From positions 1-64,000 of the forward strand of contig JAHHHD010000029.1 of assembly GCA_019359505.1 (NCBI GenBank): a DNA stretch of 64,000 nt, read 5' to 3'. The notes under the pieces were generated by a model. It worked only from the letters and a program-made list of their open reading frames with translations, had not been told where the DNA came from and searched no databases. The translations under genes were made by a program, and so were the position numbers. This document shows positions 1-64,000 of this stretch, in pieces (position 1 is the first letter of the stretch; the number at the start of each line of letters is the position of its first letter). The stretch comes from Drouetiella hepatica Uher 2000/2452. GTDB lineage: Bacteria; Cyanobacteriota; Cyanobacteriia; Elainellales; Elainellaceae.

Positions 1-251
1 AAGATGCCGCAGGATTCCCGCCGCCTGGACTCAAGATTTAGGCATAAAGTTAGTCACAGCTTTACTAAGCTAATCTTAAAGGCCTTGATTTACAGGGTTT
101 TTTCTATTAGATGAATGGCTTGTTGGGGAAGCTGACGCTAAAGACAAGTGAGAGCGATCGCCTCAGGCGGTGCGTATTTGTCTCAACGCTGCTAGGTGCC
201 CTGCGTAAAGCGGCAGATCAAGACTGCCAGTAGAGCCAAACAGGTACGGCA

Positions 252-338
252 CTACGTCATTGAGTCAGGACAAGTTATTTTCTGAGAGCTACGCGACCCT
301 TAAAAATAACTCATCGGATCTAAGCGGGTAGCGCTGTT
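252..338 (+). repeat. MITE-like dispersed repeat, family A, degenerate copy
   Basis: About 87 bp are clearly similar to 20381-20475, and in reverse orientation to 28780-28880. All three begin near TACGTNATTGAG, contain CAAGTTATTTT(T/C)TGAGAG, and end with AACTCAT..GGATCTAAGCG..TAGCGCT. In this copy the right arm of the central hairpin is eroded (ACGCGACCC in place of the perfect complement). The rest of 1-490 shows no coding region I can support. It should contain the promoter and 5' leader of the ATP synthase pair, but I could not assign -10/-35 boxes. Confidence 0.6.
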
Positions 339-364
339 GAATTTAAATGTAGGCAGCGCTCTAA

Positions 365-1948
<1,584 letters not shown>

Positions 1949-2043
1949 GAGAACCGCTGGCGGGTGTTGGCTCGGTCAACCGATCGGACTGACACCCATC
2001 ACGCTGACCCAATTTACTCCCCTGATTTAATCTAAAGCTAACT

Positions 2044-2454
2044 ATGACATTAACCGTACGTGTAATTGCTCCAGACAAAACCGTCTGGGACTCCAATGCT
2101 GAGGAAGTCATTCTACCCAGCACAACCGGACAGCTCGGTATCTTGACCGGGCACGCGCCGTTGCTTAGCGCATTGGACATCGGCGTGATGCGGGTGCGTG
2201 ACAACAAAGAGTGGGTGACGATCGCCCTGATGGGTGGGTTTGCAGAAGTTGAAAATGACGAAGTCACGGTGCTAGTTAACGGTGCTGAGCGGGGCGATAA
2301 GATCGATCGGGAAACTGCCCGTCAGGCCTACAGCGAAGCTGAAACCCGATTTAATCAATCGCGGGGTGGCGATCGCCAAGAGCAAAACAAAGCAGATAGG
2401 GCATTGCGTCGCGCTCGTGCCCGTTTTCAGGCAGCAGGTGGCGTACAGCCCTAG
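2044..2454 (+). CDS. atpC: F1Fo ATP synthase subunit epsilon
   Basis: Epsilon subunit of F1, part of the rotating central stalk and an inhibitor of ATP hydrolysis. At 136 residues it has the usual length: an N-terminal beta-sandwich ([25 protein letters not shown], with the [19 protein letters not shown] stretch) followed by a C-terminal helical region rich in Arg/Ala. It is co-directional with the beta gene 95 bp upstream and is followed by a strong intrinsic terminator at 2489-2516, so the two form a complete bicistronic unit. It is called atpE in cyanobacterial/plastid nomenclature. Confidence 0.97.
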
Positions 2455-2488
2455 CTAATTCTGAAAAACTAGCGGAAATGAATCAGGT

Positions 2489-2516
2489 GCGAGACATTGC
2501 GATGTCTCGCTTTTTT
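2489..2516 (+). terminator. Rho-independent terminator of the atpD-atpC unit
   Basis: A perfect 9-bp stem, GCGAGACAT/ATGTCTCGC with loop TGCG, is followed directly by six T. It lies 34 bp after the atpC stop codon. Further on, 2584-2604 holds another small hairpin (GGGCTTGGCA T TGCCAAGCCC), and the rest of the gap to 2895 is AT-rich with no gene seen. Confidence 0.9.
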
Positions 2517-2860
2517 GTGCTTTAGCAGCTGCCGCAACTTATACCGATTTAAACGAATTTGTGGGCACATCAAACCTCAGAAGGGGCTTGGCATTGCCAA
2601 GCCCGTACCGGGATCTGTCGTGGTTCCAATTCAAATTGTTATTATGTATAAATTATTTTTTGTCTAAATAATTTCTTTATATTTCATATTGTTCAATTTA
2701 CCTCAGAATATGATCTAAAGCCATGTATAGCAAGGATATTCATGATAAATTGACATCTTTTACACTGTAACAACTTTACGTATAAACACGAATTTTTAAG
2801 AATCTATGTCTAAATTTAGACATAAACACTGACCATTTTTAGATAAAGAAAGCCGAATCT

Positions 2861-2895
2861 AGCTATGCCGACCTCCTTACGTCTTAGGCATAGCT
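2861..2895 (+). promoter_or_regulatory. Inverted repeat touching the start codon of the CAP-domain gene
   Basis: A 9-bp inverted repeat, AGCTATGCC at 2861-2869 and GGCATAGCT at 2887-2895, ends one base before the ATG at 2896. In RNA it could fold over the ribosome-binding region, or in DNA it could be an operator. No clear Shine-Dalgarno sequence is seen outside it. The function is inferred. Confidence 0.35.
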
Positions 2896-3690
2896 ATGAA
2901 ATTGGCAAGCGATCTAAAAACTGCCTCAAATCCCACAACTGCTGCTCGTCTGAGCTTAAATAGCGGCGATCGTCGCACCTACAGAGGACAACTTGAGCCA
3001 TCTAATCTCAGCCGGCTCTATCGAATTCGCTGTAGTCAAGGCGATCTCAGCCTTTCTCTGACCGAGCTGAAAGCTAACGCTAGCCTGACCCTGCTCAACA
3101 GCAAGGGCAAGACTGTAGGGCGATCGGATAGGTCAGGTCTGTCTCCAGAATCGCTGACACAGACCGTAGAGCAGGGAACTTACTATGTTCGTGTTTCAGG
3201 CGATCGAAGCAGCAAATACAAGCTTAGTCTGGCGATCGATTCTGCTCAAAAAAGCTCAGGTGGTCAGCGTGCCGTCTCCAGCAATGATTTTGTGCAGCGA
3301 GTCGTGGATTTAACCAATGCTCAGCGTGCTCAGGCAGGTTTGCCCGCGCTCAAACTCAACGCAAAGCTTTCGGCGGCAGCCTATGCCCATAGCCGCGATA
3401 TGGCGCTAAATGACTTCTTCAATCACATGGGATCTGATAGGTCTAAAGCCGCCGATCGCGTCTCTGCTCAAGGCTATAGCTACCTGAACGTTGGCGAAAA
3501 CATTGCGGCTGGCTATGCTACACCAGAAGCCGTTGTCGCAGGATGGATGAACAGTCCAGGACATCGGGCTAATATTTTGTATTCAAAAGTTAAAGAAATT
3601 GGAGTGGGATTTTACTTCCTAGCCAATGACTCTGGTCAGACACCCTATCAATACTACTGGACACAGGATTTTGCGACTCCGGGACGATAG
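2896..3690 (+). CDS. PPC domain plus CAP (SCP/PR-1-like) domain protein
   Basis: A 264-residue protein. Residues about 18-115 resemble a bacterial pre-peptidase C-terminal (PPC) beta-sandwich, ending in the typical GTYYVRVSGDRSSKYKLSL run. Residues about 128-262 are a CAP domain of the bacterial YkwD/SCP type. The hallmark residues are visible: VVDLTNAQRAQAGLPALK, the HSRDMALNDFFNHMGSD stretch with its His, GENIAAGY, and W.NSPGHRANIL. Such proteins are usually extracytoplasmic. I see no convincing N-terminal signal peptide here, so its location is open. It stands alone, convergent with icd. Confidence 0.8.
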   Translation: MKLASDLKTASNPTTAARLSLNSGDRRTYRGQLEPSNLSRLYRIRCSQGDLSLSLTELKANASLTLLNSKGKTVGRSDRSGLSPESLTQTVEQGTYYVRVSGDRSSKYKLSLAIDSAQKSSGGQRAVSSNDFVQRVVDLTNAQRAQAGLPALKLNAKLSAAAYAHSRDMALNDFFNHMGSDRSKAADRVSAQGYSYLNVGENIAAGYATPEAVVAGWMNSPGHRANILYSKVKEIGVGFYFLANDSGQTPYQYYWTQDFATPGR

Positions 3691-3700
3691 AAGAAAGGTA

Positions 3701-3734
3701 GGATTCTGGACTCTGAATCCAAAGTCCAGAATCC
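3701..3734. terminator. Hairpin between convergent CAP-domain and icd genes
   Basis: A perfect 12-bp inverted repeat, GGATTCTGGACT at 3701-3712 and AGTCCAGAATCC at 3723-3734, lies between the two converging stop codons. It is probably a bidirectional terminator, although no long T run is present. Confidence 0.5.
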
Positions 3735-3751
3735 AGAATCACAAAGCGGCT

Positions 3752-5170
3752 CTAGAAGTGGGCGACGATCGCCTCTGCAAATTCCGAGCACTTCAATGGC
3801 TCGACGGGAGGCTCCATCATTCGCGCCAGGTCATAGGTCACTTCCCCATGAGAAATGGCGGCTCCTAAGCCCTGCTTGATCAGGTCGGCGGCTTCTTGCC
3901 AACCCATGAACTCCAGCATCATGACACCAGAGAGAATGACGGAACCTGGATTAATTCGATCTAGCCCCGCGTGCTTGGGAGCTGTGCCGTGGGTTGCCTC
4001 AAACACGGCGCAGGCATCGCCAATATTTGCCCCAGGTCCCATACCCAAACCACCCACGATCGCCGCCGCCGCATCCGATAGGTAGTCGCCGTTTAGGTTC
4101 ATTGTTGCCAGAATCGAGTATTCATCTGGGCGGGTCTGAATCTGCTGAAAGATGCTGTCGGCAATGCGATCGTTGACCATGATTTTCTCTTTCCACTTGC
4201 CCTCGCCGTGGGTTGCCCAGATTTCATCCAGAACAGTCTGCACTTCCTGGCAGATCTTTTCTTTTTTCTCTGCCGTCAGTGAGTCGTAACCTGGCTCAAT
4301 CTGGCGGGCATTATCTTCAATGCTGAGGTCAGGATTCTTCTCTTTGTTGCCCAAAATCCAGGACTCTTGCTCAGTAACGCACTCCTGGCGGAATTCGCTC
4401 TTTGCCAGCTCGTATCCCCAGTCGCGAAACGCGCCCTCGGTGTACTTCATGATGTTGCCTTTATGTACCAGCGTCACCATCTGCTTAGCTTTGGGCAACC
4501 GCAGGGCATGACTGATGGCGCGGCGCACGAGTCGCTGAGAGCCGTTTTTGCTGATGGGCTTAATGCCGATACCAGAGTCGAGGGGAATACGCTTCTTGCC
4601 ATGTTCTGGCGTAGCAGGAATTAACTCTTCGTTGAGAATTTTGATTAAGCGATCGCCAATCTCGCTGCCCTGCTTCCACTCAATGCCAAGGTAGATGTCT
4701 TCAGTGTTCTCTCGATAAACGATCACATCTAGCTTTTCAGGGGTCTTGTGGGGGGAAGGCGTACCTGCGTAATATTTGCAGGGGCGAATACAGGCATATA
4801 GGTCAAAGATTTGGCGGAGCGCGACATTGAGCGATCGAATGCCGCCACCAATTGGGGTGGTTAATGGCCCTTTAATCGCTACACCATATTCTCGAATGGC
4901 AGTCAGAGTATCTTCTGGCAAGTATTGATAGGTGCCATACACTTCGCAAGCTTCGTCTCCGGCATAAACTTTAAACCAGGAAATCTTCCGCTTGCCGCCG
5001 TAAGCTTTCTCAACGGCAGCATCAAAAACCCGCTGTGCAGCAGGCCAAATATCTACCCCTGTGCCATCTCCCCGAATAAAGGGAATAATGGGATCGTCCG
5101 GGACGTTTGGCTCACCGTTGCTAAAGATGATTCGTGATCCGGTAGCAGGGGGCACAATTTTCTCATACAT
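3752..5170 (-). CDS. icd: NADP-dependent isocitrate dehydrogenase
   Basis: Oxidative decarboxylation of isocitrate to 2-oxoglutarate. In cyanobacteria this supplies the carbon skeleton for ammonium assimilation. The protein has 472 residues from the chosen start and matches the prokaryotic NADP-ICDH family: [18 protein letters not shown] near the N-terminus, the substrate-binding [12 protein letters not shown] segment, [28 protein letters not shown], and the [10 protein letters not shown] and [16 protein letters not shown] segments. I chose the ATG at 5170 (MYEKIVPP) because it matches the family N-terminus. A GTG/TTG start 30 bases upstream would only add [10 protein letters not shown]. Confidence 0.96.
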
Positions 5171-5348
5171 GCTGACAATTCCTAGTGTTACTAAGCGCAA
5201 GTGTCTAAGTAAGATTAGCGGATTTCTAAACCTAGAACGATATCTGCTGAAAATAGGTACGGTAAGTTTGCCGTTTTCTGGCGATCGGTTTCTTGTAGCG
5301 AAGTGTCTGTGTCTCCCATACGCAAAGTTTCGCTGCTCTGAAGAAAAT

Positions 5349-5436
5349 AGACTTTATCGGAAATTGCTTTGTGGCGCGGCGGAGCCGCGCCACAAAGCAA
5401 TTTCCAAACCTCGAAACCTTATTTCCGATTAAGTCT
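5349..5436. repeat. Long perfect hairpin with GGA loop inside outer inverted repeats
   Basis: A perfect 22-bp stem (5359-5380 with 5384-5405) closes on the 3-base loop GGA. The stem apex is GCGGCGGAGCCGC, and the lower part contains ATTGCTTTGTGG. An outer inverted repeat, AGACTTTATCGGAAA at 5349 and TTTCCGATTAAGTCT at 5422-5436 (14 of 15 complementary), surrounds it. It lies in the 5171-5580 gap between icd and the response regulator, which holds no other gene I can support. It resembles the other GGA-loop hairpins of the first 29 kb and is probably a small non-autonomous repeat. Confidence 0.7.
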
Positions 5437-5580
5437 AATGTTGAAGATTAAAGAAAATGTTGAAGAATATGTGTAGAAGGACTTAGCGAGCATCAACCCT
5501 TCTCTCCTTCCCGGCTAGATAACAGTCGTTAACATGGCAACCGTTTTATAAGTCTATTTTTTTAAAGCTTGGGTATCTGA

Positions 5581-6249
5581 ATGAAGAAGATTTTGATCGT
5601 AGATGACGACATCACCTTGAGGACAGCCCTAATTCGATATCTGCAAAATCGGGGCTATTCCGTAGTGGATGCAAAGTCTGGTACAGAAGCCTTGATCGCC
5701 ATCGAACAAAATCCGCCTGATTTAATTGTGTCAGATGTGATGATGCCCGAAATGGATGGTCTAGAGTTCTGTCGGCGCTTGCGGGCTACGCGATCGGGTC
5801 AGCTGATTCCCTTCATCTTTTTGTCGAGCCGCAGCGAAGTCGATGCCCGGATTCAAGGGCACCAGATGGGCGCAGATGACTATCTCGTTAAACCCTTTGA
5901 GCCTAAAGAACTGGTGGCAAAAATTGAGTCGCAGCTTGAGCGATCGCGCCGCATTCATTCAGAAATCATTCGCCTCATGCAGCAAACGCCTGTCGCTCCT
6001 GAACCTGCCGCGCTGCCGCCATTGCTACCTTTGCCGCTCACCCCTGCCGAAGAAAAGGTGTTTTGGGAAGTCATTCAGGGATTTACTAACAAGCAAATCG
6101 GCGATCGTCTATTTGTCAGTCCGCGCACGGTGCAAACCCACCTCAGTAATATCCTCAGTAAGCTTCAGCTAGAGAGCCGATCGCAGCTAATTCGCTATGC
6201 TTACGAGCGAGGCTACCGTCCGCCCGTCGAGCAAAAAGCCGAAGAATGA
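5581..6249 (+). CDS. NarL/LuxR-type response regulator
   Basis: A two-component response regulator of 222 residues. The N-terminal receiver domain (about 1-120) has the acidic pair in VDDD, the phospho-acceptor Asp52 in IVSDVMMPEMDG, and the conserved Lys in YLVKPFEP. A Pro-rich linker (about 138-152) leads to a C-terminal LuxR-type helix-turn-helix (LTPAEEKVFWEVIQGFTNKQIGDRL, then SPRTVQTHLSNILSKL). No kinase gene is adjacent. The GUN4-domain gene follows 76 bp downstream on the same strand, so the two may be co-transcribed. The signal is unknown. Confidence 0.9.
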   Translation: MKKILIVDDDITLRTALIRYLQNRGYSVVDAKSGTEALIAIEQNPPDLIVSDVMMPEMDGLEFCRRLRATRSGQLIPFIFLSSRSEVDARIQGHQMGADDYLVKPFEPKELVAKIESQLERSRRIHSEIIRLMQQTPVAPEPAALPPLLPLPLTPAEEKVFWEVIQGFTNKQIGDRLFVSPRTVQTHLSNILSKLQLESRSQLIRYAYERGYRPPVEQKAEE

Positions 6250-6325
6250 AGGGCTAGATGGTGCCGCTTCCGTATACAGTGGGAGGTGAGCTATTCTCAA
6301 ATTCGCGCCGCATCGTTTTTGATCC

Positions 6326-7099
6326 ATGCCCGATCTGCAACAATCTAATCCTGGCACCCCCCGTTCTGAGGCAGACCCCAACATTTCTGCCGCCAGCGTT
6401 TCAGGCTACATGGCCGATTTGCTCAACCGTCTCAAGTCTGAATCGGCAAAAACTCAGCTCCAGCTAATCCAGGAGTTAGAAAAATCAGGAGAACCAGGGC
6501 TGAATGCTTTGATGAGCTTTTTGAGCGATCGCCGCTTGGCTTCTCCCAATCCTGCTTCCCCCAGCCCGATTGAGGGCAAAGCCTATCAAATTTTGCTTGC
6601 CTCCGACCAGCCTCTATGTCAGGAGTTTCTGCAAGCCCAGTTTCCTCAAGGTCTAATGTCTGGGCGATCGGAGCGAAACATAGACTATGGCGCTTTGCAG
6701 GATTTACTGGCTCGTCAAGAGTTTCAGGCTGCCGATCGCCTGACGATCGAAATTCTGTGCGCCCTAGCAGGAGCCGCGTCAGAACAGCGCAAATGGCTGT
6801 ATTTTACCGACGTAAAAGATTTGCCAATCGCCGATATGCAAACCATCAACACCCTCTGGCAGGTCTATTCGGAGGGCAAGTTTGGTTTCTCGGTGCAGCG
6901 AGATCTGTGGCTGGGAGTGGGCAAAAATTGGGAATCTCTCTGGGTCGTCATCGGCTGGAAGTCTGGAAATGCCTGGACGCGCTATCCCCAGGAGTTTACC
7001 TGGAATTTAACTGCACCCAAAGGGCATCTGCCGCTCTCCAATCAGCTGAGGGGCGTACGGGTGATGGCAGCGCTTCTATCGCATCCAGCTTGGGGGTGA
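6326..7099 (+). CDS. GUN4 domain protein
   Basis: 257 residues. The C-terminal half (about 108-250) is a GUN4 domain: DYGALQDLLARQEFQAADRLT, W.YFTDVKDLPIADMQTINTLW, GKFGFSVQRDLW, and a closing FTWNLTAPKGHLP segment. The N-terminal helical part (about 20-100) resembles the helical-repeat region found before GUN4 in Synechocystis Gun4. GUN4 binds protoporphyrin IX and Mg-protoporphyrin and activates Mg-chelatase in chlorophyll synthesis. Cyanobacteria often have several GUN4-domain paralogues, so I do not claim this is the principal gun4 gene. Confidence 0.88.
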   Translation: MPDLQQSNPGTPRSEADPNISAASVSGYMADLLNRLKSESAKTQLQLIQELEKSGEPGLNALMSFLSDRRLASPNPASPSPIEGKAYQILLASDQPLCQEFLQAQFPQGLMSGRSERNIDYGALQDLLARQEFQAADRLTIEILCALAGAASEQRKWLYFTDVKDLPIADMQTINTLWQVYSEGKFGFSVQRDLWLGVGKNWESLWVVIGWKSGNAWTRYPQEFTWNLTAPKGHLPLSNQLRGVRVMAALLSHPAWG

Positions 7100-7111
7100 G
7101 AAGTAGGGTGA

Positions 7112-7175
7112 GAGGGTGGATGGGTAAGAGGGTGGATGAGGAGCTATCCATCCACCCTCTTACCCATCCACCCTC
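7112..7175. terminator. 27-bp perfect inverted repeat between convergent genes
   Basis: Arms at 7112-7138 and 7149-7175 are perfect complements with a 10-base spacer. Each arm is built from repeated GAGGGTGGATG and GGGTAAGA units. It sits between the GUN4 gene (+) and the flavoprotein gene (-), the position of a bidirectional terminator. The GGTGGATGGG units recur at 14141-14185 in the same kind of position. Confidence 0.6.
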
Positions 7176-7183
7176 CTTCTTCC

Positions 7184-8401
7184 TCACCTCCCCATTGCCT
7201 GTCCTGCCAGCCAGCCCGTCGTCCAGGCACTCTGGAAGTTGAAGCCCCCTGTTACCCCATCAATGTCCAGAATCTCTCCGGCAAGGTGCAGCCCCGGACA
7301 GCAGCGGCTCTCCATGGTTTTGAAGTCTATCTCCTTCAGATTCACGCCGCCGCAGGTGACAAATTCATCTTTGAAAACGCCTTTGCCCTGAATCTGATAA
7401 ATTCCCTGGGTCAGTTCTTGGACGATCGAGTTCATTGCCGCCTTAGAGAGGTCAGCCCAACGCGTTTCGCTAGAGATGCCCACACGATCGTTCAAATACT
7501 GCCAGAGCCGTCGAGGTAGAGCCACAGGCGGATGCGCGGCGATCGTCTTCTTTGCCTCGGTTAGCTTATAGTTTTGCAATAGCGATCGCACTTGCTCTAC
7601 AGACTGTTGCGGCAGCCAGTTGACTTGCAGCTTGGCGCAATAGCGACTGTCATACAATGCCCTTGCCCCCCATGCCGAGAGCTTAAGGACTGCGGGACCG
7701 CTCATACCCCAATGGGTGATCAGCAAGGCTCCCGTCTGCTCCAGCGGCTTTTGGTCGGGCAGCAGCAGCTTTGCCTGAGCTAGCTCGACCGAGACACCTG
7801 CCAACTCTCGGAGCTGGGGGTCAGCAATGTTAAACGTAAATAGCGAGGGGACGGGCGGCTCGATCGTGTGTCCTAGAGCCTTAACTAGCTCATAGCCTTG
7901 AGGACTGCTGCCTGTCGCCAGTAGAAGACGATCGCTCCTCAGTTTTTCTCCTGACTTCAACTCTAGTTCAAAGACATCCTCAGCGTGAGATACGGTCTGC
8001 ACAATTGCACCTGTTCGCACTTCTATCCCTGCATAACGGGCGGCTTGCATCAGGCAATGGACGATCGTTTCTGAGTCGTCGGTAATGGGAAACATCCGCC
8101 CATCTGCCTCAGTTTTGAGCTTGACTCCCTGCTGGGCATACCAGGCAACTGTATCTTGAGCCTGAAAGCGGCTGAAGGCTCCCCGCAGGGCTTTGCCGCC
8201 CCTAGGATAGTGTTGACTTAGGGTGGCTGGATCGAAGCAAGCATGAGTGACGTTGCAGCGACCGCCGCCCGAAATCCTAACCTTGGCGAGGGGCTGACGA
8301 CCCGCCTCTAGGAGCGTCACCTGAGCTTGGGGATGGGCAGTGGCACAGGCGATCGCCCCAAAAAATCCCGCTGCGCCCCCACCCACGACAATCACTTTCA
8401 T
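7184..8401 (-). CDS. NAD(P)/FAD-dependent oxidoreductase, HI0933/YhiN (BaiN-like) family
   Basis: 405 residues. The N-terminal FAD-binding Rossmann motif VIVVGGGAAGFFGAIA lies at residues 3-18. The family's KVRISGGGRCNVTHA segment and the C-terminal CGGVNLKEIDFKTMES and GFNFQSAWTTGWLAG segments are all present, so the protein looks complete. Members are flavoproteins of mostly unknown substrate; a few gut-bacterial homologues act in bile-acid dehydroxylation, which is not implied here. The gene stands alone and is convergent with the GUN4 gene. Confidence 0.9.
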   Translation of the reverse strand: MKVIVVGGGAAGFFGAIACATAHPQAQVTLLEAGRQPLAKVRISGGGRCNVTHACFDPATLSQHYPRGGKALRGAFSRFQAQDTVAWYAQQGVKLKTEADGRMFPITDDSETIVHCLMQAARYAGIEVRTGAIVQTVSHAEDVFELELKSGEKLRSDRLLLATGSSPQGYELVKALGHTIEPPVPSLFTFNIADPQLRELAGVSVELAQAKLLLPDQKPLEQTGALLITHWGMSGPAVLKLSAWGARALYDSRYCAKLQVNWLPQQSVEQVRSLLQNYKLTEAKKTIAAHPPVALPRRLWQYLNDRVGISSETRWADLSKAAMNSIVQELTQGIYQIQGKGVFKDEFVTCGGVNLKEIDFKTMESRCCPGLHLAGEILDIDGVTGGFNFQSAWTTGWLAGQAMGR

Positions 8402-8647
8402 AACTGGCTCACTCTTATGACTGGCTGTATAGACATACTTTTATCGATCGCGACAAGATTGCTGTATCATCTCACTGGAGCGTCGCTTACGCTAAAGTCA
8501 CTCCATCTGCTAGACATCTTGCCCTAGTAATTTTTGCCCCAGTGATGATCTGGATTTAATCTTCGGGAACACTGGTGTTAGTGCAGAAGATTGCAGTTCA
8601 AAGGCGAAGATTAGCTTTTGCGACCTTTGTTTTCCAGCCCTTGCTAT

Positions 8648-8690
8648 CTGCCAAGATTGCTGTCTGCCAAGATTGCTGTCTGCCAAGATT
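8648..8690 (+). repeat. 16-bp tandem repeat upstream of the EbsA-family gene
   Basis: The unit CTGCCAAGATTGCTGT is present twice exactly (8648-8663 and 8664-8679), followed by a partial third unit CTGCCAAGATT. The array ends about 30 bp before the start codon at 8722, so it lies in the 5' leader. Confidence 0.8.
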
Positions 8691-8721
8691 ATTATTCGCC
8701 AAGCTTCAGGAAGATTTCAGT

Positions 8722-9096
8722 ATGTCTCTTGAGAAACTCCAACCCGCTAACCCCCGTGATGTCGGCGTTTACACCCCCTACTACCAGGGGCGCAAAAAAA
8801 GCGCCTTGCCTCTGGCTATCAGCCTCTACCAAACGGGAAATTTAGAGGGTCTGCGTAAAATTGAGGGAGGCGAAAGTATTCCTTTCGTAGCGAGTTGGAA
8901 CGTTTCGACTCTGCCCTCTGAGCTGACCCGCTGCCGTCTGCAATTTGATGGCAGTGCCGATTTAAGCTACGAATTAATGCTGCCGAACTTTGAGTTTGTT
9001 GATTTCTTAATCGAAGTACTGTTTACGTTCAAAGGAACCCGCATCGCAGACTTTTCCCAAGGCTTCTATCGTAAGCTACTGCGATTAGACGATTAG
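8722..9096 (+). CDS. ebsA: EbsA family protein (type IV pilus / biofilm-related)
   Basis: 124 residues from the ATG at 8722. The sequence pattern (MSLEKLQPANPRDVGVYTPYY, EGGESIPFVASWNVS, LQFDGSADLSYELMLPNFEFVDFLIEV, ADFSQGFYRKLLR) agrees with my memory of the cyanobacterial EbsA family. In Synechococcus elongatus, EbsA takes part in type IV pilus assembly and biofilm self-suppression together with PilB and Hfq. The open frame extends 49 codons upstream, but that part runs through a tandem repeat and has no family resemblance, so I start at MSLEKLQ. It is a soluble protein, and no pilus gene is adjacent. Confidence 0.75.
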   Translation: MSLEKLQPANPRDVGVYTPYYQGRKKSALPLAISLYQTGNLEGLRKIEGGESIPFVASWNVSTLPSELTRCRLQFDGSADLSYELMLPNFEFVDFLIEVLFTFKGTRIADFSQGFYRKLLRLDD

Positions 9097-9111
9097 GCAA
9101 TCCTTGTATTC

Positions 9112-9200
9112 TCAGTAGATCGCAAATTAGGGTTTTGTGGGGCGCGGGGCGCGCCACAAAACCCTAAGGGCCAGCTTTTAGAAAGAATCAGTAGATCGCA
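9112..9200. repeat. Hairpin element flanked by 13-bp direct repeats
   Basis: The direct repeat TCAGTAGATCGCA occurs at 9112-9124 and 9188-9200. Between them a long hairpin (9127-9167, TTAGGGTTTTGTGG...CCACAAAACCCTAA, one extra base in one arm, GC-rich apex) resembles the 5359 hairpin in its TTTGTGG/GCGC stem. The arrangement looks like an inserted palindromic element with duplicated target. The repeat could also be independent. Confidence 0.5.
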
Positions 9201-9239
9201 GACAGCTTAGCGCCTCCCACGGGAGGCGCTAAGCTGTCT
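9200..9239. terminator. 19-bp stem hairpin between convergent ebsA and aroH
   Basis: A perfect 19-bp inverted repeat with only AC between the arms (AGACAGCTTAGCGCCTCCC at 9200-9218, complement at 9221-9239) is followed by AAGTTTTAG. It lies between two convergent genes and probably terminates both. Confidence 0.6.
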
Positions 9240-9270
9240 AAGTTTTAGCCTCTTAGTCTCTTAATATCCT

Positions 9271-9663
9271 TTAGTCTCTTACCCCGACCATGCTCCAATC
9301 GGGGCGAAGGTGCTTAGCTTGACGCAGGTAGGAGTGATGAATGCGAACGGCAGGTTCGGGAGTATTGACGTGAATAAGGCAGCGGATGCAGCGCTCCAAA
9401 CTGCCTTCCACATACATTTGCTGTACATCTAGAAGGGCAACATTTTGCCAGTGGGGTCTTTCGCGGGCGATCGCCGCAGGGTAAACAGCATCCAGATCGC
9501 GGGTGGCGGAGAAGGTCACGCTGACAATATCGTCGGGATCAAGGAGATTGCGATCTTCTAATTCATTCAAAAGCTCGGTGACGGCTTCTCGAATCGCCTC
9601 CACTGTATTGTCTGAGGCTGTTGTTGCCCCCCGAATTGCCCGCACTTTCCAGCCCACGTTCAA
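9271..9663 (-). CDS. aroH: Chorismate mutase, AroH type
   Basis: Converts chorismate to prephenate in phenylalanine and tyrosine synthesis. The 130 residues match the monofunctional trimeric AroH class. The N-terminal WKVRAIRGATTASDNTVEAI holds the active-site Arg, and the family segments DDIVSVTFSATRDLDAVYPA, ALLDVQQMYVEGSLERCIR and RIHHSYLRQAKHLRPD follow. The length is normal, and the ATG at 9663 gives the typical start. It lies downstream of sppA on the same strand with an 80-bp gap. Confidence 0.95.
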   Translation of the reverse strand: MNVGWKVRAIRGATTASDNTVEAIREAVTELLNELEDRNLLDPDDIVSVTFSATRDLDAVYPAAIARERPHWQNVALLDVQQMYVEGSLERCIRCLIHVNTPEPAVRIHHSYLRQAKHLRPDWSMVGVRD

Positions 9664-9743
9664 GTCCTCCAGATGATTGTTATAGAGATCGCCATTTGCA
9701 TATTACCCATTCCTGAGCTTGTCCCTGCATCAAGGGCGACGCA

Positions 9744-10565
9744 TTAGGGGCGATACATCCACAAAGGTAGCCCATTCGTCGAGAGTTCAAACTCTAGCCA
9801 ACTTGTCCCAGCCGCGATTTTTGAGCCAATTTGGCTACGACCGGGCAAAAAACGAGTCCAGCCGCTTTTTTTCTCGCCCAGCGTACAGCATTGGGTTTTT
9901 TCGGGATCAAGCCCTGCCAGTTCAGCAGCCCAGCGCCTTGCATCTTCCTCGGTGCCTAGGCGATCGACCATGCCTAGCGCCATAGCCTGCTGTCCGGTAA
10001 AAATCCGTCCGTCGGCAAAACTTTTGACGGTTTCGACCGCAAGATTTCTGCCTTCGGCAACGGTCTGGACAAACTGCTCGTAGCTGCTGTCGATCAGATC
10101 TTGCAAGATGATTTGTTCGGGATCGCTAAGGGGGCGATCGAATGCCAGAATATCTTTGTAAGGTCCTGATTTGACCACCTGAAACGAAACGCCGACTTTA
10201 TCCAGCAGTCTCTCCAGGTTGTTCCCCCGCAGAATCACGCCAATGCTGCCCGTAATCGTGCCAGGATTCGCCATAATGTGGGTGGCTCCCATGCCGATGT
10301 AGACCCCGCCTGATGCCGAAATATTGCCATAGCTGGCGACAATCTTCATCTTTTCTCGCAGCCGCTTCAAGGCACTGTAGATTTCTTGGGAGTCGCCCAC
10401 CGTACCGCCAGGGCTGTCAATGCGCAGTAGCAGCACCGGAAATTTTCTCTCTTCGATAGTCTTGAGGGCTTCTAGCACCTGCTTGCGGGTAGAGCCAGCG
10501 ATCGCCCCCGTCACTTCAATGCGGGCAATCTGTTTGCGAAACCGAGGCTTAAAAGGCCAAATCAT
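9744..10565 (-). CDS. sppA: Signal peptide peptidase SppA, short form
   Basis: A serine protease of family S49 that degrades cleaved signal peptides. At 273 residues it is the single-domain form, not the about 600-residue E. coli type. The segments LRIDSPGGTVGDSQEIY, SYGNISASGGVYIG (nucleophile probably Ser85) and VVKSGPYKDIL (general base probably Lys137) give the Ser/Lys dyad. I see no N-terminal transmembrane helix: the protein begins MIWPFKPRFRKQIARIEV. It may therefore be soluble or bind the membrane peripherally. Confidence 0.93.
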   Translation of the reverse strand: MIWPFKPRFRKQIARIEVTGAIAGSTRKQVLEALKTIEERKFPVLLLRIDSPGGTVGDSQEIYSALKRLREKMKIVASYGNISASGGVYIGMGATHIMANPGTITGSIGVILRGNNLERLLDKVGVSFQVVKSGPYKDILAFDRPLSDPEQIILQDLIDSSYEQFVQTVAEGRNLAVETVKSFADGRIFTGQQAMALGMVDRLGTEEDARRWAAELAGLDPEKTQCCTLGEKKSGWTRFLPGRSQIGSKIAAGTSWLEFELSTNGLPLWMYRP

Positions 10566-10726
10566 GCGCTGTCATCATCCGTAATGCGTTCTTTAGGTAA
10601 TCTAGCTTACTTAAGGGATCAGGAAAGCTGTTTTTCAAGAAGGCTGCTTAAACACATCGGTTTAAGACATTTTTGGCGAGAATGGGCTATGACTGCCTAA
10701 TCGGATTAACCTATCGAATCGACATT

Positions 10727-11617
10727 ATGACGCAGCAAATACCGATCGTTCCCGCTAGCTCGTTTCCCGAAACGGCTTGTTCTGAGACTCAGCCCATTCG
10801 ACTTCTGGTGCTGGATTTAGATGGAACGGTTGTGGGATCATCTAATCAAATTCGTCCGGCAGTGAAACGGGCGATTCAGGCAGTGCAGGCAAAGGGAGTG
10901 CAGGTGGCGATCGCCACAGGGCGCATGTATCGATCGGCTTTACGGTTTCATCAGGATCTGGATTTACATCTGCCGCTGATGAGTTATCAAGGAGCGCTGA
11001 TCAAAAATCCTGCCGATGAAATAATTTCGCGGCATTTGACAGTTCCCAGAGAGTTGGCGCTGCAATTGCTAGATTATTTCGACCAGCCCGATCTGCGTCA
11101 GCGGCTGTCGGTTCATGCTTACATCAACGATCGCCTTTATGTCCGCGAACTTACCCCCGACTCCGTTGACTATGCCGAACGCAGCGATATTGAACCTAAT
11201 GTGGCAAATCTGCACGAGGTGGTAGCTGAACAGGAGCCTACTAAGCTTTTGGCGCTGTGTGAACAGCCCGCGCTCATTGATCAAGTGTTGGATTCACTGC
11301 GCCAACGCTACAGCCCTGACCAGCTTTACTTCACGAAGTCCGTCGCCACCTTTTTTGAAGCGACTCATCCCGCTGCCAATAAAGGGAATGCTGTGCAGCA
11401 TCTAGCCGAAAATGTCTTGGGATTGCGATCGGAAAATGTTATGGCGATCGGTGACAATTTCAACGATCTGGAGATGATTCAGTATGCAGGTGTAGGCGTG
11501 GCAATGGGCAGTGCGCCAGATGCCGTGAAAGCTTCTGCTAATTGGGTTGCACCGGATGTGGAATTGGATGGCGCGGTTGCGGCGATCGAGCAGTTCGTTC
11601 TAAGCCCTAAGCTTTAA
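10727..11617 (+). CDS. Cof-type HAD-IIB family hydrolase
   Basis: A haloacid-dehalogenase phosphatase of the Cof/YidA subfamily. The nucleophile motif LVLDLDGTVVG (Asp30 and Asp32), the AIATGRMYRSAL segment, and the C-terminal KGNAVQHLAE...VMAIGDNFNDLEMI acidic motif are all present. The substrate is probably a sugar phosphate or flavin-type phosphate, and the sequence does not decide which. I chose the ATG at 10727 (MTQQIPIV), giving 296 residues. An upstream start at 10673 would add 18 residues without family similarity. Confidence 0.9.
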   Translation: MTQQIPIVPASSFPETACSETQPIRLLVLDLDGTVVGSSNQIRPAVKRAIQAVQAKGVQVAIATGRMYRSALRFHQDLDLHLPLMSYQGALIKNPADEIISRHLTVPRELALQLLDYFDQPDLRQRLSVHAYINDRLYVRELTPDSVDYAERSDIEPNVANLHEVVAEQEPTKLLALCEQPALIDQVLDSLRQRYSPDQLYFTKSVATFFEATHPAANKGNAVQHLAENVLGLRSENVMAIGDNFNDLEMIQYAGVGVAMGSAPDAVKASANWVAPDVELDGAVAAIEQFVLSPKL

Positions 11618-11649
11618 GCCCTCAGCTCTAAGCCTAAGCAAAGCGTCCG

Positions 11650-12291
11650 CTATCCTTCATTCTTCAGACAAAAGCAAAAGTCGTCTAAAGTGAGCTGCCC
11701 CCCCAAGGCATGGATTGTGATGCGATGGATATTGGCGGCGCTTAAGACCAGTTGGGCGTTAGGGTGATTCGGTTTGTCAAAATTCTCTGCTGCTATCAAA
11801 CCTGAGTCTTCCATCAGATCTGCCCCTAGCGCAAGGTTTGCACCCTCTGTTTCAGTGCGGGCGATCGCCTGATTCTCTGCATCAAATGCCGTTAGCACCG
11901 CCCGACGCGAACTCGTGACAAAACCGCTTACAAAGCTAGCGGGTCGTAAAAATGTGGCTTCTAAATAGCCATTCTTGGGAGCGCTCATGAGCACCATATT
12001 GCCTGAGTAAGCTGGATAGCTGGGATTAGAGGGGCTTATGGCGATCGTGTTGGCAAACACCACTCCCCAATCTGCAAACTGGCGATCGACGGACTCGAAG
12101 CACTGGAGACTTTCCATATCTAGCCGGATGCAAGTTACTGCCACACCTTGCTCTAAGCCCAAATCTATGGCTTGAACTGAGACTTGAACTGACTGAGGAG
12201 CCGCGCCGACTGTCTCTGCCAGATCAGCCCAGGCGGTCATTGGGCTAAATGGCGTAACAGGCTCTGCCCAGATATTTAATGATTCAACCAT
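11650..12291 (-). CDS. Hypothetical protein, possibly beta-sandwich
   Basis: 213 residues that I do not recognise as a named family. No signal peptide or membrane segment is seen. The composition (short hydrophobic strands, many Ser/Thr/Asn, a closing LTLDDFCFCLKNE) suggests a beta-sandwich resembling carbohydrate-binding or PEP-CTERM-type cyanobacterial proteins, of the kind with a 'vGGQLTLDDF' end. It is convergent with the HAD gene (32 bp apart). Treat it as a probable real gene of unknown function. Confidence 0.65.
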   Translation of the reverse strand: MVESLNIWAEPVTPFSPMTAWADLAETVGAAPQSVQVSVQAIDLGLEQGVAVTCIRLDMESLQCFESVDRQFADWGVVFANTIAISPSNPSYPAYSGNMVLMSAPKNGYLEATFLRPASFVSGFVTSSRRAVLTAFDAENQAIARTETEGANLALGADLMEDSGLIAAENFDKPNHPNAQLVLSAANIHRITIHALGGQLTLDDFCFCLKNEG

Positions 12292-12712
12292 AGATCCCCC
12301 AATGGTATTCGCCGTTGTAAAAAAGCCTGATTGCCGCCCTCAGCTGAAGGACACCTGTGTTCGCCTGGGATCGCCGCTTGCAGTAGGTGGCAAAGATCGA
12401 CTGAATCTCGATCTGAATAAACAGACTACAGCTGCATCAGCGATTCCTACAGCAGCAATTCTCACTCTCCAAAACAGGCAATTTAACAGGTTGAGTTAAT
12501 CGCCAAGAACGTTGTACCACACCTTAAAAATGAGCCTGATGCTTCAGAACTCGGCTTGTGGCACTGTATTTTGGCATTAGTATTTTGCTATTAGCAATTT
12601 GGTATGAGCACTCCTGATATGGGCACCCCTGACATAATTAATGTGAATTAATTTCGGTCGATAGATCATCCAACAACTTTGTAACAGTTCTATAACGATC
12701 GTCACTCACGCC

Positions 12713-12746
12713 GCGTCAAGAACCAAACAGCGTCAAGAACCAAACA
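12713..12746 (+). repeat. Direct repeat, two 17-bp units
   Basis: GCGTCAAGAACCAAACA is present twice without a spacer. It lies in the 12292-13209 gap, where I see no supported gene; a 65-codon frame at 12302-12499 shows no protein-like features. Confidence 0.7.
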
Positions 12747-13046
12747 GATTGAAGCCTATAGCGTGGACTGGATTGCGATCGATCTTTCTACGCTAGCTTT
12801 CCCCATGCACCTAAACCAACCAGACTCGAAATGAGGTGATGCACTTCACTGAAATTATGACTGATTTAATCTTGAGAATGCGTTCAGCCTGCACAGTTCG
12901 TAATGTGATGGCAGCAGGTCAAAAGCTCTGAACTTCGATCGCTGGGCTTCGATCGTTTATAGTTTTGGTATAAAACGTAGCTCTTTGCTAGATACCTAGA
13001 CTCAATGTGTCAAGATCTACGTATCAAGTTTTGCCGTGCCAGGAGG

Positions 13047-13110
13047 CTCATTGTTTAAGAAGCTCATTGTTTAAGAAGCTCATTGTTTAAGAAGCTCATT
13101 GTTTAAGAAA
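13047..13110 (+). repeat. Four 16-bp tandem units upstream of the hydrolase-like gene
   Basis: CTCATTGTTTAAGAAG is repeated four times (the last unit ends AAA). The array is about 100 bp upstream of the start at 13210. Variable-number arrays of this kind are common in cyanobacterial gaps, and the period equals that of the array at 8648. Confidence 0.85.
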
Positions 13111-13209
13111 CTATTTGTCAGGACTTAAACTCGCTTCACACCCTTTGCACCCGAACTTAGCACAATTTATAAAATCTTCACACTACTTCTGCGGCGAGGC
13201 AGTTTTTGT

Positions 13210-14094
13210 ATGCTCCAACCCCCTGGTTTTAGTCAACAGTCGCTCACGACCAGTCTGGGTACTCTAACTTATTACAGCGCTGACCCAACCTTTTGGCATC
13301 AGACTCTCACAGATGCTCCGACACTGGTGTTTCTGCATGGGTTTGGCGGCGGCTCTTCGGCATACGAATGGTCAAAGGTGTATCCAGCCTTTGCGGTAGA
13401 CTATCGCGTGGTTGCGCCCGATCTGCTGGGATGGGGGCGATCGGAGCATCTCGCTCGCAACTACCAGGTTGAAGACTATCTGACGACAATTAAGGAATTC
13501 CTAGAGCAGATTAGCACCCAACCTACTACAGTGATTGCCTCTTCTCTGACGGCGGCAATGGTGGTACGCGTGGCGATCGCCTATCCGCGTCTCTTCAAAT
13601 CTTTGATCCTGACGACTCCTTCGGGTCTATCTGACTTTGAGAAAGACTACAGCCGCAGCTTTTTTGCGCAGTTGGTCAGCACCCCTGTCCTCGATCGCAT
13701 TCTCTACAGCACGGGCTTAGCGACAAGTGGCGGCATTCGCAGCTTTTTAGAGAAGCGGCAGTTTGCCCGCTCTAATCGGGTGTCGCAAGAAATGGTGGAT
13801 GCCTACCTCACTTCAGCGCAACAGCCTAAAGCTGAGTACAGCGCCCTTTCTTTCGTACGGGGTGATCTGTGTTTTGATCTGGCGGAGTATATGCCGAGAT
13901 TGACCACGCCCACGGCAATCATTTGGGGCAAGCAGTCTCAGTTTACTAGCTACGAAATTGGGCAGCGGTTGGCAGAGCTAAATCCCAAGGCAATTAAGGC
14001 ACTCGAAATCCTCGAAGATGTGGGATTAACGCCGCAGCTAGAGCTTCCGGCAGTCACAATCGGCTTAATTCGCAAATTTTTGACGATGCTTTAG
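13210..14094 (+). CDS. Alpha/beta-hydrolase fold protein, possibly non-catalytic
   Basis: 294 residues of the alpha/beta-hydrolase superfamily: the oxyanion region TLVFLHGFGGGSSAYEW, then VVAPDLLGWGRSEH, and the acid-loop region TAIIWGKQSQFTS. The nucleophile elbow, normally GxSxG, reads VIASSLTAAM. The C-terminal His motif (usually GHxP) reads EDVGLTPQLE, so the His appears to be missing. It may be a binding protein or use a different mechanism. It stands alone and is followed by an inverted repeat. Confidence 0.82.
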   Translation: MLQPPGFSQQSLTTSLGTLTYYSADPTFWHQTLTDAPTLVFLHGFGGGSSAYEWSKVYPAFAVDYRVVAPDLLGWGRSEHLARNYQVEDYLTTIKEFLEQISTQPTTVIASSLTAAMVVRVAIAYPRLFKSLILTTPSGLSDFEKDYSRSFFAQLVSTPVLDRILYSTGLATSGGIRSFLEKRQFARSNRVSQEMVDAYLTSAQQPKAEYSALSFVRGDLCFDLAEYMPRLTTPTAIIWGKQSQFTSYEIGQRLAELNPKAIKALEILEDVGLTPQLELPAVTIGLIRKFLTML

Positions 14095-14140
14095 AGGTCT
14101 GTCAAGTGTTAACTGACGTGCTGATGGGGATGAGGGATGA

Positions 14141-14185
14141 GTAGATGGGTGGATGGGAATCTCACCTACCCATCCACCCATCTAC
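14141..14185. terminator. 17-bp inverted repeat between convergent genes
   Basis: GTAGATGGGTGGATGGG at 14141-14157 has its exact complement at 14169-14185, between the hydrolase-like gene (+) and the RarA-fusion gene (-). It shares GGTGGATGGG units with the hairpin at 7112-7175. Confidence 0.6.
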
Positions 14186-14193
14186 CCATCCAC

Positions 14194-16413
14194 TCATAAT
14201 AAGGGCGCAGGAATCTGGTAGAAGGCGATCGCGCTTTCCCAAGAAACAACCCGATTAGCCAGTTGGGTCATGGCTTTGCGAACGGTTTCCACCTCGCTGT
14301 GAGAGAGCGATCGGCTCAGGTGATCGCCATAGCTGGGGCGATCGCCTCCCGCACTAAACCAGCGGTCTAGCAGCGCAGGAGTCACGCGCAAATCAGTTGC
14401 ATAGTGTTCAAGTTGCAGAGAGGCGGCTGGGGCAATTGCCTGAAACTGCTTCAGCAATTTATCGGCATCCCAATTCATCAGGGGATCGGCAGCATTGTGA
14501 TAGATAGCTTCTTCGGCATCCTGAAGGCGCTGTAATAGCTTTTTTGAGAGGAGATTAGCTTCCAATAGACGGTAGAGCCGCTGGGTCTGGCGAGAGACGG
14601 TTTCAGCAAGCAGGAGCCGTCCGTCTGGGTGCAGCCAGGGGAGGAGCGATCGCACTCTTTCCAATTTGTCTTCTGCTGTGAGAACATTGCGTCCAATAAT
14701 GCGATCAAATTTAATGCGATCGCATTTTAGATCATCCGCTAGCTGCTGAGGTAAATCTTGCAATGAGACTTGCAGGATAACAGGACGCGAGAGTTCTGGC
14801 AGCATTGTTGCCTGCTCCTGCAAAGCTATGGCATCGGCTGAATTCCAAACGCAAGAGTACACGCCGCCTTCCGGGACACGCCGTAAAGCCTCCCAGGTGA
14901 GCAAGCCGCTTCCTGCATTCAGGTCAAGAATGACATGATGGCGCTGTAGATGGGCGAGGGAAAAGAGGCGATCGCGCACCTCTCCCAACCTGGCTCCGGT
15001 CTGGCTCAAAGTTCGCTGAAGCCAGCGATCCATACCCGAATCCGTTGGGCTAAAGGTCAGGACTTCCGGTAGCGCCATCCCCTCTACCGCCGCCGCTAGC
15101 TGCGCCTCTCGCCGCTGTGCTACCTGCTGCTGAATCTGATTTTCGTAGCCGCGATCGCTGGGCTGATAAAACACCTGTCCCTGAAGGCTATTGGGCAAAT
15201 ACTGCTGCGCTATCCAATGCTCCCGATAGGAATGGGGATAGAGATAGTTTGCGCCATGCCCAAAACTATGTTTGTCTCGATTGGAGTCGCGTAGGGGGTT
15301 GGGCACCTCAGATTCTCGCTCTTGCTCTACGGAGGCTAGGGCATCAAAGAAGCCCATGACGCTATTGGATTTGGGGGCAGTTGCCAGGTAGAGGGCGGCT
15401 TGTGCAAGCGGATAGCGACCTTCGGGCATACCAACGCGATCGAAGGTTTCGGCACAGGCATGGACGATCACCACGGCATTCGGGTCGGCAAGCCCCACAT
15501 CTTCTCCCGCCAAAATCAGCATCCGTCGGAAGATAAAGCGCGGATCTTCCCCGGCATAGACCATCCGCGCCAGCCAGTACAGTGCCGCATCGGGATCTGA
15601 TCCGCGCAGGCTTTTGATGAAGGCGCTGATCGTGTCAAAATGCACGTCTCCTTCTTTGTCATACAGCACGGCACGCTGCTGAATCGATTCTTCCGCGATC
15701 GCCATCGAGATCTGAATCACGCCATCGGCATCGGCAGACGTAGTTTCTACCGCCAGCTCCAGGGCATTCAGCAGGGCACGGGCATCGCCATTGGCAACAT
15801 TCACCAGATGGGCACAGGCATCAGCCTCTATTTGGACTTTGAGTTTGCCGTAGCCATGCTCCCCATCGTGCAGCGCCTGATCGATCACTCGCTCCAAATC
15901 CTTTTCCTGCAAAGGCTTGAGCTGAAAGATCCGCGATCGACTCACCAACGCCTTATTCACCTCAAAGTAAGGATTCTCGGTCGTGGCTCCAATCAAAATC
16001 ACCGTGCCGTTTTCCACCCAGGGCAGCAAGGCATCCTGCTGGGCTTTGTTGAACCGATGCACCTCATCGACAAATAGAATGGTGCGCTGGCTGTACATAC
16101 CCAGCTTTTCTTGAGCCGTGGCGATCGCCTCTCGAATTTCCTTTACTCCAGCCAGCACGGCGTTGATGGAGATGAAATGGGCGCGAGTGGTGTTGGCAAT
16201 AATCCGAGCCAGGGTCGTCTTTCCGGTGCCCGGTGCCCCATAGAAAATCAGTGAAGAGATCTGATCCGCCTGAATGGCTCGACGCAGCAAGCGCCCTTGA
16301 CCGATAATGTGATCTTGCCCGATAAATTCATCTAGCGATCGCGGTCGCATCCTTGCCGCCAGGGGCGCTTCGGTGTCGATGAGATGCTGGCGATGCTGTT
16401 CAAACAAAGACAT
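14194..16413 (-). CDS. RarA/MgsA-type AAA ATPase fused to a methyltransferase-like domain
   Basis: 739 residues. The N-terminal about 430 are replication-associated recombination protein A (RarA, MgsA), a clamp-loader-like ATPase acting at stalled forks. Walker A GAPGTGKT is at residues 59-66, Walker B is in [22 protein letters not shown], and the family segments [37 protein letters not shown] and NYLYPHSY are present. The C-terminal about 280 residues carry a class-I SAM-methyltransferase-like pattern ([21 protein letters not shown], later [18 protein letters not shown]). I recall this fusion as common in cyanobacteria. The substrate of the second domain is unknown. Confidence 0.9.
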
Positions 16414-16441
16414 AGCTACTGTTCAGGACGATCGCCCCACC

Positions 16442-17017
16442 TTACCAAACGATCGCCATCTCCAGCACAAATCCCGGTAAGACCTGCTCACCTGAGAGGG
16501 AAGCCGGATTTTCTAATGTTTCTACCTCTTGATCCTGACGATAAATCTCAACCCGGCGAGACTGGCGATCGATTAGCCAGCCCAACCTTACGCCGCTCTC
16601 CCGATACTCGCGCATTTTGGCTTGCAGATCCGATAGAGCATCGCTGGGCGACATCAGCTCTAGGACAAAATCGGGGGCGATCGGCGGAAACTTTTCTTTC
16701 TGCTCGGCGGTCAGCGCGTCCCAACGATCTTGGCGTACCCAGGCAATATCAGGCGATCGCGTTCCTCCACCTGGCAGCTTAAACCCTGTCGAAGAGTCAA
16801 AGAGTTTGCCTAACTTAGCTTGCCGATTCCAATTGCCAAAGTCTACTGAAGCTTCGAGGTTACGATTGCCTGTTTCACCGCCTGTAGGTGACATGATGAG
16901 TAAATCTCCTCGGCTGTTGCGTTCAAACTTGATCTCTGGATTGGTACGGCACAGTTCATAAAACTGGTCGTCCTGCATATCCAGAACTCTTCGTAGGTCA
17001 ACAGTATAGACGGTCAT
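16442..17017 (-). CDS. Uma2 family endonuclease (DUF820)
   Basis: 191 residues of the PD-(D/E)XK Uma2/DUF820 family, which is greatly expanded in cyanobacteria. Typical segments are RNSRGDLLIMSPTGGETGNRN, GGGTRSPDIAWVRQDRWDAL, FVLELMSPSDAL and LGWLIDRQSRRVEIYR, with the core acidic and E-x-K-like residues in the D-I-A-W and ELMSPSD strands. The biological role is unknown, and many copies may be mobile. It lies 28 bp upstream of the RarA-fusion start on the same strand. Confidence 0.93.
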   Translation of the reverse strand: MTVYTVDLRRVLDMQDDQFYELCRTNPEIKFERNSRGDLLIMSPTGGETGNRNLEASVDFGNWNRQAKLGKLFDSSTGFKLPGGGTRSPDIAWVRQDRWDALTAEQKEKFPPIAPDFVLELMSPSDALSDLQAKMREYRESGVRLGWLIDRQSRRVEIYRQDQEVETLENPASLSGEQVLPGFVLEMAIVW

Positions 17018-17020
17018 AGG

Positions 17021-17062
17021 GCTTGCGGCTTAGGGCTTGTGGTTTAGAGCTTGTGGCTTAGA
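17021..17062. repeat. 14-bp tandem repeat between Uma2 and GT2 genes
   Basis: Three units of GCTTG(T/C)GG(C/T)TTAG(A/G) lie in the short gap. They are built from heptamer halves of the kind known as short tandemly repeated repetitive sequences in cyanobacteria. Confidence 0.75.
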
Positions 17063-17100
17063 GCAAACGGAGAATCAGCATAGCCCCATGATAGCGCCAG

Positions 17101-18291
17101 TCAATTCAGGGAAAAGCCCATTTGCTGCAAGCCCTGCCGCAGCCGATCGCCCTCTAGAGAATTCTGCTGGTCATGCAGCGCGATCGCCTTCTCAAATGCC
17201 TCCAAACCTTCTGGCACACGCCCCAACTTCAGCAGCACCACGCCCAAATTTTGGTAGGCTTCGGCATAGCTGGGGTTGAGAATAATTGCCTGCTGATAAT
17301 GGGCAATCGCTTCTACCATTTGACCCAGCGCCTTCAGGTTCATACCTAAGTTGTAGTGACCTGCGGCAAAAGCAGGATCAATCGCCAGCGCCTTCTCAAA
17401 CAGCGCTTTTGCGCCCGCTAAGTCTCCTTTGGCTTGCAGCAAGCTACCAAGATTGTTGTATGCCCCTAGCTTTAGGGATTCCAGGAGGGGTTGCGCGATC
17501 GCCAGATGGTAATGCCGCTCTGCTTGAGGATAGTTCTGCAATCGGCTCTGGGCAATGCCCAGGTGATAATGCAGTTCGTAGCGTACGGGCGGATTTGAGG
17601 GCAATTTCAAGCCGCGTTGCAGCAGTTCAACCCCTCGCGCCCAGTCATCCATCTGCACGTAAAGCGCCCCTAGCTTGCTGCACACATAGGCATCGTCAGG
17701 ATGATCAGCAAAGAAACCCTCCATGGTGGTGCGAGCTTTCTCTAGCTTATTGTGGCTGGCGATCGCCCCTGGCTCATAGCCGTAGTGCAAAATTGCTACG
17801 TCGGAACAGTTGATCACCTGCCAGTGCGGTTCCTGCGTCATGAGCTGCGCCACGCTGTCGTCCACCATGGCGTGATAGGGGCGAGAAAACCGGATTGCCG
17901 GATGGTTGCGAAACAGGCGAGAGACGAGGGAATAGGGCGATTGGGTTGCGCCAATTTCATGCCGGATCAGATTAACGACGATCGCCTGCTCCTGCTGGAT
18001 TACCTGTCTCAATGTTGAGATGATTTCTGGAGCTAAAACCTCATCGGCATCCAAGACTAAGATCCAGTCGCCTGTGATATATTGCAGCGCCTCGTTGCGG
18101 GCATCTGAGAAACTGTTGTTCCAGGGAAAATGGTAGACCTGTGCGCCGAAGGAGCGGGCGATCGCCACGGTCGCATCGGTGGAGCCAGTGTCCAACACGA
18201 TCAGTTCATCCACGGCATCTTTGACGCTCTCTAAACAGCGCGGCAGATTTTCTGCCTCGTTTTTGACGATCATGCAGAAGCTAAGTTTCAT
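17101..18291 (-). CDS. Glycosyltransferase family 2 with TPR tail
   Basis: 397 residues from the ATG at 18291 (MKLSFCMIVKNEAENL, the standard opening of this family). Residues about 1-190 are a GT2/GT-A domain with the nucleotide-sugar-binding acidic cluster DWILVLDADEV. The rest is a run of TPR units (GAYNNLGSLLQAKGDLAGAK..., GHYNLGMNLKALGQ..., AYQNLGVVLLKLGR...). It probably transfers a sugar during glycan or glycoprotein synthesis; donor and acceptor are unknown. It is divergent from a GH8 glucanase gene with 182 bp between starts. The open frame extends 19 codons further upstream without family similarity. Confidence 0.9.
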   Translation of the reverse strand: MKLSFCMIVKNEAENLPRCLESVKDAVDELIVLDTGSTDATVAIARSFGAQVYHFPWNNSFSDARNEALQYITGDWILVLDADEVLAPEIISTLRQVIQQEQAIVVNLIRHEIGATQSPYSLVSRLFRNHPAIRFSRPYHAMVDDSVAQLMTQEPHWQVINCSDVAILHYGYEPGAIASHNKLEKARTTMEGFFADHPDDAYVCSKLGALYVQMDDWARGVELLQRGLKLPSNPPVRYELHYHLGIAQSRLQNYPQAERHYHLAIAQPLLESLKLGAYNNLGSLLQAKGDLAGAKALFEKALAIDPAFAAGHYNLGMNLKALGQMVEAIAHYQQAIILNPSYAEAYQNLGVVLLKLGRVPEGLEAFEKAIALHDQQNSLEGDRLRQGLQQMGFSLN

Positions 18292-18473
18292 TGCCCTGTA
18301 GCTATGAGGTTCCATCGATCGTAGCAGGCATACTCCAGCAAACTTCACTGAAGCTTAATGGAATTAGAAGCAAGTTTGCCGGAAACAGAGGAGTAATTGC
18401 CAGAATAGTAGGATGGTGTGTGGGGCTAATCAGCTGCAAGTTGAGTGTAGAGATTTTTAAGCAGTTTAACCCT

Positions 18474-19706
18474 ATGGCTAAAACAATTCCGACCCTGTCT
18501 ATTCCTCTACTGTTGGCAACGCTGTCGGCAACGCTGTTGGGTATCGCCTGGGCACCTGCTCAGGCATCTCCCGTGCCCCCTAGCTTGAGAGAATCGGCGA
18601 TCGCCTCCAACTCGGCAAGTCTCTCCTCTGAAATATTGCAGCAAAGCTGGACAGCCTACAAACAGCGTTTCATTCAAGCCGACGGGCGCGTGATTGATTG
18701 GGAAAGCAAGGCGCGCTCTACCTCCGAAGGGCAAGCCTACGCCATGCTCAGAGCCGTTTTGGCGAACGATCCAGACACCTTTTCCCAAACGCTTCAATGG
18801 GCAGAAAACAACTTGAAGCGGACGGATAGCGGCGATTCGCTGTGGTCATGGCAATGGGGGCAAAGCGATCAGGGCGAATGGAAGGTTTTAGACCGCAACT
18901 TTGCGACCGATGCTGACGTGGATGCCGCAACGGCACTCATTTTGGCAGCGCGGCGCTGGAATCGACCTGACTATCTGACACTGGCACAAACCAAAATCAA
19001 AGATGTGTGGCAGCTAGGGACGATCGCTCTTCCTGATTCCCGTTCCGGCCATACATCCCGCTACTTATTACCTGGGCCACTCAGCGCATTTCAGCCGCAG
19101 CCCAACCAGATCTATTTCAACCCGTCCTATTTCGCGCCCTACGCGTTTCGGCTCTTTGCTCAAGTGGATTTAGAGCGAGACTGGCTAGGCATGGTAGACA
19201 GCAGCTATCGGGCGTTGGAAGAGTCTAGCGGCGTGTCGCTTGTGGGATTGCCCAGCGATTGGGTAGCGCTAAACACCGATACAGGCAGATTTGGCGCTGT
19301 GCCTACTACCAGCCATTTGCGCAGTATGTATAGCTTTGATGCCTGCCGCGTCTGGTGGCGAATGTCGCTAGATGCCGCCTGGTTTAACGAACCAAGAGCT
19401 AAAGCCTATCTCCAAAAGCATTTGCAGCCTTTGGCAGAAATGTGGCGATCGCGTCAATCCATTCCCGCCCGCATCACGCTGTTGGGCACCCCGATCGCCA
19501 GTTACGAAACGACTAGCCAGTACGCCATGCTCTACCCGGCATTTCAAATCGTTGATCCAGCGATCGCTGAGCAGATTCGTCAGCAAAAGCTGCTGCCTAC
19601 CTATAAGGACGGCATTTGGGACAATGACTCCGCCTACTATGTACAAAATCTTGCCTGGTTTGGTCTGTTTCCCGCCACTGAAGTGGCGGCAAGCTGGCTT
19701 CGGTAG
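18474..19706 (+). CDS. Glycoside hydrolase family 8 (endoglucanase-like)
   Basis: 410 residues from the ATG at 18474 (MAKTIPTL), which puts a good signal peptide at the N-terminus (hydrophobic residues about 7-22, then a likely cleavage after AQA). The GH8 hallmarks are the STSEGQAYAML segment with the general-acid Glu, LWSWQWG, and the signature DRNFATDADVDAATALI. Family members cut beta-1,4-glucans, including cellulose; bacterial BcsZ acts in cellulose export. Its position divergent from a GT2 gene fits exopolysaccharide work, but no cellulose synthase is in view. Upstream codons from 18291 overlap the GT2 start and are unlikely to be used. Confidence 0.92.
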   Translation: MAKTIPTLSIPLLLATLSATLLGIAWAPAQASPVPPSLRESAIASNSASLSSEILQQSWTAYKQRFIQADGRVIDWESKARSTSEGQAYAMLRAVLANDPDTFSQTLQWAENNLKRTDSGDSLWSWQWGQSDQGEWKVLDRNFATDADVDAATALILAARRWNRPDYLTLAQTKIKDVWQLGTIALPDSRSGHTSRYLLPGPLSAFQPQPNQIYFNPSYFAPYAFRLFAQVDLERDWLGMVDSSYRALEESSGVSLVGLPSDWVALNTDTGRFGAVPTTSHLRSMYSFDACRVWWRMSLDAAWFNEPRAKAYLQKHLQPLAEMWRSRQSIPARITLLGTPIASYETTSQYAMLYPAFQIVDPAIAEQIRQQKLLPTYKDGIWDNDSAYYVQNLAWFGLFPATEVAASWLR

Positions 19707-19727
19707 CCGCTTTGTCAATCTAACCGC

Positions 19728-20252
19728 CTAACCGCCACAGCCACAGTCTGCTTCTGGCGGCACAGTGGTGATGGACACAGACAGCCTGTAGGAGTTAGCG
19801 GCAGCAGCACGGCTCTGAAGCTTGACGTAGTAAGTGCCTGGGCGGAGGCGACGATAGGCTGAAAGCGTTTCTTCTCGCGGCGCAATGTTGCCTGCCTGCG
19901 GCTTTCTTTGGGAAATGTAGAAGCTGCCGTTTTCATTCAGGACAGCTTTGTAGATCGGATTTGACGATCGATTCAAAAAAGCAAGCTTGACGTTGCTGAC
20001 GGCATCGATCGTGAAGCTATAAAAATCTGAGTCGCTACGGCTAACGCTGTCTCGGACAGTACGCGTACCGGGGAACGTTCCTAAAGCAGTGGCTGTAGCC
20101 TTAGTATTCCCAGCTGTGTCCAGACTTGCTCGTCCCTGACTGCGATAGCTGTAGGAATGCCCAAAAGTATCTGCTGGCGCTAAACGAGCCGAAGATTGAT
20201 TTTGCAGCTGATTTTGCGCAGAGGATGCAAATTTCTGAGGTGTAAGTTTCAA
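19728..20252 (-). CDS. PPC (pre-peptidase C-terminal) domain protein
   Basis: 174 residues. Residues about 50-165 resemble the PPC beta-sandwich: the opening NTKATATALGTFPGTRTVRDSV, then DSDFYSFTIDAVSNVKLAF and the closing RRLRPGTYYVKLQS with SYRLSVSI. No protease domain is attached, and the N-terminus is polar and low in complexity. It ends with a Cys-containing tail, PPEADCGCGG. It is probably a secreted or surface-associated binding module. It is convergent with the GH8 gene, with 21 bp between stops. Confidence 0.75.
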   Translation of the reverse strand: MKLTPQKFASSAQNQLQNQSSARLAPADTFGHSYSYRSQGRASLDTAGNTKATATALGTFPGTRTVRDSVSRSDSDFYSFTIDAVSNVKLAFLNRSSNPIYKAVLNENGSFYISQRKPQAGNIAPREETLSAYRRLRPGTYYVKLQSRAAAANSYRLSVSITTVPPEADCGCGG

Positions 20253-20380
20253 TGTGCCAGTGTCCTTAGTGAAGCGTCTTTTGAGAATACTACGATCGAG
20301 GGACGATCGAGGTTGGATGACTCTCAGCTTAGAATTCCCGCTAAGCCGACAAAATCAAGCCATAACATGGGTTATGGCCC

Positions 20381-20475
20381 TACGTAATTGAGTTAGGACA
20401 AGTTATTTTTTGAGAGCCTCGCGGAGCGAGGCTCTCAAAAAATAACTCATTTGGATCTAAGCGCGTAGCGCTATA
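20381..20475 (+). repeat. MITE-like dispersed repeat, family A, intact hairpin copy
   Basis: This is the best preserved of three copies. The central palindrome is perfect over 22 bp (20401-20422 with 20426-20447) and closes on loop GGA. The outer parts (TACGTAATTGAGTTAGGAC on the left, GGATCTAAGCGCGTAGCGC on the right) match the copies at 252-338 and 28780-28880. The ends form a weak terminal inverted repeat (GGCCCTACG against AGCGCTACG). It ends just after the stop codon of the GDYXXLXY gene and may also terminate it. Confidence 0.75.
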
Positions 20476-20476
20476 A

Positions 20477-21256
20477 CTATTCATACTTGCGATCGTTGAT
20501 CCATAAATTCGTGAGAATTGCATTACCGCTACTGTCTACTTTGATATCTACCTTCAAGTTCTGCTGCGTCTGATTTTGGGTTTGATTTTGGGTCTGATTT
20601 TGGGTTTGGATTTGCGCCTGACGGATGTTGTCATTGATCTGCTCTCGCTGATCTTCAGGCATGTAGTAAGTTTCTAGCCCGTAGGCAATACGCCAGCCAT
20701 TATATTCTCCTTTGAGAGCAACTTGGTTAGAGGGGAGATTGGTGGGGCGATCGCCACTGATTTTCACGGGTTTCCAAGCTGGAGGCGAGGCTACATTTGG
20801 CTTGTCAGGTGTTTCTGAAACAGGTGCTTCTGAAACAGGTGCTTCCAAGACAATATAGAAGTTGGCATTTTGCCCCTGAGGCTGTTGGCTAAACCAGGTT
20901 CCGCCCGGAAGCTTGCTGAGGGAAGCCAGATCGGAAATGTTGTAGCTTAGCGTTTGAGAATAGCCGCGCAGCAAATCATAGGGATCGACTGGAACCGTTT
21001 GCAGAGTCACCGTTTTGCCAGAGACATAGGTGTAGGTGTTCTGAACTGGAGCTGCCAAAATCAGAACGGCTTGTAGGGCAAGGGGAACCCACAAGCGCCA
21101 GCCAGGAAGCCTATGAGCGGGAGCTAAGGCAATGTCCGGTGCGGCATCGGGTTGAGCGGTTGGGATTAGCGCTTTAGGATTGAGGGCATCCGGGTTTAGC
21201 GTTTCGGGGAATACCTCAGAGTTGGGCTGGGGCGCTTCGGGTGGTATGGAAGCCAT
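20477..21256 (-). CDS. GDYXXLXY-type membrane protein
   Basis: 259 residues. A Pro-rich N-terminal region (about 1-50) precedes one transmembrane helix (about 52-72, WVPLALQAVLILAAPVQ). The family motif follows in the variant form DLLRGYSQTLSYNI; canonical members have GDYVxLxY. Residues about 215-235 are a Gln/Asn/Thr repeat from a 12-bp DNA repeat. The partner DUF2157 gene lies 53 bp upstream on the same strand, the usual pairing for this family. The function is unknown, presumably membrane-associated. Confidence 0.85.
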   Translation of the reverse strand: MASIPPEAPQPNSEVFPETLNPDALNPKALIPTAQPDAAPDIALAPAHRLPGWRLWVPLALQAVLILAAPVQNTYTYVSGKTVTLQTVPVDPYDLLRGYSQTLSYNISDLASLSKLPGGTWFSQQPQGQNANFYIVLEAPVSEAPVSETPDKPNVASPPAWKPVKISGDRPTNLPSNQVALKGEYNGWRIAYGLETYYMPEDQREQINDNIRQAQIQTQNQTQNQTQNQTQQNLKVDIKVDSSGNAILTNLWINDRKYE

Positions 21257-21309
21257 AGGATTTCCTTTTGAGAGGGTATGTTTGAGAGGGTATAGATGAG
21301 TTAAGAAGC

Positions 21310-22788
21310 TTAGTGTGGCGATCGAGTCACAATCTTGCGCTCAAACCACAGCCCTGACAGGATGACGCCTACGCCACAGAGGGCAAACGCAACGGATTTG
21401 AGGAGGAGTCCGGTGTCATACTCCAACATACGGCTGAGAATGCCCAGTACTAGCAGCGACATACCCACCCAAAAAGACTGGCGATCGCTCAATGCCAGCC
21501 CGTCTCGAATCAGCCCGATCGCCAGCAAAAACAGCAAAATATTGAAAATTAAGATGGCAACGGGGGCAATGGGGTGAACCTCAAAATGCAGGATAAAGAC
21601 TCCAGCCATCAGCCCTAATATGGCGGCTATGATGCCGCTATTGAGAAACTTTTCCTGAAAGCGCGATCGCCGTTTTTCCTGCAATAACTCCAGCCATCCC
21701 AGCCCTGCGACAAGGCTGAAGAGCAGCGCATCTACCATGGGCTGCCAGTTGAGCGCAGACCTCGCCGCATTGGATACTCCCATGAAGTCTTGCCAGCCTC
21801 CCCGAAAGGAGAAGAGGTAGAGGCTAAAGCTGAGAGAGGCGATCGCGAGTTTACGGGCAATGGGCGAAAAGGAGTCAGGCTGGAAAGTGGGCGGGAGGGA
21901 ACGGGGCGATCGCGTCAAGCGCCACCTAGACGGATAGCTCCAGAGCAGTGCTGAAGGCAGGGTAAAGGCGATCGTCATGAGCCAGCCAGAAGCGGATGCA
22001 CCCCATGAAATTAGGGGCATGAAATTGAGAACTAAAGCAGTGGCAATCAGCAGGGCGCTCAAGCCAAACAAAACGCGCGATCGGCTCCAGTGGGCAAGGG
22101 GGATAAAGATAAGGGCGATCGCTAAGGGCATATGCATGACCAGAAGCTGCAATGGAAAAGAAGCTTGTCCGCTTGTCCAATCTAGCCAGCCTAGCCAATA
22201 GCCTAAGCCAATCAAAATCAAAGAGAGGATGCCGAGAGAGACTAATCTCAGCCCATGTGCCATCATGGCTACGCCTAGCCCCCAGACCAGCAGCAATTCA
22301 TAAAAATCGCCGCTCTCATGAAACATTTGAGACATGAGGGCAAGATTGGCTCCCAAGATCAAAGCCCCCAGCAGCAGCAAGCCATGCCCTAGCTTTTGGT
22401 AGCCCGGTTTTTGGTAGCCCGGTTTTTGAGAGGCTGATTTCTGGGAAATCCCAGGAGTGGGCGATCGCCATAGATAAAATCCGGCAGCATTGACGCCCAC
22501 AAATAAACTCAGCAGCAGCGTCACCCTAAAGCCCCGCGACCAGGCTTGCCAATTGGCGGCAACAAAGGTGATAACCGCCAAACCAAGCAAAATTCCCCCC
22601 AAGCCCATGAGAATAGTGACGAAGCGGTTGCTAGCATCTTTTTCTAGGGTCTGAAGCTGATAGCGTTCTGATAGCCGATCATAGAGGGCGGCATCAATTA
22701 GCCCTTCTGACCACCATTTTTCGGACTCTTGGCGGAGCTGACGACGAAACTTTTCTGTCACCATTACTTTGTTCCTGTTTTTTGTCAC
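21310..22788 (-). CDS. DUF2157 multi-spanning membrane protein
   Basis: 492 residues. The N-terminal about 50 match the DUF2157 opening (WWSEGLIDAALYDRLSERYQL). Many hydrophobic helices follow, with about 12 transmembrane segments visible, for example FVTILMGLGGILLGLAVITFV. Residues about 115-135 contain a small QKPGYQKPGYQKLG repeat that reflects a DNA tandem repeat. It is transcribed with the downstream GDYXXLXY gene. The function is unknown. The pair occurs together in many bacteria and may act in envelope homeostasis (inference). Confidence 0.88.
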   Translation of the reverse strand: MTKNRNKVMVTEKFRRQLRQESEKWWSEGLIDAALYDRLSERYQLQTLEKDASNRFVTILMGLGGILLGLAVITFVAANWQAWSRGFRVTLLLSLFVGVNAAGFYLWRSPTPGISQKSASQKPGYQKPGYQKLGHGLLLLGALILGANLALMSQMFHESGDFYELLLVWGLGVAMMAHGLRLVSLGILSLILIGLGYWLGWLDWTSGQASFPLQLLVMHMPLAIALIFIPLAHWSRSRVLFGLSALLIATALVLNFMPLISWGASASGWLMTIAFTLPSALLWSYPSRWRLTRSPRSLPPTFQPDSFSPIARKLAIASLSFSLYLFSFRGGWQDFMGVSNAARSALNWQPMVDALLFSLVAGLGWLELLQEKRRSRFQEKFLNSGIIAAILGLMAGVFILHFEVHPIAPVAILIFNILLFLLAIGLIRDGLALSDRQSFWVGMSLLVLGILSRMLEYDTGLLLKSVAFALCGVGVILSGLWFERKIVTRSPH

Positions 22789-22800
22789 CCGTGAGCGATT

Positions 22801-22893
22801 TTGGGTATTGCTGAATCTGGGGATGATTTTTTTTGAAAAGGGCGCGGAGCGCCCTTTTCAAAAAAAATCATCTACAAAACTAGCAACGCCCAA
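22801..22893. repeat. MITE-like hairpin element, family B, copy 1
   Basis: A perfect 24-bp stem (22822-22845 with 22849-22872, low part ATGATTTTTTTTGAAAAGG) closes on loop GGA. Outer arms TTGGGTATTGCT at 22801-22812 and AGCAACGCCCAA at 22882-22893 are 10 of 12 complementary. A second related copy lies at 23694-23780, so two copies bracket the 2OG-oxygenase gene. The 22789-23003 gap holds nothing else I can identify. Confidence 0.75.
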
Positions 22894-23003
22894 TTTTGAA
22901 TAGCTCTAAAGTATGACCAATGGGGAGATATTATAGACCTTAAGATATTCAAGTTCTCGCAGGTTAAAGTTAAGTTGAGGGACAGTTCGTTGACCTGGTA
23001 CTG

Positions 23004-23690
23004 TTGGGTGCTGCCCGTAGCTACTCAAATGCTGCTGCGATCGCCCTTAAACCTCCCATCAATCCGCAAAATTCTCGATATTCCTTGAGTTACTATCATC
23101 AGCAACCTAACGTTTTTTCAGTTTCCCAGCTCAGCAAATTACGAGATAAAATTCTGCACTGTCCGTATTTTGTGACGAATAACCTCAATCGAGACTTTAT
23201 CGGCACAAAGGGCTTCTCGGTGGTGTTTCGGCGATCGCATATCTCTGAAGTGGAGCGGCAGTTTCCCTTCTTCAAGCGCTATTTAGACGTGGCGCTTCAG
23301 CCAGACTGCAATGCGTTTTATTTGAATCCGTTGCAGCTGCGAGAAGGTTCCCAAGTGTATCCCCATATCGATCGCTCTTTGCGTTCCTATTGCAAGACGA
23401 TCGAACCGCCCGATGTGGTCAGCGTTCTGTACATTCAGGTGCCCGAAGGAATGCGCGGGGGAGATCTGGTGTTACGCGATCATCGGCGACAGGTCGGACA
23501 GATTCAGCCCCAGGCAAATTCGCTGCTGCAATTTCAGGGCAATCTGACGCATTCAGTCACTCCTGTCGAGACGGTTGGCTTTCGGCTGAGTCTGGTCTGC
23601 GAACAGTACAATCTGGTGGAAACTGAGCTGGAAGAAATTCCAGAATTTACGGTGGAATCTAGAGCCACAAAGGTAAAGCTGAAGCTTTGA
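23004..23690 (+). CDS. 2OG-Fe(II) oxygenase family protein
   Basis: 228 residues from a TTG start at 23004. The double-stranded beta-helix core shows the iron ligands His121 and Asp123 (VYPHIDRSL) and His183 (NLTHSVTPV), and the 2-oxoglutarate Arg194 (GFRLSL). The segments SVLYIQVPEGMRGGDLVLRDH and QANSLLQFQGNL match prolyl-4-hydroxylase-like oxygenases. The substrate is unknown. The start is uncertain: no ATG precedes the conserved part, and a TTG at 23085 is an alternative that removes the first 27 residues. Hairpin elements flank the gene on both sides. Confidence 0.85.
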   Translation: MGAARSYSNAAAIALKPPINPQNSRYSLSYYHQQPNVFSVSQLSKLRDKILHCPYFVTNNLNRDFIGTKGFSVVFRRSHISEVERQFPFFKRYLDVALQPDCNAFYLNPLQLREGSQVYPHIDRSLRSYCKTIEPPDVVSVLYIQVPEGMRGGDLVLRDHRRQVGQIQPQANSLLQFQGNLTHSVTPVETVGFRLSLVCEQYNLVETELEEIPEFTVESRATKVKLKL

Positions 23691-23693
23691 GGG

Positions 23694-23780
23694 TTTTGGT
23701 GAATCAGGCATGATTTTTTTGAGAGGGTCGTCCCCTCAAAAATTCATGCATAAAGCCAGAAACGCCGCTTTGAGCAAGCA
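23694..23780. repeat. MITE-like hairpin element, family B, copy 2
   Basis: GCATGATTTTTTTGAGAGGG at 23709-23728 pairs imperfectly with CCCCTCAAAAATTCATGC after the spacer TCGT. The flanks (TTGGTGAATCAGGCATGA on the left, AAAGCCAGAAACGCC on the right) match the flanks of the 22801-22893 element, showing common descent. Confidence 0.6.
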
Positions 23781-23797
23781 GCCATCGCTTCCTCGGA

Positions 23798-25399
23798 TCA
23801 CCCTCGACGCACACGCGTGATCACTGTCCAACCTTCCGCCTCGCCGAGAGACTTAACTGCCCTTAAATTCAGTTGAGTTAATGCCGATTTATCCAGAAGC
23901 AGGTAGGGGTGGGGCGATCGCCGCCAAATTCGCTTAAGCCGCTGTGGGTCAGCCAGATGGATGGGGCGATCGCTGTAGAAATTTAAAGAGGGGCGGTTGT
24001 AAGGATAGGAGGTGTAGACCTTCTCCCCCACAGGCACTTGCTGAATCAGAGCGGCTACAGGCTTGACAGGATATGCCTCTGCCAATTCCCAAACCCAGTG
24101 CCCCGAAGCCACGAATAGCAGCAGCGAAACATAGGTTCCCCAGATCAGCACAGGCAAAAATTGAGAATCCCGCTGAGTCAGCAGAACGGCAGTTGCGCTC
24201 AAGGTCAGGGCGATCGCCCCAAACACAATCTGCACATCCGCTTGCGCCCTAAAACCAAAATAGATTACTCCAACCCAACCCACGAGCGCCAAGCAGGTAA
24301 ACAGCCATACCCAAACGCGGCTGTAGAGCGGGGCAGGAAATTGTTTCACGCCAATATGCTTACCCTGCTGCCACAGCTCCGAGACGGCTGCCCCCTGAAT
24401 CAGCGCCAGAGCCGGGTAGAGTGGCAGAACATACCAGGGCAGCTTAGTTGCCATCAGTGAAATGGCGACCAGATAGAGGCCACCCCAGACGATCGCCAGT
24501 TTTGCCCAGCTCAAGCTGCGGTTTTCCCACGCTAACTTGCACCCCATTGGCAAAAACAAGATCCAGGGCGCGTCATGTTTCAAAACCTCCAGCAGATAGA
24601 ACCAGGGTGCGCCACCATGCTGTTCCACATCTGTCCAGATTCGCTGCAACGACTGATTAACCAGATTGTTGCCCCAAAAAGCTTGCCCATAGTGCAGCCA
24701 CTGCGCTCCGTACCACAGCGCCACAGGGATATTGCCCAAAAGCAGCCCCAGCCAAAGAACAGGCAGCTTCAGCAGACGCGGCGTATCCCAGGCAAGAAAC
24801 AGCAGCGCGATCGCCCCCAGCAAGACTCCCATCATGACGCCTTTGGTCAGGCAAATTAGCCCCAGACTCACGCCCATCAGCAGCGTGTAGCGGCTGTCCC
24901 GACGCGATCGCAGTGTTCCCAGCAGCAGCAGCGTCAGAAAACAGAGGGTTGCCCCATCTAGCATGGCAAGCCGACCGTTGCGAATAACAGGCAGCGAAGT
25001 CAGATAAATCAGGGCTGCGAAAACGGCTGCACGTCGCTGAAAAATCTCGCGCCCAATGCCATACAGCAGGGGCACTGAAATTGCCGTCAGCAGCGCTCCT
25101 GGCAAGCGCGCACTCCATTCGCTCACGCCCAAGAGCCTATAGAAAATCGCCACCATGCCATGTACCAAGGGCGGCTTATTCAGATAGGGTTCACCCCATA
25201 GCGTCGGATAGAGCCAGGTTTGCCATCCGTCAATCTCGCGAGCAACCTGCGCTACCAAACCCTCATCCCAGTCACGCAGCGCCAATCCGCCTAGATTTAG
25301 CGTAAAAAGAGCGATCGCCAGGACGCCTAAGCCCAGACTCCAGGCTCGGTCAATTTGGCGATCGCTCCATTGGCTCCATAGAATCCTTTGTAAAGGCAT
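23798..25399 (-). CDS. ArnT-like membrane glycosyltransferase (GT39/GT83 type)
   Basis: 533 residues with about 11-12 transmembrane helices. The conserved first loop ALRDWDEGLVAQVAREIDGW carries the catalytic-type Asp/Glu of GT-C enzymes. It is followed by WGEPYLNKPPLVHGMVAIFYRLLGVSEWSARLPGALL, the ArnT/PMT signature, and a C-terminal YTSYPYNRPSLNFYSD region like that of ArnT periplasmic domains. It moves a sugar from a polyprenyl-phosphate donor to lipid or protein at the outer face of the membrane. The acceptor cannot be told. Psb27 lies upstream on the same strand. Confidence 0.88.
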   Translation of the reverse strand: MPLQRILWSQWSDRQIDRAWSLGLGVLAIALFTLNLGGLALRDWDEGLVAQVAREIDGWQTWLYPTLWGEPYLNKPPLVHGMVAIFYRLLGVSEWSARLPGALLTAISVPLLYGIGREIFQRRAAVFAALIYLTSLPVIRNGRLAMLDGATLCFLTLLLLGTLRSRRDSRYTLLMGVSLGLICLTKGVMMGVLLGAIALLFLAWDTPRLLKLPVLWLGLLLGNIPVALWYGAQWLHYGQAFWGNNLVNQSLQRIWTDVEQHGGAPWFYLLEVLKHDAPWILFLPMGCKLAWENRSLSWAKLAIVWGGLYLVAISLMATKLPWYVLPLYPALALIQGAAVSELWQQGKHIGVKQFPAPLYSRVWVWLFTCLALVGWVGVIYFGFRAQADVQIVFGAIALTLSATAVLLTQRDSQFLPVLIWGTYVSLLLFVASGHWVWELAEAYPVKPVAALIQQVPVGEKVYTSYPYNRPSLNFYSDRPIHLADPQRLKRIWRRSPHPYLLLDKSALTQLNLRAVKSLGEAEGWTVITRVRRG

Positions 25400-25439
25400 G
25401 AAGTAAAGGCATGAAATTCCAGATCAGAACTTCCCCGAA

Positions 25440-25841
25440 CTAGGACTCTCGACGTAGTGCCGACTCCACCTGACCAAATTCTTGATCCAGGCGCTTCTTC
25501 AGTTTTTCGGGGACAGGACGATTGGGGTAGGAGGTATAGTGACCCGCCAGAGAGTTCAGCGCAGTTCGCATCGTCGTGAAGGAGTTGAGCTTGCTCAAGG
25601 CTCCATCTTTGCGATAGCGAGAGAAAAAGTCGTTGATTTGACTCTTAGCTTGCTCTTGGGCTGCTCCTCTTTCGGGTGCGTCTTTGGACAGCGCCAGAGA
25701 GGTTTTGAGGGTCTGAATTAGCCCCAAGGTGTCTTGGCGGTAGTCCCCTGTCAACCCAGTTGACGATGCGTTAGAGCAACCCATTAAACCGACTACCAAC
25801 ACTAAAGTCAGAGCTAAAAAGCGAGACAAAAATCTTTTCAT
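25440..25841 (-). CDS. psb27: Photosystem II assembly lipoprotein Psb27
   Basis: 133 residues from the ATG at 25841 (MKRFLSRFLALTLVLVV). A lipoprotein signal peptide with lipobox LMGC places the mature N-terminus at Cys. The mature four-helix part shows the Psb27 segments TGDYRQDTLGLIQTLKTSL, INDFFSRYRKDG, NSFTTMRTALNSLAGHYTSYPNRPVPEKLKKRL and EFGQVESAL. Psb27 binds CP43 on the lumen side of immature photosystem II and guards the site of the manganese cluster during assembly and repair. A frame extension of 30 codons upstream would bury the signal peptide and is rejected. Confidence 0.95.
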   Translation of the reverse strand: MKRFLSRFLALTLVLVVGLMGCSNASSTGLTGDYRQDTLGLIQTLKTSLALSKDAPERGAAQEQAKSQINDFFSRYRKDGALSKLNSFTTMRTALNSLAGHYTSYPNRPVPEKLKKRLDQEFGQVESALRRES

Positions 25842-25900
25842 AAAACCTCTTTCACAAAGCCTAGTCTTTGATACAGCAACCGCTAAGGCGGTTAGGACGG

Positions 25901-25941
25901 GGACATATGGGTGGGGCGTTTCGCGCCCCACCTATATGTCC
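25901..25941. repeat. 18-bp stem hairpin upstream of psb27
   Basis: GGACATATGGGTGGGGCG at 25901-25918 pairs with 25924-25941 across the loop TTTCG, with one G-T wobble. It lies between the transporter gene and psb27, both on the minus strand, about 60 bp upstream of the psb27 start. It could end the upstream transcript or shape the psb27 leader. Confidence 0.6.
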
Positions 25942-26068
25942 TGAGCAAACTGGCGACAGCCATAACATCTGATGAGAACGCGCGGCAACTTTCTCTCATC
26001 ACAGCTGGCAGAAAGCAAACGTTCTTGGCTATTTTATCGTGATTGGGGTACGGAAGGGCGATCGCCTC

Positions 26069-27508
26069 TTACCCTTCCGCTTGCGCCTGCCGCTTCCGCT
26101 CACTCAGCTTCAGCAAGATCTCTGCATGAACTTCGCGAGTGATGGGATAAAAATACGCCAGGATCAGACCCACGATCAGCGCAACAGTGGGTAAAGGCCC
26201 GATCGCCAGTCGGATGGCCAGCATAGCGCTTTCGGGCTGCACAGGGTTAGGCTGGCTAGCGCTACTCTCCACAAATCCTGCCAGGTTTAGCGTTTGCCCA
26301 ATTACAAACAGACCGATCGCCAATCCAATTTTTTGCAGCAGCACCATAAAGCCATAGAAAACGCCTTCTCGTCGTTGTCCGGTATTCAGCTCATCTAGCT
26401 CAATTACATCTGGAATCATTGACCAGGGAATTAGGTAGGCGGTAGATACGCCAACGCCCGCCATGACTGCCAGCGGATACATCAGTGCCGACTGGTCAGG
26501 TCTTAGAAAAAACAGACCCGCCTGAGCAATAATCCATAGCACCATACCCATCGCGTAAACGGCTTTCTTGCCGAGTCTGGCGCTGACGGCACTCCAGACA
26601 AACAGCATCAGTAGCGCAGTGCCCTGCACGGCCAGCGCCACCAGCGTGAAAGTGCCTGAAGATAGACCCAGCCAATTCACCACAAAGTAGGGCAGAATAG
26701 CAGCCGTAATTTGCACCCCCAGCCAGGAGCAAAGGTAAATGCCGATCACGTACAGAAAAGGGCGATTGCTGAACGCAATTCGCAGCTGTTCTTTGTAGGG
26801 CAACGACTCAGAGCTTTCTATGGGGGCGATCGATTGCGCCATCCTACGGCTTCGTGCCCGCGTTCCAAACACGCACCAGTAAAGGGGTATCGTGGAGAGT
26901 AAGGCACAGATGGCACCCAGCCACAGGTATTGCTGCTGAGGGTCAGCAACCGTTTGAAAGATAACTTGTGCCAAAATCAGCGAGAAAATGCTGCCGCCGA
27001 TCGAGAAGGCAAACCGAAAGCTGTTGAGGCTGGTGCGCTCGTTGTAGTCTTGGGTTAGCTCTGGGGTTAATGCCGTGTAGGGCAGGTTGACCATCGTGTA
27101 GAAACTGTTGAACAAGATGCCCACAATCACGTAGTACCAGAACAATCCCCACTGGTTGCTGGATGCATTTCCGCCAAAATTTGGCACAATCCACTGAAGG
27201 AAGTAGGTTAACCCAAAGGGAATTGCCCCCCACAGCATCCAAGGGTAGCGTCTGCCCCACTTTGCCGAATGGGTGCGATCGCTCAACATACCGATAATTG
27301 GGTCGTTAATCGCGTCCCAAACTTTACCGATTAGCAGAATGCTACCCGCTAGCCCTGCATTTAGCCCTGCTACGCTAGTGAAGAAAAACAATAGAAAAAA
27401 TGCTAGGACATTTGCAGTAATAGCAGGACCCAAATCTCCAGCTCCGTAGGCAAGCTTAGTGCTGAGAGTCATCGGATCGGGCGGGGTCGGAGCCGAAGCA
27501 GGGTTCAT
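26069..27508 (-). CDS. MFS transporter of the GPH (MelB-like) type
   Basis: 479 residues with 12 hydrophobic segments. The N-terminal KLAYGAGDLGPAITANVLAFFLLFFFTSVAGL, the loop GKVWDAINDPIIGMLSDRTHSAKWGRRYPWML, and PYTALTPELTQDYNERTSLNSFRF are the marks of the glycoside-pentoside-hexuronide:cation symporter family. The C-terminal WSMIPDVIELDELNTGQRREGVFYGF matches as well. It probably co-transports a sugar or related solute with Na+ or H+ across the plasma membrane. The substrate is not given by its neighbours. Confidence 0.9.
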   Translation of the reverse strand: MNPASAPTPPDPMTLSTKLAYGAGDLGPAITANVLAFFLLFFFTSVAGLNAGLAGSILLIGKVWDAINDPIIGMLSDRTHSAKWGRRYPWMLWGAIPFGLTYFLQWIVPNFGGNASSNQWGLFWYYVIVGILFNSFYTMVNLPYTALTPELTQDYNERTSLNSFRFAFSIGGSIFSLILAQVIFQTVADPQQQYLWLGAICALLSTIPLYWCVFGTRARSRRMAQSIAPIESSESLPYKEQLRIAFSNRPFLYVIGIYLCSWLGVQITAAILPYFVVNWLGLSSGTFTLVALAVQGTALLMLFVWSAVSARLGKKAVYAMGMVLWIIAQAGLFFLRPDQSALMYPLAVMAGVGVSTAYLIPWSMIPDVIELDELNTGQRREGVFYGFMVLLQKIGLAIGLFVIGQTLNLAGFVESSASQPNPVQPESAMLAIRLAIGPLPTVALIVGLILAYFYPITREVHAEILLKLSERKRQAQAEG

Positions 27509-27628
27509 AGTAGCGACACATACAACAAACTCATTAAAACACTAGCGCCACCTTTCAGCAGCGCCAATGTCTCAATAAAACCTTTGATGTATTGCTACTT
27601 AATAAAGTAGCCCGCACTAAGGTGCCGA

Positions 27629-27922
27629 TTACGGAAGTGGATTAATTTCCTTCGCCATTTTCAGGAAGTCCTCTGGATTACCTGTTGGCTCAGCCGATTG
27701 GGGTTGGACAGGCTGAGACTCAGTCAATTCAAACTTGTTTTCGGTAGCGACAGCAGCAGCTTCTGCACCCGCATCCGTTTTATCAACTTCAGCGACTGAA
27801 AACTCTTTAGACAGCTCGTAATCTGCGTCTAAGTCTACTTTGAGCTTCTTCGTTTCACCCTTACTAATATCCTCTTTCAACTGCTCAGCATCAAAGTTAG
27901 TAGAGGTATCTAGATCTGCCAT
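27629..27922 (-). CDS. Small acidic hypothetical protein
   Basis: 97 residues, rich in Asp, Glu, Lys and Ala, with no membrane segment and no Cys. A good Shine-Dalgarno (GAAGGAGAC about 5 bases before the ATG) supports translation. I do not recognise the family. The alternating charged pattern, as in KKLKVDLDADYELSKEFSVAEVD, suggests a largely disordered protein or a short coiled segment. It is divergent from the carotenoid-binding-domain gene. Confidence 0.6.
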   Translation of the reverse strand: MADLDTSTNFDAEQLKEDISKGETKKLKVDLDADYELSKEFSVAEVDKTDAGAEAAAVATENKFELTESQPVQPQSAEPTGNPEDFLKMAKEINPLP

Positions 27923-28100
27923 TGTGTCTCCTTCATCGCTTTTTAACGCTTACATTTAATCAGGTTCCACTTTACAGAAGATGCTTCAAAGCTTCGCCCC
28001 TCTTGAGGCAGATTTAGAGTCTCTTTCCTTAGAGTGATTGCGTTACCTCAAACCAAGCCAAACAATGGAGGCGAAAGCTTTAAATCATCGGGAAAAACAA

Positions 28101-28622
28101 ATGTCTTCAGATAGCAACACTCAACTTTTTTCAGAAGCAACACATGATGTTTTCAAGACCTATTCGAGCTTAGATACAGATGCCAAACTGGCTTTGCTCT
28201 ACTATGTTTATGAAAAGATGGGCAAGTCAATTACTCCAGCCGCACCCGCCGCAGCTGACCCTGAGCTTGCGCCTCTGCTGCTGGGAGACTTTTTTAAGCT
28301 GTCGGGTGAAGATCAGCTTGCCATCATGCGCGAGGTCGTGAATGGTGAAGATACTGAGTATTCTCAAGCCTATGGCGCTTTGGCTCCCAATAATCAGCTG
28401 CTAGTTTGGTATGCTTGGGCGCAGGGCATGGGCAAAACTGTGATTGATATGCCAGGAAATTATCAACCCGTAAAATCGATCGCTGACTCCCTCGCTCAGA
28501 TCGAGAAATTGGAATTTCAAGAGCAAATCTCTCTGCTGAGGCAAATTGCAACTGAGATGGGACATAGCAATGTTCAACCCATTCCAACTCAAGCCGAGAC
28601 AGGTAAAACCTCCAGCTTGTAG
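28101..28622 (+). CDS. Orange carotenoid protein N-terminal-domain protein (helical carotenoid protein type)
   Basis: 173 residues from the ATG at 28101 (MSSDSNTQLFSEATHDVFKTYSSLDTDAKLALLYYVYEKMG). The all-helical OCP N-terminal domain is evident: two four-helix halves, with LLLGDFFKLSGEDQLAIMREVVNGEDTEYSQAYGAL and NNQLLVWYAWAQGMG, where the aromatic residues line the carotenoid tunnel. There is no C-terminal NTF2-like sensor domain, so this is a helical carotenoid protein and not a photoactive OCP. Members bind ketocarotenoids and quench singlet oxygen or phycobilisomes. No OCP-CTD homologue or FRP gene is next to it. Confidence 0.9.
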   Translation: MSSDSNTQLFSEATHDVFKTYSSLDTDAKLALLYYVYEKMGKSITPAAPAAADPELAPLLLGDFFKLSGEDQLAIMREVVNGEDTEYSQAYGALAPNNQLLVWYAWAQGMGKTVIDMPGNYQPVKSIADSLAQIEKLEFQEQISLLRQIATEMGHSNVQPIPTQAETGKTSSL

Positions 28623-28779
28623 GGCAAAAGTCGAGTCCATGATGCGTTGTAGGGTTAAAAACAACGTTAGGCAATCGTAGGGCAACTCTAGCAAATATTG
28701 GTAGCGCTCCAGCATCTTTTGCTTGCCTTAACCTGTCCGTCAATTCTATGTCAAGTGGCGATTGGGTTTGCCCAGTCTT

Positions 28780-28880
28780 ACAGCGCCACGCGCTTAGATT
28801 CAATGAGTGATTTTTGGAGAGTCGCGCGGAGCGCGGCTCTCCAAAAATCACTCGTCGTAACTGCAAGTACGCGGTGCCGT
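28780..28880 (-). repeat. MITE-like dispersed repeat, family A, inverted copy
   Basis: Read on the minus strand, this matches 20381-20475 along its whole length. The right end CAGCGCCACGCGCTTAGATT, the stem GAGTGATTTTTGGAGAGTCGCGC (28805-28827, paired with 28831-28853 through loop GGA, one G-T pair), and the left end AACTGCAAGTACGCGG all correspond. It lies in the 28623-29094 gap. Confidence 0.7.
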
Positions 28881-28969
28881 AAAAGGATGTTGAGGAGTGT
28901 TAACAAGGCGTCCGTTTAGGTGCCAAGCATCACTAGGATTTGCCTTGCAGAGAACGTAGTAGGACAATA

Positions 28970-29051
28970 CTTCAGCAAGATTCTCTGTAGGGCGAACCTT
29001 GCTGAAGCAAAAGAGAGGGGTATCATCTTTTCAAGGATGCCCCTCTCTTTT
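28970..29051 (+). terminator. Two stacked hairpins; strong terminator, candidate small RNA end
   Basis: The first hairpin is CTTCAGCAAG (28970-28979) with CTTGCTGAAG (28998-29007). The second follows directly: AAAAGAGAGGGGTATC (29009-29024) with 29036-29051, 16 bp with one wobble, ending in TCTCTTTT. The pair lies 350 bp after the carotenoid-protein stop, so it may end a separate short transcript starting near 28900, or a long 3' UTR. No known RNA family was recognised. Confidence 0.5.
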
Positions 29052-29064
29052 CTGTTTCCATTAA

Positions 29065-30228
<1,164 letters not shown>

Positions 30229-30336
30229 ACGTAGGAACTCAACATCCTGCTTCTCAAAAAGTTATGGAGAAATATTGGGGGTTTTGCTTACCATCCTTAG
30301 CTTAGCTATGCTACGATAAATAGCTGTGGAACAAAC

Positions 30337-30418
30337 GGGTCGATGCCCGAGTGGTTAATGGGGGCGGACTGTAAATCCGCTGGCTACGCCTACGCTGGTT
30401 CAAATCCAGCTCGGCCCA
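30337..30418 (+). tRNA. tRNA-Tyr (GTA)
   Basis: 82 bases fold into a class II tRNA. The acceptor stem GGGTCGA/TCGGCCC has one wobble. The anticodon loop is in GGACTGTAAATCC with anticodon GTA, a long variable arm (TGGCTACGCCTACGC) follows, and the T arm is GCTGGTTCAAATCCAGC. The discriminator is A, and CCA is not encoded as such (the sequence continues ATCCA). Confidence 0.96.
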
Positions 30419-30509
30419 TCCACATTTAGGCTGCGAGTTTTACTGATTGTGTCTTAGGTAAGTTAAAATTGCTTTGGATGTAAGAGGTATAAGCTCAAGG
30501 CTGCTTTTT

Positions 30510-30581
30510 GCCCGTGTGGCTCAGTGGTAGAGCACACCCTTGGTAAGGGTGAGGTCATGAGTTCAATCCTCATCACGGGCT
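30510..30581 (+). tRNA. tRNA-Thr (GGT)
   Basis: 72 bases. The acceptor stem is GCCCGTG/CACGGGC, the D arm GCTCAGTGGTAGAGC, the anticodon arm ACCCTTGGTAAGGGT with anticodon GGT, and the T arm ATGAGTTCAATCCTCAT, followed by discriminator T. CCA is not encoded. A tyrosine recombinase gene starts 154 bp downstream, which makes the 3' end of this tRNA a likely attachment site. Confidence 0.96.
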
Positions 30582-30606
30582 TAAGTTGAAAAGTAGTTCT
30601 AGTAAA

Positions 30607-30637
30607 GGCTTCAGCGGTTTCCCGTTGAGGCTTTTTT
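30607..30637 (+). terminator. Intrinsic terminator after tRNA-Thr
   Basis: GGCTTCAGCGG (30607-30617) pairs with CCGTTGAGGCT (30622-30632), 11 bp with three G-T pairs, followed by TTTTTT. Confidence 0.8.
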
Positions 30638-30687
30638 AGTAGTACATTCTGAGTAGCCTATGACAACCTAAGACAGGTTTACCCTAT

Positions 30688-30738
30688 CCATACCCTTAAA
30701 ATTGGTATCTCAATTGGTATCTAGGTAAAAGGGTATGG
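30688..30738 (+). promoter_or_regulatory. Repeat-rich operator region at the integrase start
   Basis: The inverted repeat CCATACCCTT (30688-30697) / AAGGGTATGG (30729-30738) covers the ATG at 30735. Between its arms the 10-mer ATTGGTATCT occurs twice (30701-30710 and 30713-30722). This is the arrangement expected of an autoregulatory site, or of recombinase or excisionase binding sites. The function is inferred. Confidence 0.5.
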
Positions 30739-31862
30739 GAAAAAAATCACAGCATGGGACGGTTGCCATTAGCCCATATAAGGATCGGCTGAGGCTGCGG
30801 TGGAGTTACCAAGGCAATCGATATTGTCTATCACTTGAGTTGCCTGACACTCAGGTAAATCGCGTTGTAGCTAGGGGGAAGGCTTCAATTATTGAAGGCG
30901 ATCTGGTCACTGGTAACTTTGACAAAACGCTGACAAAGTATCGTCCTCAGCAGCAACAAGCATCATCAAACCTTTCGATCGCTGAACTGCTAAGGCGGTT
31001 CACAGAATATAAGCGGCGAAACCTGTATGCTCGATCGCTGGACAAGTTCAAGGCATTGCACAAGCCAATCACTGAGTTTTTCAGTGGAAAATCTGCTGCA
31101 TCTATCGATGAGGAATCAGCAGATAATTTCAGGATTTTCCTTGCTCAGAGGCTATCGCCAGCAACGCAGCGCGAACGCCTCACAACGCTGAGCGCTTGCT
31201 GGAAATGGGGACTTAAACAAAAGCTAGTCACCCAGAATCCCTGGACAGAATCGCTCAAACGGGTGAAAGTTCCTCCATCACAGAAGCCCAAACCATTCAC
31301 GAGTCAGGAGATACAAGCAATTTTGACCGAGTTTAGGGGCGATCGCTACTATGCTCATTACGCTGATTTTGTTGAATTTCTACTCTCTACGGGCTGTCGG
31401 ATTGGGGAAGCCATCGCGCTACGTTGGGGGCATTTAGAAGATGACTGCTCTAAGGTCTGGATTGGTGAAAGTATTTCCCGTGGTGGCATCCGTAAGACAA
31501 CCAAAACGAATCGAGCGAGACGCTTTCGATTAACGCCACGGCTGCGACAGATGCTTCTTGATCGGTGCCCTGTCAACTGCCTCGCTGACGCGCTAGTATT
31601 TCCGGCTCCTAAAGGCGGAGTGATTGATGACCACAGATTTTGCAACCGAGCATGGCAGAAAATCATTGCTAAAGCAGGCGTTAAGCATCGGCATCCCTAC
31701 AACTGCCGTCACACCTTCATAAGCCACGCATTAGCCAGGGGAATTGCCCCAATGACGATCGCAGAGATGGTAGGGCATGATCCAGAGGTGTTGTTCAAGC
31801 ACTATGCCGCTGATATTCAAGGCGGATTGCAACTGCCCGATATTTTAGATGACCCCATGTAA
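30735..31862 (+). CDS. Tyrosine recombinase (integrase) of the integrative element
   Basis: 375 residues. An N-terminal arm-binding region (about 1-75, with SPYKDRLRLRWSYQGNRYCLSL) and a SAM-like core-binding domain (about 80-175) precede the catalytic domain. The catalytic residues are Arg222 (STGCRIGEA), Arg325 (PYNCRHTF, with Tyr322 where His is commonest), His348 (MVGHDPEV) and the nucleophile Tyr357 (FKHYAAD). It lies directly after tRNA-Thr and reads away from it, the classic layout for an element integrated in a tRNA 3' end. I take it as the left end of the mobile region. Confidence 0.93.
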   Translation: MGKKSQHGTVAISPYKDRLRLRWSYQGNRYCLSLELPDTQVNRVVARGKASIIEGDLVTGNFDKTLTKYRPQQQQASSNLSIAELLRRFTEYKRRNLYARSLDKFKALHKPITEFFSGKSAASIDEESADNFRIFLAQRLSPATQRERLTTLSACWKWGLKQKLVTQNPWTESLKRVKVPPSQKPKPFTSQEIQAILTEFRGDRYYAHYADFVEFLLSTGCRIGEAIALRWGHLEDDCSKVWIGESISRGGIRKTTKTNRARRFRLTPRLRQMLLDRCPVNCLADALVFPAPKGGVIDDHRFCNRAWQKIIAKAGVKHRHPYNCRHTFISHALARGIAPMTIAEMVGHDPEVLFKHYAADIQGGLQLPDILDDPM

Positions 31863-31864
31863 AA

Positions 31865-31973
31865 GGTTACTTTGGTTACTCCGGTTACTCGAAGTCTGAA
31901 AGTCGCTATATGGGTGCATCTTTCAAGTATCTCTCTCTCTTTTATTTAAAGAAAATAGGTTACTTAGGTTACT
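31865..31973 (+). repeat. GGTTACT repeats with 9-bp period after the integrase
   Basis: GGTTACT occurs at 31865, 31874 and 31883, and again at 31958 and 31967, always 9 bases apart within a cluster. The two clusters are separated by about 70 bp. The regular phasing suggests protein-binding iterons such as integrase arm sites; this is inference. No gene is seen in 31863-32209. Confidence 0.6.
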
Positions 31974-32122
31974 TGAGATGAGGGAGACAGTTAAGACCCC
32001 ACTCAATATCACCTCTCTCTCTTGTTAAACATAAAGCGCCAGCTTTAGAGCAATTGTTCTTTGCTAAACTGTTCATACGCAGGGCTTTTCTGCAACCAAT
32101 CGCGCAGCCGTCCAAGTGACTG

Positions 32123-32209
32123 CTATTCGTAAAACATTAGTAGCTAATTGCGGTTCACTCTCAAGTATTGATGCCATACCATGTTTAGTCTTCATTGTTT
32201 TACGAATAG
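32123..32209. repeat. 13-bp perfect inverted repeat ending at a start codon
   Basis: CTATTCGTAAAAC (32123-32135) and GTTTTACGAATAG (32197-32209) are exact complements, with weaker complementarity continuing inward (ATTAGTAGCTAA against TTAGTCTTCATT). The right arm abuts the ATG at 32210. It could be an operator or the scar of a small mobile element. Confidence 0.6.
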
Positions 32210-32530
32210 ATGAGAACCTCAAAAGCTTCCCAGGCTGCTGAACGAGAAGCGATCGCCTCCCGCATTGTCGAGATCCGAGGATCAGGGGATGTGCTGCAAG
32301 GCTGCCGCCTAGACATGAAGTATCCAGGGGGAACAGCCAGTAGAGCTGCAAAAGTGACCCGCAAGTATGCCCAACTGTCGTCTGGTCGTGGGAATCTGCT
32401 GCCCAACGGGAGGAAAAGTCAGTACGTGGCGCTGGATGATATTCCCAAAATGCAGATGGCGATCGTCCGTGGCAATGAAATCACTCGGCTCTCAAAACGT
32501 CTGCGGCAGCTAGAGGCGATCGGCGGATAG
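32210..32530 (+). CDS. Small basic hypothetical protein
   Basis: 106 residues, Arg/Lys-rich and soluble. The order of features is a helical N-terminus (AAEREAIASRIVEIRG), a central region with Gly/Arg and Tyr (YPGGTASRAAKVTRKYAQLSSGRG), a short strand pair (KSQYVALDDIPKMQMAI) and a C-terminal helix (EITRLSKRLRQLEAI). This general plan recalls small helix/RING-less DUF6788-like proteins of mobile elements, but the Cys residues typical of those are absent. I do not assign a function. A 13-bp inverted repeat ends at its start codon. Confidence 0.5.
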   Translation: MRTSKASQAAEREAIASRIVEIRGSGDVLQGCRLDMKYPGGTASRAAKVTRKYAQLSSGRGNLLPNGRKSQYVALDDIPKMQMAIVRGNEITRLSKRLRQLEAIGG

Positions 32531-32554
32531 CGCTATTATGACTGCTGATGTAAG

Positions 32555-32761
32555 CTACTGAGATCTCAACGCTCGATCAGTTACGAGAGACAAAAACGCG
32601 CCATTTGAGCAAATAGTGCAAGGAAAGAGTAGGGTTCGGGCTATTGCCAATAGCTCAGCGAGTTTCTGGTCAACCTGCATCGTAAGTTCAGCATCAAGCA
32701 ATTTGCTCAAATAAGGGCAGGTGGAACGGGCAGCTTCGAGGATATATTCTGATGAATAAAT
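32555..32761 (-). pseudogene. Decayed copy of the zinc-ribbon-like CHAT partner gene
   Basis: Read on the minus strand from 32761, the frame gives IYSSEYILEAARS, then PYLSKLLDAEL, then QKLAELLA. This lines up with MYPSEDILEAARS, PFLAEQLEAEA and LQLADLLA of the intact gene at 44058-44447, with no gaps over about 40 codons. The ATG has become ATT, and similarity stops after about codon 41; the rest runs to a stop at 32555 without the zinc-ribbon tail. Its place directly after a TPR-CHAT gene is the same as that of the intact copy. An ATT start cannot be excluded, but the missing tail makes loss of function likely. Confidence 0.75.
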
Positions 32762-32794
32762 GTTGAACCTCTCGATGATGAAATTAGGAATAAA

Positions 32795-35700
32795 TTATAC
32801 ACCGACATAACTAAAGGCAGCCCAGTGGAAGGGATGGGCAAAGTAGTTGGGGGCAAGTAGTATGAGGGATTGAAAAATGTCAGGGTGAGTACCCTGAAAG
32901 TATTTTGCTTTTTGCTGACTCGTGGTATCTCGCATCCATAGTTGCGCCTGACGCAGAGCATCTGCTGCTTCCCAACCTTCTTTTCGCCAGAGGTCGTAAA
33001 AGCGCACCAGCAGCAGCATGGTACTCAGGTCAGACACTGACCAAAGGGAGGCGACGACTCCAGCAACTCCAGCTTGGAGCAATCCTGTGGGCAGGCTGAT
33101 CGCTTCGTCGGCGTTCTCTGTGCCAGCGAGTCCGGTTTCACAAGCGGAGAGGATAGCGAGGCGGATGCCGCCCTGTTCACTCAGCTTGAGGTCGAGGAGA
33201 TCGCGCAGGGTGAGGAGTCCATCGCTCATGGCAAGTCCACTCGTGAGGGGTTCGTCTAAATTAGCGATGCCGTGGCAGGAGAGATGGAGGATGTTGCAAT
33301 CGGGCAAGGCTGTCAGGACAGATTCGATCGCCGCTTCCTCATGCTTTAGAACTTTGTGCTGGGGGAAGGTGGCAATAGCAGCATTCACCTCACGGCTGGA
33401 GTTGGGCAGATCTTTGAGGGGATTGTCGATCGCCAAAATTGAATCGGCTCTAGTTCGCTGAGCAATATCCTTTGCTGCATTAATGGATTGAGCATTCGGG
33501 GCATAGGTGAAGTGAATCTCGTCTAGGGCGTAGCGTTTGCCATGAGGACGAGTTACATCTTTTGTCCAGGCGGCATGGAGCGGCAGTAAGCTGAGATATC
33601 CGGTGGGGATGAGAGTGACTTGCTGAAACGAGTGCTGTTTGAGGTAATCGATCAGCGGTGCCATCAACGGTTGCCAGAGTTGACGGGTGACTTGATCGAT
33701 CGCATCATACCAACTTTGGCGATCGGTTCGGGATTGATCATAGGCGCTGAACCAAGCAGTAAGGACTTCTCCTAAACTGGTTTGAGTGAGATCATCCAGC
33801 CAAAGATCCACAATGCCAGTTTGAGTAACGATGAGGGCGAGGCTTCCGGTTGGAGTCGGCACAAGATACACCAGGGGAATGCCTGGGCGAATAGCTTGCT
33901 GAATATCATCAAAGCTAGGTTGAGCCAGAAAGTCTGCATAGCCCTCTACTTGGCGGATCTGTTCAATGGTCTGCGTCAGAGTTTGGCGCAGTCGCAAAGC
34001 TTCAGTGCGGAAGGCTTCTGGGGTGAGGTTATGGCGCTCTTCTGAGGTCATCCGCAGTCGCTGTTGGGTTTCCAGGTTGCGGAGCTGTTGAGTAATGTCT
34101 TGATATTGGGTGAAGAGAGCGGGATGCGTTTGCTGAAGTTGGCTGAGATTAGATCGATCGCGATCGAGGGTTTCGCTGAGGCTACGGGCACGACCTTGCT
34201 CCAGGGTGAGGGCAGCATCTTGCAGGTCGCCACTGCGAGCCAAAGCATAGGCAGCCTGACGGGGCAAATCTGCGGTTTCTGCCAGTTCAGCCGCTTTACC
34301 ATCCAACAGGGTGGCGCTTTGGTAGAGGATTTCGGCGGCTTGGAGTGCTTTTTGGTAGATGGGGATGGCTTCTGCCCAACGGTTTTGCTCAGAGTAGAGG
34401 TTGCTCAAGCTGCGAGCTGTCATGCGACAGTTATCAGGCAATAATTCAGGATCATAAATTTCCAAGCTGGACTGATAGGCGGCAATCGCCCGCTCGATGT
34501 TCTCAGCCCGATTGCCTCGAATACGATTCTGGTAGGCGCTTGCCAGGTTATGCATGGTTTGTGCCCAATCGAGGGGCATCGCTGGCCGCGTCCTCACCGT
34601 CAAGGCTTGCTGATAGGCGACAATCGCTTGCTCGATGTTTTCAGCCCGATCGCCTCGAATGCGGTTGGAGTAGGCGTTTGCCAGGTTATGCATGGTTTGT
34701 GCCCAATCGAGGGGCATCGCCTGCTGCGTCCTCACCGTCAAAGCTTGCTCATAGGCGGCAATGGCTTGCTCGATGTTTTCAGCCCGATCGCCTCGAATGC
34801 GGTTGGAGTAGGCGTTTGCCAGGTTTATTATGGTTGTGGCCCAATTGACAGGCATCGCTTGCTGCGTCCTCACCGTCAAGGCGTGCTGGCAGGCATCAAT
34901 CGCTTGCTCAATGTTTTCAGCCCGGTCGCCTCGGATACGGTTGGAGTAGGCGACTGCCAGGTTCATCATGGTTGTGGCCCAATTGACAGGCATCGCTTGC
35001 TGCGTCATCACCGTCAAGGCGTGCTGGTAGGCATCAATGGCTTGCTCAATGTTTTCAGCCCGGTCGCCTCGGATGCGGGAATAGTAAGTAGTTGCCAGGT
35101 TCATCATGGTGAGTGCCCACCCGAGGGGCATCGCTTGCTGCGTCATCACCGTTAAGGCTTGCTGGTAGGTAGCAATGGCTTGCTCGATATTTTCGGCCCG
35201 GTCGCCTCGGATACGGTTGGAGTAGGCGTTTGCCAGGTTCATCATAGTGGCTGCCCAATCGAGGGGCATCGCTTGCTGCGTCCTCACCGTTAAGGCTTGC
35301 TGGCAGGCATCAATCGCTTGCTCGATGTTTTCAGCCCGATCGCCTCGGATACGGTTGGAGTAGGCGTTTGCCAGGTTACTCAGGGTTTGTGCCCAATCGA
35401 GGGGCATCGCTTGCTGCGTCATCACCGTCAAGGCGTGCTGGTAGGTAGCAATGGCTTGCTCGATGTTCTCTGCCCGGTCGCCTCGGATGCGGTCAGAGTA
35501 GGCGACTGCCAGGTTTATCATGGTTATGGCCCAATCGACGGGCATCGCTTGCTGCGTCCTCACCGTCAAGGCGTGCTGGTAGGCGACAATGCCCAATTCT
35601 AGGTTGAGCCAGCGCTTCCCCAAGGGAAATTGCTGAATCAGATTGCCAAAGTTCATGAGAACAGCCGCCACAAACTGCTGTTGCTCAGGGTTGCCTGCCA

Positions 35701-36103
35701 GCAATGCTGCTGCAATCTGGGGCAAGGTTTGCAAAAGCGTTTCATTCAACTGATCCTGGTGCTGTGCCAAAAAGGGATAAACCTGCTGAGCATTGCCCTG
35801 GCTGTCTACCACAAGCTGCAAGACTGCTAGTAGAAATGGGTCTGCATTCTCTAGATTCCCTTCAGTCTGAGTGCTGGTGTCTCCGAGTGCTGTTGCCAAC
35901 CGTTGGGCAAACTGCCGCAACCATTCTGCCTTAGAGTTGCCCTGCTGCTCTAGCCGATCGGCATATTGCTGCATCACCCCCAGCAATCCCGCATCGACTA
36001 GCTCCGTCTGTTGACGCAAAATCGTGCTCTCCTCGCCATCTGCACAGCTCAGGATCTGCTCAATTAGCGCCACATACGCCTGAATTCGCTGCTCATCCAT
36101 CAC
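32795..36103 (-). CDS. TPR-CHAT protease, copy 1
   Basis: 1102 residues. The N-terminal helical region (about 1-165, MMDEQRIQAYVALIEQILSC) precedes nine TPR-like units of 46 residues. Their core is ALTV.TQQAMP.DWA.TM.NLANAYSNRIRGDRAENIEQAI, near-identical in DNA. A linker follows, and then a C-terminal CHAT caspase-fold domain with the dyad His944 (LHLSCHG) and Cys988 (ILSACETG). CHAT proteases cut partner proteins in bacterial immunity (for example Csx29 on Csx30, and gasdermin-activating proteases). TPR arrays usually sense a ligand or partner. Its downstream partner gene is decayed. It is strongly similar to the copy at 44480-47983. Confidence 0.93.
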   Translation of the reverse strand: MMDEQRIQAYVALIEQILSCADGEESTILRQQTELVDAGLLGVMQQYADRLEQQGNSKAEWLRQFAQRLATALGDTSTQTEGNLENADPFLLAVLQLVVDSQGNAQQVYPFLAQHQDQLNETLLQTLPQIAAALLAGNPEQQQFVAAVLMNFGNLIQQFPLGKRWLNLELGIVAYQHALTVRTQQAMPVDWAITMINLAVAYSDRIRGDRAENIEQAIATYQHALTVMTQQAMPLDWAQTLSNLANAYSNRIRGDRAENIEQAIDACQQALTVRTQQAMPLDWAATMMNLANAYSNRIRGDRAENIEQAIATYQQALTVMTQQAMPLGWALTMMNLATTYYSRIRGDRAENIEQAIDAYQHALTVMTQQAMPVNWATTMMNLAVAYSNRIRGDRAENIEQAIDACQHALTVRTQQAMPVNWATTIINLANAYSNRIRGDRAENIEQAIAAYEQALTVRTQQAMPLDWAQTMHNLANAYSNRIRGDRAENIEQAIVAYQQALTVRTRPAMPLDWAQTMHNLASAYQNRIRGNRAENIERAIAAYQSSLEIYDPELLPDNCRMTARSLSNLYSEQNRWAEAIPIYQKALQAAEILYQSATLLDGKAAELAETADLPRQAAYALARSGDLQDAALTLEQGRARSLSETLDRDRSNLSQLQQTHPALFTQYQDITQQLRNLETQQRLRMTSEERHNLTPEAFRTEALRLRQTLTQTIEQIRQVEGYADFLAQPSFDDIQQAIRPGIPLVYLVPTPTGSLALIVTQTGIVDLWLDDLTQTSLGEVLTAWFSAYDQSRTDRQSWYDAIDQVTRQLWQPLMAPLIDYLKQHSFQQVTLIPTGYLSLLPLHAAWTKDVTRPHGKRYALDEIHFTYAPNAQSINAAKDIAQRTRADSILAIDNPLKDLPNSSREVNAAIATFPQHKVLKHEEAAIESVLTALPDCNILHLSCHGIANLDEPLTSGLAMSDGLLTLRDLLDLKLSEQGGIRLAILSACETGLAGTENADEAISLPTGLLQAGVAGVVASLWSVSDLSTMLLLVRFYDLWRKEGWEAADALRQAQLWMRDTTSQQKAKYFQGTHPDIFQSLILLAPNYFAHPFHWAAFSYVGV

Positions 36104-36300
36104 CTGCTCTCCTCAATGGGGCACAGCTCATAATTACATGGACGTTCCAGCTCATTTCGGGGAATTCAGAAAACCTTCCAAATCCAAACGGTGCAGAGCT
36201 TCGCTCGTTTTGCGTCGTTCAAACGGTCGTCTTCTCCACAAACTGCTCCACATCACTCAAGCGAAAATCTAGCGCTTTTTCAGCATGGAGCGATCGCCCC
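36104..36300. repeat. Leader shared by the two TPR-CHAT genes, copy 1
   Basis: About 195 bp upstream of copy 1 match 47984-48190 upstream of copy 2, ending at a GCGATCGC (HIP1) octamer. On the minus strand both contain a shared stretch encoding RSLHAEK.LDFRLSD.EQF.EKTT without a start codon, probably the end of a vanished upstream gene, followed by the presumed promoter. The stretch CATGTAATTATGAGCTGTGCCCCATTGAGGA, which provides the ribosome-binding GAGGA, is the best conserved part. Confidence 0.65.
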
Positions 36301-36367
36301 CAACAGCAGCAGCCAAGCGCTCCCCATCAGCAAAATGGGTCATCCCCAAAACCGCTCTCATCCATCA

Positions 36368-36946
36368 TCAGCCCCCCTTCTCAGACCCCGCAGCATCCCG
36401 CCTCAACACAAAAAAGAAAGGTTGGGGCACTCCCTTAAAGTCCATCAAACCCAACACAGTATTGTCATCTACCCTTCTAAAAATGTCACAAATGGGCAAA
36501 CGATCGTAAATCATCGTTGCACTCACCTTCTGCCGATACTCCATCATCCGCACCCGAGCCTGACTGGCCTCGGTCTTCAATAGCCAAGTCATAGAGCGGA
36601 AAACAGGTTTCATCGCCCGCTGCTTAAGACCCGGCATCAGGCCCGACAGATACAGCCCCAGATTCATCACCAGTGGATTAGGGGAAACCTTAAATACCTG
36701 ATTATTACCATCCAAAAACAACAAAGGGTGAACTCGATCGGCATCAATAAATTCCTTCCCATACCAACCCGTCACCTCCAAAAGGTGATTCAGCAGGTGA
36801 TCAGTCTGCACTTCAAATCCCCGCCAGCGACCCATCATAAATTCCAGGTTCACAGGCTCCAACCCATCAAAAAGCTCCAAGGCTTCCTCTGTTGAGGTTT
36901 CGCCCCCTTGCAGCATGATGTTGAACTTTTCCAAAGTGCTCATCAC
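36368..36946 (-). CDS. GXWXG / DUF4334 domain protein
   Basis: 192 residues. Residues about 25-85 fit the GXWXG domain (LEFMMGRWRGFEVQTDHLLN, WYGKEFIDADRVHPLLF), and residues about 120-182 fit DUF4334 (RMMEYRQKVSATMIYDRLPICDIFRRVDDNTVLGLMDFKGV, FFFVLRRD). The two domains commonly occur together in single proteins, probably with a lipocalin-like fold that binds a hydrophobic ligand. It is the last gene of a three-gene minus-strand set headed by the caspase/NB-ARC receptor, starting 4 bp after the 80-residue gene ends. That linkage makes it a possible effector or ligand-binding partner (inference). Confidence 0.75.
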   Translation of the reverse strand: MMSTLEKFNIMLQGGETSTEEALELFDGLEPVNLEFMMGRWRGFEVQTDHLLNHLLEVTGWYGKEFIDADRVHPLLFLDGNNQVFKVSPNPLVMNLGLYLSGLMPGLKQRAMKPVFRSMTWLLKTEASQARVRMMEYRQKVSATMIYDRLPICDIFRRVDDNTVLGLMDFKGVPQPFFFVLRRDAAGSEKGG

Positions 36947-36950
36947 GGCT

Positions 36951-37193
36951 TCATTCCTCTAACCCACTCAAGAGCTGCCCCGCTGTCAGGCTAAACGCTT
37001 CAGCAAAGGCGGGCGCAGGAATCCGATCGCCCCATCCTTCGCCCCATCCTTCAAACACCGCCAAAGTGCGATCGGCAAAATAGACAAAGACCAATTTCTC
37101 CTCTGGGTCAAACGGCTCAAGCTCACTCAAGCGAATTTTAGATTGTGAGTCTATCCTAGAGGATGAAAGCATTTTAATTCTGTCTTGAGCCAT
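36951..37193 (-). CDS. Small hypothetical protein in the caspase/NB-ARC operon
   Basis: 80 residues that I do not recognise. A short polar N-terminus leads to a strand-rich centre (EEKLVFVYFADRTLAVFEGWG) and a C-terminal helix ending in AEAFSLTAGQLLSGLEE. It sits 27 bp after the caspase/NB-ARC gene and 4 bp before the DUF4334 gene, so it is almost surely co-translated with them. Confidence 0.6.
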   Translation of the reverse strand: MAQDRIKMLSSSRIDSQSKIRLSELEPFDPEEKLVFVYFADRTLAVFEGWGEGWGDRIPAPAFAEAFSLTAGQLLSGLEE

Positions 37194-37220
37194 GTCAATT
37201 GATGTGGCTTTTCTATTGCC

Positions 37221-40200
37221 CTAACGCCACTGACTACAAACCTCCCGCATGGCTTGCACCATTTGCTGCAAGGCTGCCTTACCTGCTAGAGCGGTAATTA
37301 GGGGTTCCATCTCTACCAGGACTGGCATCAATTCTGAGCGCTTGAGGCGTGACAGGATATGCAGAGTGTTACACCAACAATCAATATCCGATGAAACAAG
37401 GTGCAGCCTGGGTAGAAATCCTGCGAATGCGGTTGCTTGATAGTAACTATCCTGAATCTGGCGGGTCATCTCTAAGGCTTCGCTCAGCAGTGATTCTGGC
37501 AGATGGGGCACCAACTCACGCAACGCACTCGATCGGGAAAACTCATCCTGAATCTGGCGGGTCATCTCTAAGGCTTCGCTCGCTAGCTCTGGCAGATGGG
37601 GCACCAACGCACGCAACGCACTCGATCGGTAAAACTCAGACTGAATCTGGCGGGTCACTTCCAAGGCTTCGCTCGCCAGCTCTGGCAGATGGGGCACCAA
37701 CGCACTCAACACAATCGATCGGGAAGACTCATCCTGAATCTGGCGGGTCATCTCTAAGGCTTCGCTCGCTAGCTCTGGCAGATGGGGCACCAACGCAATC
37801 AACGCAATCGATCGGGAAGACTCATCCTGAATCTGGCGGGTCATCTCTAAGGCTTCGCTCGCCAGCTCTGGCAGATGGGGTACCGACGCACTCAACGCAA
37901 TCGATCGGGAAAACTCATCTTGAATCTGGCGGGTCACTTCTAGGGCTTCACTCGCCAGCTCTGGCAGATGGGGCACCAACGCACGCAACGCACGCGATCG
38001 GGAAGACTCAGACTGAATCTGGCGGGTCACTTCTAGGGCTTCGCTCAGCAGTGATTCTGGCAGATGGGGCACCAACACACGCAACGCACGCGATCGGGAA
38101 TCCTCAGACTGAATCTGGCGCGTCACTTTCAAGGCTTCGCTCGCCAGCTCTGGCAAATGGGGCACCAACGCACTCAACGCAATCGATCGGGAAAACTCAT
38201 CTTGAATCTGGCGGGTCACTTCTAGGGCTTCGCTCAGCAGTGATTCTGGCAGATGGGGCACCAACACACGCAACGCACGCGATCGGGAATCCTCAGACTG
38301 AATCTGGCGGGTCACTTCTAGGGCTTCGCTCAGCAGTGATTCTGGCAGATGGGGTACCAACTCACTCAACGCACGCGATCGGGCATCCTCATCTTGAATC
38401 TGGCGGGTCACTTCTAGGGCTTCGCTCAGCAGTGATTCTGGCAGATGGGGTACCAACTCACTCAACGCACGCGATCGGGAAGACTCAGACTGAATCTGGC
38501 GCGTCACTTCCAAGGCTTCGCTCAGCATCGACTCTGGCAGATAGGGCACCAACGCACTCAACGCACGCGATCGGGCATCCTCAGACTGAATTTGTCGGGT
38601 CACTTCCAAGGCTTCGCTCAGCATCGACTCTGGCAGATGGGGCACCAACTCACTCAACGCACTCGATCGGTAATCCTCAGACTGAATCTGGCGAGTCACT
38701 TCCAAGGCTTCGCTCAGTAGCGATTCTGGCAGATGGGGCACCAACTCACTCAACGCCCACGATCGGTCATCCTCATTCTGAATTTGGCGGGTCACTTCCA
38801 AGGCTTCGCTCGCCAGCTCTGGCAGATGGGGCACTAACGCACTCAACGCAATCGATCGGGAATCCTCAGACTGAATCTGGCGCGTCACTTCCAAGGCTTC
38901 GCTCGCCAGCTCTGGCAGATGGGGCACTAACGCACTCAACGCAATCGATCGGGAATCCTCAGACTGAATCTGGCGCGTCACTTCCAAGGCTTCGCTCAGC
39001 AGTGATTCTGGCAGATGGGGCACCAACTCACTCAACGCACTCGATCGGGAATCCTCAGACTGAATCTGGCGAGTCACTTCCAAGGCTTCGCTCAGCAGTG
39101 ATTCTGGCAGATGGGGCACCAACTCACTCAACGCACTCGATCGGGAATCCTCAGACTGAATCTGGCGAGTCACTTCCAAGGCTTCGCTCAGCAGTGATTC
39201 TGGCAGATGGGGCACCAACTCACTCAACGCACTCGATCGGGAAGACTCAGACTGAATCTGGCGGGTCACTTCCAAGGCTTCGCTCAGCAGTGATTCTGGC
39301 AGATGGGGCACCAACTCACTCAACGCACTCGATCGGGAATCCTCAGACTGAATCTGGCGGGTCACTTCCAAGGCTTCGCTCGCCAGCTCCGGCAGATGGG
39401 GCACCAACGCACTCAACGCAATCGATCGGGAATCCTCAGACTGAATCTGGCGAGTCACTTCCAAGGCTTCGCTCAGCATCGACTCTGGCAAACAGGGAGC
39501 GAGGGCGACGATCGCCTCTGCTCGTGAACTAGCTTGTTGAATTTGCTGGACATAGGCTAGTCCCTGAATCGGTTGCCAATGTCCCTTTTGTACCAGCGCG
39601 GCGATCAACTCTGGCGGCAAGTTACTCGCCAAACTATTCAAAGAAGCTGTGATTAGGGTATGGCGGCACTGTAAGTTAATTGCCGTCAACGGCTCATCCG
39701 CATAGAGCGTCTCTGCCAATCGCCAAGCTCGCGCTATGTCCGTGACAAAGTTCGCAGTCAATCCCAAACGTTCACAAGCCTCATACCAGCCATTGCGCCC
39801 TGCTGCTGTGGACTCTTGCAGAAGCTGGTGAATGGCCTCGGGTTGAGCTGCCTGTTCAAAATGCCAGGTAAGGTGCTTGTGGATATAGCCGTCATCCGGC
39901 AGCATGTGCCACAGTCCCTGCTGTGTTTTGGCTCGAAATTGCTCCAGCACTTGGGCATGAGCCTGGGTTAGCGCCAGCCCCAATCCTGGCAAGTCATGGG
40001 CATTCTCTGGAGTAGGGCTGCTCGTTAGCAATCGTTTTGCCAGATCATGCATCAGGTCATGTAGACGGTAGGTTCGCTGCCCCTCTGCTTGGGATGCGCC
40101 TGCCAGCACCAGAGCACGCGAGCGAAACCCGCGCAGAATCGTGCCTGCCTGCCGAGGACTCACTTGCCACAGCGTTGCTGCTACTGGCTCCGTAGTCAAG

Positions 40201-41849
40201 ACATCTTCCGGCAGTACCCCAAACCAAGCAAATTGCCGCTGCTGTTCAGGCGAGAGGCGTTGCACGCTCAAGTTAAGGGAGGCAAGCAAACTATATCGCT
40301 TCTGCTGGGTCTGGCTGGTGGCAGCACCAGGGCGATCAAAAGTTTCCAGACGGGCAATCTCTGCTCGCAAATCTTCCAGCAGCTCGCTAAAGGTAATGCC
40401 CTCTTCAATCTGTGCAGCTGCCAGTTCTAGCGCTAGGGGCAAGTGTCCTACTTCTTGCGCTAGCTCTGCGGCCTGCTGCTGTTCCATTAGCGTCAGAGCG
40501 CGATTACATTGCTTGTCCAGCAAGTCCCGCGATTGCTCTGGGGTCATCACATTGAGGTTGTGACGTTGGGCATCCGGGATATCTGCCTCTCTAGTGGTGA
40601 CCAGAAGCCGACAGCCCGAGCTACCCACTTGAAACGGAGACACATGATCCGGGTTCCAGGCATCGTCTACCACCAGCAGCATCTGTTTGTCATGCAACAG
40701 CGTCCGCAGGTGAGTCGATGCCATCTCGACCGTGATCGGCTTGAAATCCCGATCGCCCAATGCCTGAATCCAGCCGCTCAGAAACGAAAGGATATCTGGC
40801 TCTTGTCCCAGAGTCACCCACAGGATGCCATCACCAAAGCGAGCTTGCACCTCCAGGTCATGGGCGATCGCCGCTGCCAACACCGACTTGCCAATGCCCC
40901 CAAGACCATAGATAGCACTCACAACCAGCGTGCCAGGGGTATGCCCGTTTTCAGTCAGCAGCTTCGCTTTAATCGCTTGTTGCTGTTCCGGTCGAGCAAC
41001 AAAGTGAGTCGGCAAAGGGGGAACCTGAAAAGGAATCCCAAAAGACCTTTGAGGAAGTCTTGTTTCACTGCGATCTGCCGCGTCCAGAAGCAGGGATGGG
41101 GCATATTCGACGATCGCCAGCGTCCCACCCAATCCCATGTAGAAGGGTTCCTGTCCTTTGCCTTGCACATCAGCACTGACAAAGGAATACAGCCGATTGG
41201 CATCAATTTTCCCTTGCTCATTCGCTTGCTGAGGTGCCAACCCTGCCAGCACCGCTCCGGTAAAAATGCCGTGCTCCGCTTCTTCATAGGCTATTTCACT
41301 GCTGCGGCAAGCCGTGATCAGGAAAGAGTCAGTTTTGTTCAGGAAAGTCGTGAGGCTATTTTGGATCAGCCCTCTCTCTAGCCGCAGCTCTAAGATTGAA
41401 CCCGCGTGACAGCAATCAAGCAACATCACAAAGCTGCTCAATTGTGCCGTGTTGATCTGACTGTTCAATGCCTGAAAGGGGTAGGCATTTTGCCCGTTCG
41501 TCAGAGAATCCGATGCGGCTAGATACCCGGTTGGCTCTACACCAGGAATCGGGCTAGCAATGTTCAACCCATGCCCCGCAAAGTAGATTAACGCATCATG
41601 CCCCTTTGCCGTATCCGTCAAGAACCGATGAATGGCTTGACCCAGATCCGCTAACGTTAACCGACGATTATCGACAAAGTATCGTTGCTCGGATTCATTC
41701 CAGCCTTCCGGCAGTCGCTGCACCTTCTCAAACCGACCGTGAGCTTCTAAAAGATCGGCGATCGCATTCGCATCCGATACCGCTTTATCTAGCTTTCGCA
41801 ATTTGTCGTACTGAGCAATCCCAATCACCAGCGCATATCGCCGTGCCAT
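37221..41849 (-). CDS. Caspase (peptidase C14)-NB-ARC receptor with 22 leucine-rich-like repeats
   Basis: 1542 residues. Residues 1-240 are a metacaspase/C14 domain with dyad His93 (IYFAGHGLN) and Cys147 (LLDCCHAGS). Residues about 280-620 are an NB-ARC STAND ATPase: P-loop GLGGIGKS at 315-322, MLLVVDDAW, LLVTTRE and GHLPLALELAA. A helical region (about 620-795) leads to 22 tandem 31-32-residue helical repeats, then a short cap. The plan matches bacterial NLR-like immune receptors: repeats sense, NB-ARC oligomerises, caspase executes. The repeats are nearly identical in DNA. It heads a minus-strand operon and is divergent from a Trypco1 gene. Confidence 0.93.
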   Translation of the reverse strand: MARRYALVIGIAQYDKLRKLDKAVSDANAIADLLEAHGRFEKVQRLPEGWNESEQRYFVDNRRLTLADLGQAIHRFLTDTAKGHDALIYFAGHGLNIASPIPGVEPTGYLAASDSLTNGQNAYPFQALNSQINTAQLSSFVMLLDCCHAGSILELRLERGLIQNSLTTFLNKTDSFLITACRSSEIAYEEAEHGIFTGAVLAGLAPQQANEQGKIDANRLYSFVSADVQGKGQEPFYMGLGGTLAIVEYAPSLLLDAADRSETRLPQRSFGIPFQVPPLPTHFVARPEQQQAIKAKLLTENGHTPGTLVVSAIYGLGGIGKSVLAAAIAHDLEVQARFGDGILWVTLGQEPDILSFLSGWIQALGDRDFKPITVEMASTHLRTLLHDKQMLLVVDDAWNPDHVSPFQVGSSGCRLLVTTREADIPDAQRHNLNVMTPEQSRDLLDKQCNRALTLMEQQQAAELAQEVGHLPLALELAAAQIEEGITFSELLEDLRAEIARLETFDRPGAATSQTQQKRYSLLASLNLSVQRLSPEQQRQFAWFGVLPEDVLTTEPVAATLWQVSPRQAGTILRGFRSRALVLAGASQAEGQRTYRLHDLMHDLAKRLLTSSPTPENAHDLPGLGLALTQAHAQVLEQFRAKTQQGLWHMLPDDGYIHKHLTWHFEQAAQPEAIHQLLQESTAAGRNGWYEACERLGLTANFVTDIARAWRLAETLYADEPLTAINLQCRHTLITASLNSLASNLPPELIAALVQKGHWQPIQGLAYVQQIQQASSRAEAIVALAPCLPESMLSEALEVTRQIQSEDSRSIALSALVPHLPELASEALEVTRQIQSEDSRSSALSELVPHLPESLLSEALEVTRQIQSESSRSSALSELVPHLPESLLSEALEVTRQIQSEDSRSSALSELVPHLPESLLSEALEVTRQIQSEDSRSSALSELVPHLPESLLSEALEVTRQIQSEDSRSIALSALVPHLPELASEALEVTRQIQSEDSRSIALSALVPHLPELASEALEVTRQIQNEDDRSWALSELVPHLPESLLSEALEVTRQIQSEDYRSSALSELVPHLPESMLSEALEVTRQIQSEDARSRALSALVPYLPESMLSEALEVTRQIQSESSRSRALSELVPHLPESLLSEALEVTRQIQDEDARSRALSELVPHLPESLLSEALEVTRQIQSEDSRSRALRVLVPHLPESLLSEALEVTRQIQDEFSRSIALSALVPHLPELASEALKVTRQIQSEDSRSRALRVLVPHLPESLLSEALEVTRQIQSESSRSRALRALVPHLPELASEALEVTRQIQDEFSRSIALSASVPHLPELASEALEMTRQIQDESSRSIALIALVPHLPELASEALEMTRQIQDESSRSIVLSALVPHLPELASEALEVTRQIQSEFYRSSALRALVPHLPELASEALEMTRQIQDEFSRSSALRELVPHLPESLLSEALEMTRQIQDSYYQATAFAGFLPRLHLVSSDIDCWCNTLHILSRLKRSELMPVLVEMEPLITALAGKAALQQMVQAMREVCSQWR
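37395..39467 (-). repeat. In-gene array of 22 units of 93 or 96 bp
   Basis: The unit encodes ALEVTRQIQSEDSRS, then ALSELVPHLP followed by ELASE (31 residues) or ESLLSE (32 residues). 21 units are almost uniform, and the last is degenerate (QIQDSYYQATAF). Differences concentrate at unit positions 10-13, 16 and 19-20 (SEDSRSS, DEFSRSI, NEDDRSW, SEDYRSS and so on). DNA identity between units is very high, which indicates recent expansion or gene conversion and explains the long open frame on the opposite strand. Confidence 0.95.
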
Positions 41850-41945
41850 GTAATCTACCTGGGCTGAAATGAAAGCAAGTCAATCTGTCTGCCGTCATCA
41901 TAGCTGCCTATAATCAGGTAGTTTGCCAAGTTGCAGGATATTTTT

Positions 41946-42311
41946 ATGGATGAACTGCCACAGCCCGAGGTGCAAAGCTTCTGCTATACCGATGAAGCGG
42001 GTGAAACCTATGAGATTTTCATCGAATCCAAAAGCAATCCTGAGCTGACAGAAACCAGTGACTCCGGTCGGGAAGGACGCGGGAATAGCCCCTCCTCCAT
42101 TCAGATGCAAGAAGCCAGCCGCATGATCCGAGGCTATGCTGCCTATGCAGTCGGGGCATTCAAGAATTTCAGTGCCGCCAAAGTCGATGGGGTAACGCTC
42201 AAGTTTGGCCTAAAGATTGGCGGAAAGGTAGGAATCCCCTACATCACAGAAGGCTCCACCGAAAGCAATCTAGAAATTGAGGTGAAATGCTCCTTCCCCG
42301 ACAATCCCTAA
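41946..42311 (+). CDS. Trypco1-domain (CU044_2847 family) protein
   Basis: 121 residues from the ATG at 41946, with AGGAT 8 bases upstream. The C-terminal part (GVTLKFGLKIGGKVGIPYITEGSTESNLEIEVKCS) is characteristic of the trypsin-co-occurring domain 1 family. Those proteins occur in predicted NTP-dependent conflict systems beside trypsin-like proteases and STAND receptors. No trypsin gene is near; the neighbour is instead the divergent caspase/NB-ARC gene (96 bp between starts), so a caspase may take the protease role. A TTG at 41931 would add five residues. Confidence 0.8.
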   Translation: MDELPQPEVQSFCYTDEAGETYEIFIESKSNPELTETSDSGREGRGNSPSSIQMQEASRMIRGYAAYAVGAFKNFSAAKVDGVTLKFGLKIGGKVGIPYITEGSTESNLEIEVKCSFPDNP

Positions 42312-42376
42312 GCCACCATTAAGATGCATTCAGGCTCACGACACAATGGAACAGCGATCGCCCCATCTCAGGAAAA

Positions 42377-42661
42377 CTAGGGGCGATTTTCGCGCCCATG
42401 ATGAACTCGCAAGATGAACACTCGCTGCGCCTCGACGCGATAGTACAGCATGTACCCAGACTGACCAAAAAAGACCCGCAACTTTCGTTGGCTCGTGCCC
42501 GGAATAGCAACACCACGATGGGGCGATCGCGCCAGGGTAGCACCCGCCGATAGGATCGCTCGGACAGCACGGCTGGCGGCTTCTGGGTTCTTCTCATTCA
42601 AAAAATCAAACTGCCTTTGCAAGTCAGCCAGCGCTTCCGGCAACCAAGAAACTTCCAGCAT
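42377..42661 (-). CDS. RelE/ParE-type toxin
   Basis: 94 residues with the ParE/RelE fold pattern: the N-terminal LPEALADLQRQFDFLNEKNPEAA helices, the basic strand region HRGVAIPGTSQRKLRVFFGQSGYMLYYRVE, and the final VFILRVHHGRENR. RelE members cleave ribosome-bound mRNA, and ParE members inhibit gyrase; the sequence does not decide between these. Its start overlaps the stop of the antitoxin gene (TAATG), as expected for a type II toxin-antitoxin pair. Confidence 0.88.
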   Translation of the reverse strand: MLEVSWLPEALADLQRQFDFLNEKNPEAASRAVRAILSAGATLARSPHRGVAIPGTSQRKLRVFFGQSGYMLYYRVEAQRVFILRVHHGRENRP

Positions 42662-42966
42662 TACGATCGCTTCTCTGATCCCAGACTAGCGGCCCAACTT
42701 GCGATCTGCTCTTGGGAAACGCTGCTTCCAGTTTGCTGAAAGGTTTGCCACCGCTGTTCATTCTCTTGAATAATTTCAGCTTCCGTCAGCTCAGCAAACC
42801 CCAGAGTCGTATCCACTTCCACCGCGCTGTCAGACTCCTGAATAGCAAGCTGCTGGATATGAAAAGACCTTAAGGCTTCCTCAATAATAACTTCAGGGTT
42901 GTCGTAACCCAAAGCCATAATCTCTCGCATCAAAGCCTCAGCCGTTGAAGTAATTTGGATATTCAT
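42661..42966 (-). CDS. Antitoxin of the RelE/ParE-type pair
   Basis: 101 residues. The N-terminal MNIQITSTAEALMREIMALGYDNPEVIIEEALRSF fits a ParD-like ribbon-helix-helix DNA-binding start. The acidic C-terminal part (about 45-101) would wrap the toxin. It overlaps the toxin by one base. The pair lies 117 bp downstream of the TPR-CHAT copy 2 operon on the same strand. Confidence 0.75.
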   Translation of the reverse strand: MNIQITSTAEALMREIMALGYDNPEVIIEEALRSFHIQQLAIQESDSAVEVDTTLGFAELTEAEIIQENEQRWQTFQQTGSSVSQEQIASWAASLGSEKRS

Positions 42967-43083
42967 GGCGTATGAGGGGGTGAAAACTTGAAACAGCCTT
43001 TAGCGATATTGTAGCGCCAGACTGCAAACCAGGACGCGAGCCATGCCTTTCGCGCGATCGCCCAAAACGACAGCTAACAAAAC

Positions 43084-44034
43084 TCATTTAGGATCTGGAT
43101 GGGTAGGGTTTGGCTGGGTAAATATGGGATAAGCTGCATCCGAACCCCGCCACAAATACTCCGTCAAGGCTTCCCCTAGTTTGCGTTCTTCCAGTGGATT
43201 GGTAGGCAATGCCCAGCGCAGAGATTGATACAGCAGCGGGCGATAGAGATCAAACGTCGATTCCAGCAGATCCGCATAGGTGCCTGCTGCCTCCAGCATC
43301 CAAGCATAGTAGGCAAAGAGAGCGGAGGCTAACCCCACTAAGGCAGTCCACCAAGACCAAGGACACCAGAAAATCAGGCTCCAACCCATAAACAGCAGGC
43401 TCCAAAGCCAGACGCGAGCGGCGGTGTTCAGGTCAGCGCGAGCCTCTTGCAGATCTTTTTTCACGCCGTCGGGCAACAGCAGCCAAAGCCGTGGCCAGCA
43501 GATCACCGCATCCAGTCCATACTTCTCCAGAGGACGCAACTCAGCAGCTCTCAACACATTCCCCAATCGTGTAGGCATCAGGCGATCGGGGCGCAGGGGC
43601 GTATGCATGAGCTGCCAGTCTAATTGCACATACTCATCAATCAGCTCAGCCGTGCGTTGTGTTGGCTCAAGGCTGGCAAGGGTCTGAAAGCGATCGCCCA
43701 TCTTTCTAATCCGTGCCGCCTGCCGTTTAATTAGCCAGCGGCGCGGCGATCGCAGCCAGGGATGCCAATACCCTTCCAGGAAGCGCAGCACTACCAGGTC
43801 AAAGCGTTGAATCACAAAAGCAGAGGCAGCAATCAGACAGAAGCCACCCACCAAAAGCGCAATTTGCAGAGGTTCGGGCTGATTCGTAAACCAGGCGGTA
43901 AAGCTGATCCAGCCGTAACACTGAATGCCTGCCGCAAAGCCGCCTGCCCAAAACACAAAGGCAGGGGTGAGTAGGGTTGCCACCCATTGTTCGGCTAGTT
44001 TTCCTCCCAAACCTTCCAGGAATTTAGCAGACAT
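43084..44034 (-). CDS. Multi-TM protein of the TPR-CHAT copy 2 operon (candidate effector)
   Basis: 316 residues. Two transmembrane helices near the N-terminus (about 19-41 and 56-77) are followed by a soluble region of about 125 residues with many Arg/Trp (ARIRKMGDRFQTL, LDWQLMHTPLRPDRLMPTRLG). A second hydrophobic pair (about 208-246, VWLWSLLFMGWSLIFWCPWSWW) precedes a soluble tail. I do not recognise a named family. It starts 23 bp after the zinc-ribbon-like gene, which itself follows the CHAT protease, so the three form one operon. A membrane protein next to a CHAT protease suggests a pore-forming or signalling effector released by cleavage (inference). Confidence 0.75.
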   Translation of the reverse strand: MSAKFLEGLGGKLAEQWVATLLTPAFVFWAGGFAAGIQCYGWISFTAWFTNQPEPLQIALLVGGFCLIAASAFVIQRFDLVVLRFLEGYWHPWLRSPRRWLIKRQAARIRKMGDRFQTLASLEPTQRTAELIDEYVQLDWQLMHTPLRPDRLMPTRLGNVLRAAELRPLEKYGLDAVICWPRLWLLLPDGVKKDLQEARADLNTAARVWLWSLLFMGWSLIFWCPWSWWTALVGLASALFAYYAWMLEAAGTYADLLESTFDLYRPLLYQSLRWALPTNPLEERKLGEALTEYLWRGSDAAYPIFTQPNPTHPDPK

Positions 44035-44057
44035 TAGGCTCCTTGGGGCGGCTCCAC

Positions 44058-44447
44058 TCAGACTAGAGGAACGTTATGTGTCGGACAGAGCGGTGGCTCT
44101 ACGCCAACTCTTGGACGATACCAGATGTAGTCTCCCTCCGGACAAACATATTTAGGCGCAGCAATTGCCGAACCCTGACCAGGCAGAGGGTTAAAGCCTT
44201 TCGTACTCTCTCTTGTGCTCTCGGGTAAAGCTTGCTTTTGCAGAAATGCAAACATCCACTCCCGCGTCGAGTCAGTTTCTGCCAGCAGCTCCAGGATTAA
44301 ATTATCGACGGTTTCTCCAGCGTTAGCACGAGCCAGTAGGTCAGCAAGCTGTAGGTCTACTCGGGCGGCGGCTTCCGCTTCAAGCTGCTCAGCCAGGAAA
44401 GGGCGGATAGATCGGGCAGCTTCCAGGATATCTTCGGATGGGTACAT
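44058..44447 (-). CDS. Small zinc-ribbon-like partner of TPR-CHAT copy 2
   Basis: 129 residues from the ATG at 44447 (MYPSEDILEAARSIRPFLAEQLEAEA), 32 bp after the CHAT gene ends. Residues 1-70 are helical (ADLLARANAGETVDNLILELLAE.. STREWM), like a small adaptor domain. Residues about 98-129 (KYVCPEGDYIWYRPRVGVEPPLCPTHNVPLV) carry Cys..Cys-x-x-His typical of a short zinc ribbon. I infer an adaptor or CHAT substrate. A decayed paralogue follows the other TPR-CHAT gene. An upstream start at 44510 would overlap the CHAT gene and lacks similarity. Confidence 0.75.
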   Translation of the reverse strand: MYPSEDILEAARSIRPFLAEQLEAEAAARVDLQLADLLARANAGETVDNLILELLAETDSTREWMFAFLQKQALPESTRESTKGFNPLPGQGSAIAAPKYVCPEGDYIWYRPRVGVEPPLCPTHNVPLV

Positions 44448-44479
44448 CTCAGAACCTCTTGTGTTGAAATTATGAACCG

Positions 44480-47400
44480 CTACACACCAACATAATGAAA
44501 GGCAGCCCAATGGAAAGGATGGGCGAAACTTTTATCTTGCGAACCATATCTATAGACGTAATCAATCATGAACTCCTTCAGTAACTCATTAGTCTCACCG
44601 ATCGTCATTTGTTGAGTATCAGCAAGTTCTTGAAAAACATCCTTAAGATAATCGTACTTCTGAATATTCGTCGTATCTCGTACCCACTGTTGCGCCTGAC
44701 GCAGAGCCTGGGAAATGTCCAATTCCTCATTGCGCCAAAAGTCATAAAACCGCGTTAGCAGCAGCATCGTACTCAGATCAGACACAGCCCAAAGCGAGGC
44801 AGCCACGCCTGCTACCCCTGCTTGCAGCAACCCTGTAGGTAAGCTGATCGCCTCATCTGCCAGGTCAATTCCCGCCAGTCCGGTTTCACAGGCGGAGAGG
44901 ATAGCGAGACGAATGCCGCCCCTATTCTCTTCAGCCAGCTTAAGGTCGAGGAGATTGCGTAGGGTAATCAGTCTATCGCTCATCATGAGTCCACTGGTCA
45001 GAGGATCACGCAGATTGGCAGTGCCATGACAGGCAAGATGGAGGATGTTGTAGTGGGGCAAGGCTGTCAGGACAGATTCGATCGCCGCTTCCTCATGCTT
45101 TAGAACTTTGTGCTGTGGGAAGGTGGCAATAGCAGCATTCACCTCACGGCTGGAGTTGGGCAGATCTTTGAGGGGATTGTCGATCGCCAACATCGAATCT
45201 GCTTCAGTTCGCTGAGCAATATCTTTTGCTGCGTTAATGGATTGGGCATTAGGGGCATAGGTGAAGTGAATCTCGTCTAGGGCGTAGCGTTTGCCATCGG
45301 GACGGGTTGCATCTTCTGTCCAGGCGGCGTGGAGCGGCAGCAAGCTGAGATATCCGGTGGGGATGAGAGTGGCTTGCTGAAATGAGTGTTGTTTGAGATG
45401 GTCAATCAGCGGTGCCATCAATGGTTGCCAGAGTTGACGAGTGCCTTGATCGATCGCATCATACCAACTTTGGCGATTAGTTTGAGATTGGCTGTAGGCA
45501 TTGAACCAAGCAGTAAGGACTTCTCCCAAACTGGTTTGAGTGAGATCATCCAGCCAAAGATCGGCAATGCCGGTTTGGTTAACGATCAGGGCAAGGCTTC
45601 CGGTTGGAGTCGGCACAAGATACACCAGGGGAATGCCTGGACGAATAGCTTGCCGAATATCATCAAAGCTAGGTTGAGCCAGAAAGTCTGCATAGCCCTC
45701 TACTTGGCGGATCTGTTCAATGGTCTGCGTCAGAGTTTGGCGCAGTCGCAAAGCTTCAGTGCGGAAGGCCTCTGGGGTGAGGCTATGGCGTTCCTCTGAA
45801 GTCATCCGCAGGCGTTGTTGAATTTCCAGGTTGCGGAGCTGTTGAGTAATGTCTTGGTATTGGGTAAAGATCTCTGGATCAGTCTGTTGCAGTTGGCTGA
45901 GGTTAGATCGATCCCGGTCGAGGGTTTCGCTGAGGCCACGGGCACGACCTCGCTCCAGCGTCAAAGCCGCCTCTTGCAAGTTGCCAGTGTGAGCCAGAGC
46001 ATAGGCAGCCCGCCGGGGCAAATCGGCGGTTTCTGTCAGTTCAGCAGCTTTACCATCTAGTAGGTTGGCACTTTGATAGAGAATTTCAGCAGCTTGTAGT
46101 GCCATCTGATAACTGGGAATAGCCTCTTGCCATCGCTGTTGCTTACTAAAGAGATTAGCTAAACTGGCCGCAGATCTACGACAATTATCGGGCAACAGCC
46201 TCGGCTTAAAAATCTCTAAGCTACTTTGGTAGTGAGCTATAGCTTGCTCAATATTACTGGCACGCTTCCCTCCAACACGATTCTTATACGTGGTTGCCAG
46301 GTTCATCATGGTGGTTGCCCAATCCACTGGCATTTCCGTTTTGGTTCTGACTGTCAGGGCTTTCTGGTAAGCTGAAATCGCTTGCTCCAGGTTCTCGGCT
46401 CGATCTCCTTGAATGCGTTGAGCGTATACATTTGCCAAATTACTCATAGATTGAGACCAATCCATTGGCATCTCCGTTTCAGTGGTCACCGTTAGGGCTT
46501 GCTGGTAGGCTAAAATCGCCTGCTCTAGGTTTTCTGCCCGATCCCCTCGGATACGGTCAGCATATGCGAGTGCCAAGTTATTCATAGTGGTTGCCCAATC
46601 CACTGGCATTTCCGTTTTGGTTCTGACTGTCAGGGCTTGCTGGTAGGCTGAAATCGCTTGCTCCAAATTTTCCGCCCGGTCTCCCCGAACACGGTCAGCA
46701 TAGGCAAGTGCCAAATTATTCATGGATTGGGCCCAATCCACTGGCATTTCCGTTTTGGTTCTGACTGTCAGGGCTTGCTGATAGGCTGAAATCGCTTGCT
46801 CCAGGTTCTCCGACCGATCCCCTCGAATGCGGCATTGATAGGAAATTGCCAAGTTATTCATAGTGGCGGCCCAATCCACTGGCATTTCTGTTTTGGTTCT
46901 GACTGTCAGGGCTTGTTGACAGGCTGAGATCGCTTGCTCCAAATTCTCTGCCCTATCCCCTCGGATTCGATCAACGTAGGCGAGTGCCAGGTTATTCATG
47001 GTGGTTGCCCATAGTGCCGGACTCTCCATTTCGATTCTCACTGTCAAGGCTTGTTGGTAGGTTGAAATCGCTTTCTCTAAATTTTCCGCTCGATTCTCTC
47101 GAATGCGTAAATAATAGGCGGTCGCTAGGTTCATCATGCTCGCAGCCCAATCCACTGGCATTTCTGTTTTGGTTCTCACCATTAGGGCTTGCTGATAGGC
47201 TGAAATTGCTTTCTCCAAATTTTCCGCTCGATTCCCTCGGATTCGATCAGCATAGGCAAGCGCCAGGTTATTCATGCTCGCAGCCCAATCCACTGGCATT
47301 TCTGTTTTGGTTCTCACCATTAGGGCTTGCTGATAGGCTGAAATTGCTTTCTCTAAATTTTCCGCTCGATTCCCTTGGATTCGATCAGCGTAGGCAAGCG

Positions 47401-47983
47401 CCAGGTTATTCATGGTAGTGGCCCACAGTTCTGAAGAAGTATCACTGGTAAAGACTTGCAACGCCAATTCGCAAGCAGCAATACCCAACTCCAGATTTAG
47501 CCATCGAGTACCTAAGGGAAATTGGTTAATTAAACTGCCGAAGTTGACCAACGTAGCCGCTACACTCGGTCGCTGATCTACATCTTTGTTAAATAACCAC
47601 GCTCCTATATAGGGCAGGACTTCTAACAATACTGTACTCAACTGCGCTTGCTGCTGTGCCCACACTGGATAGATCTGCTGAGGATCTCCTTGGTTATCTG
47701 CCACCAACTGCAACATCTCTAGCAAAAATTTTGTGGCGTCTTCCCATCCTGTGGATTCAACTTTTTCTAATAACTGCGCCAACTGCGCTGCAAATCCCCG
47801 CAACCACCCAGCATTACTATCGCCCTGGCTCTCCAAACTCGCGGTGACTTGCTCCATCACCGTCACCAGCTCCGCATTTACTAATTCTGCGTTCGCCTGC
47901 AATAGCGCTGCCTCCTGCCCCTGCGGACAGCCCAGCAGTTTCTCAATTAGTGACACATAGGCTTGCAGCCGTTGCTCATCCAT
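44480..47983 (-). CDS. TPR-CHAT protease, copy 2
   Basis: 1167 residues with the same plan as copy 1: an N-terminal helical region (MDEQRLQAYVSLIEKLLGC), about ten 46-residue TPR-like units (ALTVRTKTEMPVDWA.TMNNLALAYADRIRGDRAENLEQAI), a linker, and a CHAT domain with dyad His986 (LHLACHG) and Cys1032 (ILSACETG). The linker and CHAT domains of the two copies are nearly identical, while the repeats have diverged (QQAMP against KTEMP). The copies may therefore share output and differ in what they sense. A 20-residue insertion lies near the C-terminus (ELADTQQMTIGETNELLKEF). It heads an operon with the zinc-ribbon and membrane proteins. Confidence 0.93.
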   Translation of the reverse strand: MDEQRLQAYVSLIEKLLGCPQGQEAALLQANAELVNAELVTVMEQVTASLESQGDSNAGWLRGFAAQLAQLLEKVESTGWEDATKFLLEMLQLVADNQGDPQQIYPVWAQQQAQLSTVLLEVLPYIGAWLFNKDVDQRPSVAATLVNFGSLINQFPLGTRWLNLELGIAACELALQVFTSDTSSELWATTMNNLALAYADRIQGNRAENLEKAISAYQQALMVRTKTEMPVDWAASMNNLALAYADRIRGNRAENLEKAISAYQQALMVRTKTEMPVDWAASMMNLATAYYLRIRENRAENLEKAISTYQQALTVRIEMESPALWATTMNNLALAYVDRIRGDRAENLEQAISACQQALTVRTKTEMPVDWAATMNNLAISYQCRIRGDRSENLEQAISAYQQALTVRTKTEMPVDWAQSMNNLALAYADRVRGDRAENLEQAISAYQQALTVRTKTEMPVDWATTMNNLALAYADRIRGDRAENLEQAILAYQQALTVTTETEMPMDWSQSMSNLANVYAQRIQGDRAENLEQAISAYQKALTVRTKTEMPVDWATTMMNLATTYKNRVGGKRASNIEQAIAHYQSSLEIFKPRLLPDNCRRSAASLANLFSKQQRWQEAIPSYQMALQAAEILYQSANLLDGKAAELTETADLPRRAAYALAHTGNLQEAALTLERGRARGLSETLDRDRSNLSQLQQTDPEIFTQYQDITQQLRNLEIQQRLRMTSEERHSLTPEAFRTEALRLRQTLTQTIEQIRQVEGYADFLAQPSFDDIRQAIRPGIPLVYLVPTPTGSLALIVNQTGIADLWLDDLTQTSLGEVLTAWFNAYSQSQTNRQSWYDAIDQGTRQLWQPLMAPLIDHLKQHSFQQATLIPTGYLSLLPLHAAWTEDATRPDGKRYALDEIHFTYAPNAQSINAAKDIAQRTEADSMLAIDNPLKDLPNSSREVNAAIATFPQHKVLKHEEAAIESVLTALPHYNILHLACHGTANLRDPLTSGLMMSDRLITLRNLLDLKLAEENRGGIRLAILSACETGLAGIDLADEAISLPTGLLQAGVAGVAASLWAVSDLSTMLLLTRFYDFWRNEELDISQALRQAQQWVRDTTNIQKYDYLKDVFQELADTQQMTIGETNELLKEFMIDYVYRYGSQDKSFAHPFHWAAFHYVGV

Positions 47984-48190
47984 AACTCGCTGTCCTCAAT
48001 GGGGCACAGCTCATAATTACATGAATGTTCCAGCTCATTTCGAGATAATTCAGAAAACCTTCCGAATCCAAACAGTATGAAGCCTAGCTCGTTTTGCGTC
48101 GTTCAAACGGAGTCGTTTTCTCCATGAACTGCTCCAGGTCACTCAAGCGAAAATCGAGGGTTTTTTCAGCATGGAGCGATCGCTGCTAGA
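47984..48190. repeat. Leader shared by the two TPR-CHAT genes, copy 2
   Basis: This matches 36104-36300 up to the HIP1 octamer near 48176-48185; beyond it the similarity stops. The minus strand holds a start-less 30-codon stretch (RSLHAEKTLDFRLSD.., stop after FERRKTS), one frame longer than in copy 1. The remaining gap to 48326 shows no gene. Confidence 0.65.
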
Positions 48191-48326
48191 GGGAGATTAC
48201 TCCTCTATCCAATAGGTGCAACGTTCCCAGATTCCCTAATCTCTCAGTCAGGAAGATTTTAGTTTTCAGCATAGCCTGCCTCCCTAACAGTAGGATCAAT
48301 CAAACAGTGGGACAAAATAGCAACAG

Positions 48327-48716
48327 ATGCCAACATTTAACGCAGAAAGAGCCGCTATGATTCTCGCTGAGGCGGTTTTGTACGGGGATAAGGAAACTTC
48401 TCAAAAGTGGGGCATCAGCCTCAGAAGCCTTGAGCGGTGGCGATCGCGCTCCCAACAAGATGAAGTCTTGGCGGCATTTGTCCAGAAAAAACTTGAGAAG
48501 CTTCAGAACGGCTGGGCTGATGAAGCGCCTTTGGCTTTACGAGAAGGCATAGCTTTTCTACGACGGGCAGCGCGGGAGGGCGACCCTCAAAGTCCAGACC
48601 AGGTGAAAGCGATCGCAGGTGCAGTGCAAATGCTAGCTGAAATCACGACTATGAAACAGGTCATCGATGCTCGATTCTCTGCTCAAGCTGCCTCTGCTGC
48701 GAGCAAGAGTTATTGA
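48327..48716 (+). CDS. HTH protein resembling phage terminase small subunits
   Basis: 129 residues. An N-terminal helix-turn-helix (AMILAEAVLYGDKETSQKWGISLRSLERWRSRSQQD) is followed by long helices (LAAFVQKKLEKL, ALREGIAFLRRAAREGD, VKAIAGAVQMLAEITTMKQ). This arrangement resembles the DNA-recognising small subunit of phage terminases or related mobile-element HTH proteins. No large terminase subunit is nearby, so a role in packaging is doubtful. Confidence 0.6.
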   Translation: MPTFNAERAAMILAEAVLYGDKETSQKWGISLRSLERWRSRSQQDEVLAAFVQKKLEKLQNGWADEAPLALREGIAFLRRAAREGDPQSPDQVKAIAGAVQMLAEITTMKQVIDARFSAQAASAASKSY

Positions 48717-48875
48717 TATCCTGCGGGTTAATGCAGATCTCTAGTTCTGTGGAGCGATCGTTAATTCCAGCTCTGAAAAAATTTGAGGCACTCTGCGCGG
48801 TTCGGGTTGATGAGTATGAACACAGCAGACAGATTAAGTTTGGCAATCCTCCTTTCAATGAGATTCATCCATGCC

Positions 48876-49003
48876 CTAGGCAGAGCGATTGATATTGCCA
48901 TCAATCAGCAGAGGTTTACTCTTACTGCTGTAGTGAGCCGCCAAGTGGGCAGCGATTGTAGTTTTGCCACGCCACCCTTGAAGCTGGCGATCGTAATTAT
49001 CAT
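48876..49003 (-). pseudogene. ParA remnant with frameshift
   Basis: On the minus strand the ATG at 49003 begins MIITIASFKGGVAK, the ParA/Soj start with Walker A KGGVGKTT altered by Gly to Ala. One base is then missing near 48962. In the next frame TIAAHLAAHYSSKSKPLLID follows, and the remnant ends NINRSA, stop. The later two-thirds of ParA are not recognisable. It lies 60 bp downstream of the 49064-49420 gene on the same strand, as in a partition operon that has decayed. Confidence 0.85.
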
Positions 49004-49063
49004 GACTCAGCCTGTAAAACGAAACCTTGCAAACGATTCTCCCATGAAGGACGATCGCGCTCT

Positions 49064-49420
49064 CTAGTCAGAATCGTCCGATGGCACCATAGCCATTGCC
49101 AGAATCGCTTTCCTGACCCTCTCAGCTTGAGCATCGGCTGGCACGACTGCCGGAATAGGGTTAGGCTTTTCTGTTTTAGCTGCTGCTGGCTCCACACTAT
49201 GCGTTGCCATCCGAGCCACCGCTGCCTCGATGCGATCGATCTGCGACTGCTGCCCTGGAAGTGGATGCCCCATCTTGATCGTGTTGTACAGGAATTTAAC
49301 ACCCTCGATCGCCTGGGCAGTGTCCCCAGATCTATGAAGCTGCTGAAGCAATTCGACTGATTCACGTAGCTCAGAGTAGATCCGAACCATCTCACTTTTC
49401 AATCGCTTATCTGCTGGCAT
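49064..49420 (-). CDS. Hypothetical protein upstream of the parA remnant
   Basis: 118 residues from the ATG at 49420 (MPADKRLKSEMVRIYSELRESVELLQQLH). The protein is mainly helical, with a likely coiled segment in the first 40 residues, an RIEAAVARMA helix, a Pro/Ala-rich linker and an acidic tail. I do not recognise the family. Its position before parA suggests a former partition or plasmid-maintenance operon. A start at 49438 adds six residues. Confidence 0.6.
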   Translation of the reverse strand: MPADKRLKSEMVRIYSELRESVELLQQLHRSGDTAQAIEGVKFLYNTIKMGHPLPGQQSQIDRIEAAVARMATHSVEPAAAKTEKPNPIPAVVPADAQAERVRKAILAMAMVPSDDSD

Positions 49421-49567
49421 AAAACACCTTGCTATCATCCATTCTTCTTATCATTGCCTGTTTTTTCGGCATGAATCAGACTTTCATTGATAGCAAGCGC
49501 TTATGATGCAGTCCAACCGTCCCTTCTCCGACGACACCATGCGGGTTACAGGCTTTACAATGGTATG

Positions 49568-49582
49568 TATTCTACTAGAATA
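49568..49582. promoter_or_regulatory. Perfect palindrome before the short integrase gene
   Basis: TATTCTACTAGAATA is a 7-1-7 palindrome ending 16 bp before the ATG at 49599. It overlaps a possible -10 region (TAGAAT), so it could be an operator. Confidence 0.5.
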
Positions 49583-49598
49583 GAGACTAAAGGCAGTT

Positions 49599-50267
49599 AT
49601 GCCCAAATCCGATCGCAGTGGACAAGCCGAAGTTTTAAGCCCCGATCAACTGAATCACCTCTGGCAAAATCTAGAGCAGCCGCACCGACTGATCACCCAA
49701 ATTTGCTATTACTCTGGCAGTCGCATTGGTGAAGTCTGTCAGCTCCGCGCCGAAGATATCAAGAATGCTCAGATTGTGTTTCGATCGCCCAACACGAAAA
49801 CGAAGCAAACAAAAACAGTGGACATGGCTCCGCCCTTGCGATCGCTCTTAGACCAGGCGACTCTGCCTAAAGTTGGCTACCTGTTCCCGGCGGCTCCCAC
49901 CACTAGAACGAAGCGTAAGATCTACCGGATCGATCGCGCCTCTGACACAGCAGGTCGGGTTGATGTCCGCACGAATAAGCCGATTCAAAATCACTTCACT
50001 GTCGTGGGGGAAATCGATCGCCAGTTCCTCAGCACTCAGGCAGTCGATAAAGCATTGAGGAAAGCTTGCAAGGCGATCGGGCTGGATGGTGTGAGTACCC
50101 ATACCTTTAGGCGAAGTCTGGCAACTCATCTGTATCGGGGTGGTGTGCCGCTGCGAACGATCATGGCAATCACCGGGCATAAAAGCTTGGCATCGCTCAC
50201 GCTCTATATCAACCTGGAGCAGGGTGAGGCTAAGGATGCTTTGTTTGAATTCTTTAAGGCGGGTTAG
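49599..50267 (+). CDS. Short tyrosine recombinase (catalytic domain only)
   Basis: 222 residues forming a complete catalytic domain: Arg42 (YSGSRIGEVCQLR), the HxxR box His168/Arg171 (VSTHTFRRSLATH), His194 (ITGHKSLA) and the nucleophile Tyr203 (SLTLYINL). The N-terminal core-binding domain of ordinary integrases is missing. The protein opens at MPKSDRSGQAEVLSPDQL with the family's usual catalytic-domain start, so it seems to be a natural short form and not a truncation. It may act as a resolvase of the element or rearrange a local site. Confidence 0.88.
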   Translation: MPKSDRSGQAEVLSPDQLNHLWQNLEQPHRLITQICYYSGSRIGEVCQLRAEDIKNAQIVFRSPNTKTKQTKTVDMAPPLRSLLDQATLPKVGYLFPAAPTTRTKRKIYRIDRASDTAGRVDVRTNKPIQNHFTVVGEIDRQFLSTQAVDKALRKACKAIGLDGVSTHTFRRSLATHLYRGGVPLRTIMAITGHKSLASLTLYINLEQGEAKDALFEFFKAG

Positions 50268-50269
50268 AG

Positions 50270-51100
50270 CTACTTCGCCCATTCGCGGATCTTCTTGGCA
50301 TTGCGGCTGGTCAGTTCAACTTCTCGGATGACCTTAACCCTGAATTCTTCTCTCAACTTCTTCGGCGCATAATCCACGATAAGTGCCAGCCAGTCTTGAT
50401 ACTCCGTCATTAACTCGGCTGCTAGACTTTCACTTTCGCTGATGAGTTCATCCGTTTGGTATCCATAGTCGTCTGAGTAGTAGATCTCGTAGACAACCTC
50501 AGTTTTGCGATCCTCTTCTTCCGTGTATTCATACCTTGTCTCATTCCAGCGCCGATCGGGATTTTTGAGATACAGCGCGAGTTCTTGTCGATAGTCTTGA
50601 AGATCTTTACAGCATTCATCATAGAGCCACAGAGTCCTAGCCCCGTGGTCTATCAATCTTTTCAGATGTTTCTGCTTGTCCCAACTTTTTTGGACTAACG
50701 AGCGGATACGCCCTGTCCAGACCTGGGCTTCCTTCCTTCTTAAGTCAATCCTTTCGCCAAACATTGGATCAAGAGCTAGGGTGCTGGGTCGAAATTCAAT
50801 TACAACTTCATCCTGGACAACCTTAAGCGTGGCGATCACCAGGACGTTCCACGGGGACTCACTAAGGCAGGCATCAACATTCTCCATCCCCCAATGCAGC
50901 ACGGCTTGACAAAACGCACGCGCGTCAATCTCACCAATGTGGAAATAATAAGCGAGTGAATCAGGACTGAGAGATCTCCCCAGGCAAATATCGATCGCCT
51001 TCACCCGACCATTCCCGCCATCCGATACTCGATCGCGCTGCCGCCGACAGAAGTAAAAATACCTGTGACCTTTGATTTTCCTGACTCGAATGAAGCTCAT
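50270..51100 (-). CDS. Hypothetical protein of the mobile region
   Basis: 276 residues, soluble and rich in charged and aromatic residues. The N-terminal part (FIRVRKIKGHRYFYFCRRQRDR) is basic. The centre (GARTLWLYDECCKDLQDYRQELALYLKNPDRRW) and the C-terminal part (SLAAELMTEYQDWLALIVDYAPKKLREEF) look helical. I do not recognise the family. It converges on the short integrase with 2 bp between stops and is divergent from the ParB-methyltransferase gene. Confidence 0.6.
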   Translation of the reverse strand: MSFIRVRKIKGHRYFYFCRRQRDRVSDGGNGRVKAIDICLGRSLSPDSLAYYFHIGEIDARAFCQAVLHWGMENVDACLSESPWNVLVIATLKVVQDEVVIEFRPSTLALDPMFGERIDLRRKEAQVWTGRIRSLVQKSWDKQKHLKRLIDHGARTLWLYDECCKDLQDYRQELALYLKNPDRRWNETRYEYTEEEDRKTEVVYEIYYSDDYGYQTDELISESESLAAELMTEYQDWLALIVDYAPKKLREEFRVKVIREVELTSRNAKKIREWAK

Positions 51101-51351
51101 TTTTAACAGTTACCACTACGTTTTTAGCCTCTGTGCCATATCGTACTCTCAGAGGCATCTACGAGGCTCGTAGACAGGCGATAGGTTCGAGTGATGAACT
51201 ATCCGCGATCAGTGCGCTGTGGCTTGGAGGCGAAAAATGTGATCTGGGCGGTTTTTGGTGTGCGCGATCGCCTGTCTGTAGCGCCAAGAACAATATCCGT
51301 CGATCGGAAAAGCTAGTACGCTTGATCAACCGATCACACCGGAGATTCCTG

Positions 51352-53286
51352 ATGCCTAAGCCCGTATCGCAGCCCAGCCTGTTTGACTCGATCGTCGTGG
51401 GAGCAATTCAGCTTCCCGTCCATCTCATTGATCCGCACCCGTTGAACCCTCGCCCCCAGAGCGATCGCTACGGTTGCCGCGTGGATGACGAAAAAGTAGA
51501 AGAACTCATCAGCCTGATTCAGTCCAAGGGATACGACGAGTCAGAGCCGATCGCAGTCAGGAAGATAGGTGATCGCTATCAACTCCTCCGAGGGCATCAC
51601 CGCTGGATTGCAGTCAAGGAAATCGGCAATAGCTCTATCCCTGCTGTTATTCGTGAGATGGATGACAAGGAGGCGGCGATCGCGCTTCTCACCATGCAAG
51701 GTAAGGAAGTTGATTCCTGGAGTCGTGCCATTCATGCCTATGACTGCTGTAAGGCTTATGGTGGCGATGGGCTGATGACGGTGAGTGAGTATGCCGAGAT
51801 GGTGGGGAAGCAGCAACCTGCAATTACAAAAGCAATCCAAGCGAGTGAAATAGTGAAGTGTATTCCCGTGGGAATACACTCTCTATCGGTTCGTGCTGCA
51901 ACAGACATCGCTGCCCTCCCTGAGTCAGATTGGCGGTGGTTCGCGGAGCTGTGCATCGGTCAGGAATGGGGAGAAAAGGAACGTAGTGCAGCTATTAAGG
52001 CAGTCAAAGCGATCGACATTCCTGAATTTCTCACCCATTGGCTCAGCCCTAAATACTGGAAGAACGAGGCGGCAATAAATACTGTCGGTGGGCAGAACCG
52101 TATCCCTACAGACGTTGCCAATTGGGTGAAGGCTGCAACTGAGTGCTTCGAGAAACTGCCATCCGATCGCCCTATTTGGAAGTTCAAAGATGATCGACCT
52201 TACCAGGAACCCATCAACCTGCAAGAGAGATTCTTAGCTGCACTTCCCTCCATCAAAAACCCCAGCGCAACGAAAGCCCAGGCGTTACAGGCTTCTCTTC
52301 TCAAAGAGGTCAAGGAACTCGATCGCCTCTATGCCGAGTGGGAGAATAAGCAGAAATCTCAGCAGCAACAGCAGCAACTTGAAGAGGAAAGGCTGCTGGC
52401 TCAACGTGCGATCGAGGCTGAATACTCCCCCATTGGATTCAACGGCAACGTCACCGACTGGGAGTTTGAGCCTGAATCGTTTGATGCCATCATCACCGAC
52501 CCGCCTTACCTCCTCAGCAATGACGGGCATACTGTGCGATCGGGCAAACAGGTATCAGTTAACAAGAACTTTGAAGATAAGGTAGGTGTAGCGATCGATC
52601 CTTCTGTCTGGGTGCCGATCGCAGCTAAAGCCTTGAAGCCTGGAGGTTGCCTGGTCGTCACCTGCACTGAAGCGCTGCTATACCGAGCTGATTTACACGG
52701 AGTCTGTGAAGAGTCGGGACTAGAACTGAGACAAACCCTGATCTGGGATAAGCCAAACGCGCCACCGCTGCTAAGTGCCGATCGCTGTGCCCAGAACTTT
52801 GAGTTCATCTATGTTGCGCTCAAGCCCGGAGCCAAACCGTACTTTGGCTATGAGGATGTAATGCGCGAAGGGAAACAGGCTAAAGCTGTTATTAGCCACA
52901 TTCCCCAGTGTGGGGGGAAAGAGCGCTTGGGGTGGCATGACACGCAGAAGCCGCTAGAGCTAGGAGAGCTGCTAACGCTGATGTATGTCCCACCTGGCGG
53001 TCGAGTAGCGGATCTGTTCGCAGGGACAGCGACATTTACTGTTGCGGCAAAACGACTGGGCAGGAAATCTGCATGGGTGGAGCAAGACCCTGAATTCTTC
53101 GCTAAAGCAGATTCTAGGATTGAGGCTGAGTCGTTCCCTGTTCTGGAGATTCCTGCGATACGAGCTTCGCTCAGGCAGACCAACGCCCCATCCCTCCCGG
53201 ATATAGCAGAACCCGCTCCTCCTGACGGAGCTGAGCGCCAGACCAGCACCCAGGCGAGAAAGCGAAGAAAGAAAGTTACTGCCTGA
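51352..53286 (+). CDS. ParB-like nuclease domain fused to DNA methyltransferase
   Basis: 644 residues from the ATG at 51352 (MPKPVSQPSLFDSIVVGAIQLPVHLIDPHPLNPR). Residues about 15-90 are a ParB/Srx-type domain with the box LLRGHHRWIA, followed by a KorB/ParB-like HTH region (about 125-170, VSEYAEMVGKQQPAITKAIQAS). The C-terminal half is an N4/N6-type DNA methyltransferase: TDPPYLLSND around residue 383, and the SAM-binding DLFAGTATFTVAAKRLGR around 551, that is motif IV before motif I. Such fusions are typical of phages and integrative elements. The frame extends 73 codons upstream without recognisable similarity. Confidence 0.88.
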   Translation: MPKPVSQPSLFDSIVVGAIQLPVHLIDPHPLNPRPQSDRYGCRVDDEKVEELISLIQSKGYDESEPIAVRKIGDRYQLLRGHHRWIAVKEIGNSSIPAVIREMDDKEAAIALLTMQGKEVDSWSRAIHAYDCCKAYGGDGLMTVSEYAEMVGKQQPAITKAIQASEIVKCIPVGIHSLSVRAATDIAALPESDWRWFAELCIGQEWGEKERSAAIKAVKAIDIPEFLTHWLSPKYWKNEAAINTVGGQNRIPTDVANWVKAATECFEKLPSDRPIWKFKDDRPYQEPINLQERFLAALPSIKNPSATKAQALQASLLKEVKELDRLYAEWENKQKSQQQQQQLEEERLLAQRAIEAEYSPIGFNGNVTDWEFEPESFDAIITDPPYLLSNDGHTVRSGKQVSVNKNFEDKVGVAIDPSVWVPIAAKALKPGGCLVVTCTEALLYRADLHGVCEESGLELRQTLIWDKPNAPPLLSADRCAQNFEFIYVALKPGAKPYFGYEDVMREGKQAKAVISHIPQCGGKERLGWHDTQKPLELGELLTLMYVPPGGRVADLFAGTATFTVAAKRLGRKSAWVEQDPEFFAKADSRIEAESFPVLEIPAIRASLRQTNAPSLPDIAEPAPPDGAERQTSTQARKRRKKVTA

Positions 53287-53350
53287 GCGAAGGGCGATCG
53301 CCCATTGATACGCGATCGCTCTGGTCATATTGAATTGCCCAAAAAGTTAT

Positions 53351-53383
53351 GCCATCGATCGCTGGAGGGGTGAGGGCTTTCAC
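53351..53383 (-). pseudogene. Relic of a second TIR-CHAT gene start
   Basis: On the minus strand a GTG at 53383 begins VKALTPPAID, in line with MTAPTPPAIE of the TIR-CHAT gene; similarity ends after about ten codons. The upstream sequence back to the NB-ARC stop (GGGAAATG... CTTGCGATAAG-type stretch, TATAAGTCTTTTAG) also matches 57548-57681. Thus the [NB-ARC-TPR + TIR-CHAT] unit was duplicated in tandem and one TIR-CHAT copy was later deleted. Confidence 0.7.
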
Positions 53384-53539
53384 ATTTCCCTCTCATTGCA
53401 AGGATTAGCTGCTTCATTTGTGGCGATCGCTATAAGTCTTTTAGGTTTCAAACAGAGGAGATCTGAGCCATGTGAGCGATTTTTGTCTGAAAGTAGATGC
53501 AGTTAATAGACTGCTGCAACTACGATTCTGCTTGCGCAA

Positions 53540-56263
53540 CTACGATTCTGCTTGCAATTGTCGCATCAAATCCTGAGTCAATGGATCGTCAGATAGCGTT
53601 GCAGCTTGCCCTGCCTGAATTGCCTGCTTGAGCATCTCCAGGAAATTGTTCCTGAAAGTGGTTGTATTGGGATGGCTTTCACCCAAGGTTTGGATAGCAA
53701 GGGCGATCGCTTGAATATACAACGGCTCTGCGGCCTCGTAGCGCCCCTGGGATCTGTAGAGGGCTGCCAGGTTATTGAGACTGGTGGCGACATCGGGATG
53801 CTCCGCCCCCAGCAGCCGCTGCCTCATCTCCAGCGCTTGCACCAACAACGGCTCTGCCGCCTCGTAGCGCCCCTGGGATCTGTAGAGGGCTGCCAGGTTA
53901 TTGAGACTTTGAGCGACATCGGGATGCGCTTGACCCAACAGGCGCTGACTCATCTCCAGCGCTTGCACATACAACGGCTCTGCGGCCTCGTAGCGCCCCT
54001 GGGATCTGTAGAGGGCTGCCAGGTTATTGAGACTGGTGGCGACAGCGGGATGCTCCGCCCCCAGCAGCCGCTGCCTCATCTCCAGCGCTTGCACATACAA
54101 AGGCTCTGCCGCCTCATAGCGCCCCTGGGAATAGTAGAGGACTGCCAGGTTATTGAGACTGAGGGCGACATCGGGATGCTCCTGTCCCAGCAGCCGCTGC
54201 ATCATCTCCAGCGCTTGCACATACAAAGGCTCTGCCGCCTCGTAGCGCCCCTGGGAATAGTAGAGGTATGCCAGGTTATTGAGGCTGCGGGCGACATCGG
54301 GATGCTCCTGTCCCAGCAGCCGCTGCATCATCTCCAGCGCTTGCACATACAAAGGCTCTGCCGCCTCGTAGCGCCCCTGGGAATAGTAGAGGTATGCCAG
54401 GTTATTGAGACTGCGGGCGACATCGGGATGCTCCTGTCCCAGCAGCCGCTGCCTCATCTCCAGCGCTTGCACATACGAAGGCTCTGCCGCCTCGTAGCGC
54501 CCTTGGGAAGAGTAGAGGTGTGCCAGGTTATTAAGACTGAGGGCGACATCGGGATGCTCCTGTCCCAGCAGCCGCTGCCTCATCTCCAGCGCTTGCACAT
54601 ACAAAGGCTCTGCGGCCTCGTAGCGCCCCTGGGATTCGTAGAGTGATGCCAGGTTATTGAGACTGCTGGCGACAGCGGGATGCTCCTGTCCTAAGCGAGT
54701 CTGAACTGAGGAGAGACATTGCTCATACCAGGGTTCTGCCTGACCATAGGCTCCCTGTTCGTCATAAAACCGACCTAGCCCCACATAGGGCCACAAGAGA
54801 TCTGCATCTTCCACCCAGGCTTGTAGCGTCGTGGCTACCTCTGCCACATGCGGTATCGCTGGGGTGATGGAGACAATCTCTTGCTGGATGGGTGAAGCGG
54901 GAAGCTGCTTTGCGACAGACACCATGACCTGACAAAAGACATGCTTCAGCGCTGTCACTGGACTGGCTTGAGCGGCGGGTGCTGGCTCTCGTTGTGCTAT
55001 AAAAAACTCACGGATGAGCTGGTGGAGCTGGTAAGTACCTGCCCCAACTCGTTGCAGCAAACTGCGACCCACCAAGTTACGGCGCTGCTTCTCCAGTTCC
55101 TCGCTGTCCCAATCTGGCAAACAGTGCTCGACCAAATCCCAGGGAATCGGCGCTAAGGCAAACAAACTGAGCAAATAGCTGAGCTGGCGAGCCGGTTCTG
55201 CTAACTCCTGCCAGCTCAACGCAAAGGCGGCTGCCACACTTTCATGCGTCGCCGTCATATCCGCCGATCGCTGACACAACGCTTGCGCCTCCAGCCGCTT
55301 TTTCTCCAAGCGCTGCTGCATTTTTGCCAGAGATAAATCTGGTTCTGCCACTAGATAGCGACCCACCAACTCCAACCCCAGGGGCAAATAGCCTAGCCAT
55401 TGACACAGCCCTGGGGCGATCGCCCCCTCTGCAACCATCCGCTCTGTCCCGATCAGTCCTGCCAGCAGTTCCAGCGAGGCTGTTTCACTCAGCACTTCGA
55501 TTTCTAACGTCTGAATCGAGGTGCCCAACTGCAAGCGAGTCGTCAGAAGCACCCGAAAGCGTGAGTCTGTTGGGGGCAGCGAAGCTTTAATCGCCTCGTA
55601 ATCGACCACATCATCCACGATGACCAGCACTTCTCCAGGTATCCACTGCCGCCAGCAGTAAGCAACTTGCTCTGCCAAGGTCAAGCCATCGGGTAGCTTT
55701 AGCCCTAGCTTTGTTTGGGCAAAACTGGTGATCTCAGTGGCGATCTCTTGATCGCGCGCCCTCAACCAACAGATGCCACCGGGATAGGTGCCCTGCTGCA
55801 ACTGAAAGTAGGCATACTGCCACGCCAATTCGGTTTTGCCAATCCCCCCCATGCCCTGGATTGCTGTGATTGCTAGGCGATCGCTCTGCTGGAGCTGAGT
55901 ATGAAGCTGCTTCAGGTCTGCCTCGCGGCCCACAAACTGACTAGCACCACTGCGGGGAAGATTTTGAGGAATCCCGATCGGACGTAATCGCGCTAAGAGC
56001 TGCTCCAACAGAATTTGAATCTGGCTGTCATTCACCTGCACCCGTGGCCCAATGTAGGCAATCCCACCTTTCACTAGCGTTTGAAAGGCTGTGGTATCGC
56101 CCCAGTTGAGTTGCAGCATTCCTTCCCCCACGGCTGCCGCTAACGCCGGGTTGGCGGCAATCTGGGTTTGCACCTGCACCTGGAGCTGCTCTGGATTGAG
56201 GTTAGGGTTTGCCTGGAGCTGTTCTGTGACAAGGGTATAGAGCAGTTGAATCGGGTCTGACAT
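53540..56263 (-). CDS. NB-ARC STAND receptor with kinesin-light-chain-type TPRs, copy 1
   Basis: 907 residues. The N-terminal helical adaptor domain (about 1-50, QLLYTLVTEQLQANPNLN) ends in the motif AFQTLVKGGIAYIGPR at 59-74. The NB-ARC domain has the P-loop GMGGIGKT at 137-144, VLVIVDDV, VLLTTR and GYLPLGLELVG. After a helical middle come eight 42-residue TPRs (ALEMRQRLLGQEHPDVALSLNNLAxLYYSQGRYEAAEP) plus a degenerate cap. This is a STAND sensor: the TPRs probably bind a trigger, and nucleotide-driven oligomerisation brings the N-terminal motif together. No effector domain is built in; the TIR-CHAT gene 75 bp upstream is the likely partner. Confidence 0.92.
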   Translation of the reverse strand: MSDPIQLLYTLVTEQLQANPNLNPEQLQVQVQTQIAANPALAAAVGEGMLQLNWGDTTAFQTLVKGGIAYIGPRVQVNDSQIQILLEQLLARLRPIGIPQNLPRSGASQFVGREADLKQLHTQLQQSDRLAITAIQGMGGIGKTELAWQYAYFQLQQGTYPGGICWLRARDQEIATEITSFAQTKLGLKLPDGLTLAEQVAYCWRQWIPGEVLVIVDDVVDYEAIKASLPPTDSRFRVLLTTRLQLGTSIQTLEIEVLSETASLELLAGLIGTERMVAEGAIAPGLCQWLGYLPLGLELVGRYLVAEPDLSLAKMQQRLEKKRLEAQALCQRSADMTATHESVAAAFALSWQELAEPARQLSYLLSLFALAPIPWDLVEHCLPDWDSEELEKQRRNLVGRSLLQRVGAGTYQLHQLIREFFIAQREPAPAAQASPVTALKHVFCQVMVSVAKQLPASPIQQEIVSITPAIPHVAEVATTLQAWVEDADLLWPYVGLGRFYDEQGAYGQAEPWYEQCLSSVQTRLGQEHPAVASSLNNLASLYESQGRYEAAEPLYVQALEMRQRLLGQEHPDVALSLNNLAHLYSSQGRYEAAEPSYVQALEMRQRLLGQEHPDVARSLNNLAYLYYSQGRYEAAEPLYVQALEMMQRLLGQEHPDVARSLNNLAYLYYSQGRYEAAEPLYVQALEMMQRLLGQEHPDVALSLNNLAVLYYSQGRYEAAEPLYVQALEMRQRLLGAEHPAVATSLNNLAALYRSQGRYEAAEPLYVQALEMSQRLLGQAHPDVAQSLNNLAALYRSQGRYEAAEPLLVQALEMRQRLLGAEHPDVATSLNNLAALYRSQGRYEAAEPLYIQAIALAIQTLGESHPNTTTFRNNFLEMLKQAIQAGQAATLSDDPLTQDLMRQLQAES

Positions 56264-56338
56264 GGGGGCTAAGCGTCAGGGGTGAGGGTGTAGACAAGGG
56301 CAAGTCAAGGCTGGATCTCAACGTTTAGGAGCTGGGTT

Positions 56339-57547
56339 TTAGGAGTTGGATTGAGCGGACTTGAGGACGGGAACGCAGTCGCCTGCCACTCCTGCCATGG
56401 CGATCGCATTGCAGCCCAACTGGTAGGCAAACGTGACCGACTCGCCTGCACCCAGGGCATCGTAAAACGCCACGGCAAATTCCAGAGCCGCTGCCCCGCT
56501 CATCGCGTCACTCATGCCAATCACAGCGGGAATATGTTGGGCGATCGCTTCTGCCTGGTTCTCTGAGTAGCAAGCATTCAACAAGACGCACTCGATTTGC
56601 TGGGCAAACAGAGCAAACAGTCCGGCGAGTGCCACAGGAGCTACCCATTGAACGTTGCCGATGTCATCTTCTAGCGCCAGCGCTCCGCCCGCTCCCGTCT
56701 GCCCAGAAAAATGGACAATCTGCGGCTTCAATTCCAGCAGTGCCCGCCGCACATCTCTAGGTCGCACTGCCCAGCGTTGCTCCAACACAAAGCGATCGCG
56801 CTGCTTGGCGAGCTGCAATCCTTCCCGAATATCCCGCACTTCTTGATCCAGGCGCTGCGGGGTCATGCTTTGGGGATTGGCTGCCAGAAACAAGATCGTT
56901 TTGGCTTCAGGTGGCTTATCTGCTGCCGGTTGCGACTGGATGTGCGTACTGCCGATATAGACCGTGCCGCCTTCGACGCGCGTTTGATATCCCGTGCTGT
57001 TGCCAGAGTTGTATTGTTTCATCCCATCTGAGGCGACCGGAGTTTTGGGCTGGGATGCGGCTGGCGCGATCGGCTCGCGAGCTGAAGTAAACGTCGCCAC
57101 CACCGCTCGAATGCCTTGAGCCACATTGGCAAAGGCTTCATCCTCATTTGGCCAACGGGTAATCGGTTTGCCGCCCTTGGGCAGCGCCTGGAGCTTACCA
57201 AACGGACTCTGATCCCAGTTGTCCACAGGTCGCAGGATGATCGGAATCACGCGCGCGTCTCCCGCTTCGTGCCGTTCCAGCGCTCGCTTCATCTCAATGT
57301 CATAGCAGTAGTCGGAGGCGAGGAAGTCGGCGCTGATCAGCAGCAGAATGATTTGAGCCGTTTCTAAATGACGATCGAGCTGCCCTTGCCATTCCGTACC
57401 GGGTAGAATCTGGCGATCGTGCCAACCCTGGATCACGCCCTGTCGCTCTAACAGCTTCAGATGTTTAGCCAGTTTGTCTCGCAAGCTTTCATCTTCATGG
57501 GCATAGGAGAAGAAGACTTCGATTGCTGGAGGGGTGGGGGCGGTCAT
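56339..57547 (-). CDS. TIR-CHAT protein with substituted CHAT His
   Basis: 402 residues. Residues 9-150 are a TIR domain (VFFSYAHEDESLRDKL; the NADase-type Glu85 in DYCYDIEM is kept). Residues 186-202 are the linker motif GYQTRVEGGTVYIGSTH, shared with neighbouring genes. Residues about 215-395 are a CHAT/caspase-like domain with Cys326 (VLLNACYSEN), but the usual HFSGHG reads HFSGQT, so Gln283 replaces the catalytic His. The codon is CAG. I infer an active TIR NADase and a CHAT fold used for binding. It lies between two NB-ARC-TPR genes on the same strand. Confidence 0.9.
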   Translation of the reverse strand: MTAPTPPAIEVFFSYAHEDESLRDKLAKHLKLLERQGVIQGWHDRQILPGTEWQGQLDRHLETAQIILLLISADFLASDYCYDIEMKRALERHEAGDARVIPIILRPVDNWDQSPFGKLQALPKGGKPITRWPNEDEAFANVAQGIRAVVATFTSAREPIAPAASQPKTPVASDGMKQYNSGNSTGYQTRVEGGTVYIGSTHIQSQPAADKPPEAKTILFLAANPQSMTPQRLDQEVRDIREGLQLAKQRDRFVLEQRWAVRPRDVRRALLELKPQIVHFSGQTGAGGALALEDDIGNVQWVAPVALAGLFALFAQQIECVLLNACYSENQAEAIAQHIPAVIGMSDAMSGAAALEFAVAFYDALGAGESVTFAYQLGCNAIAMAGVAGDCVPVLKSAQSNS

Positions 57548-57681
57548 GTTTCCCTCTTATCGCAAGGATTAGCTGATTTATTTATAGCTTTATTTATAGC
57601 GATCGTTATAAGTCTTTTAGCTTGGAAACAGGGGAAGACGGAGCAATGAAGGCGTTTTCGTCTAAAAATGAACTGCTGCCT

Positions 57682-60306
57682 CTACGATTCTGCTTGTAGC
57701 TGTTGGATTAACTCTTGAGTCAATGGATCGTCAGATAGCGTTGCAGCTTGCCCTGCCTGAATTGCCTGCTTGAGCATCTCCAGGAAATTGTCTCTGAAAG
57801 TGGTTGTATTGGGATGGCTTTCACCCAAGGTTTGGATGGCAAGGGCGATCGCTTGCACCAGCAACGGCTCTGCTGCCTCGTAGCGCCCCTGGGATTTGTA
57901 GAGTAATGCCAGGTTACTGAGACTGGTGGCGACAGCGGGATGCTCCTGTCCCAGCAGCCGCTGCCTCATCTCCAGCGCTTGCACATACAAAGGCTCGGCA
58001 TCCTCGTAGCGCCCCTGGGATTTGTAGAGGGCTGCCAGGTTATTGAGACTGGTGGCGACAGCGGGATGCTCCTGTCCCAGCGGCCGCTGCCACATCTCCA
58101 GCGCTTGCACATACAACGGCTCTGCCTCCTTGTAGCGCCCCTGGGAAAAGTAGAGGGCTGCCAGGTTATTGAGACTGAGGGCGACATCGGGATGCTTCTG
58201 TCCCAGCAGCCGCTGCCACATCTCCAGCGCTTGCACATACAACGGCTCTGCCTCCTTGTAGCGCCCCTGGGAATAGTAGAGTAATGCTAGGTTATTGAGA
58301 CTTTGGGCGACATTGGGATGCTCCTGTCCCAGGAGCCGCTGCCTCATCTCCAGCGCTTGCACCAACAACGGCTCTGCGTCCTCGTAGCGCCCCTGGGCAT
58401 AGTAGAGTAATGCCAGGTTATTGAGACTTTGGGCGACATTGGGATGCTCCTGTCCCAGGAGCCGCTGCCTCATCTCCAGCGCTTGCACCAACAACGGCTC
58501 TGCGTCCTCGTAGCGCCCCTGGGCATAGTAGAGTAATGCCAGGTTATTGAGACTGAGGGCGACAGCGGGATGCTCCTGTCCCAGCAGCCGCTGATACATC
58601 TCCAGCGCTTGCACATACAAAGGCTCGGCATCCTCGTAGCGCCCCTGGGATTTGTAGAGTAATGCCAGGTTATTGAGACTGCTGGCGACATCGGGATGCT
58701 CCGCGCCCAATCGAGTCTGAACTGAGGAGAGACACTGCTCATACCAGGGTTCTGCCTGACTATAGGCTCCCTGTCCTGCATAAAACCCACCTATCCCCGC
58801 ATAGGGCCACATGAGATCTTCATCTTTCACCCAGGCTTGTAGTGTCGTGGCTGCCTCTGCCAGATGCGGTATCGCTGGGGTGATGGAGACAATCTCTTGC
58901 TGGGTGGGTGAAGCGGGAAGCTGCTTTGCGACAGCCACCATGACCTGACAGAAGGTATGCTTCAGTGCTGTAACTGGATTGGCTGGAGCGGCGGGTGCTG
59001 CCTCTCGCTGAGCGATGAAAAACTCACGGATGAGTTGGTGAAGTTGGTAAGTGCCTGCCCCGACTCGTTGCAGCAGACTGCGATCCACTAAACCCAAATC
59101 CCGCGTCTCTTCCAGTTCCTCGCTGTCCCAGTCGGGCAAGCTCTGTTCCACTAAGTTCCAGGGAATCGGCGCTAAGGCAAACAAACTGAGCAAATAGCTG
59201 AGCTGACGAGCCGGTTCTGCCAACTCCTGCCAGCTCAACTCAAAGGCGGCAGCTACACTCTCATGCACTGCCGTCATGCCCGCTTCTCGCTGGACTAAGG
59301 CTTTTGCGCCTAACCGCTGCCGCTCCAGCCGCTGTTGCAATTCGGCCAGAGACAAATCCGGTTTTGCCGCCAGATAGCGCCCCACCAGTTCCAATCCCAA
59401 TGGCAAATACCCCAACCACTGCGCTAGAGACTGAGCTGCCTCCAACTGCGCGTCAATCCGTTCCGTATCGGTCATCGATCGCCACAAATCAAGCGCCGCT
59501 GTTTCACTCAGTACCCGAATCTCAAACTGTTTGAGTGACTGCCCTAAATACGATCGCGTCGTCAGCAATACCTGAAAGCGGGATTCTTGCGGCGGCAGAA
59601 ACGGCTTGATGTCCTGGTAGTCAGTAACATCATCAAAAATCACCAGCACCTGACCGGCTGGCCAGCGTTGCCAGCAGTCGGCGATCTGCCCCGGCAGCTC
59701 TAAGTCGTCTCGAATCGTCAGCCTCAAATGAACACTGGCAAAGTTGACAATCTGAGTACCCAAGTCCTGCTCACGCGATCGCAACCAACAAATACCCGCT
59801 GAATAAGTGTTTTGCTCATAATGTTGCCAGGCATACTGCAAAGCCAGTTCCGTCTTGCCAATCCCGCCCATGCCCTGAATGTAAACTCGCTGGGCTTGCT
59901 GCAACAGCTCTTGCAGGGTCTTCAGATCCGCTTCCCGCCCCACGAACGCGAACTGCTTGACGTAATCAGGCAAGTTCTTAGGAATACCAACCGGCTGATC
60001 AAGCTTTTGCAGTTCCTGAAACATTCCCTTGAACACAGCCAGGAACTTTTCTGGATCGGAGAGGCTGTAGTGAGTGCTACCGATATAAACGGTGCCATCA
60101 TTCACAACGGTTTGATATCCCGTTGCTCCATCCCGATTGATTTGCAGCATCTCTGGATCGGCTTGCAACTCAGCTTGCAACTGGGGATTGGCGGCGATCG
60201 CCCCTGTCACATGAGCCATCACCTCAGCAGGAGTTGCCTCCGGTGCCTCCCGCAGTTTTTCGGCAATCAGTTGGCACAGTTGAGCGATCGCATCTGGCAT
60301 AGCCAT
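57682..60306 (-). CDS. NB-ARC STAND receptor with kinesin-light-chain-type TPRs, copy 2
   Basis: 874 residues, a close paralogue of the gene at 53540-56263. The N-terminal adaptor (IAQLCQLIAEKLREAPEAT) ends in GYQTVVNDGTVYIGSTH at 63-79. The P-loop GMGGIGKT lies at 145-152, followed by VLVIFDDV, VLLTTRS and GYLPLGLELVG. Seven 42-residue TPRs and a degenerate eighth follow. The middle and C-terminal parts are nearly identical to copy 1, while the adaptor and NB-ARC parts have diverged more. It starts 8 bp after the 49-residue peptide gene and precedes TIR-CHAT by 134 bp, suggesting one operon. Confidence 0.92.
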   Translation of the reverse strand: MAMPDAIAQLCQLIAEKLREAPEATPAEVMAHVTGAIAANPQLQAELQADPEMLQINRDGATGYQTVVNDGTVYIGSTHYSLSDPEKFLAVFKGMFQELQKLDQPVGIPKNLPDYVKQFAFVGREADLKTLQELLQQAQRVYIQGMGGIGKTELALQYAWQHYEQNTYSAGICWLRSREQDLGTQIVNFASVHLRLTIRDDLELPGQIADCWQRWPAGQVLVIFDDVTDYQDIKPFLPPQESRFQVLLTTRSYLGQSLKQFEIRVLSETAALDLWRSMTDTERIDAQLEAAQSLAQWLGYLPLGLELVGRYLAAKPDLSLAELQQRLERQRLGAKALVQREAGMTAVHESVAAAFELSWQELAEPARQLSYLLSLFALAPIPWNLVEQSLPDWDSEELEETRDLGLVDRSLLQRVGAGTYQLHQLIREFFIAQREAAPAAPANPVTALKHTFCQVMVAVAKQLPASPTQQEIVSITPAIPHLAEAATTLQAWVKDEDLMWPYAGIGGFYAGQGAYSQAEPWYEQCLSSVQTRLGAEHPDVASSLNNLALLYKSQGRYEDAEPLYVQALEMYQRLLGQEHPAVALSLNNLALLYYAQGRYEDAEPLLVQALEMRQRLLGQEHPNVAQSLNNLALLYYAQGRYEDAEPLLVQALEMRQRLLGQEHPNVAQSLNNLALLYYSQGRYKEAEPLYVQALEMWQRLLGQKHPDVALSLNNLAALYFSQGRYKEAEPLYVQALEMWQRPLGQEHPAVATSLNNLAALYKSQGRYEDAEPLYVQALEMRQRLLGQEHPAVATSLSNLALLYKSQGRYEAAEPLLVQAIALAIQTLGESHPNTTTFRDNFLEMLKQAIQAGQAATLSDDPLTQELIQQLQAES

Positions 60307-60314
60307 TTACTCAA

Positions 60315-60464
60315 CTAGGGACGCAAGGGTTTGTCTTGACCATACTGATGAATCTCGCCAATGTAAGCGGTGCCGCCTTCCACTTTGGTTTGCCAGCCTT
60401 TGGCATTCTCTCGGTTGGTTTGCTGCATCCCACCGTCATCCTGTGGCTTGTCGTCAGTCGTCAT
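60315..60464 (-). CDS. 49-residue peptide carrying the GxQTxVxGGTxYIG motif
   Basis: The ATG at 60464 opens a 49-codon frame (MTTDDKPQDDGGMQQTN..) whose residues 23-39 are GWQTKVEGGTAYIGEIH. This is the same motif as in the two NB-ARC proteins and the TIR-CHAT protein next door. The stop lies 8 bp before the NB-ARC copy 2 start, so it is translated with that gene. It has no other domain. It could be a regulatory decoy, a signalling seed, or the fragment of a longer motif-bearing effector. Confidence 0.7.
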   Translation of the reverse strand: MTTDDKPQDDGGMQQTNRENAKGWQTKVEGGTAYIGEIHQYGQDKPLRP

Positions 60465-60653
60465 AGCAGATCAGCGCCATAGCTCAAACCCAACGCTGCG
60501 GAGCCGCTTCCAAGTCCCACTCAGCAGGATGACCTGAGTTCACCTCAGCAGGTTCGCGCAATTGCTCTCGTTATAACACCCTTTATAGAGGATGAATGAC
60601 CAAAATTGAGCAGAACCACCGGATGCTCCAAGGTTTGTGACGGTTATTCTCCT

Positions 60654-60878
60654 TTACGCCTGCTCCGCCTTATGCAGCCGCTTTGCTAAAGCTTCAATCT
60701 TTTCCATGGCCAGCGGCGAGGGTTTAGCATGTTTATTTTCCCAGCGGTTCACAGTAGGAAAGGACACCCCTAAACGAGCTGCTAACTGCTCTTGCGTCAA
60801 TCCCAGAGCCTGCCGCAATTCTCGAATCCGCTCTCCAATCTCCGTTCCCTCTAGCGCCATCTGCTTTCTTGCCGTCAT
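60654..60878 (-). CDS. XRE-family transcriptional regulator
   Basis: 74 residues. A single Cro/CI-type helix-turn-helix: [55 protein letters not shown]. It is upstream of and on the same strand as the NB-ARC/TIR module (190 bp to the peptide gene) and downstream of a 56-residue gene, so it may control the module. Confidence 0.9.
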
Positions 60879-60936
60879 CGTTCAACTCAATCCTTTGAAT
60901 AAGGCTTGCTATAACGTATGTTAAGCATGATCTGGA

Positions 60937-61107
60937 TTAGCTGATCGAAATTGCTTTTATTTCAGAGTAGTTGCTCCCCACAGGTTTAACTGTTTCGATA
61001 TAAATCTCAGTCGCTTCGCTCAGAAGCGCATCGTCTGAATCGTCGGGGAATATCGATCGCAGTTTTCTTGCGATGGGTTCGATCGCGTCTGATTCTTCGT
61101 AGTTCAT
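60937..61107 (-). CDS. Small acidic hypothetical protein
   Basis: 56 residues from the ATG at 61107, with a clear Shine-Dalgarno (AGGAGAAG, 6 bases before the start). The protein is acidic and probably helical (EESDAIEPIARKLRSIFPDDSDDALLSEATEIYIETVKP). It lies between the iteron-like repeats and the XRE regulator gene. I do not recognise the family. Confidence 0.6.
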   Translation of the reverse strand: MNYEESDAIEPIARKLRSIFPDDSDDALLSEATEIYIETVKPVGSNYSEIKAISIS

Positions 61108-61168
61108 TGGGCTTCTCCTAATAGTTTGGTTTGTGGTTTGTAGCGATCGCTATTCGCCTCAGCTACCC

Positions 61169-61309
61169 GTCAGGTAAGGTGTCAGGCAGCCTGTCGGGTA
61201 GAGTGTCAGGTGTCAGGTAAAAAGCTGTCAGGTGTCGGGTAGCCTGTCAGGCGGGTGTCATAAGCTCTGTGCTTAGCTTTCAGCGTTTACCTGACGGCAC
61301 CTGACAGCT
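61169..61309. repeat. Iteron-like TGTCAGG repeats with a 12-bp inverted repeat
   Basis: GTCAGG or GTCGGG occurs at 61169, 61181, 61193, 61205, 61212, 61227, 61234 and 61246, mostly 11-12 bases apart, and inverted as CCTGAC twice near 61290-61305. AGCTGTCAGGTG (61223-61234) and CACCTGACAGCT (61298-61309) are exact complements. A further GTCAGGTAAGG lies at about 62566 inside the next gene. The cluster fits an origin of replication or transfer, or a regulator-binding array. Confidence 0.6.
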
Positions 61310-61323
61310 AAAAGGTAAGCGCC

Positions 61324-63309
61324 CTATTCGCCCAATTTGCCTACTTTGGGCAAGTACCTGGAAGTTGTCTTGTCCTCCACGATGTACCCGACACCTTTTG
61401 ATTGAAGCGTTAGAAAAACGGCTTGAATCGCCTTAACGGATTCGTTATATCCCATGCCTTTAATCTCAGCAATCCCCGACCGAGCGATCGCCCTAGCAGT
61501 GATACCCTTGTCAATACCCAGAGCGGCATTGTGAACCCTGATTTCTAGTGCAGTGAACTCATCATCAACAGGTGTCTCTTCTGGGCGAACCTTGAACTCT
61601 AGCTCCCACATTCGCTCTAGGCGATCCGCCTCTGATTCCGCTACAGCATCATCAATCACTTCAAGAATATCGGGCGCGATACGAGCTTCGCTCGGGCTAG
61701 CCAACGGCTCATCATTCAGTGCTTCATTAGTGTTAGAAATCAGCACGTTCTTTGAGTAGAAGGGCAGAGTCACTAGACGCGGGTTGCCCTCTAAATTAGT
61801 GAAGGCGATCGTTCCTTTGCCCCCACTGGCGATGTATTCCTGAAGCTGAGCTTTCAGGCGATCGCGGGTGCCTTTGTCTCGAATCACCTTCTCGTCTTCA
61901 AGCACGAATTGCAAGCTTTCGTATTTGCCGTTTCTGCCCAATGCCACGATCCGGTAGCACTGCTGGATCATCCGGTTTAAGCCGACTTCTTCAACATAGT
62001 GAGAATGACTGGACAGCCAGTGATAGAACTCTTCACCCATGCCCTGAGTGGCGTACCGAGCCACATTTTCGTTTAGCTGCTCACGCCTCTTCTTGGGCAG
62101 TAGAACCCGTTGATGATTCAATTCCTCATGGATGCAGACCATTGGAAAGTGATGTTCTGGTTCCGTCTGATAGGCTGCCAGTGCGCCTAAAACGCCGCTA
62201 AACTCACCCATCATTTGTGCGGCTGCCGCCTCGGTATTGACTAGCGTGTAATCTTTAGGCGATCGCTCTAACCCGGCAAACTTCACGTCTTTGCCTCCTT
62301 TTCCATCAAAGATCCTAAAGTCGATATTCCCGTTGTGCCGTTGGTGCTTCCGGTATATGGCATTGCCGATCAGCGTAGTCTTCCCAGCGCGGCTCCGAGC
62401 AGCGAAAAGGATATTGCCCTCATCGATGTCCGCATCGGCGATCGACTGTGCCAAGTCTTCTACAGGGATAATGCTGCCGTCTGGCTCCTGGTCTAAAGCT
62501 TCCTGCTTCCCTCCAGTTACCTTGTCGGCTGGGCTGTTGATGCTGTCCAACGTCTGAGTGCCCGTCAGGTAAGGCGTTTCTACCTTCCTCAAGAATTCAA
62601 CATATTGCCCCTTCATCTCATCGGTCATCCCTGCTGTCTGAGCATCTAGCTTGATTTCGTCGGCTTCTAGTCGGGCAATCTCAATCTCGGTTTCGCCCAA
62701 TAGTTCAGCGTGTCCTAGCCGGATTAGATGTTCATGCCGCACCAGCTCTACATCTGCCTCTATCTCGGCTTGCGAGATAGCAACCGCACGATAAGCCTCT
62801 ACGACTGCGGTGCGAGCTGCCATATCAGCTACAGCTTCTTCCTGCTGCTGGGCGATCGCTTCTAATGGTGCGAGCTTGCTATCCTCATGCTGGAGATGGC
62901 GTAACATCCATCCGGCTGCGGCAAAGCCGATGAATGCCCCAAACGCCCATGCCGCCTTGTAAGGATTGGTGGCAGACTCCACGCCTGAACCGTTGCCGAT
63001 CTTGGGATTGAGAATGATATGCTCTGGCATTCCCTTGTCCTGCCACTGCTCCCAGTAGTATTTCGTCATGCGCCACGGGTGACGCTGGTGGTCAAAGCAT
63101 TGCAGCTCCTGACTGGGATGCACCACACAGAAGTAAACCCGATCGCTACTGGTTCCCGTCCAGGCGAGAGCGGCACAGGTTAGACCTAATGCTGTGGATG
63201 CGGCGATCGCGATCATTCGCTGGTCAAAACGTAAGCCACTAAACCTGCCCATCAGATCAGACTGCTGCGATTCTGCTAATGCCTGATGAGTGCCCGTTAA
63301 ATATTTCAC
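61324..63309 (-). CDS. Membrane-anchored FtsK/TraD-like ATPase of the mobile element
   Basis: 661 residues. Two N-terminal transmembrane helices (about 32-52 and 118-136) flank a small outside loop with Cys. A long Glu/Ala-rich coiled coil (about 140-250) follows. The ATPase core begins near residue 300 with Walker A in ILFAARSRAGKTTLIGN and contains FRIFDGKGGKD and FPMVCIHEELNHQ (Walker B-like), ending in a winged-helix-like tail (ALGIDKGITARAIARSGIAEIKGMGYNESV). This fits coupling or translocating ATPases of conjugative elements. Its start overlaps the previous gene by four bases (ATGA). Confidence 0.75.
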   Translation of the reverse strand: MKYLTGTHQALAESQQSDLMGRFSGLRFDQRMIAIAASTALGLTCAALAWTGTSSDRVYFCVVHPSQELQCFDHQRHPWRMTKYYWEQWQDKGMPEHIILNPKIGNGSGVESATNPYKAAWAFGAFIGFAAAGWMLRHLQHEDSKLAPLEAIAQQQEEAVADMAARTAVVEAYRAVAISQAEIEADVELVRHEHLIRLGHAELLGETEIEIARLEADEIKLDAQTAGMTDEMKGQYVEFLRKVETPYLTGTQTLDSINSPADKVTGGKQEALDQEPDGSIIPVEDLAQSIADADIDEGNILFAARSRAGKTTLIGNAIYRKHQRHNGNIDFRIFDGKGGKDVKFAGLERSPKDYTLVNTEAAAAQMMGEFSGVLGALAAYQTEPEHHFPMVCIHEELNHQRVLLPKKRREQLNENVARYATQGMGEEFYHWLSSHSHYVEEVGLNRMIQQCYRIVALGRNGKYESLQFVLEDEKVIRDKGTRDRLKAQLQEYIASGGKGTIAFTNLEGNPRLVTLPFYSKNVLISNTNEALNDEPLASPSEARIAPDILEVIDDAVAESEADRLERMWELEFKVRPEETPVDDEFTALEIRVHNAALGIDKGITARAIARSGIAEIKGMGYNESVKAIQAVFLTLQSKGVGYIVEDKTTSRYLPKVGKLGE

Positions 63310-63854
63310 CGTCGTCTTCCTCTGTTGTTTTCCCGACTGCCAACCGCCAATAAAGCTACGCCGATGACCCCAATCAGAATCAGCATATAATCACTACTCC
63401 AACCTGTAGCGGACTGAGGTGAGTAAAGCGCTTGCACCTGTTGAGTGCCTGAATCCTGGGACTGCCGTGCTTCCCACAGTTCACCAATTGGATCAGACAG
63501 GGCGGCAATTCCAGCGACTCCGGCAGATGCGCCCGTCATGACATTGCCGATCGCTCTATCTCTGCCCTCCCCGAATGCGGTTGCCACAAAGTAGAAGTGA
63601 CTCCCCGCCAGGGCGACGACGAACCCTAGTGGATGGACTTGCAACAGGTGAAACAGGAAAATAATGGCGCTGTTAAAGCTGGCTCCGGCTGCGACTTCCA
63701 TTGCATTACCCGATCGCCTGAAGCCTCTACCCCGATTACTCTCTGGTGGCTGCGGCGGTTGCTGCTCTTGCGGTTGCACCTGTCTTGATTGCCCTAGTCC
63801 CTCCACAGTGAAGGGGCTAGGGAGTTGCTGTTGCTGTGTATCTCTGCTCAACAT
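63306..63854 (-). CDS. Small membrane protein, partner of the FtsK-like ATPase
   Basis: 182 residues. The Gln/Pro-rich N-terminus (about 1-45) is followed by a hydrophobic pair (about 58-95, AIIFLFHLLQVHPLGFVVALAGSHFYFVATAF) and a third helix (about 155-172, YMLILIGVIGVALLAVGS), with a basic end. The family is unknown. The ATGA overlap with the ATPase gene shows translational coupling; it probably belongs to the element's transfer or maintenance machinery. Confidence 0.7.
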   Translation of the reverse strand: MLSRDTQQQQLPSPFTVEGLGQSRQVQPQEQQPPQPPESNRGRGFRRSGNAMEVAAGASFNSAIIFLFHLLQVHPLGFVVALAGSHFYFVATAFGEGRDRAIGNVMTGASAGVAGIAALSDPIGELWEARQSQDSGTQQVQALYSPQSATGWSSDYMLILIGVIGVALLAVGSRENNRGRRR

Positions 63855-63870
63855 CGCCTAGCCCTCTTAT

Positions 63871-64000
63871 TTACCGTTTGCCGAAGCTATTCCACAGCCG
63901 TCCCCAGAATCCCGGTTGACCGCTGGCACTGATGCCGCTTCGCTGTGCCCCACCTGATTGATGCACCTCGACTGGAATGCGATCGGCTGGGGCAGAGTTC
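63871..64000 (-). CDS. 3' end of a gene cut by the window edge
   Basis: The minus-strand frame open at 64000 ends with a TAA at 63871, coding ...PADRIPVEVHQSGGAQRSG, ISASGQPGFWGRLWNSFGKR. It ends 16 bp before the start at 63854, so it belongs to the same operon. The Gly/Ser-rich tail with a basic-aromatic end (WGRLWNSFGKR) may be a membrane-binding or interaction tail. The product cannot be named from 42 codons. Confidence 0.6.
   Translation of the reverse strand, partial: NSAPADRIPVEVHQSGGAQRSGISASGQPGFWGRLWNSFGKR

Follow-up and report, generated by a model that had tools for sequence, protein, structure and literature searches.

The locus and the encoded protein

The gene under study lies within a 27.5-kb island (32795–60306) of the window, by which we mean the whole stretch of 64,000 nucleotides that was analysed. 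The island also encodes two CHAT proteins, two NB-ARC-TPR proteins and one TIR protein (Table 1) and, with integrases, a ParB-N protein and the TIR protein among the genes, the neighbourhood looks like a conflict or mobile island. Pfam places Peptidase_C14 and NB-ARC domains in one 1542-residue frame with the repeat array, which bears out the fusion of caspase and NB-ARC with repeats proposed in the preliminary description of this DNA.

Table 1. Features of the receptor gene and its neighbours (window positions; aa, residues of the receptor)
Feature	Positions	Strand	Remarks
Whole gene	37221–41849	−	single open frame, 1542 aa: caspase, NB-ARC, helical domain, repeat array, C-terminal cap
Caspase, Peptidase_C14, N-terminal, aa 3–235	41145–41843	−	Pfam 1.4e-17
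NB-ARC STAND NTPase, aa 291–487	40389–40979	−	Pfam 1.2e-23
APAF1_C-like helical stretch, aa 627–677	39819–39971	−	Pfam 22.4 bits, below cut-off 22.8
Degraded unit 0, aa 761–792	39474–39569	−	ahead of array
21 near-identical 31/32-aa units, aa 793–1455	37485–39473	−	hypervariable codons 12, 14, 15, 18, 21, 22; two end types
Unit 22, aa 1456–1487	37389–37484	−	first third kept, remainder diverged
C-terminal helical cap, aa 1488–1542, and stop	37221–37388	−	
Two CHAT proteins, near-identical 46-residue TPR-like units	32795–36103, 44480–47983	−	7 and 5 units examined
Two NB-ARC proteins, near-identical 42-residue TPR units	53540–56263, 57682–60306	−	5 and 4 units examined
Among the genes: two phage-type integrases, ParB-N/DNA methylase protein, TIR protein	30735–31862, 49599–50267, 51133–53286, 56339–57547	+, +, +, −	

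An N-terminal effector, a central NTPase with nucleotide-binding motifs and C-terminal repeats, as seen in the Pfam matches, motif strings and array, give the protein the build of an NLR-like STAND protein. We take GLGGIGKS at residue 315 to be the P-loop and LLVVDDAW at residue 391 to be Walker B-like, and LHDLMHDL at residue 596, beyond the NB-ARC domain, is presumably an MHD-like motif. The caspase domain contains His 93 within a GHG motif and Cys 146–Cys 147 within DCCHAG, and from caspase motifs we assume His 93 and Cys 147 to be the catalytic residues. A phmmer search against solved structures returned only three myosin matches that were judged spurious, and for this reason the caspase residues were checked by aligning relatives. 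The His-Cys pair appears intact, because His 93 aligned with His and Cys 147 with Cys in all nine aligned relatives. The caspase model was the sole PADLOC match of the protein. Identity as an EACC1-associated caspase was rejected, the score for model NF047832 (78.3 bits) falling under the cut-off of 140. Pfam detected neither EAD4 nor an EAD of any other kind in the window protein, and a canonical TPR or HEAT sequence family was rejected since none of its six Pfam matches belongs to one. The C-terminal tails of relatives are similar by eye to that of the window protein.

Repeat units and their variable positions

TRF places the array at 37452–39490 (period 96, 21.5 copies, 89% matches), and with this copy number over ~2 kb it has the near-identical repeats over at least 100 residues that characterise the fungal-type high-internal-conservation NLRs. 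The unit start 'SEAL' occurs 22 times, and 21 units are near-identical. The preliminary description had counted 22 such repeats; 21 stand, the 22nd retaining its first third only, and a degraded unit also precedes the array. Its unit length of 31–32 residues is accurate, with 31 residues in nine of the 21 units (ending ELA) and 32 in twelve (ending ESLL or ESML). Mean amino acid identity is 0.79 across 23 units, both degraded ones counted. The unit number was taken from an 87-contig assembly and is read as assembled. No second copy of the array was found in the genome, and a bank of donor units elsewhere in the genome was rejected, the only matches outside the array being three weak ones within a single further protein (44, 38 and 38% identity).

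Replacements are concentrated at codons 12, 14, 15, 18, 21 and 22, referred to below as the stripe. These correspond to the variable positions 10–13, 16 and 19–20 of the preliminary description, which counted from the A of 'ALEV' and is thus lower by two, with the exception of its position 11 (position 13 here), an invariant Glu in 21/21 units. Among the 21 window units the stripe has a pN of 0.338 and a pS of 0.004, and the other 23 positions have a pN of 0.012 and a pS of 0.205; the earlier statement that the rest is almost invariant even in DNA therefore applies to replacements, but not to silent sites. Over positions 1–29 of these units, the stripe holds 4.73 of the 5.37 replacement differences per unit pair and 0.01 of the 3.50 silent ones. 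By amphipathy, positions 2, 5, 8, 9, 11 and 26 are probably exposed as well, and they hardly vary in the window. The variants take the form NNT at codons 12, 14 and 21, NNT plus one TGG at codon 18, NNC at codon 15 and GNG at codon 22. Codons 16–17 read CGATCG in all 21 units. We take this hexamer to be the centre of the HIP1 repeat of cyanobacteria; the window contains 249 copies of it where 14.3 would be expected. GCGATCGC has 85 copies in the window, none of them in the array.

The same positions vary in other cyanobacterial arrays of this unit type. In 12 other arrays the six positions defined in the window were on average more variable than the rest, with a mean entropy difference of +0.79 bits that was equalled or exceeded by 1 of 200,000 random sets, and the per-position rank correlation with the window was positive in all 12 (p<0.05 in seven). 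For this test the first and last units were trimmed where an array had more than eight, and the window was represented by its 21 near-identical units; L066_1_5802, L068_1_4524 and L078 (4–5 units each) were omitted from the position tests, the duplicate records L059, L061–L063, L065 and L128 were not recounted, and the L058 array is cut by a contig end. In ten further arrays, several of them orthologous to each other, the six positions were again more variable (p<=0.02 in 10/10). Here, positions 15 and 18 were among the six most variable in all ten arrays, 14 in nine, 12 in eight, 22 in four and 21 in three, and position 11, which is constant in the window and outside the stripe, in seven. The ten-array test, like the distinct-variant and linkage tests described below, used arrays with first and last units trimmed and the 21 near-identical units of the window. 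In L090, a second young array of 22 units with 86% mean identity, five of the six most variable positions are 12, 14, 15, 18 and 21. Positions 12, 14, 15 and 18 are the common variable core of the unit family, and the variable positions are a property of this family, not confined to the window array.

The unit profile (E 1e-8) matches 5 of 116 cyanobacterial genomes sampled across the phylum, and a single two-unit query matches 3 of 36 genomes in the order, the window's own being included in each case; both counts are lower bounds, since genomes in which arrays do occur, G009, G012 and G025 for example, escaped the two-unit query. The NB-ARC part has homologues more widely (63/217 in one family and 7/12 in one genus), with arrays read at the named loci only. 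The part ahead of NB-ARC and array in nine scanned relatives is EAD4 in four, trypsin in one and has no recognised domain in four; such swapping of the N-terminal domain, while NB-ARC and array stay the same, favours an effector that is modular and a sensor whose type is constant. Ahead of the NB-ARC domain, some relatives (L068, L069 and L070) have linkers rich in Gly and Asp, for example with repeated GDxVxGDxI, or a GGTANIAETI motif at the N terminus; we regard these as reminiscent of NLR-associated amyloid motifs. At L078 (G000:C60:118000-132000), a 1495-residue frame that is vWA-like by eye contains five weakly related 31/32-residue units. A plasmid gene of Nostocales cyanobacterium HT-58-2 (L066, CP019637.1) appears to be split, with two frames of same-type units ~1 kb apart. 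A phage origin was rejected: no IMG/VR stretch carried the six peptide patterns, and the two records of a phage collection that match the window protein do so in the caspase part only.

Silent changes, unit turnover and predicted structure

Each codon variant was scored once in the distinct-variant test, because inherited changes would otherwise count repeatedly. On this basis the stripe of the window array has 14N:0S versus 5N:14S at the other 23 codons (Fisher p=1.5e-5), with p<0.05 in only three of 12 arrays. The window is one of eight arrays, out of 13, in which stripe pN exceeds the pS of the remaining codons; the same holds for all ten further arrays, and stripe pN falls below this pS in L064, L060, L069, L072 and the four-unit L068. 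In the young arrays the ratio of stripe pN to the silent rate is 1.65-fold (window), 3.96 (L090) and 5.87 (L123). Between the orthologues L067 and L091 the stripe shows 12N:0S in 16 matched units versus 13:9 upstream (one-sided Fisher 0.0095), and between L088 and L123 17N:2S in seven matched units versus 32:30 upstream, with N and S rounded for this pair (one-sided Fisher 0.0024). These two of seven pairs were used as the independent ones and give a combined p of 2.6e-4. Matched units share at least 90% nucleotide identity and, in reordered arrays, are pairs by similarity whose orthology is unproven. Stripe pN (0.049 for L067/L091 and 0.168 for L088/L123) is also higher than upstream pS (0.027 and 0.091). 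Counted position by position, as the preliminary description had proposed, replacement and silent changes thus separate the six codons from the rest, and between orthologues the stripe changes mostly by replacement. The counts favour selection for change, and relaxed constraint could raise the same N:S ratios.

Within the window array, r2 between variable sites drops with distance inside the unit (p=0.0036). This decay reached p<0.05 in three of six arrays, the window included, and in seven of ten further arrays, and with the four-gamete measure the distance effect reached p<0.05 in four of the six. Linkage that decays with distance inside the unit implies that units recombine, which supports the exchange between units put forward earlier as unit shuffling or gene conversion. 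Adjacent window units are more alike than in shuffled order (34 of 20,000 shuffles), units 4/5 and 6/7 are DNA-identical pairs, and multi-unit blocks are repeated in L090 and L125.

Unit number and order, whose comparison had been suggested in the same description, were compared between orthologues of different genomes and differ at 94–97% upstream identity. L067, L091 and L120 have 27, 22 and 18 units with 97% identity across the 500 residues before the array, and L121 and L122 (24 and 23 units) are 87–90% identical to this group over the same region. L088 and L123 have 16 and 18 units at 94% identity, and L124 and L125 have 21 and 29 at 79–85%, again over the 500 residues before the array; L089, with 13 units, was compared with L088 over 160 residues and is 96% identical there. 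Two orthologues located at contig ends, L126 and L127, yielded fewer than four units and were dropped. In the L067 group conserved units keep their order while blocks are gained or lost, and the nearest unit lies in the same array in 23/104 cases versus 20.4 expected; at this chance level, turnover proceeds by gain and loss of blocks and not by homogenisation. In the L088 group (L088, L089 and L123) the arrays are reordered and the nearest unit is mostly in the same array, in 28/41 cases versus 13.3 expected. Four L. boryana records contain identical genes, as do two Fremyella/Tolypothrix records. Change is therefore not fast on the time scale that separates these records, which we take to be sub-cultures of single isolates.

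An AlphaFold2 model of twelve units, built with a seven-row alignment, is an α-solenoid of alternating helices with a mean pLDDT of 94. Helix B spans unit positions 13–26 in this model, with position 12 just ahead of it. The five stripe positions in helix B centre ~170 degrees from Leu 20, Leu 23 and Leu 27, a one-sidedness that 42 of 2,002 position sets reach. The antiparallel helix pairs of the model stack into a solenoid as in HEAT proteins, and the best superpositions among the 50 listed PDB matches, by TM-score normalised by the model, are with HEAT solenoids (PP2A scaffold 0.68, CAND1 0.67 and importin-β 0.64); the two lowest E-values in this list belong to designed repeat proteins with poor superposition. 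A model of the whole C-terminal part (pLDDT 82, residues 1–28 and 43–102 below 50) was used for the helix pattern only. The mapping on a predicted solenoid that had been suggested as a check thus puts the variable residues on one face of helix B, opposite the conserved leucines. Judged from amphipathy, the stripe would lie on the side of helix B that is exposed in a HEAT-like solenoid. Helix B lines the concave side in HEAT solenoids, and by analogy the stripe may be placed there too.

A proposed diversified receptor and its alternatives

We consider it likely that the gene encodes a bacterial NLR-like sensor that has been diversified by duplication, loss and exchange of units under selection, as in fungal NLRs. 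The N:S counts, the turnover between orthologues and the exposed face all support the sensor surface diversified under selection that the preliminary description envisaged, in which both the selection and the sensing are putative.

How the variable codons arise bears on this reading. Their first and second bases vary and the third is fixed (NNT, NNC, GNG), as AAY template codons predict, so that a diversity-generating retroelement might be thought to write them. No RVT_1 match was found in the genome, however, which is 99.78% complete, while the same search was positive in 3 of 14 control genomes. Nor was a template repeat found there, a degenerate unit pattern with up to three mismatches hitting the 21 units only. 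Moreover, the adenines of GAG13 and CGA16, inside the variable stretch, are fixed in 21/21 units though CGN would be silent, and in relatives the third bases at variable codons are mixed. The array was rejected as a retroelement target on these grounds, and such an origin is scarcely credible. It is very improbable, too, that near-identity or unit count is an artefact of assembly or reflects a nascent, functionless amplification. Short-read assemblies can misjoin such repeats (PMC12222747), and the contigs of two relatives, G032:C146 and G168:C156, do end within a few units of the array start. Yet arrays of this kind are found inside megabase contigs (L088, L090, L120, L122, L124 and L125), the reading frame has no interruption, and the silent changes that distinguish units are scattered over many codons.

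Structural constraint alone might account for the pattern if the solenoid core were conserved, the exposed face drifted and a recent amplification kept the rest identical, with neither selection for diversity nor sensing. The exposed faces of repeat proteins vary in general, and such an account is consistent with the five of 13 arrays in which stripe pN is lower than the pS of the remaining codons, with the non-significant distinct-variant test in nine of 12 arrays, and with positions 6, 11, 19 and 26, which are also among the most variable in relatives. We nevertheless find it unlikely, given that the other probably exposed positions are nearly fixed in the window, that stripe pN exceeds the silent rate in the three young arrays, and that the two orthologue pairs show an excess of replacements in the stripe over their upstream regions and a stripe pN above upstream pS. 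A receptor of the same build, diversified in the same way, may instead serve within-species self/non-self recognition or developmental cell death in the filament, and not the sensing of phages or parasites. Fungal NLRs with near-identical repeats function in heterokaryon incompatibility (PMC12222747, PMC4986451), and a similar role has been proposed for diversified bacterial systems (PMC10907252). The neighbouring integrases, TIR, CHAT-TPR and NB-ARC-TPR genes fit a conflict island but do not decide between the two roles; we regard the self/non-self or developmental role as possible, if somewhat doubtful.

For the preferred reading, that of a sensor diversified under selection, a mechanism can be proposed. 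The variable stripe on the second helix of each unit would let the array bind a ligand, which is most likely a protein of an invader. Binding would relieve the NB-ARC switch, upon which NB-ARC would oligomerise and activate the attached caspase, and the resulting proteolysis would probably lead to cell death or arrest. Every step past the array is drawn by analogy, and both the ligand and an immune or defence role of the window receptor are putative; the switch is proposed on the model of APAF-1 and antiphage STAND proteins, which are established families (PMC7159879, PMC10907252). New specificities may arise through duplication and loss of units and through exchange of unit segments inside the array, by unequal crossing-over or gene conversion, with selection favouring replacements in the stripe and removing them elsewhere. 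Bacterial NLR-like proteins are usually viewed as sensors of conserved phage structures. If this reading holds, filamentous cyanobacteria diversify sensors by recombining their own repeats, like fungal NLRs, at fixed and predictable residues; a search for ligands, evolution experiments and tests of specificity would become directly possible, and there would be a retroelement-free path to diversity in prokaryotic immunity.

In antiphage STAND proteins of the Avs and bNACHT types, an effector is followed by a STAND NTPase and a C-terminal sensor. The window receptor shares this three-part layout, with NB-ARC instead of NACHT and with a putative sensor. High internal conservation in fungal NLRs has been described for the WD40 repeats of HET-D, HET-E and HNWD and for ANK and TPR NLRs of Podospora (Dyrka 2014, PMC4986451; Ament-Velasquez 2025, PMC12222747). 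The units are near-identical there as here; the fungal repeats have a few codons under diversifying selection (on the concave side in the TPR model) and are polymorphic in number, and concerted evolution has been proposed for them (PMC4986451, PMC12222747). The replacement-rich stripe and the differing unit numbers of close orthologues may be the counterparts of these features. The window receptor differs in being bacterial, in its HEAT-like α-solenoid of 31/32-residue units and in its fused caspase. WRAP (Npun_R6612) of Nostoc punctiforme, a WD40 propeller with 14 blades in which six of ten point mutations fall at one blade position, is likewise a cyanobacterial STAND protein with nearly identical repeats, for which rapid turnover, a role in innate immunity and a link to TIR/caspase STAND proteins have been described or proposed; a variable surface of several positions and reordering of units between orthologues are found here, and neither is described for WRAP in the cited portions of these accounts (PMC6805158, PMC9218822). 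Conflict systems with effector-associated domains (Kaur 2020, PMC7159879) also include caspases and trypsins, and EAD4 precedes NB-ARC in four of our nine relatives; variation there is described as arising through retroelements or acquired diverse modules, whereas in the window protein the caspase is fused to the receptor and no EAD was matched. The sensors of multicellular bacteria diversified by retroelements (Dore 2024, PMC10907252) are candidate antigen sensors carried by STAND proteins and their like. Set positions are diversified in them, as here, but by reverse-transcriptase mutagenesis of a lectin fold; neither reverse transcriptase nor template was found for the window receptor, and its repeats have a different fold. 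Near-identical repeats in STAND proteins have thus already been described in fungi and in WD40 propellers of cyanobacteria, as far as the cited parts of this literature go (PMC4986451, PMC12222747, PMC6805158, PMC9218822). Among the titles listed by searches of open-access PMC papers, none reports a prokaryotic α-solenoid STAND protein with fixed hypervariable positions or unit turnover. Within this scope, the α-solenoid form, its fixed variable stripe and the turnover of its units among close orthologues appear to be new.

The array might even embody a combinatorial recognition code, in which positions 12, 14, 15 and 18 (and 21 and 22) let every 31/32-residue unit recognise a single stretch of an extended ligand, and new specificities are made by cutting, duplicating and splicing units in one gene; we think this improbable. 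Were the code true, it would be a retroelement-free counterpart of antigen-receptor diversification, and the other repeat receptors of the island would be under the same regime. In the two NB-ARC-TPR genes, positions 11, 24, 31 and 34 vary in both (entropy >0.8), these being exactly the variable positions of the first gene. Because the second gene has seven more among its four units, we treat the shared positions as a lead, not a result. In the two CHAT proteins positions 10, 17 and 21 vary in both, besides others.
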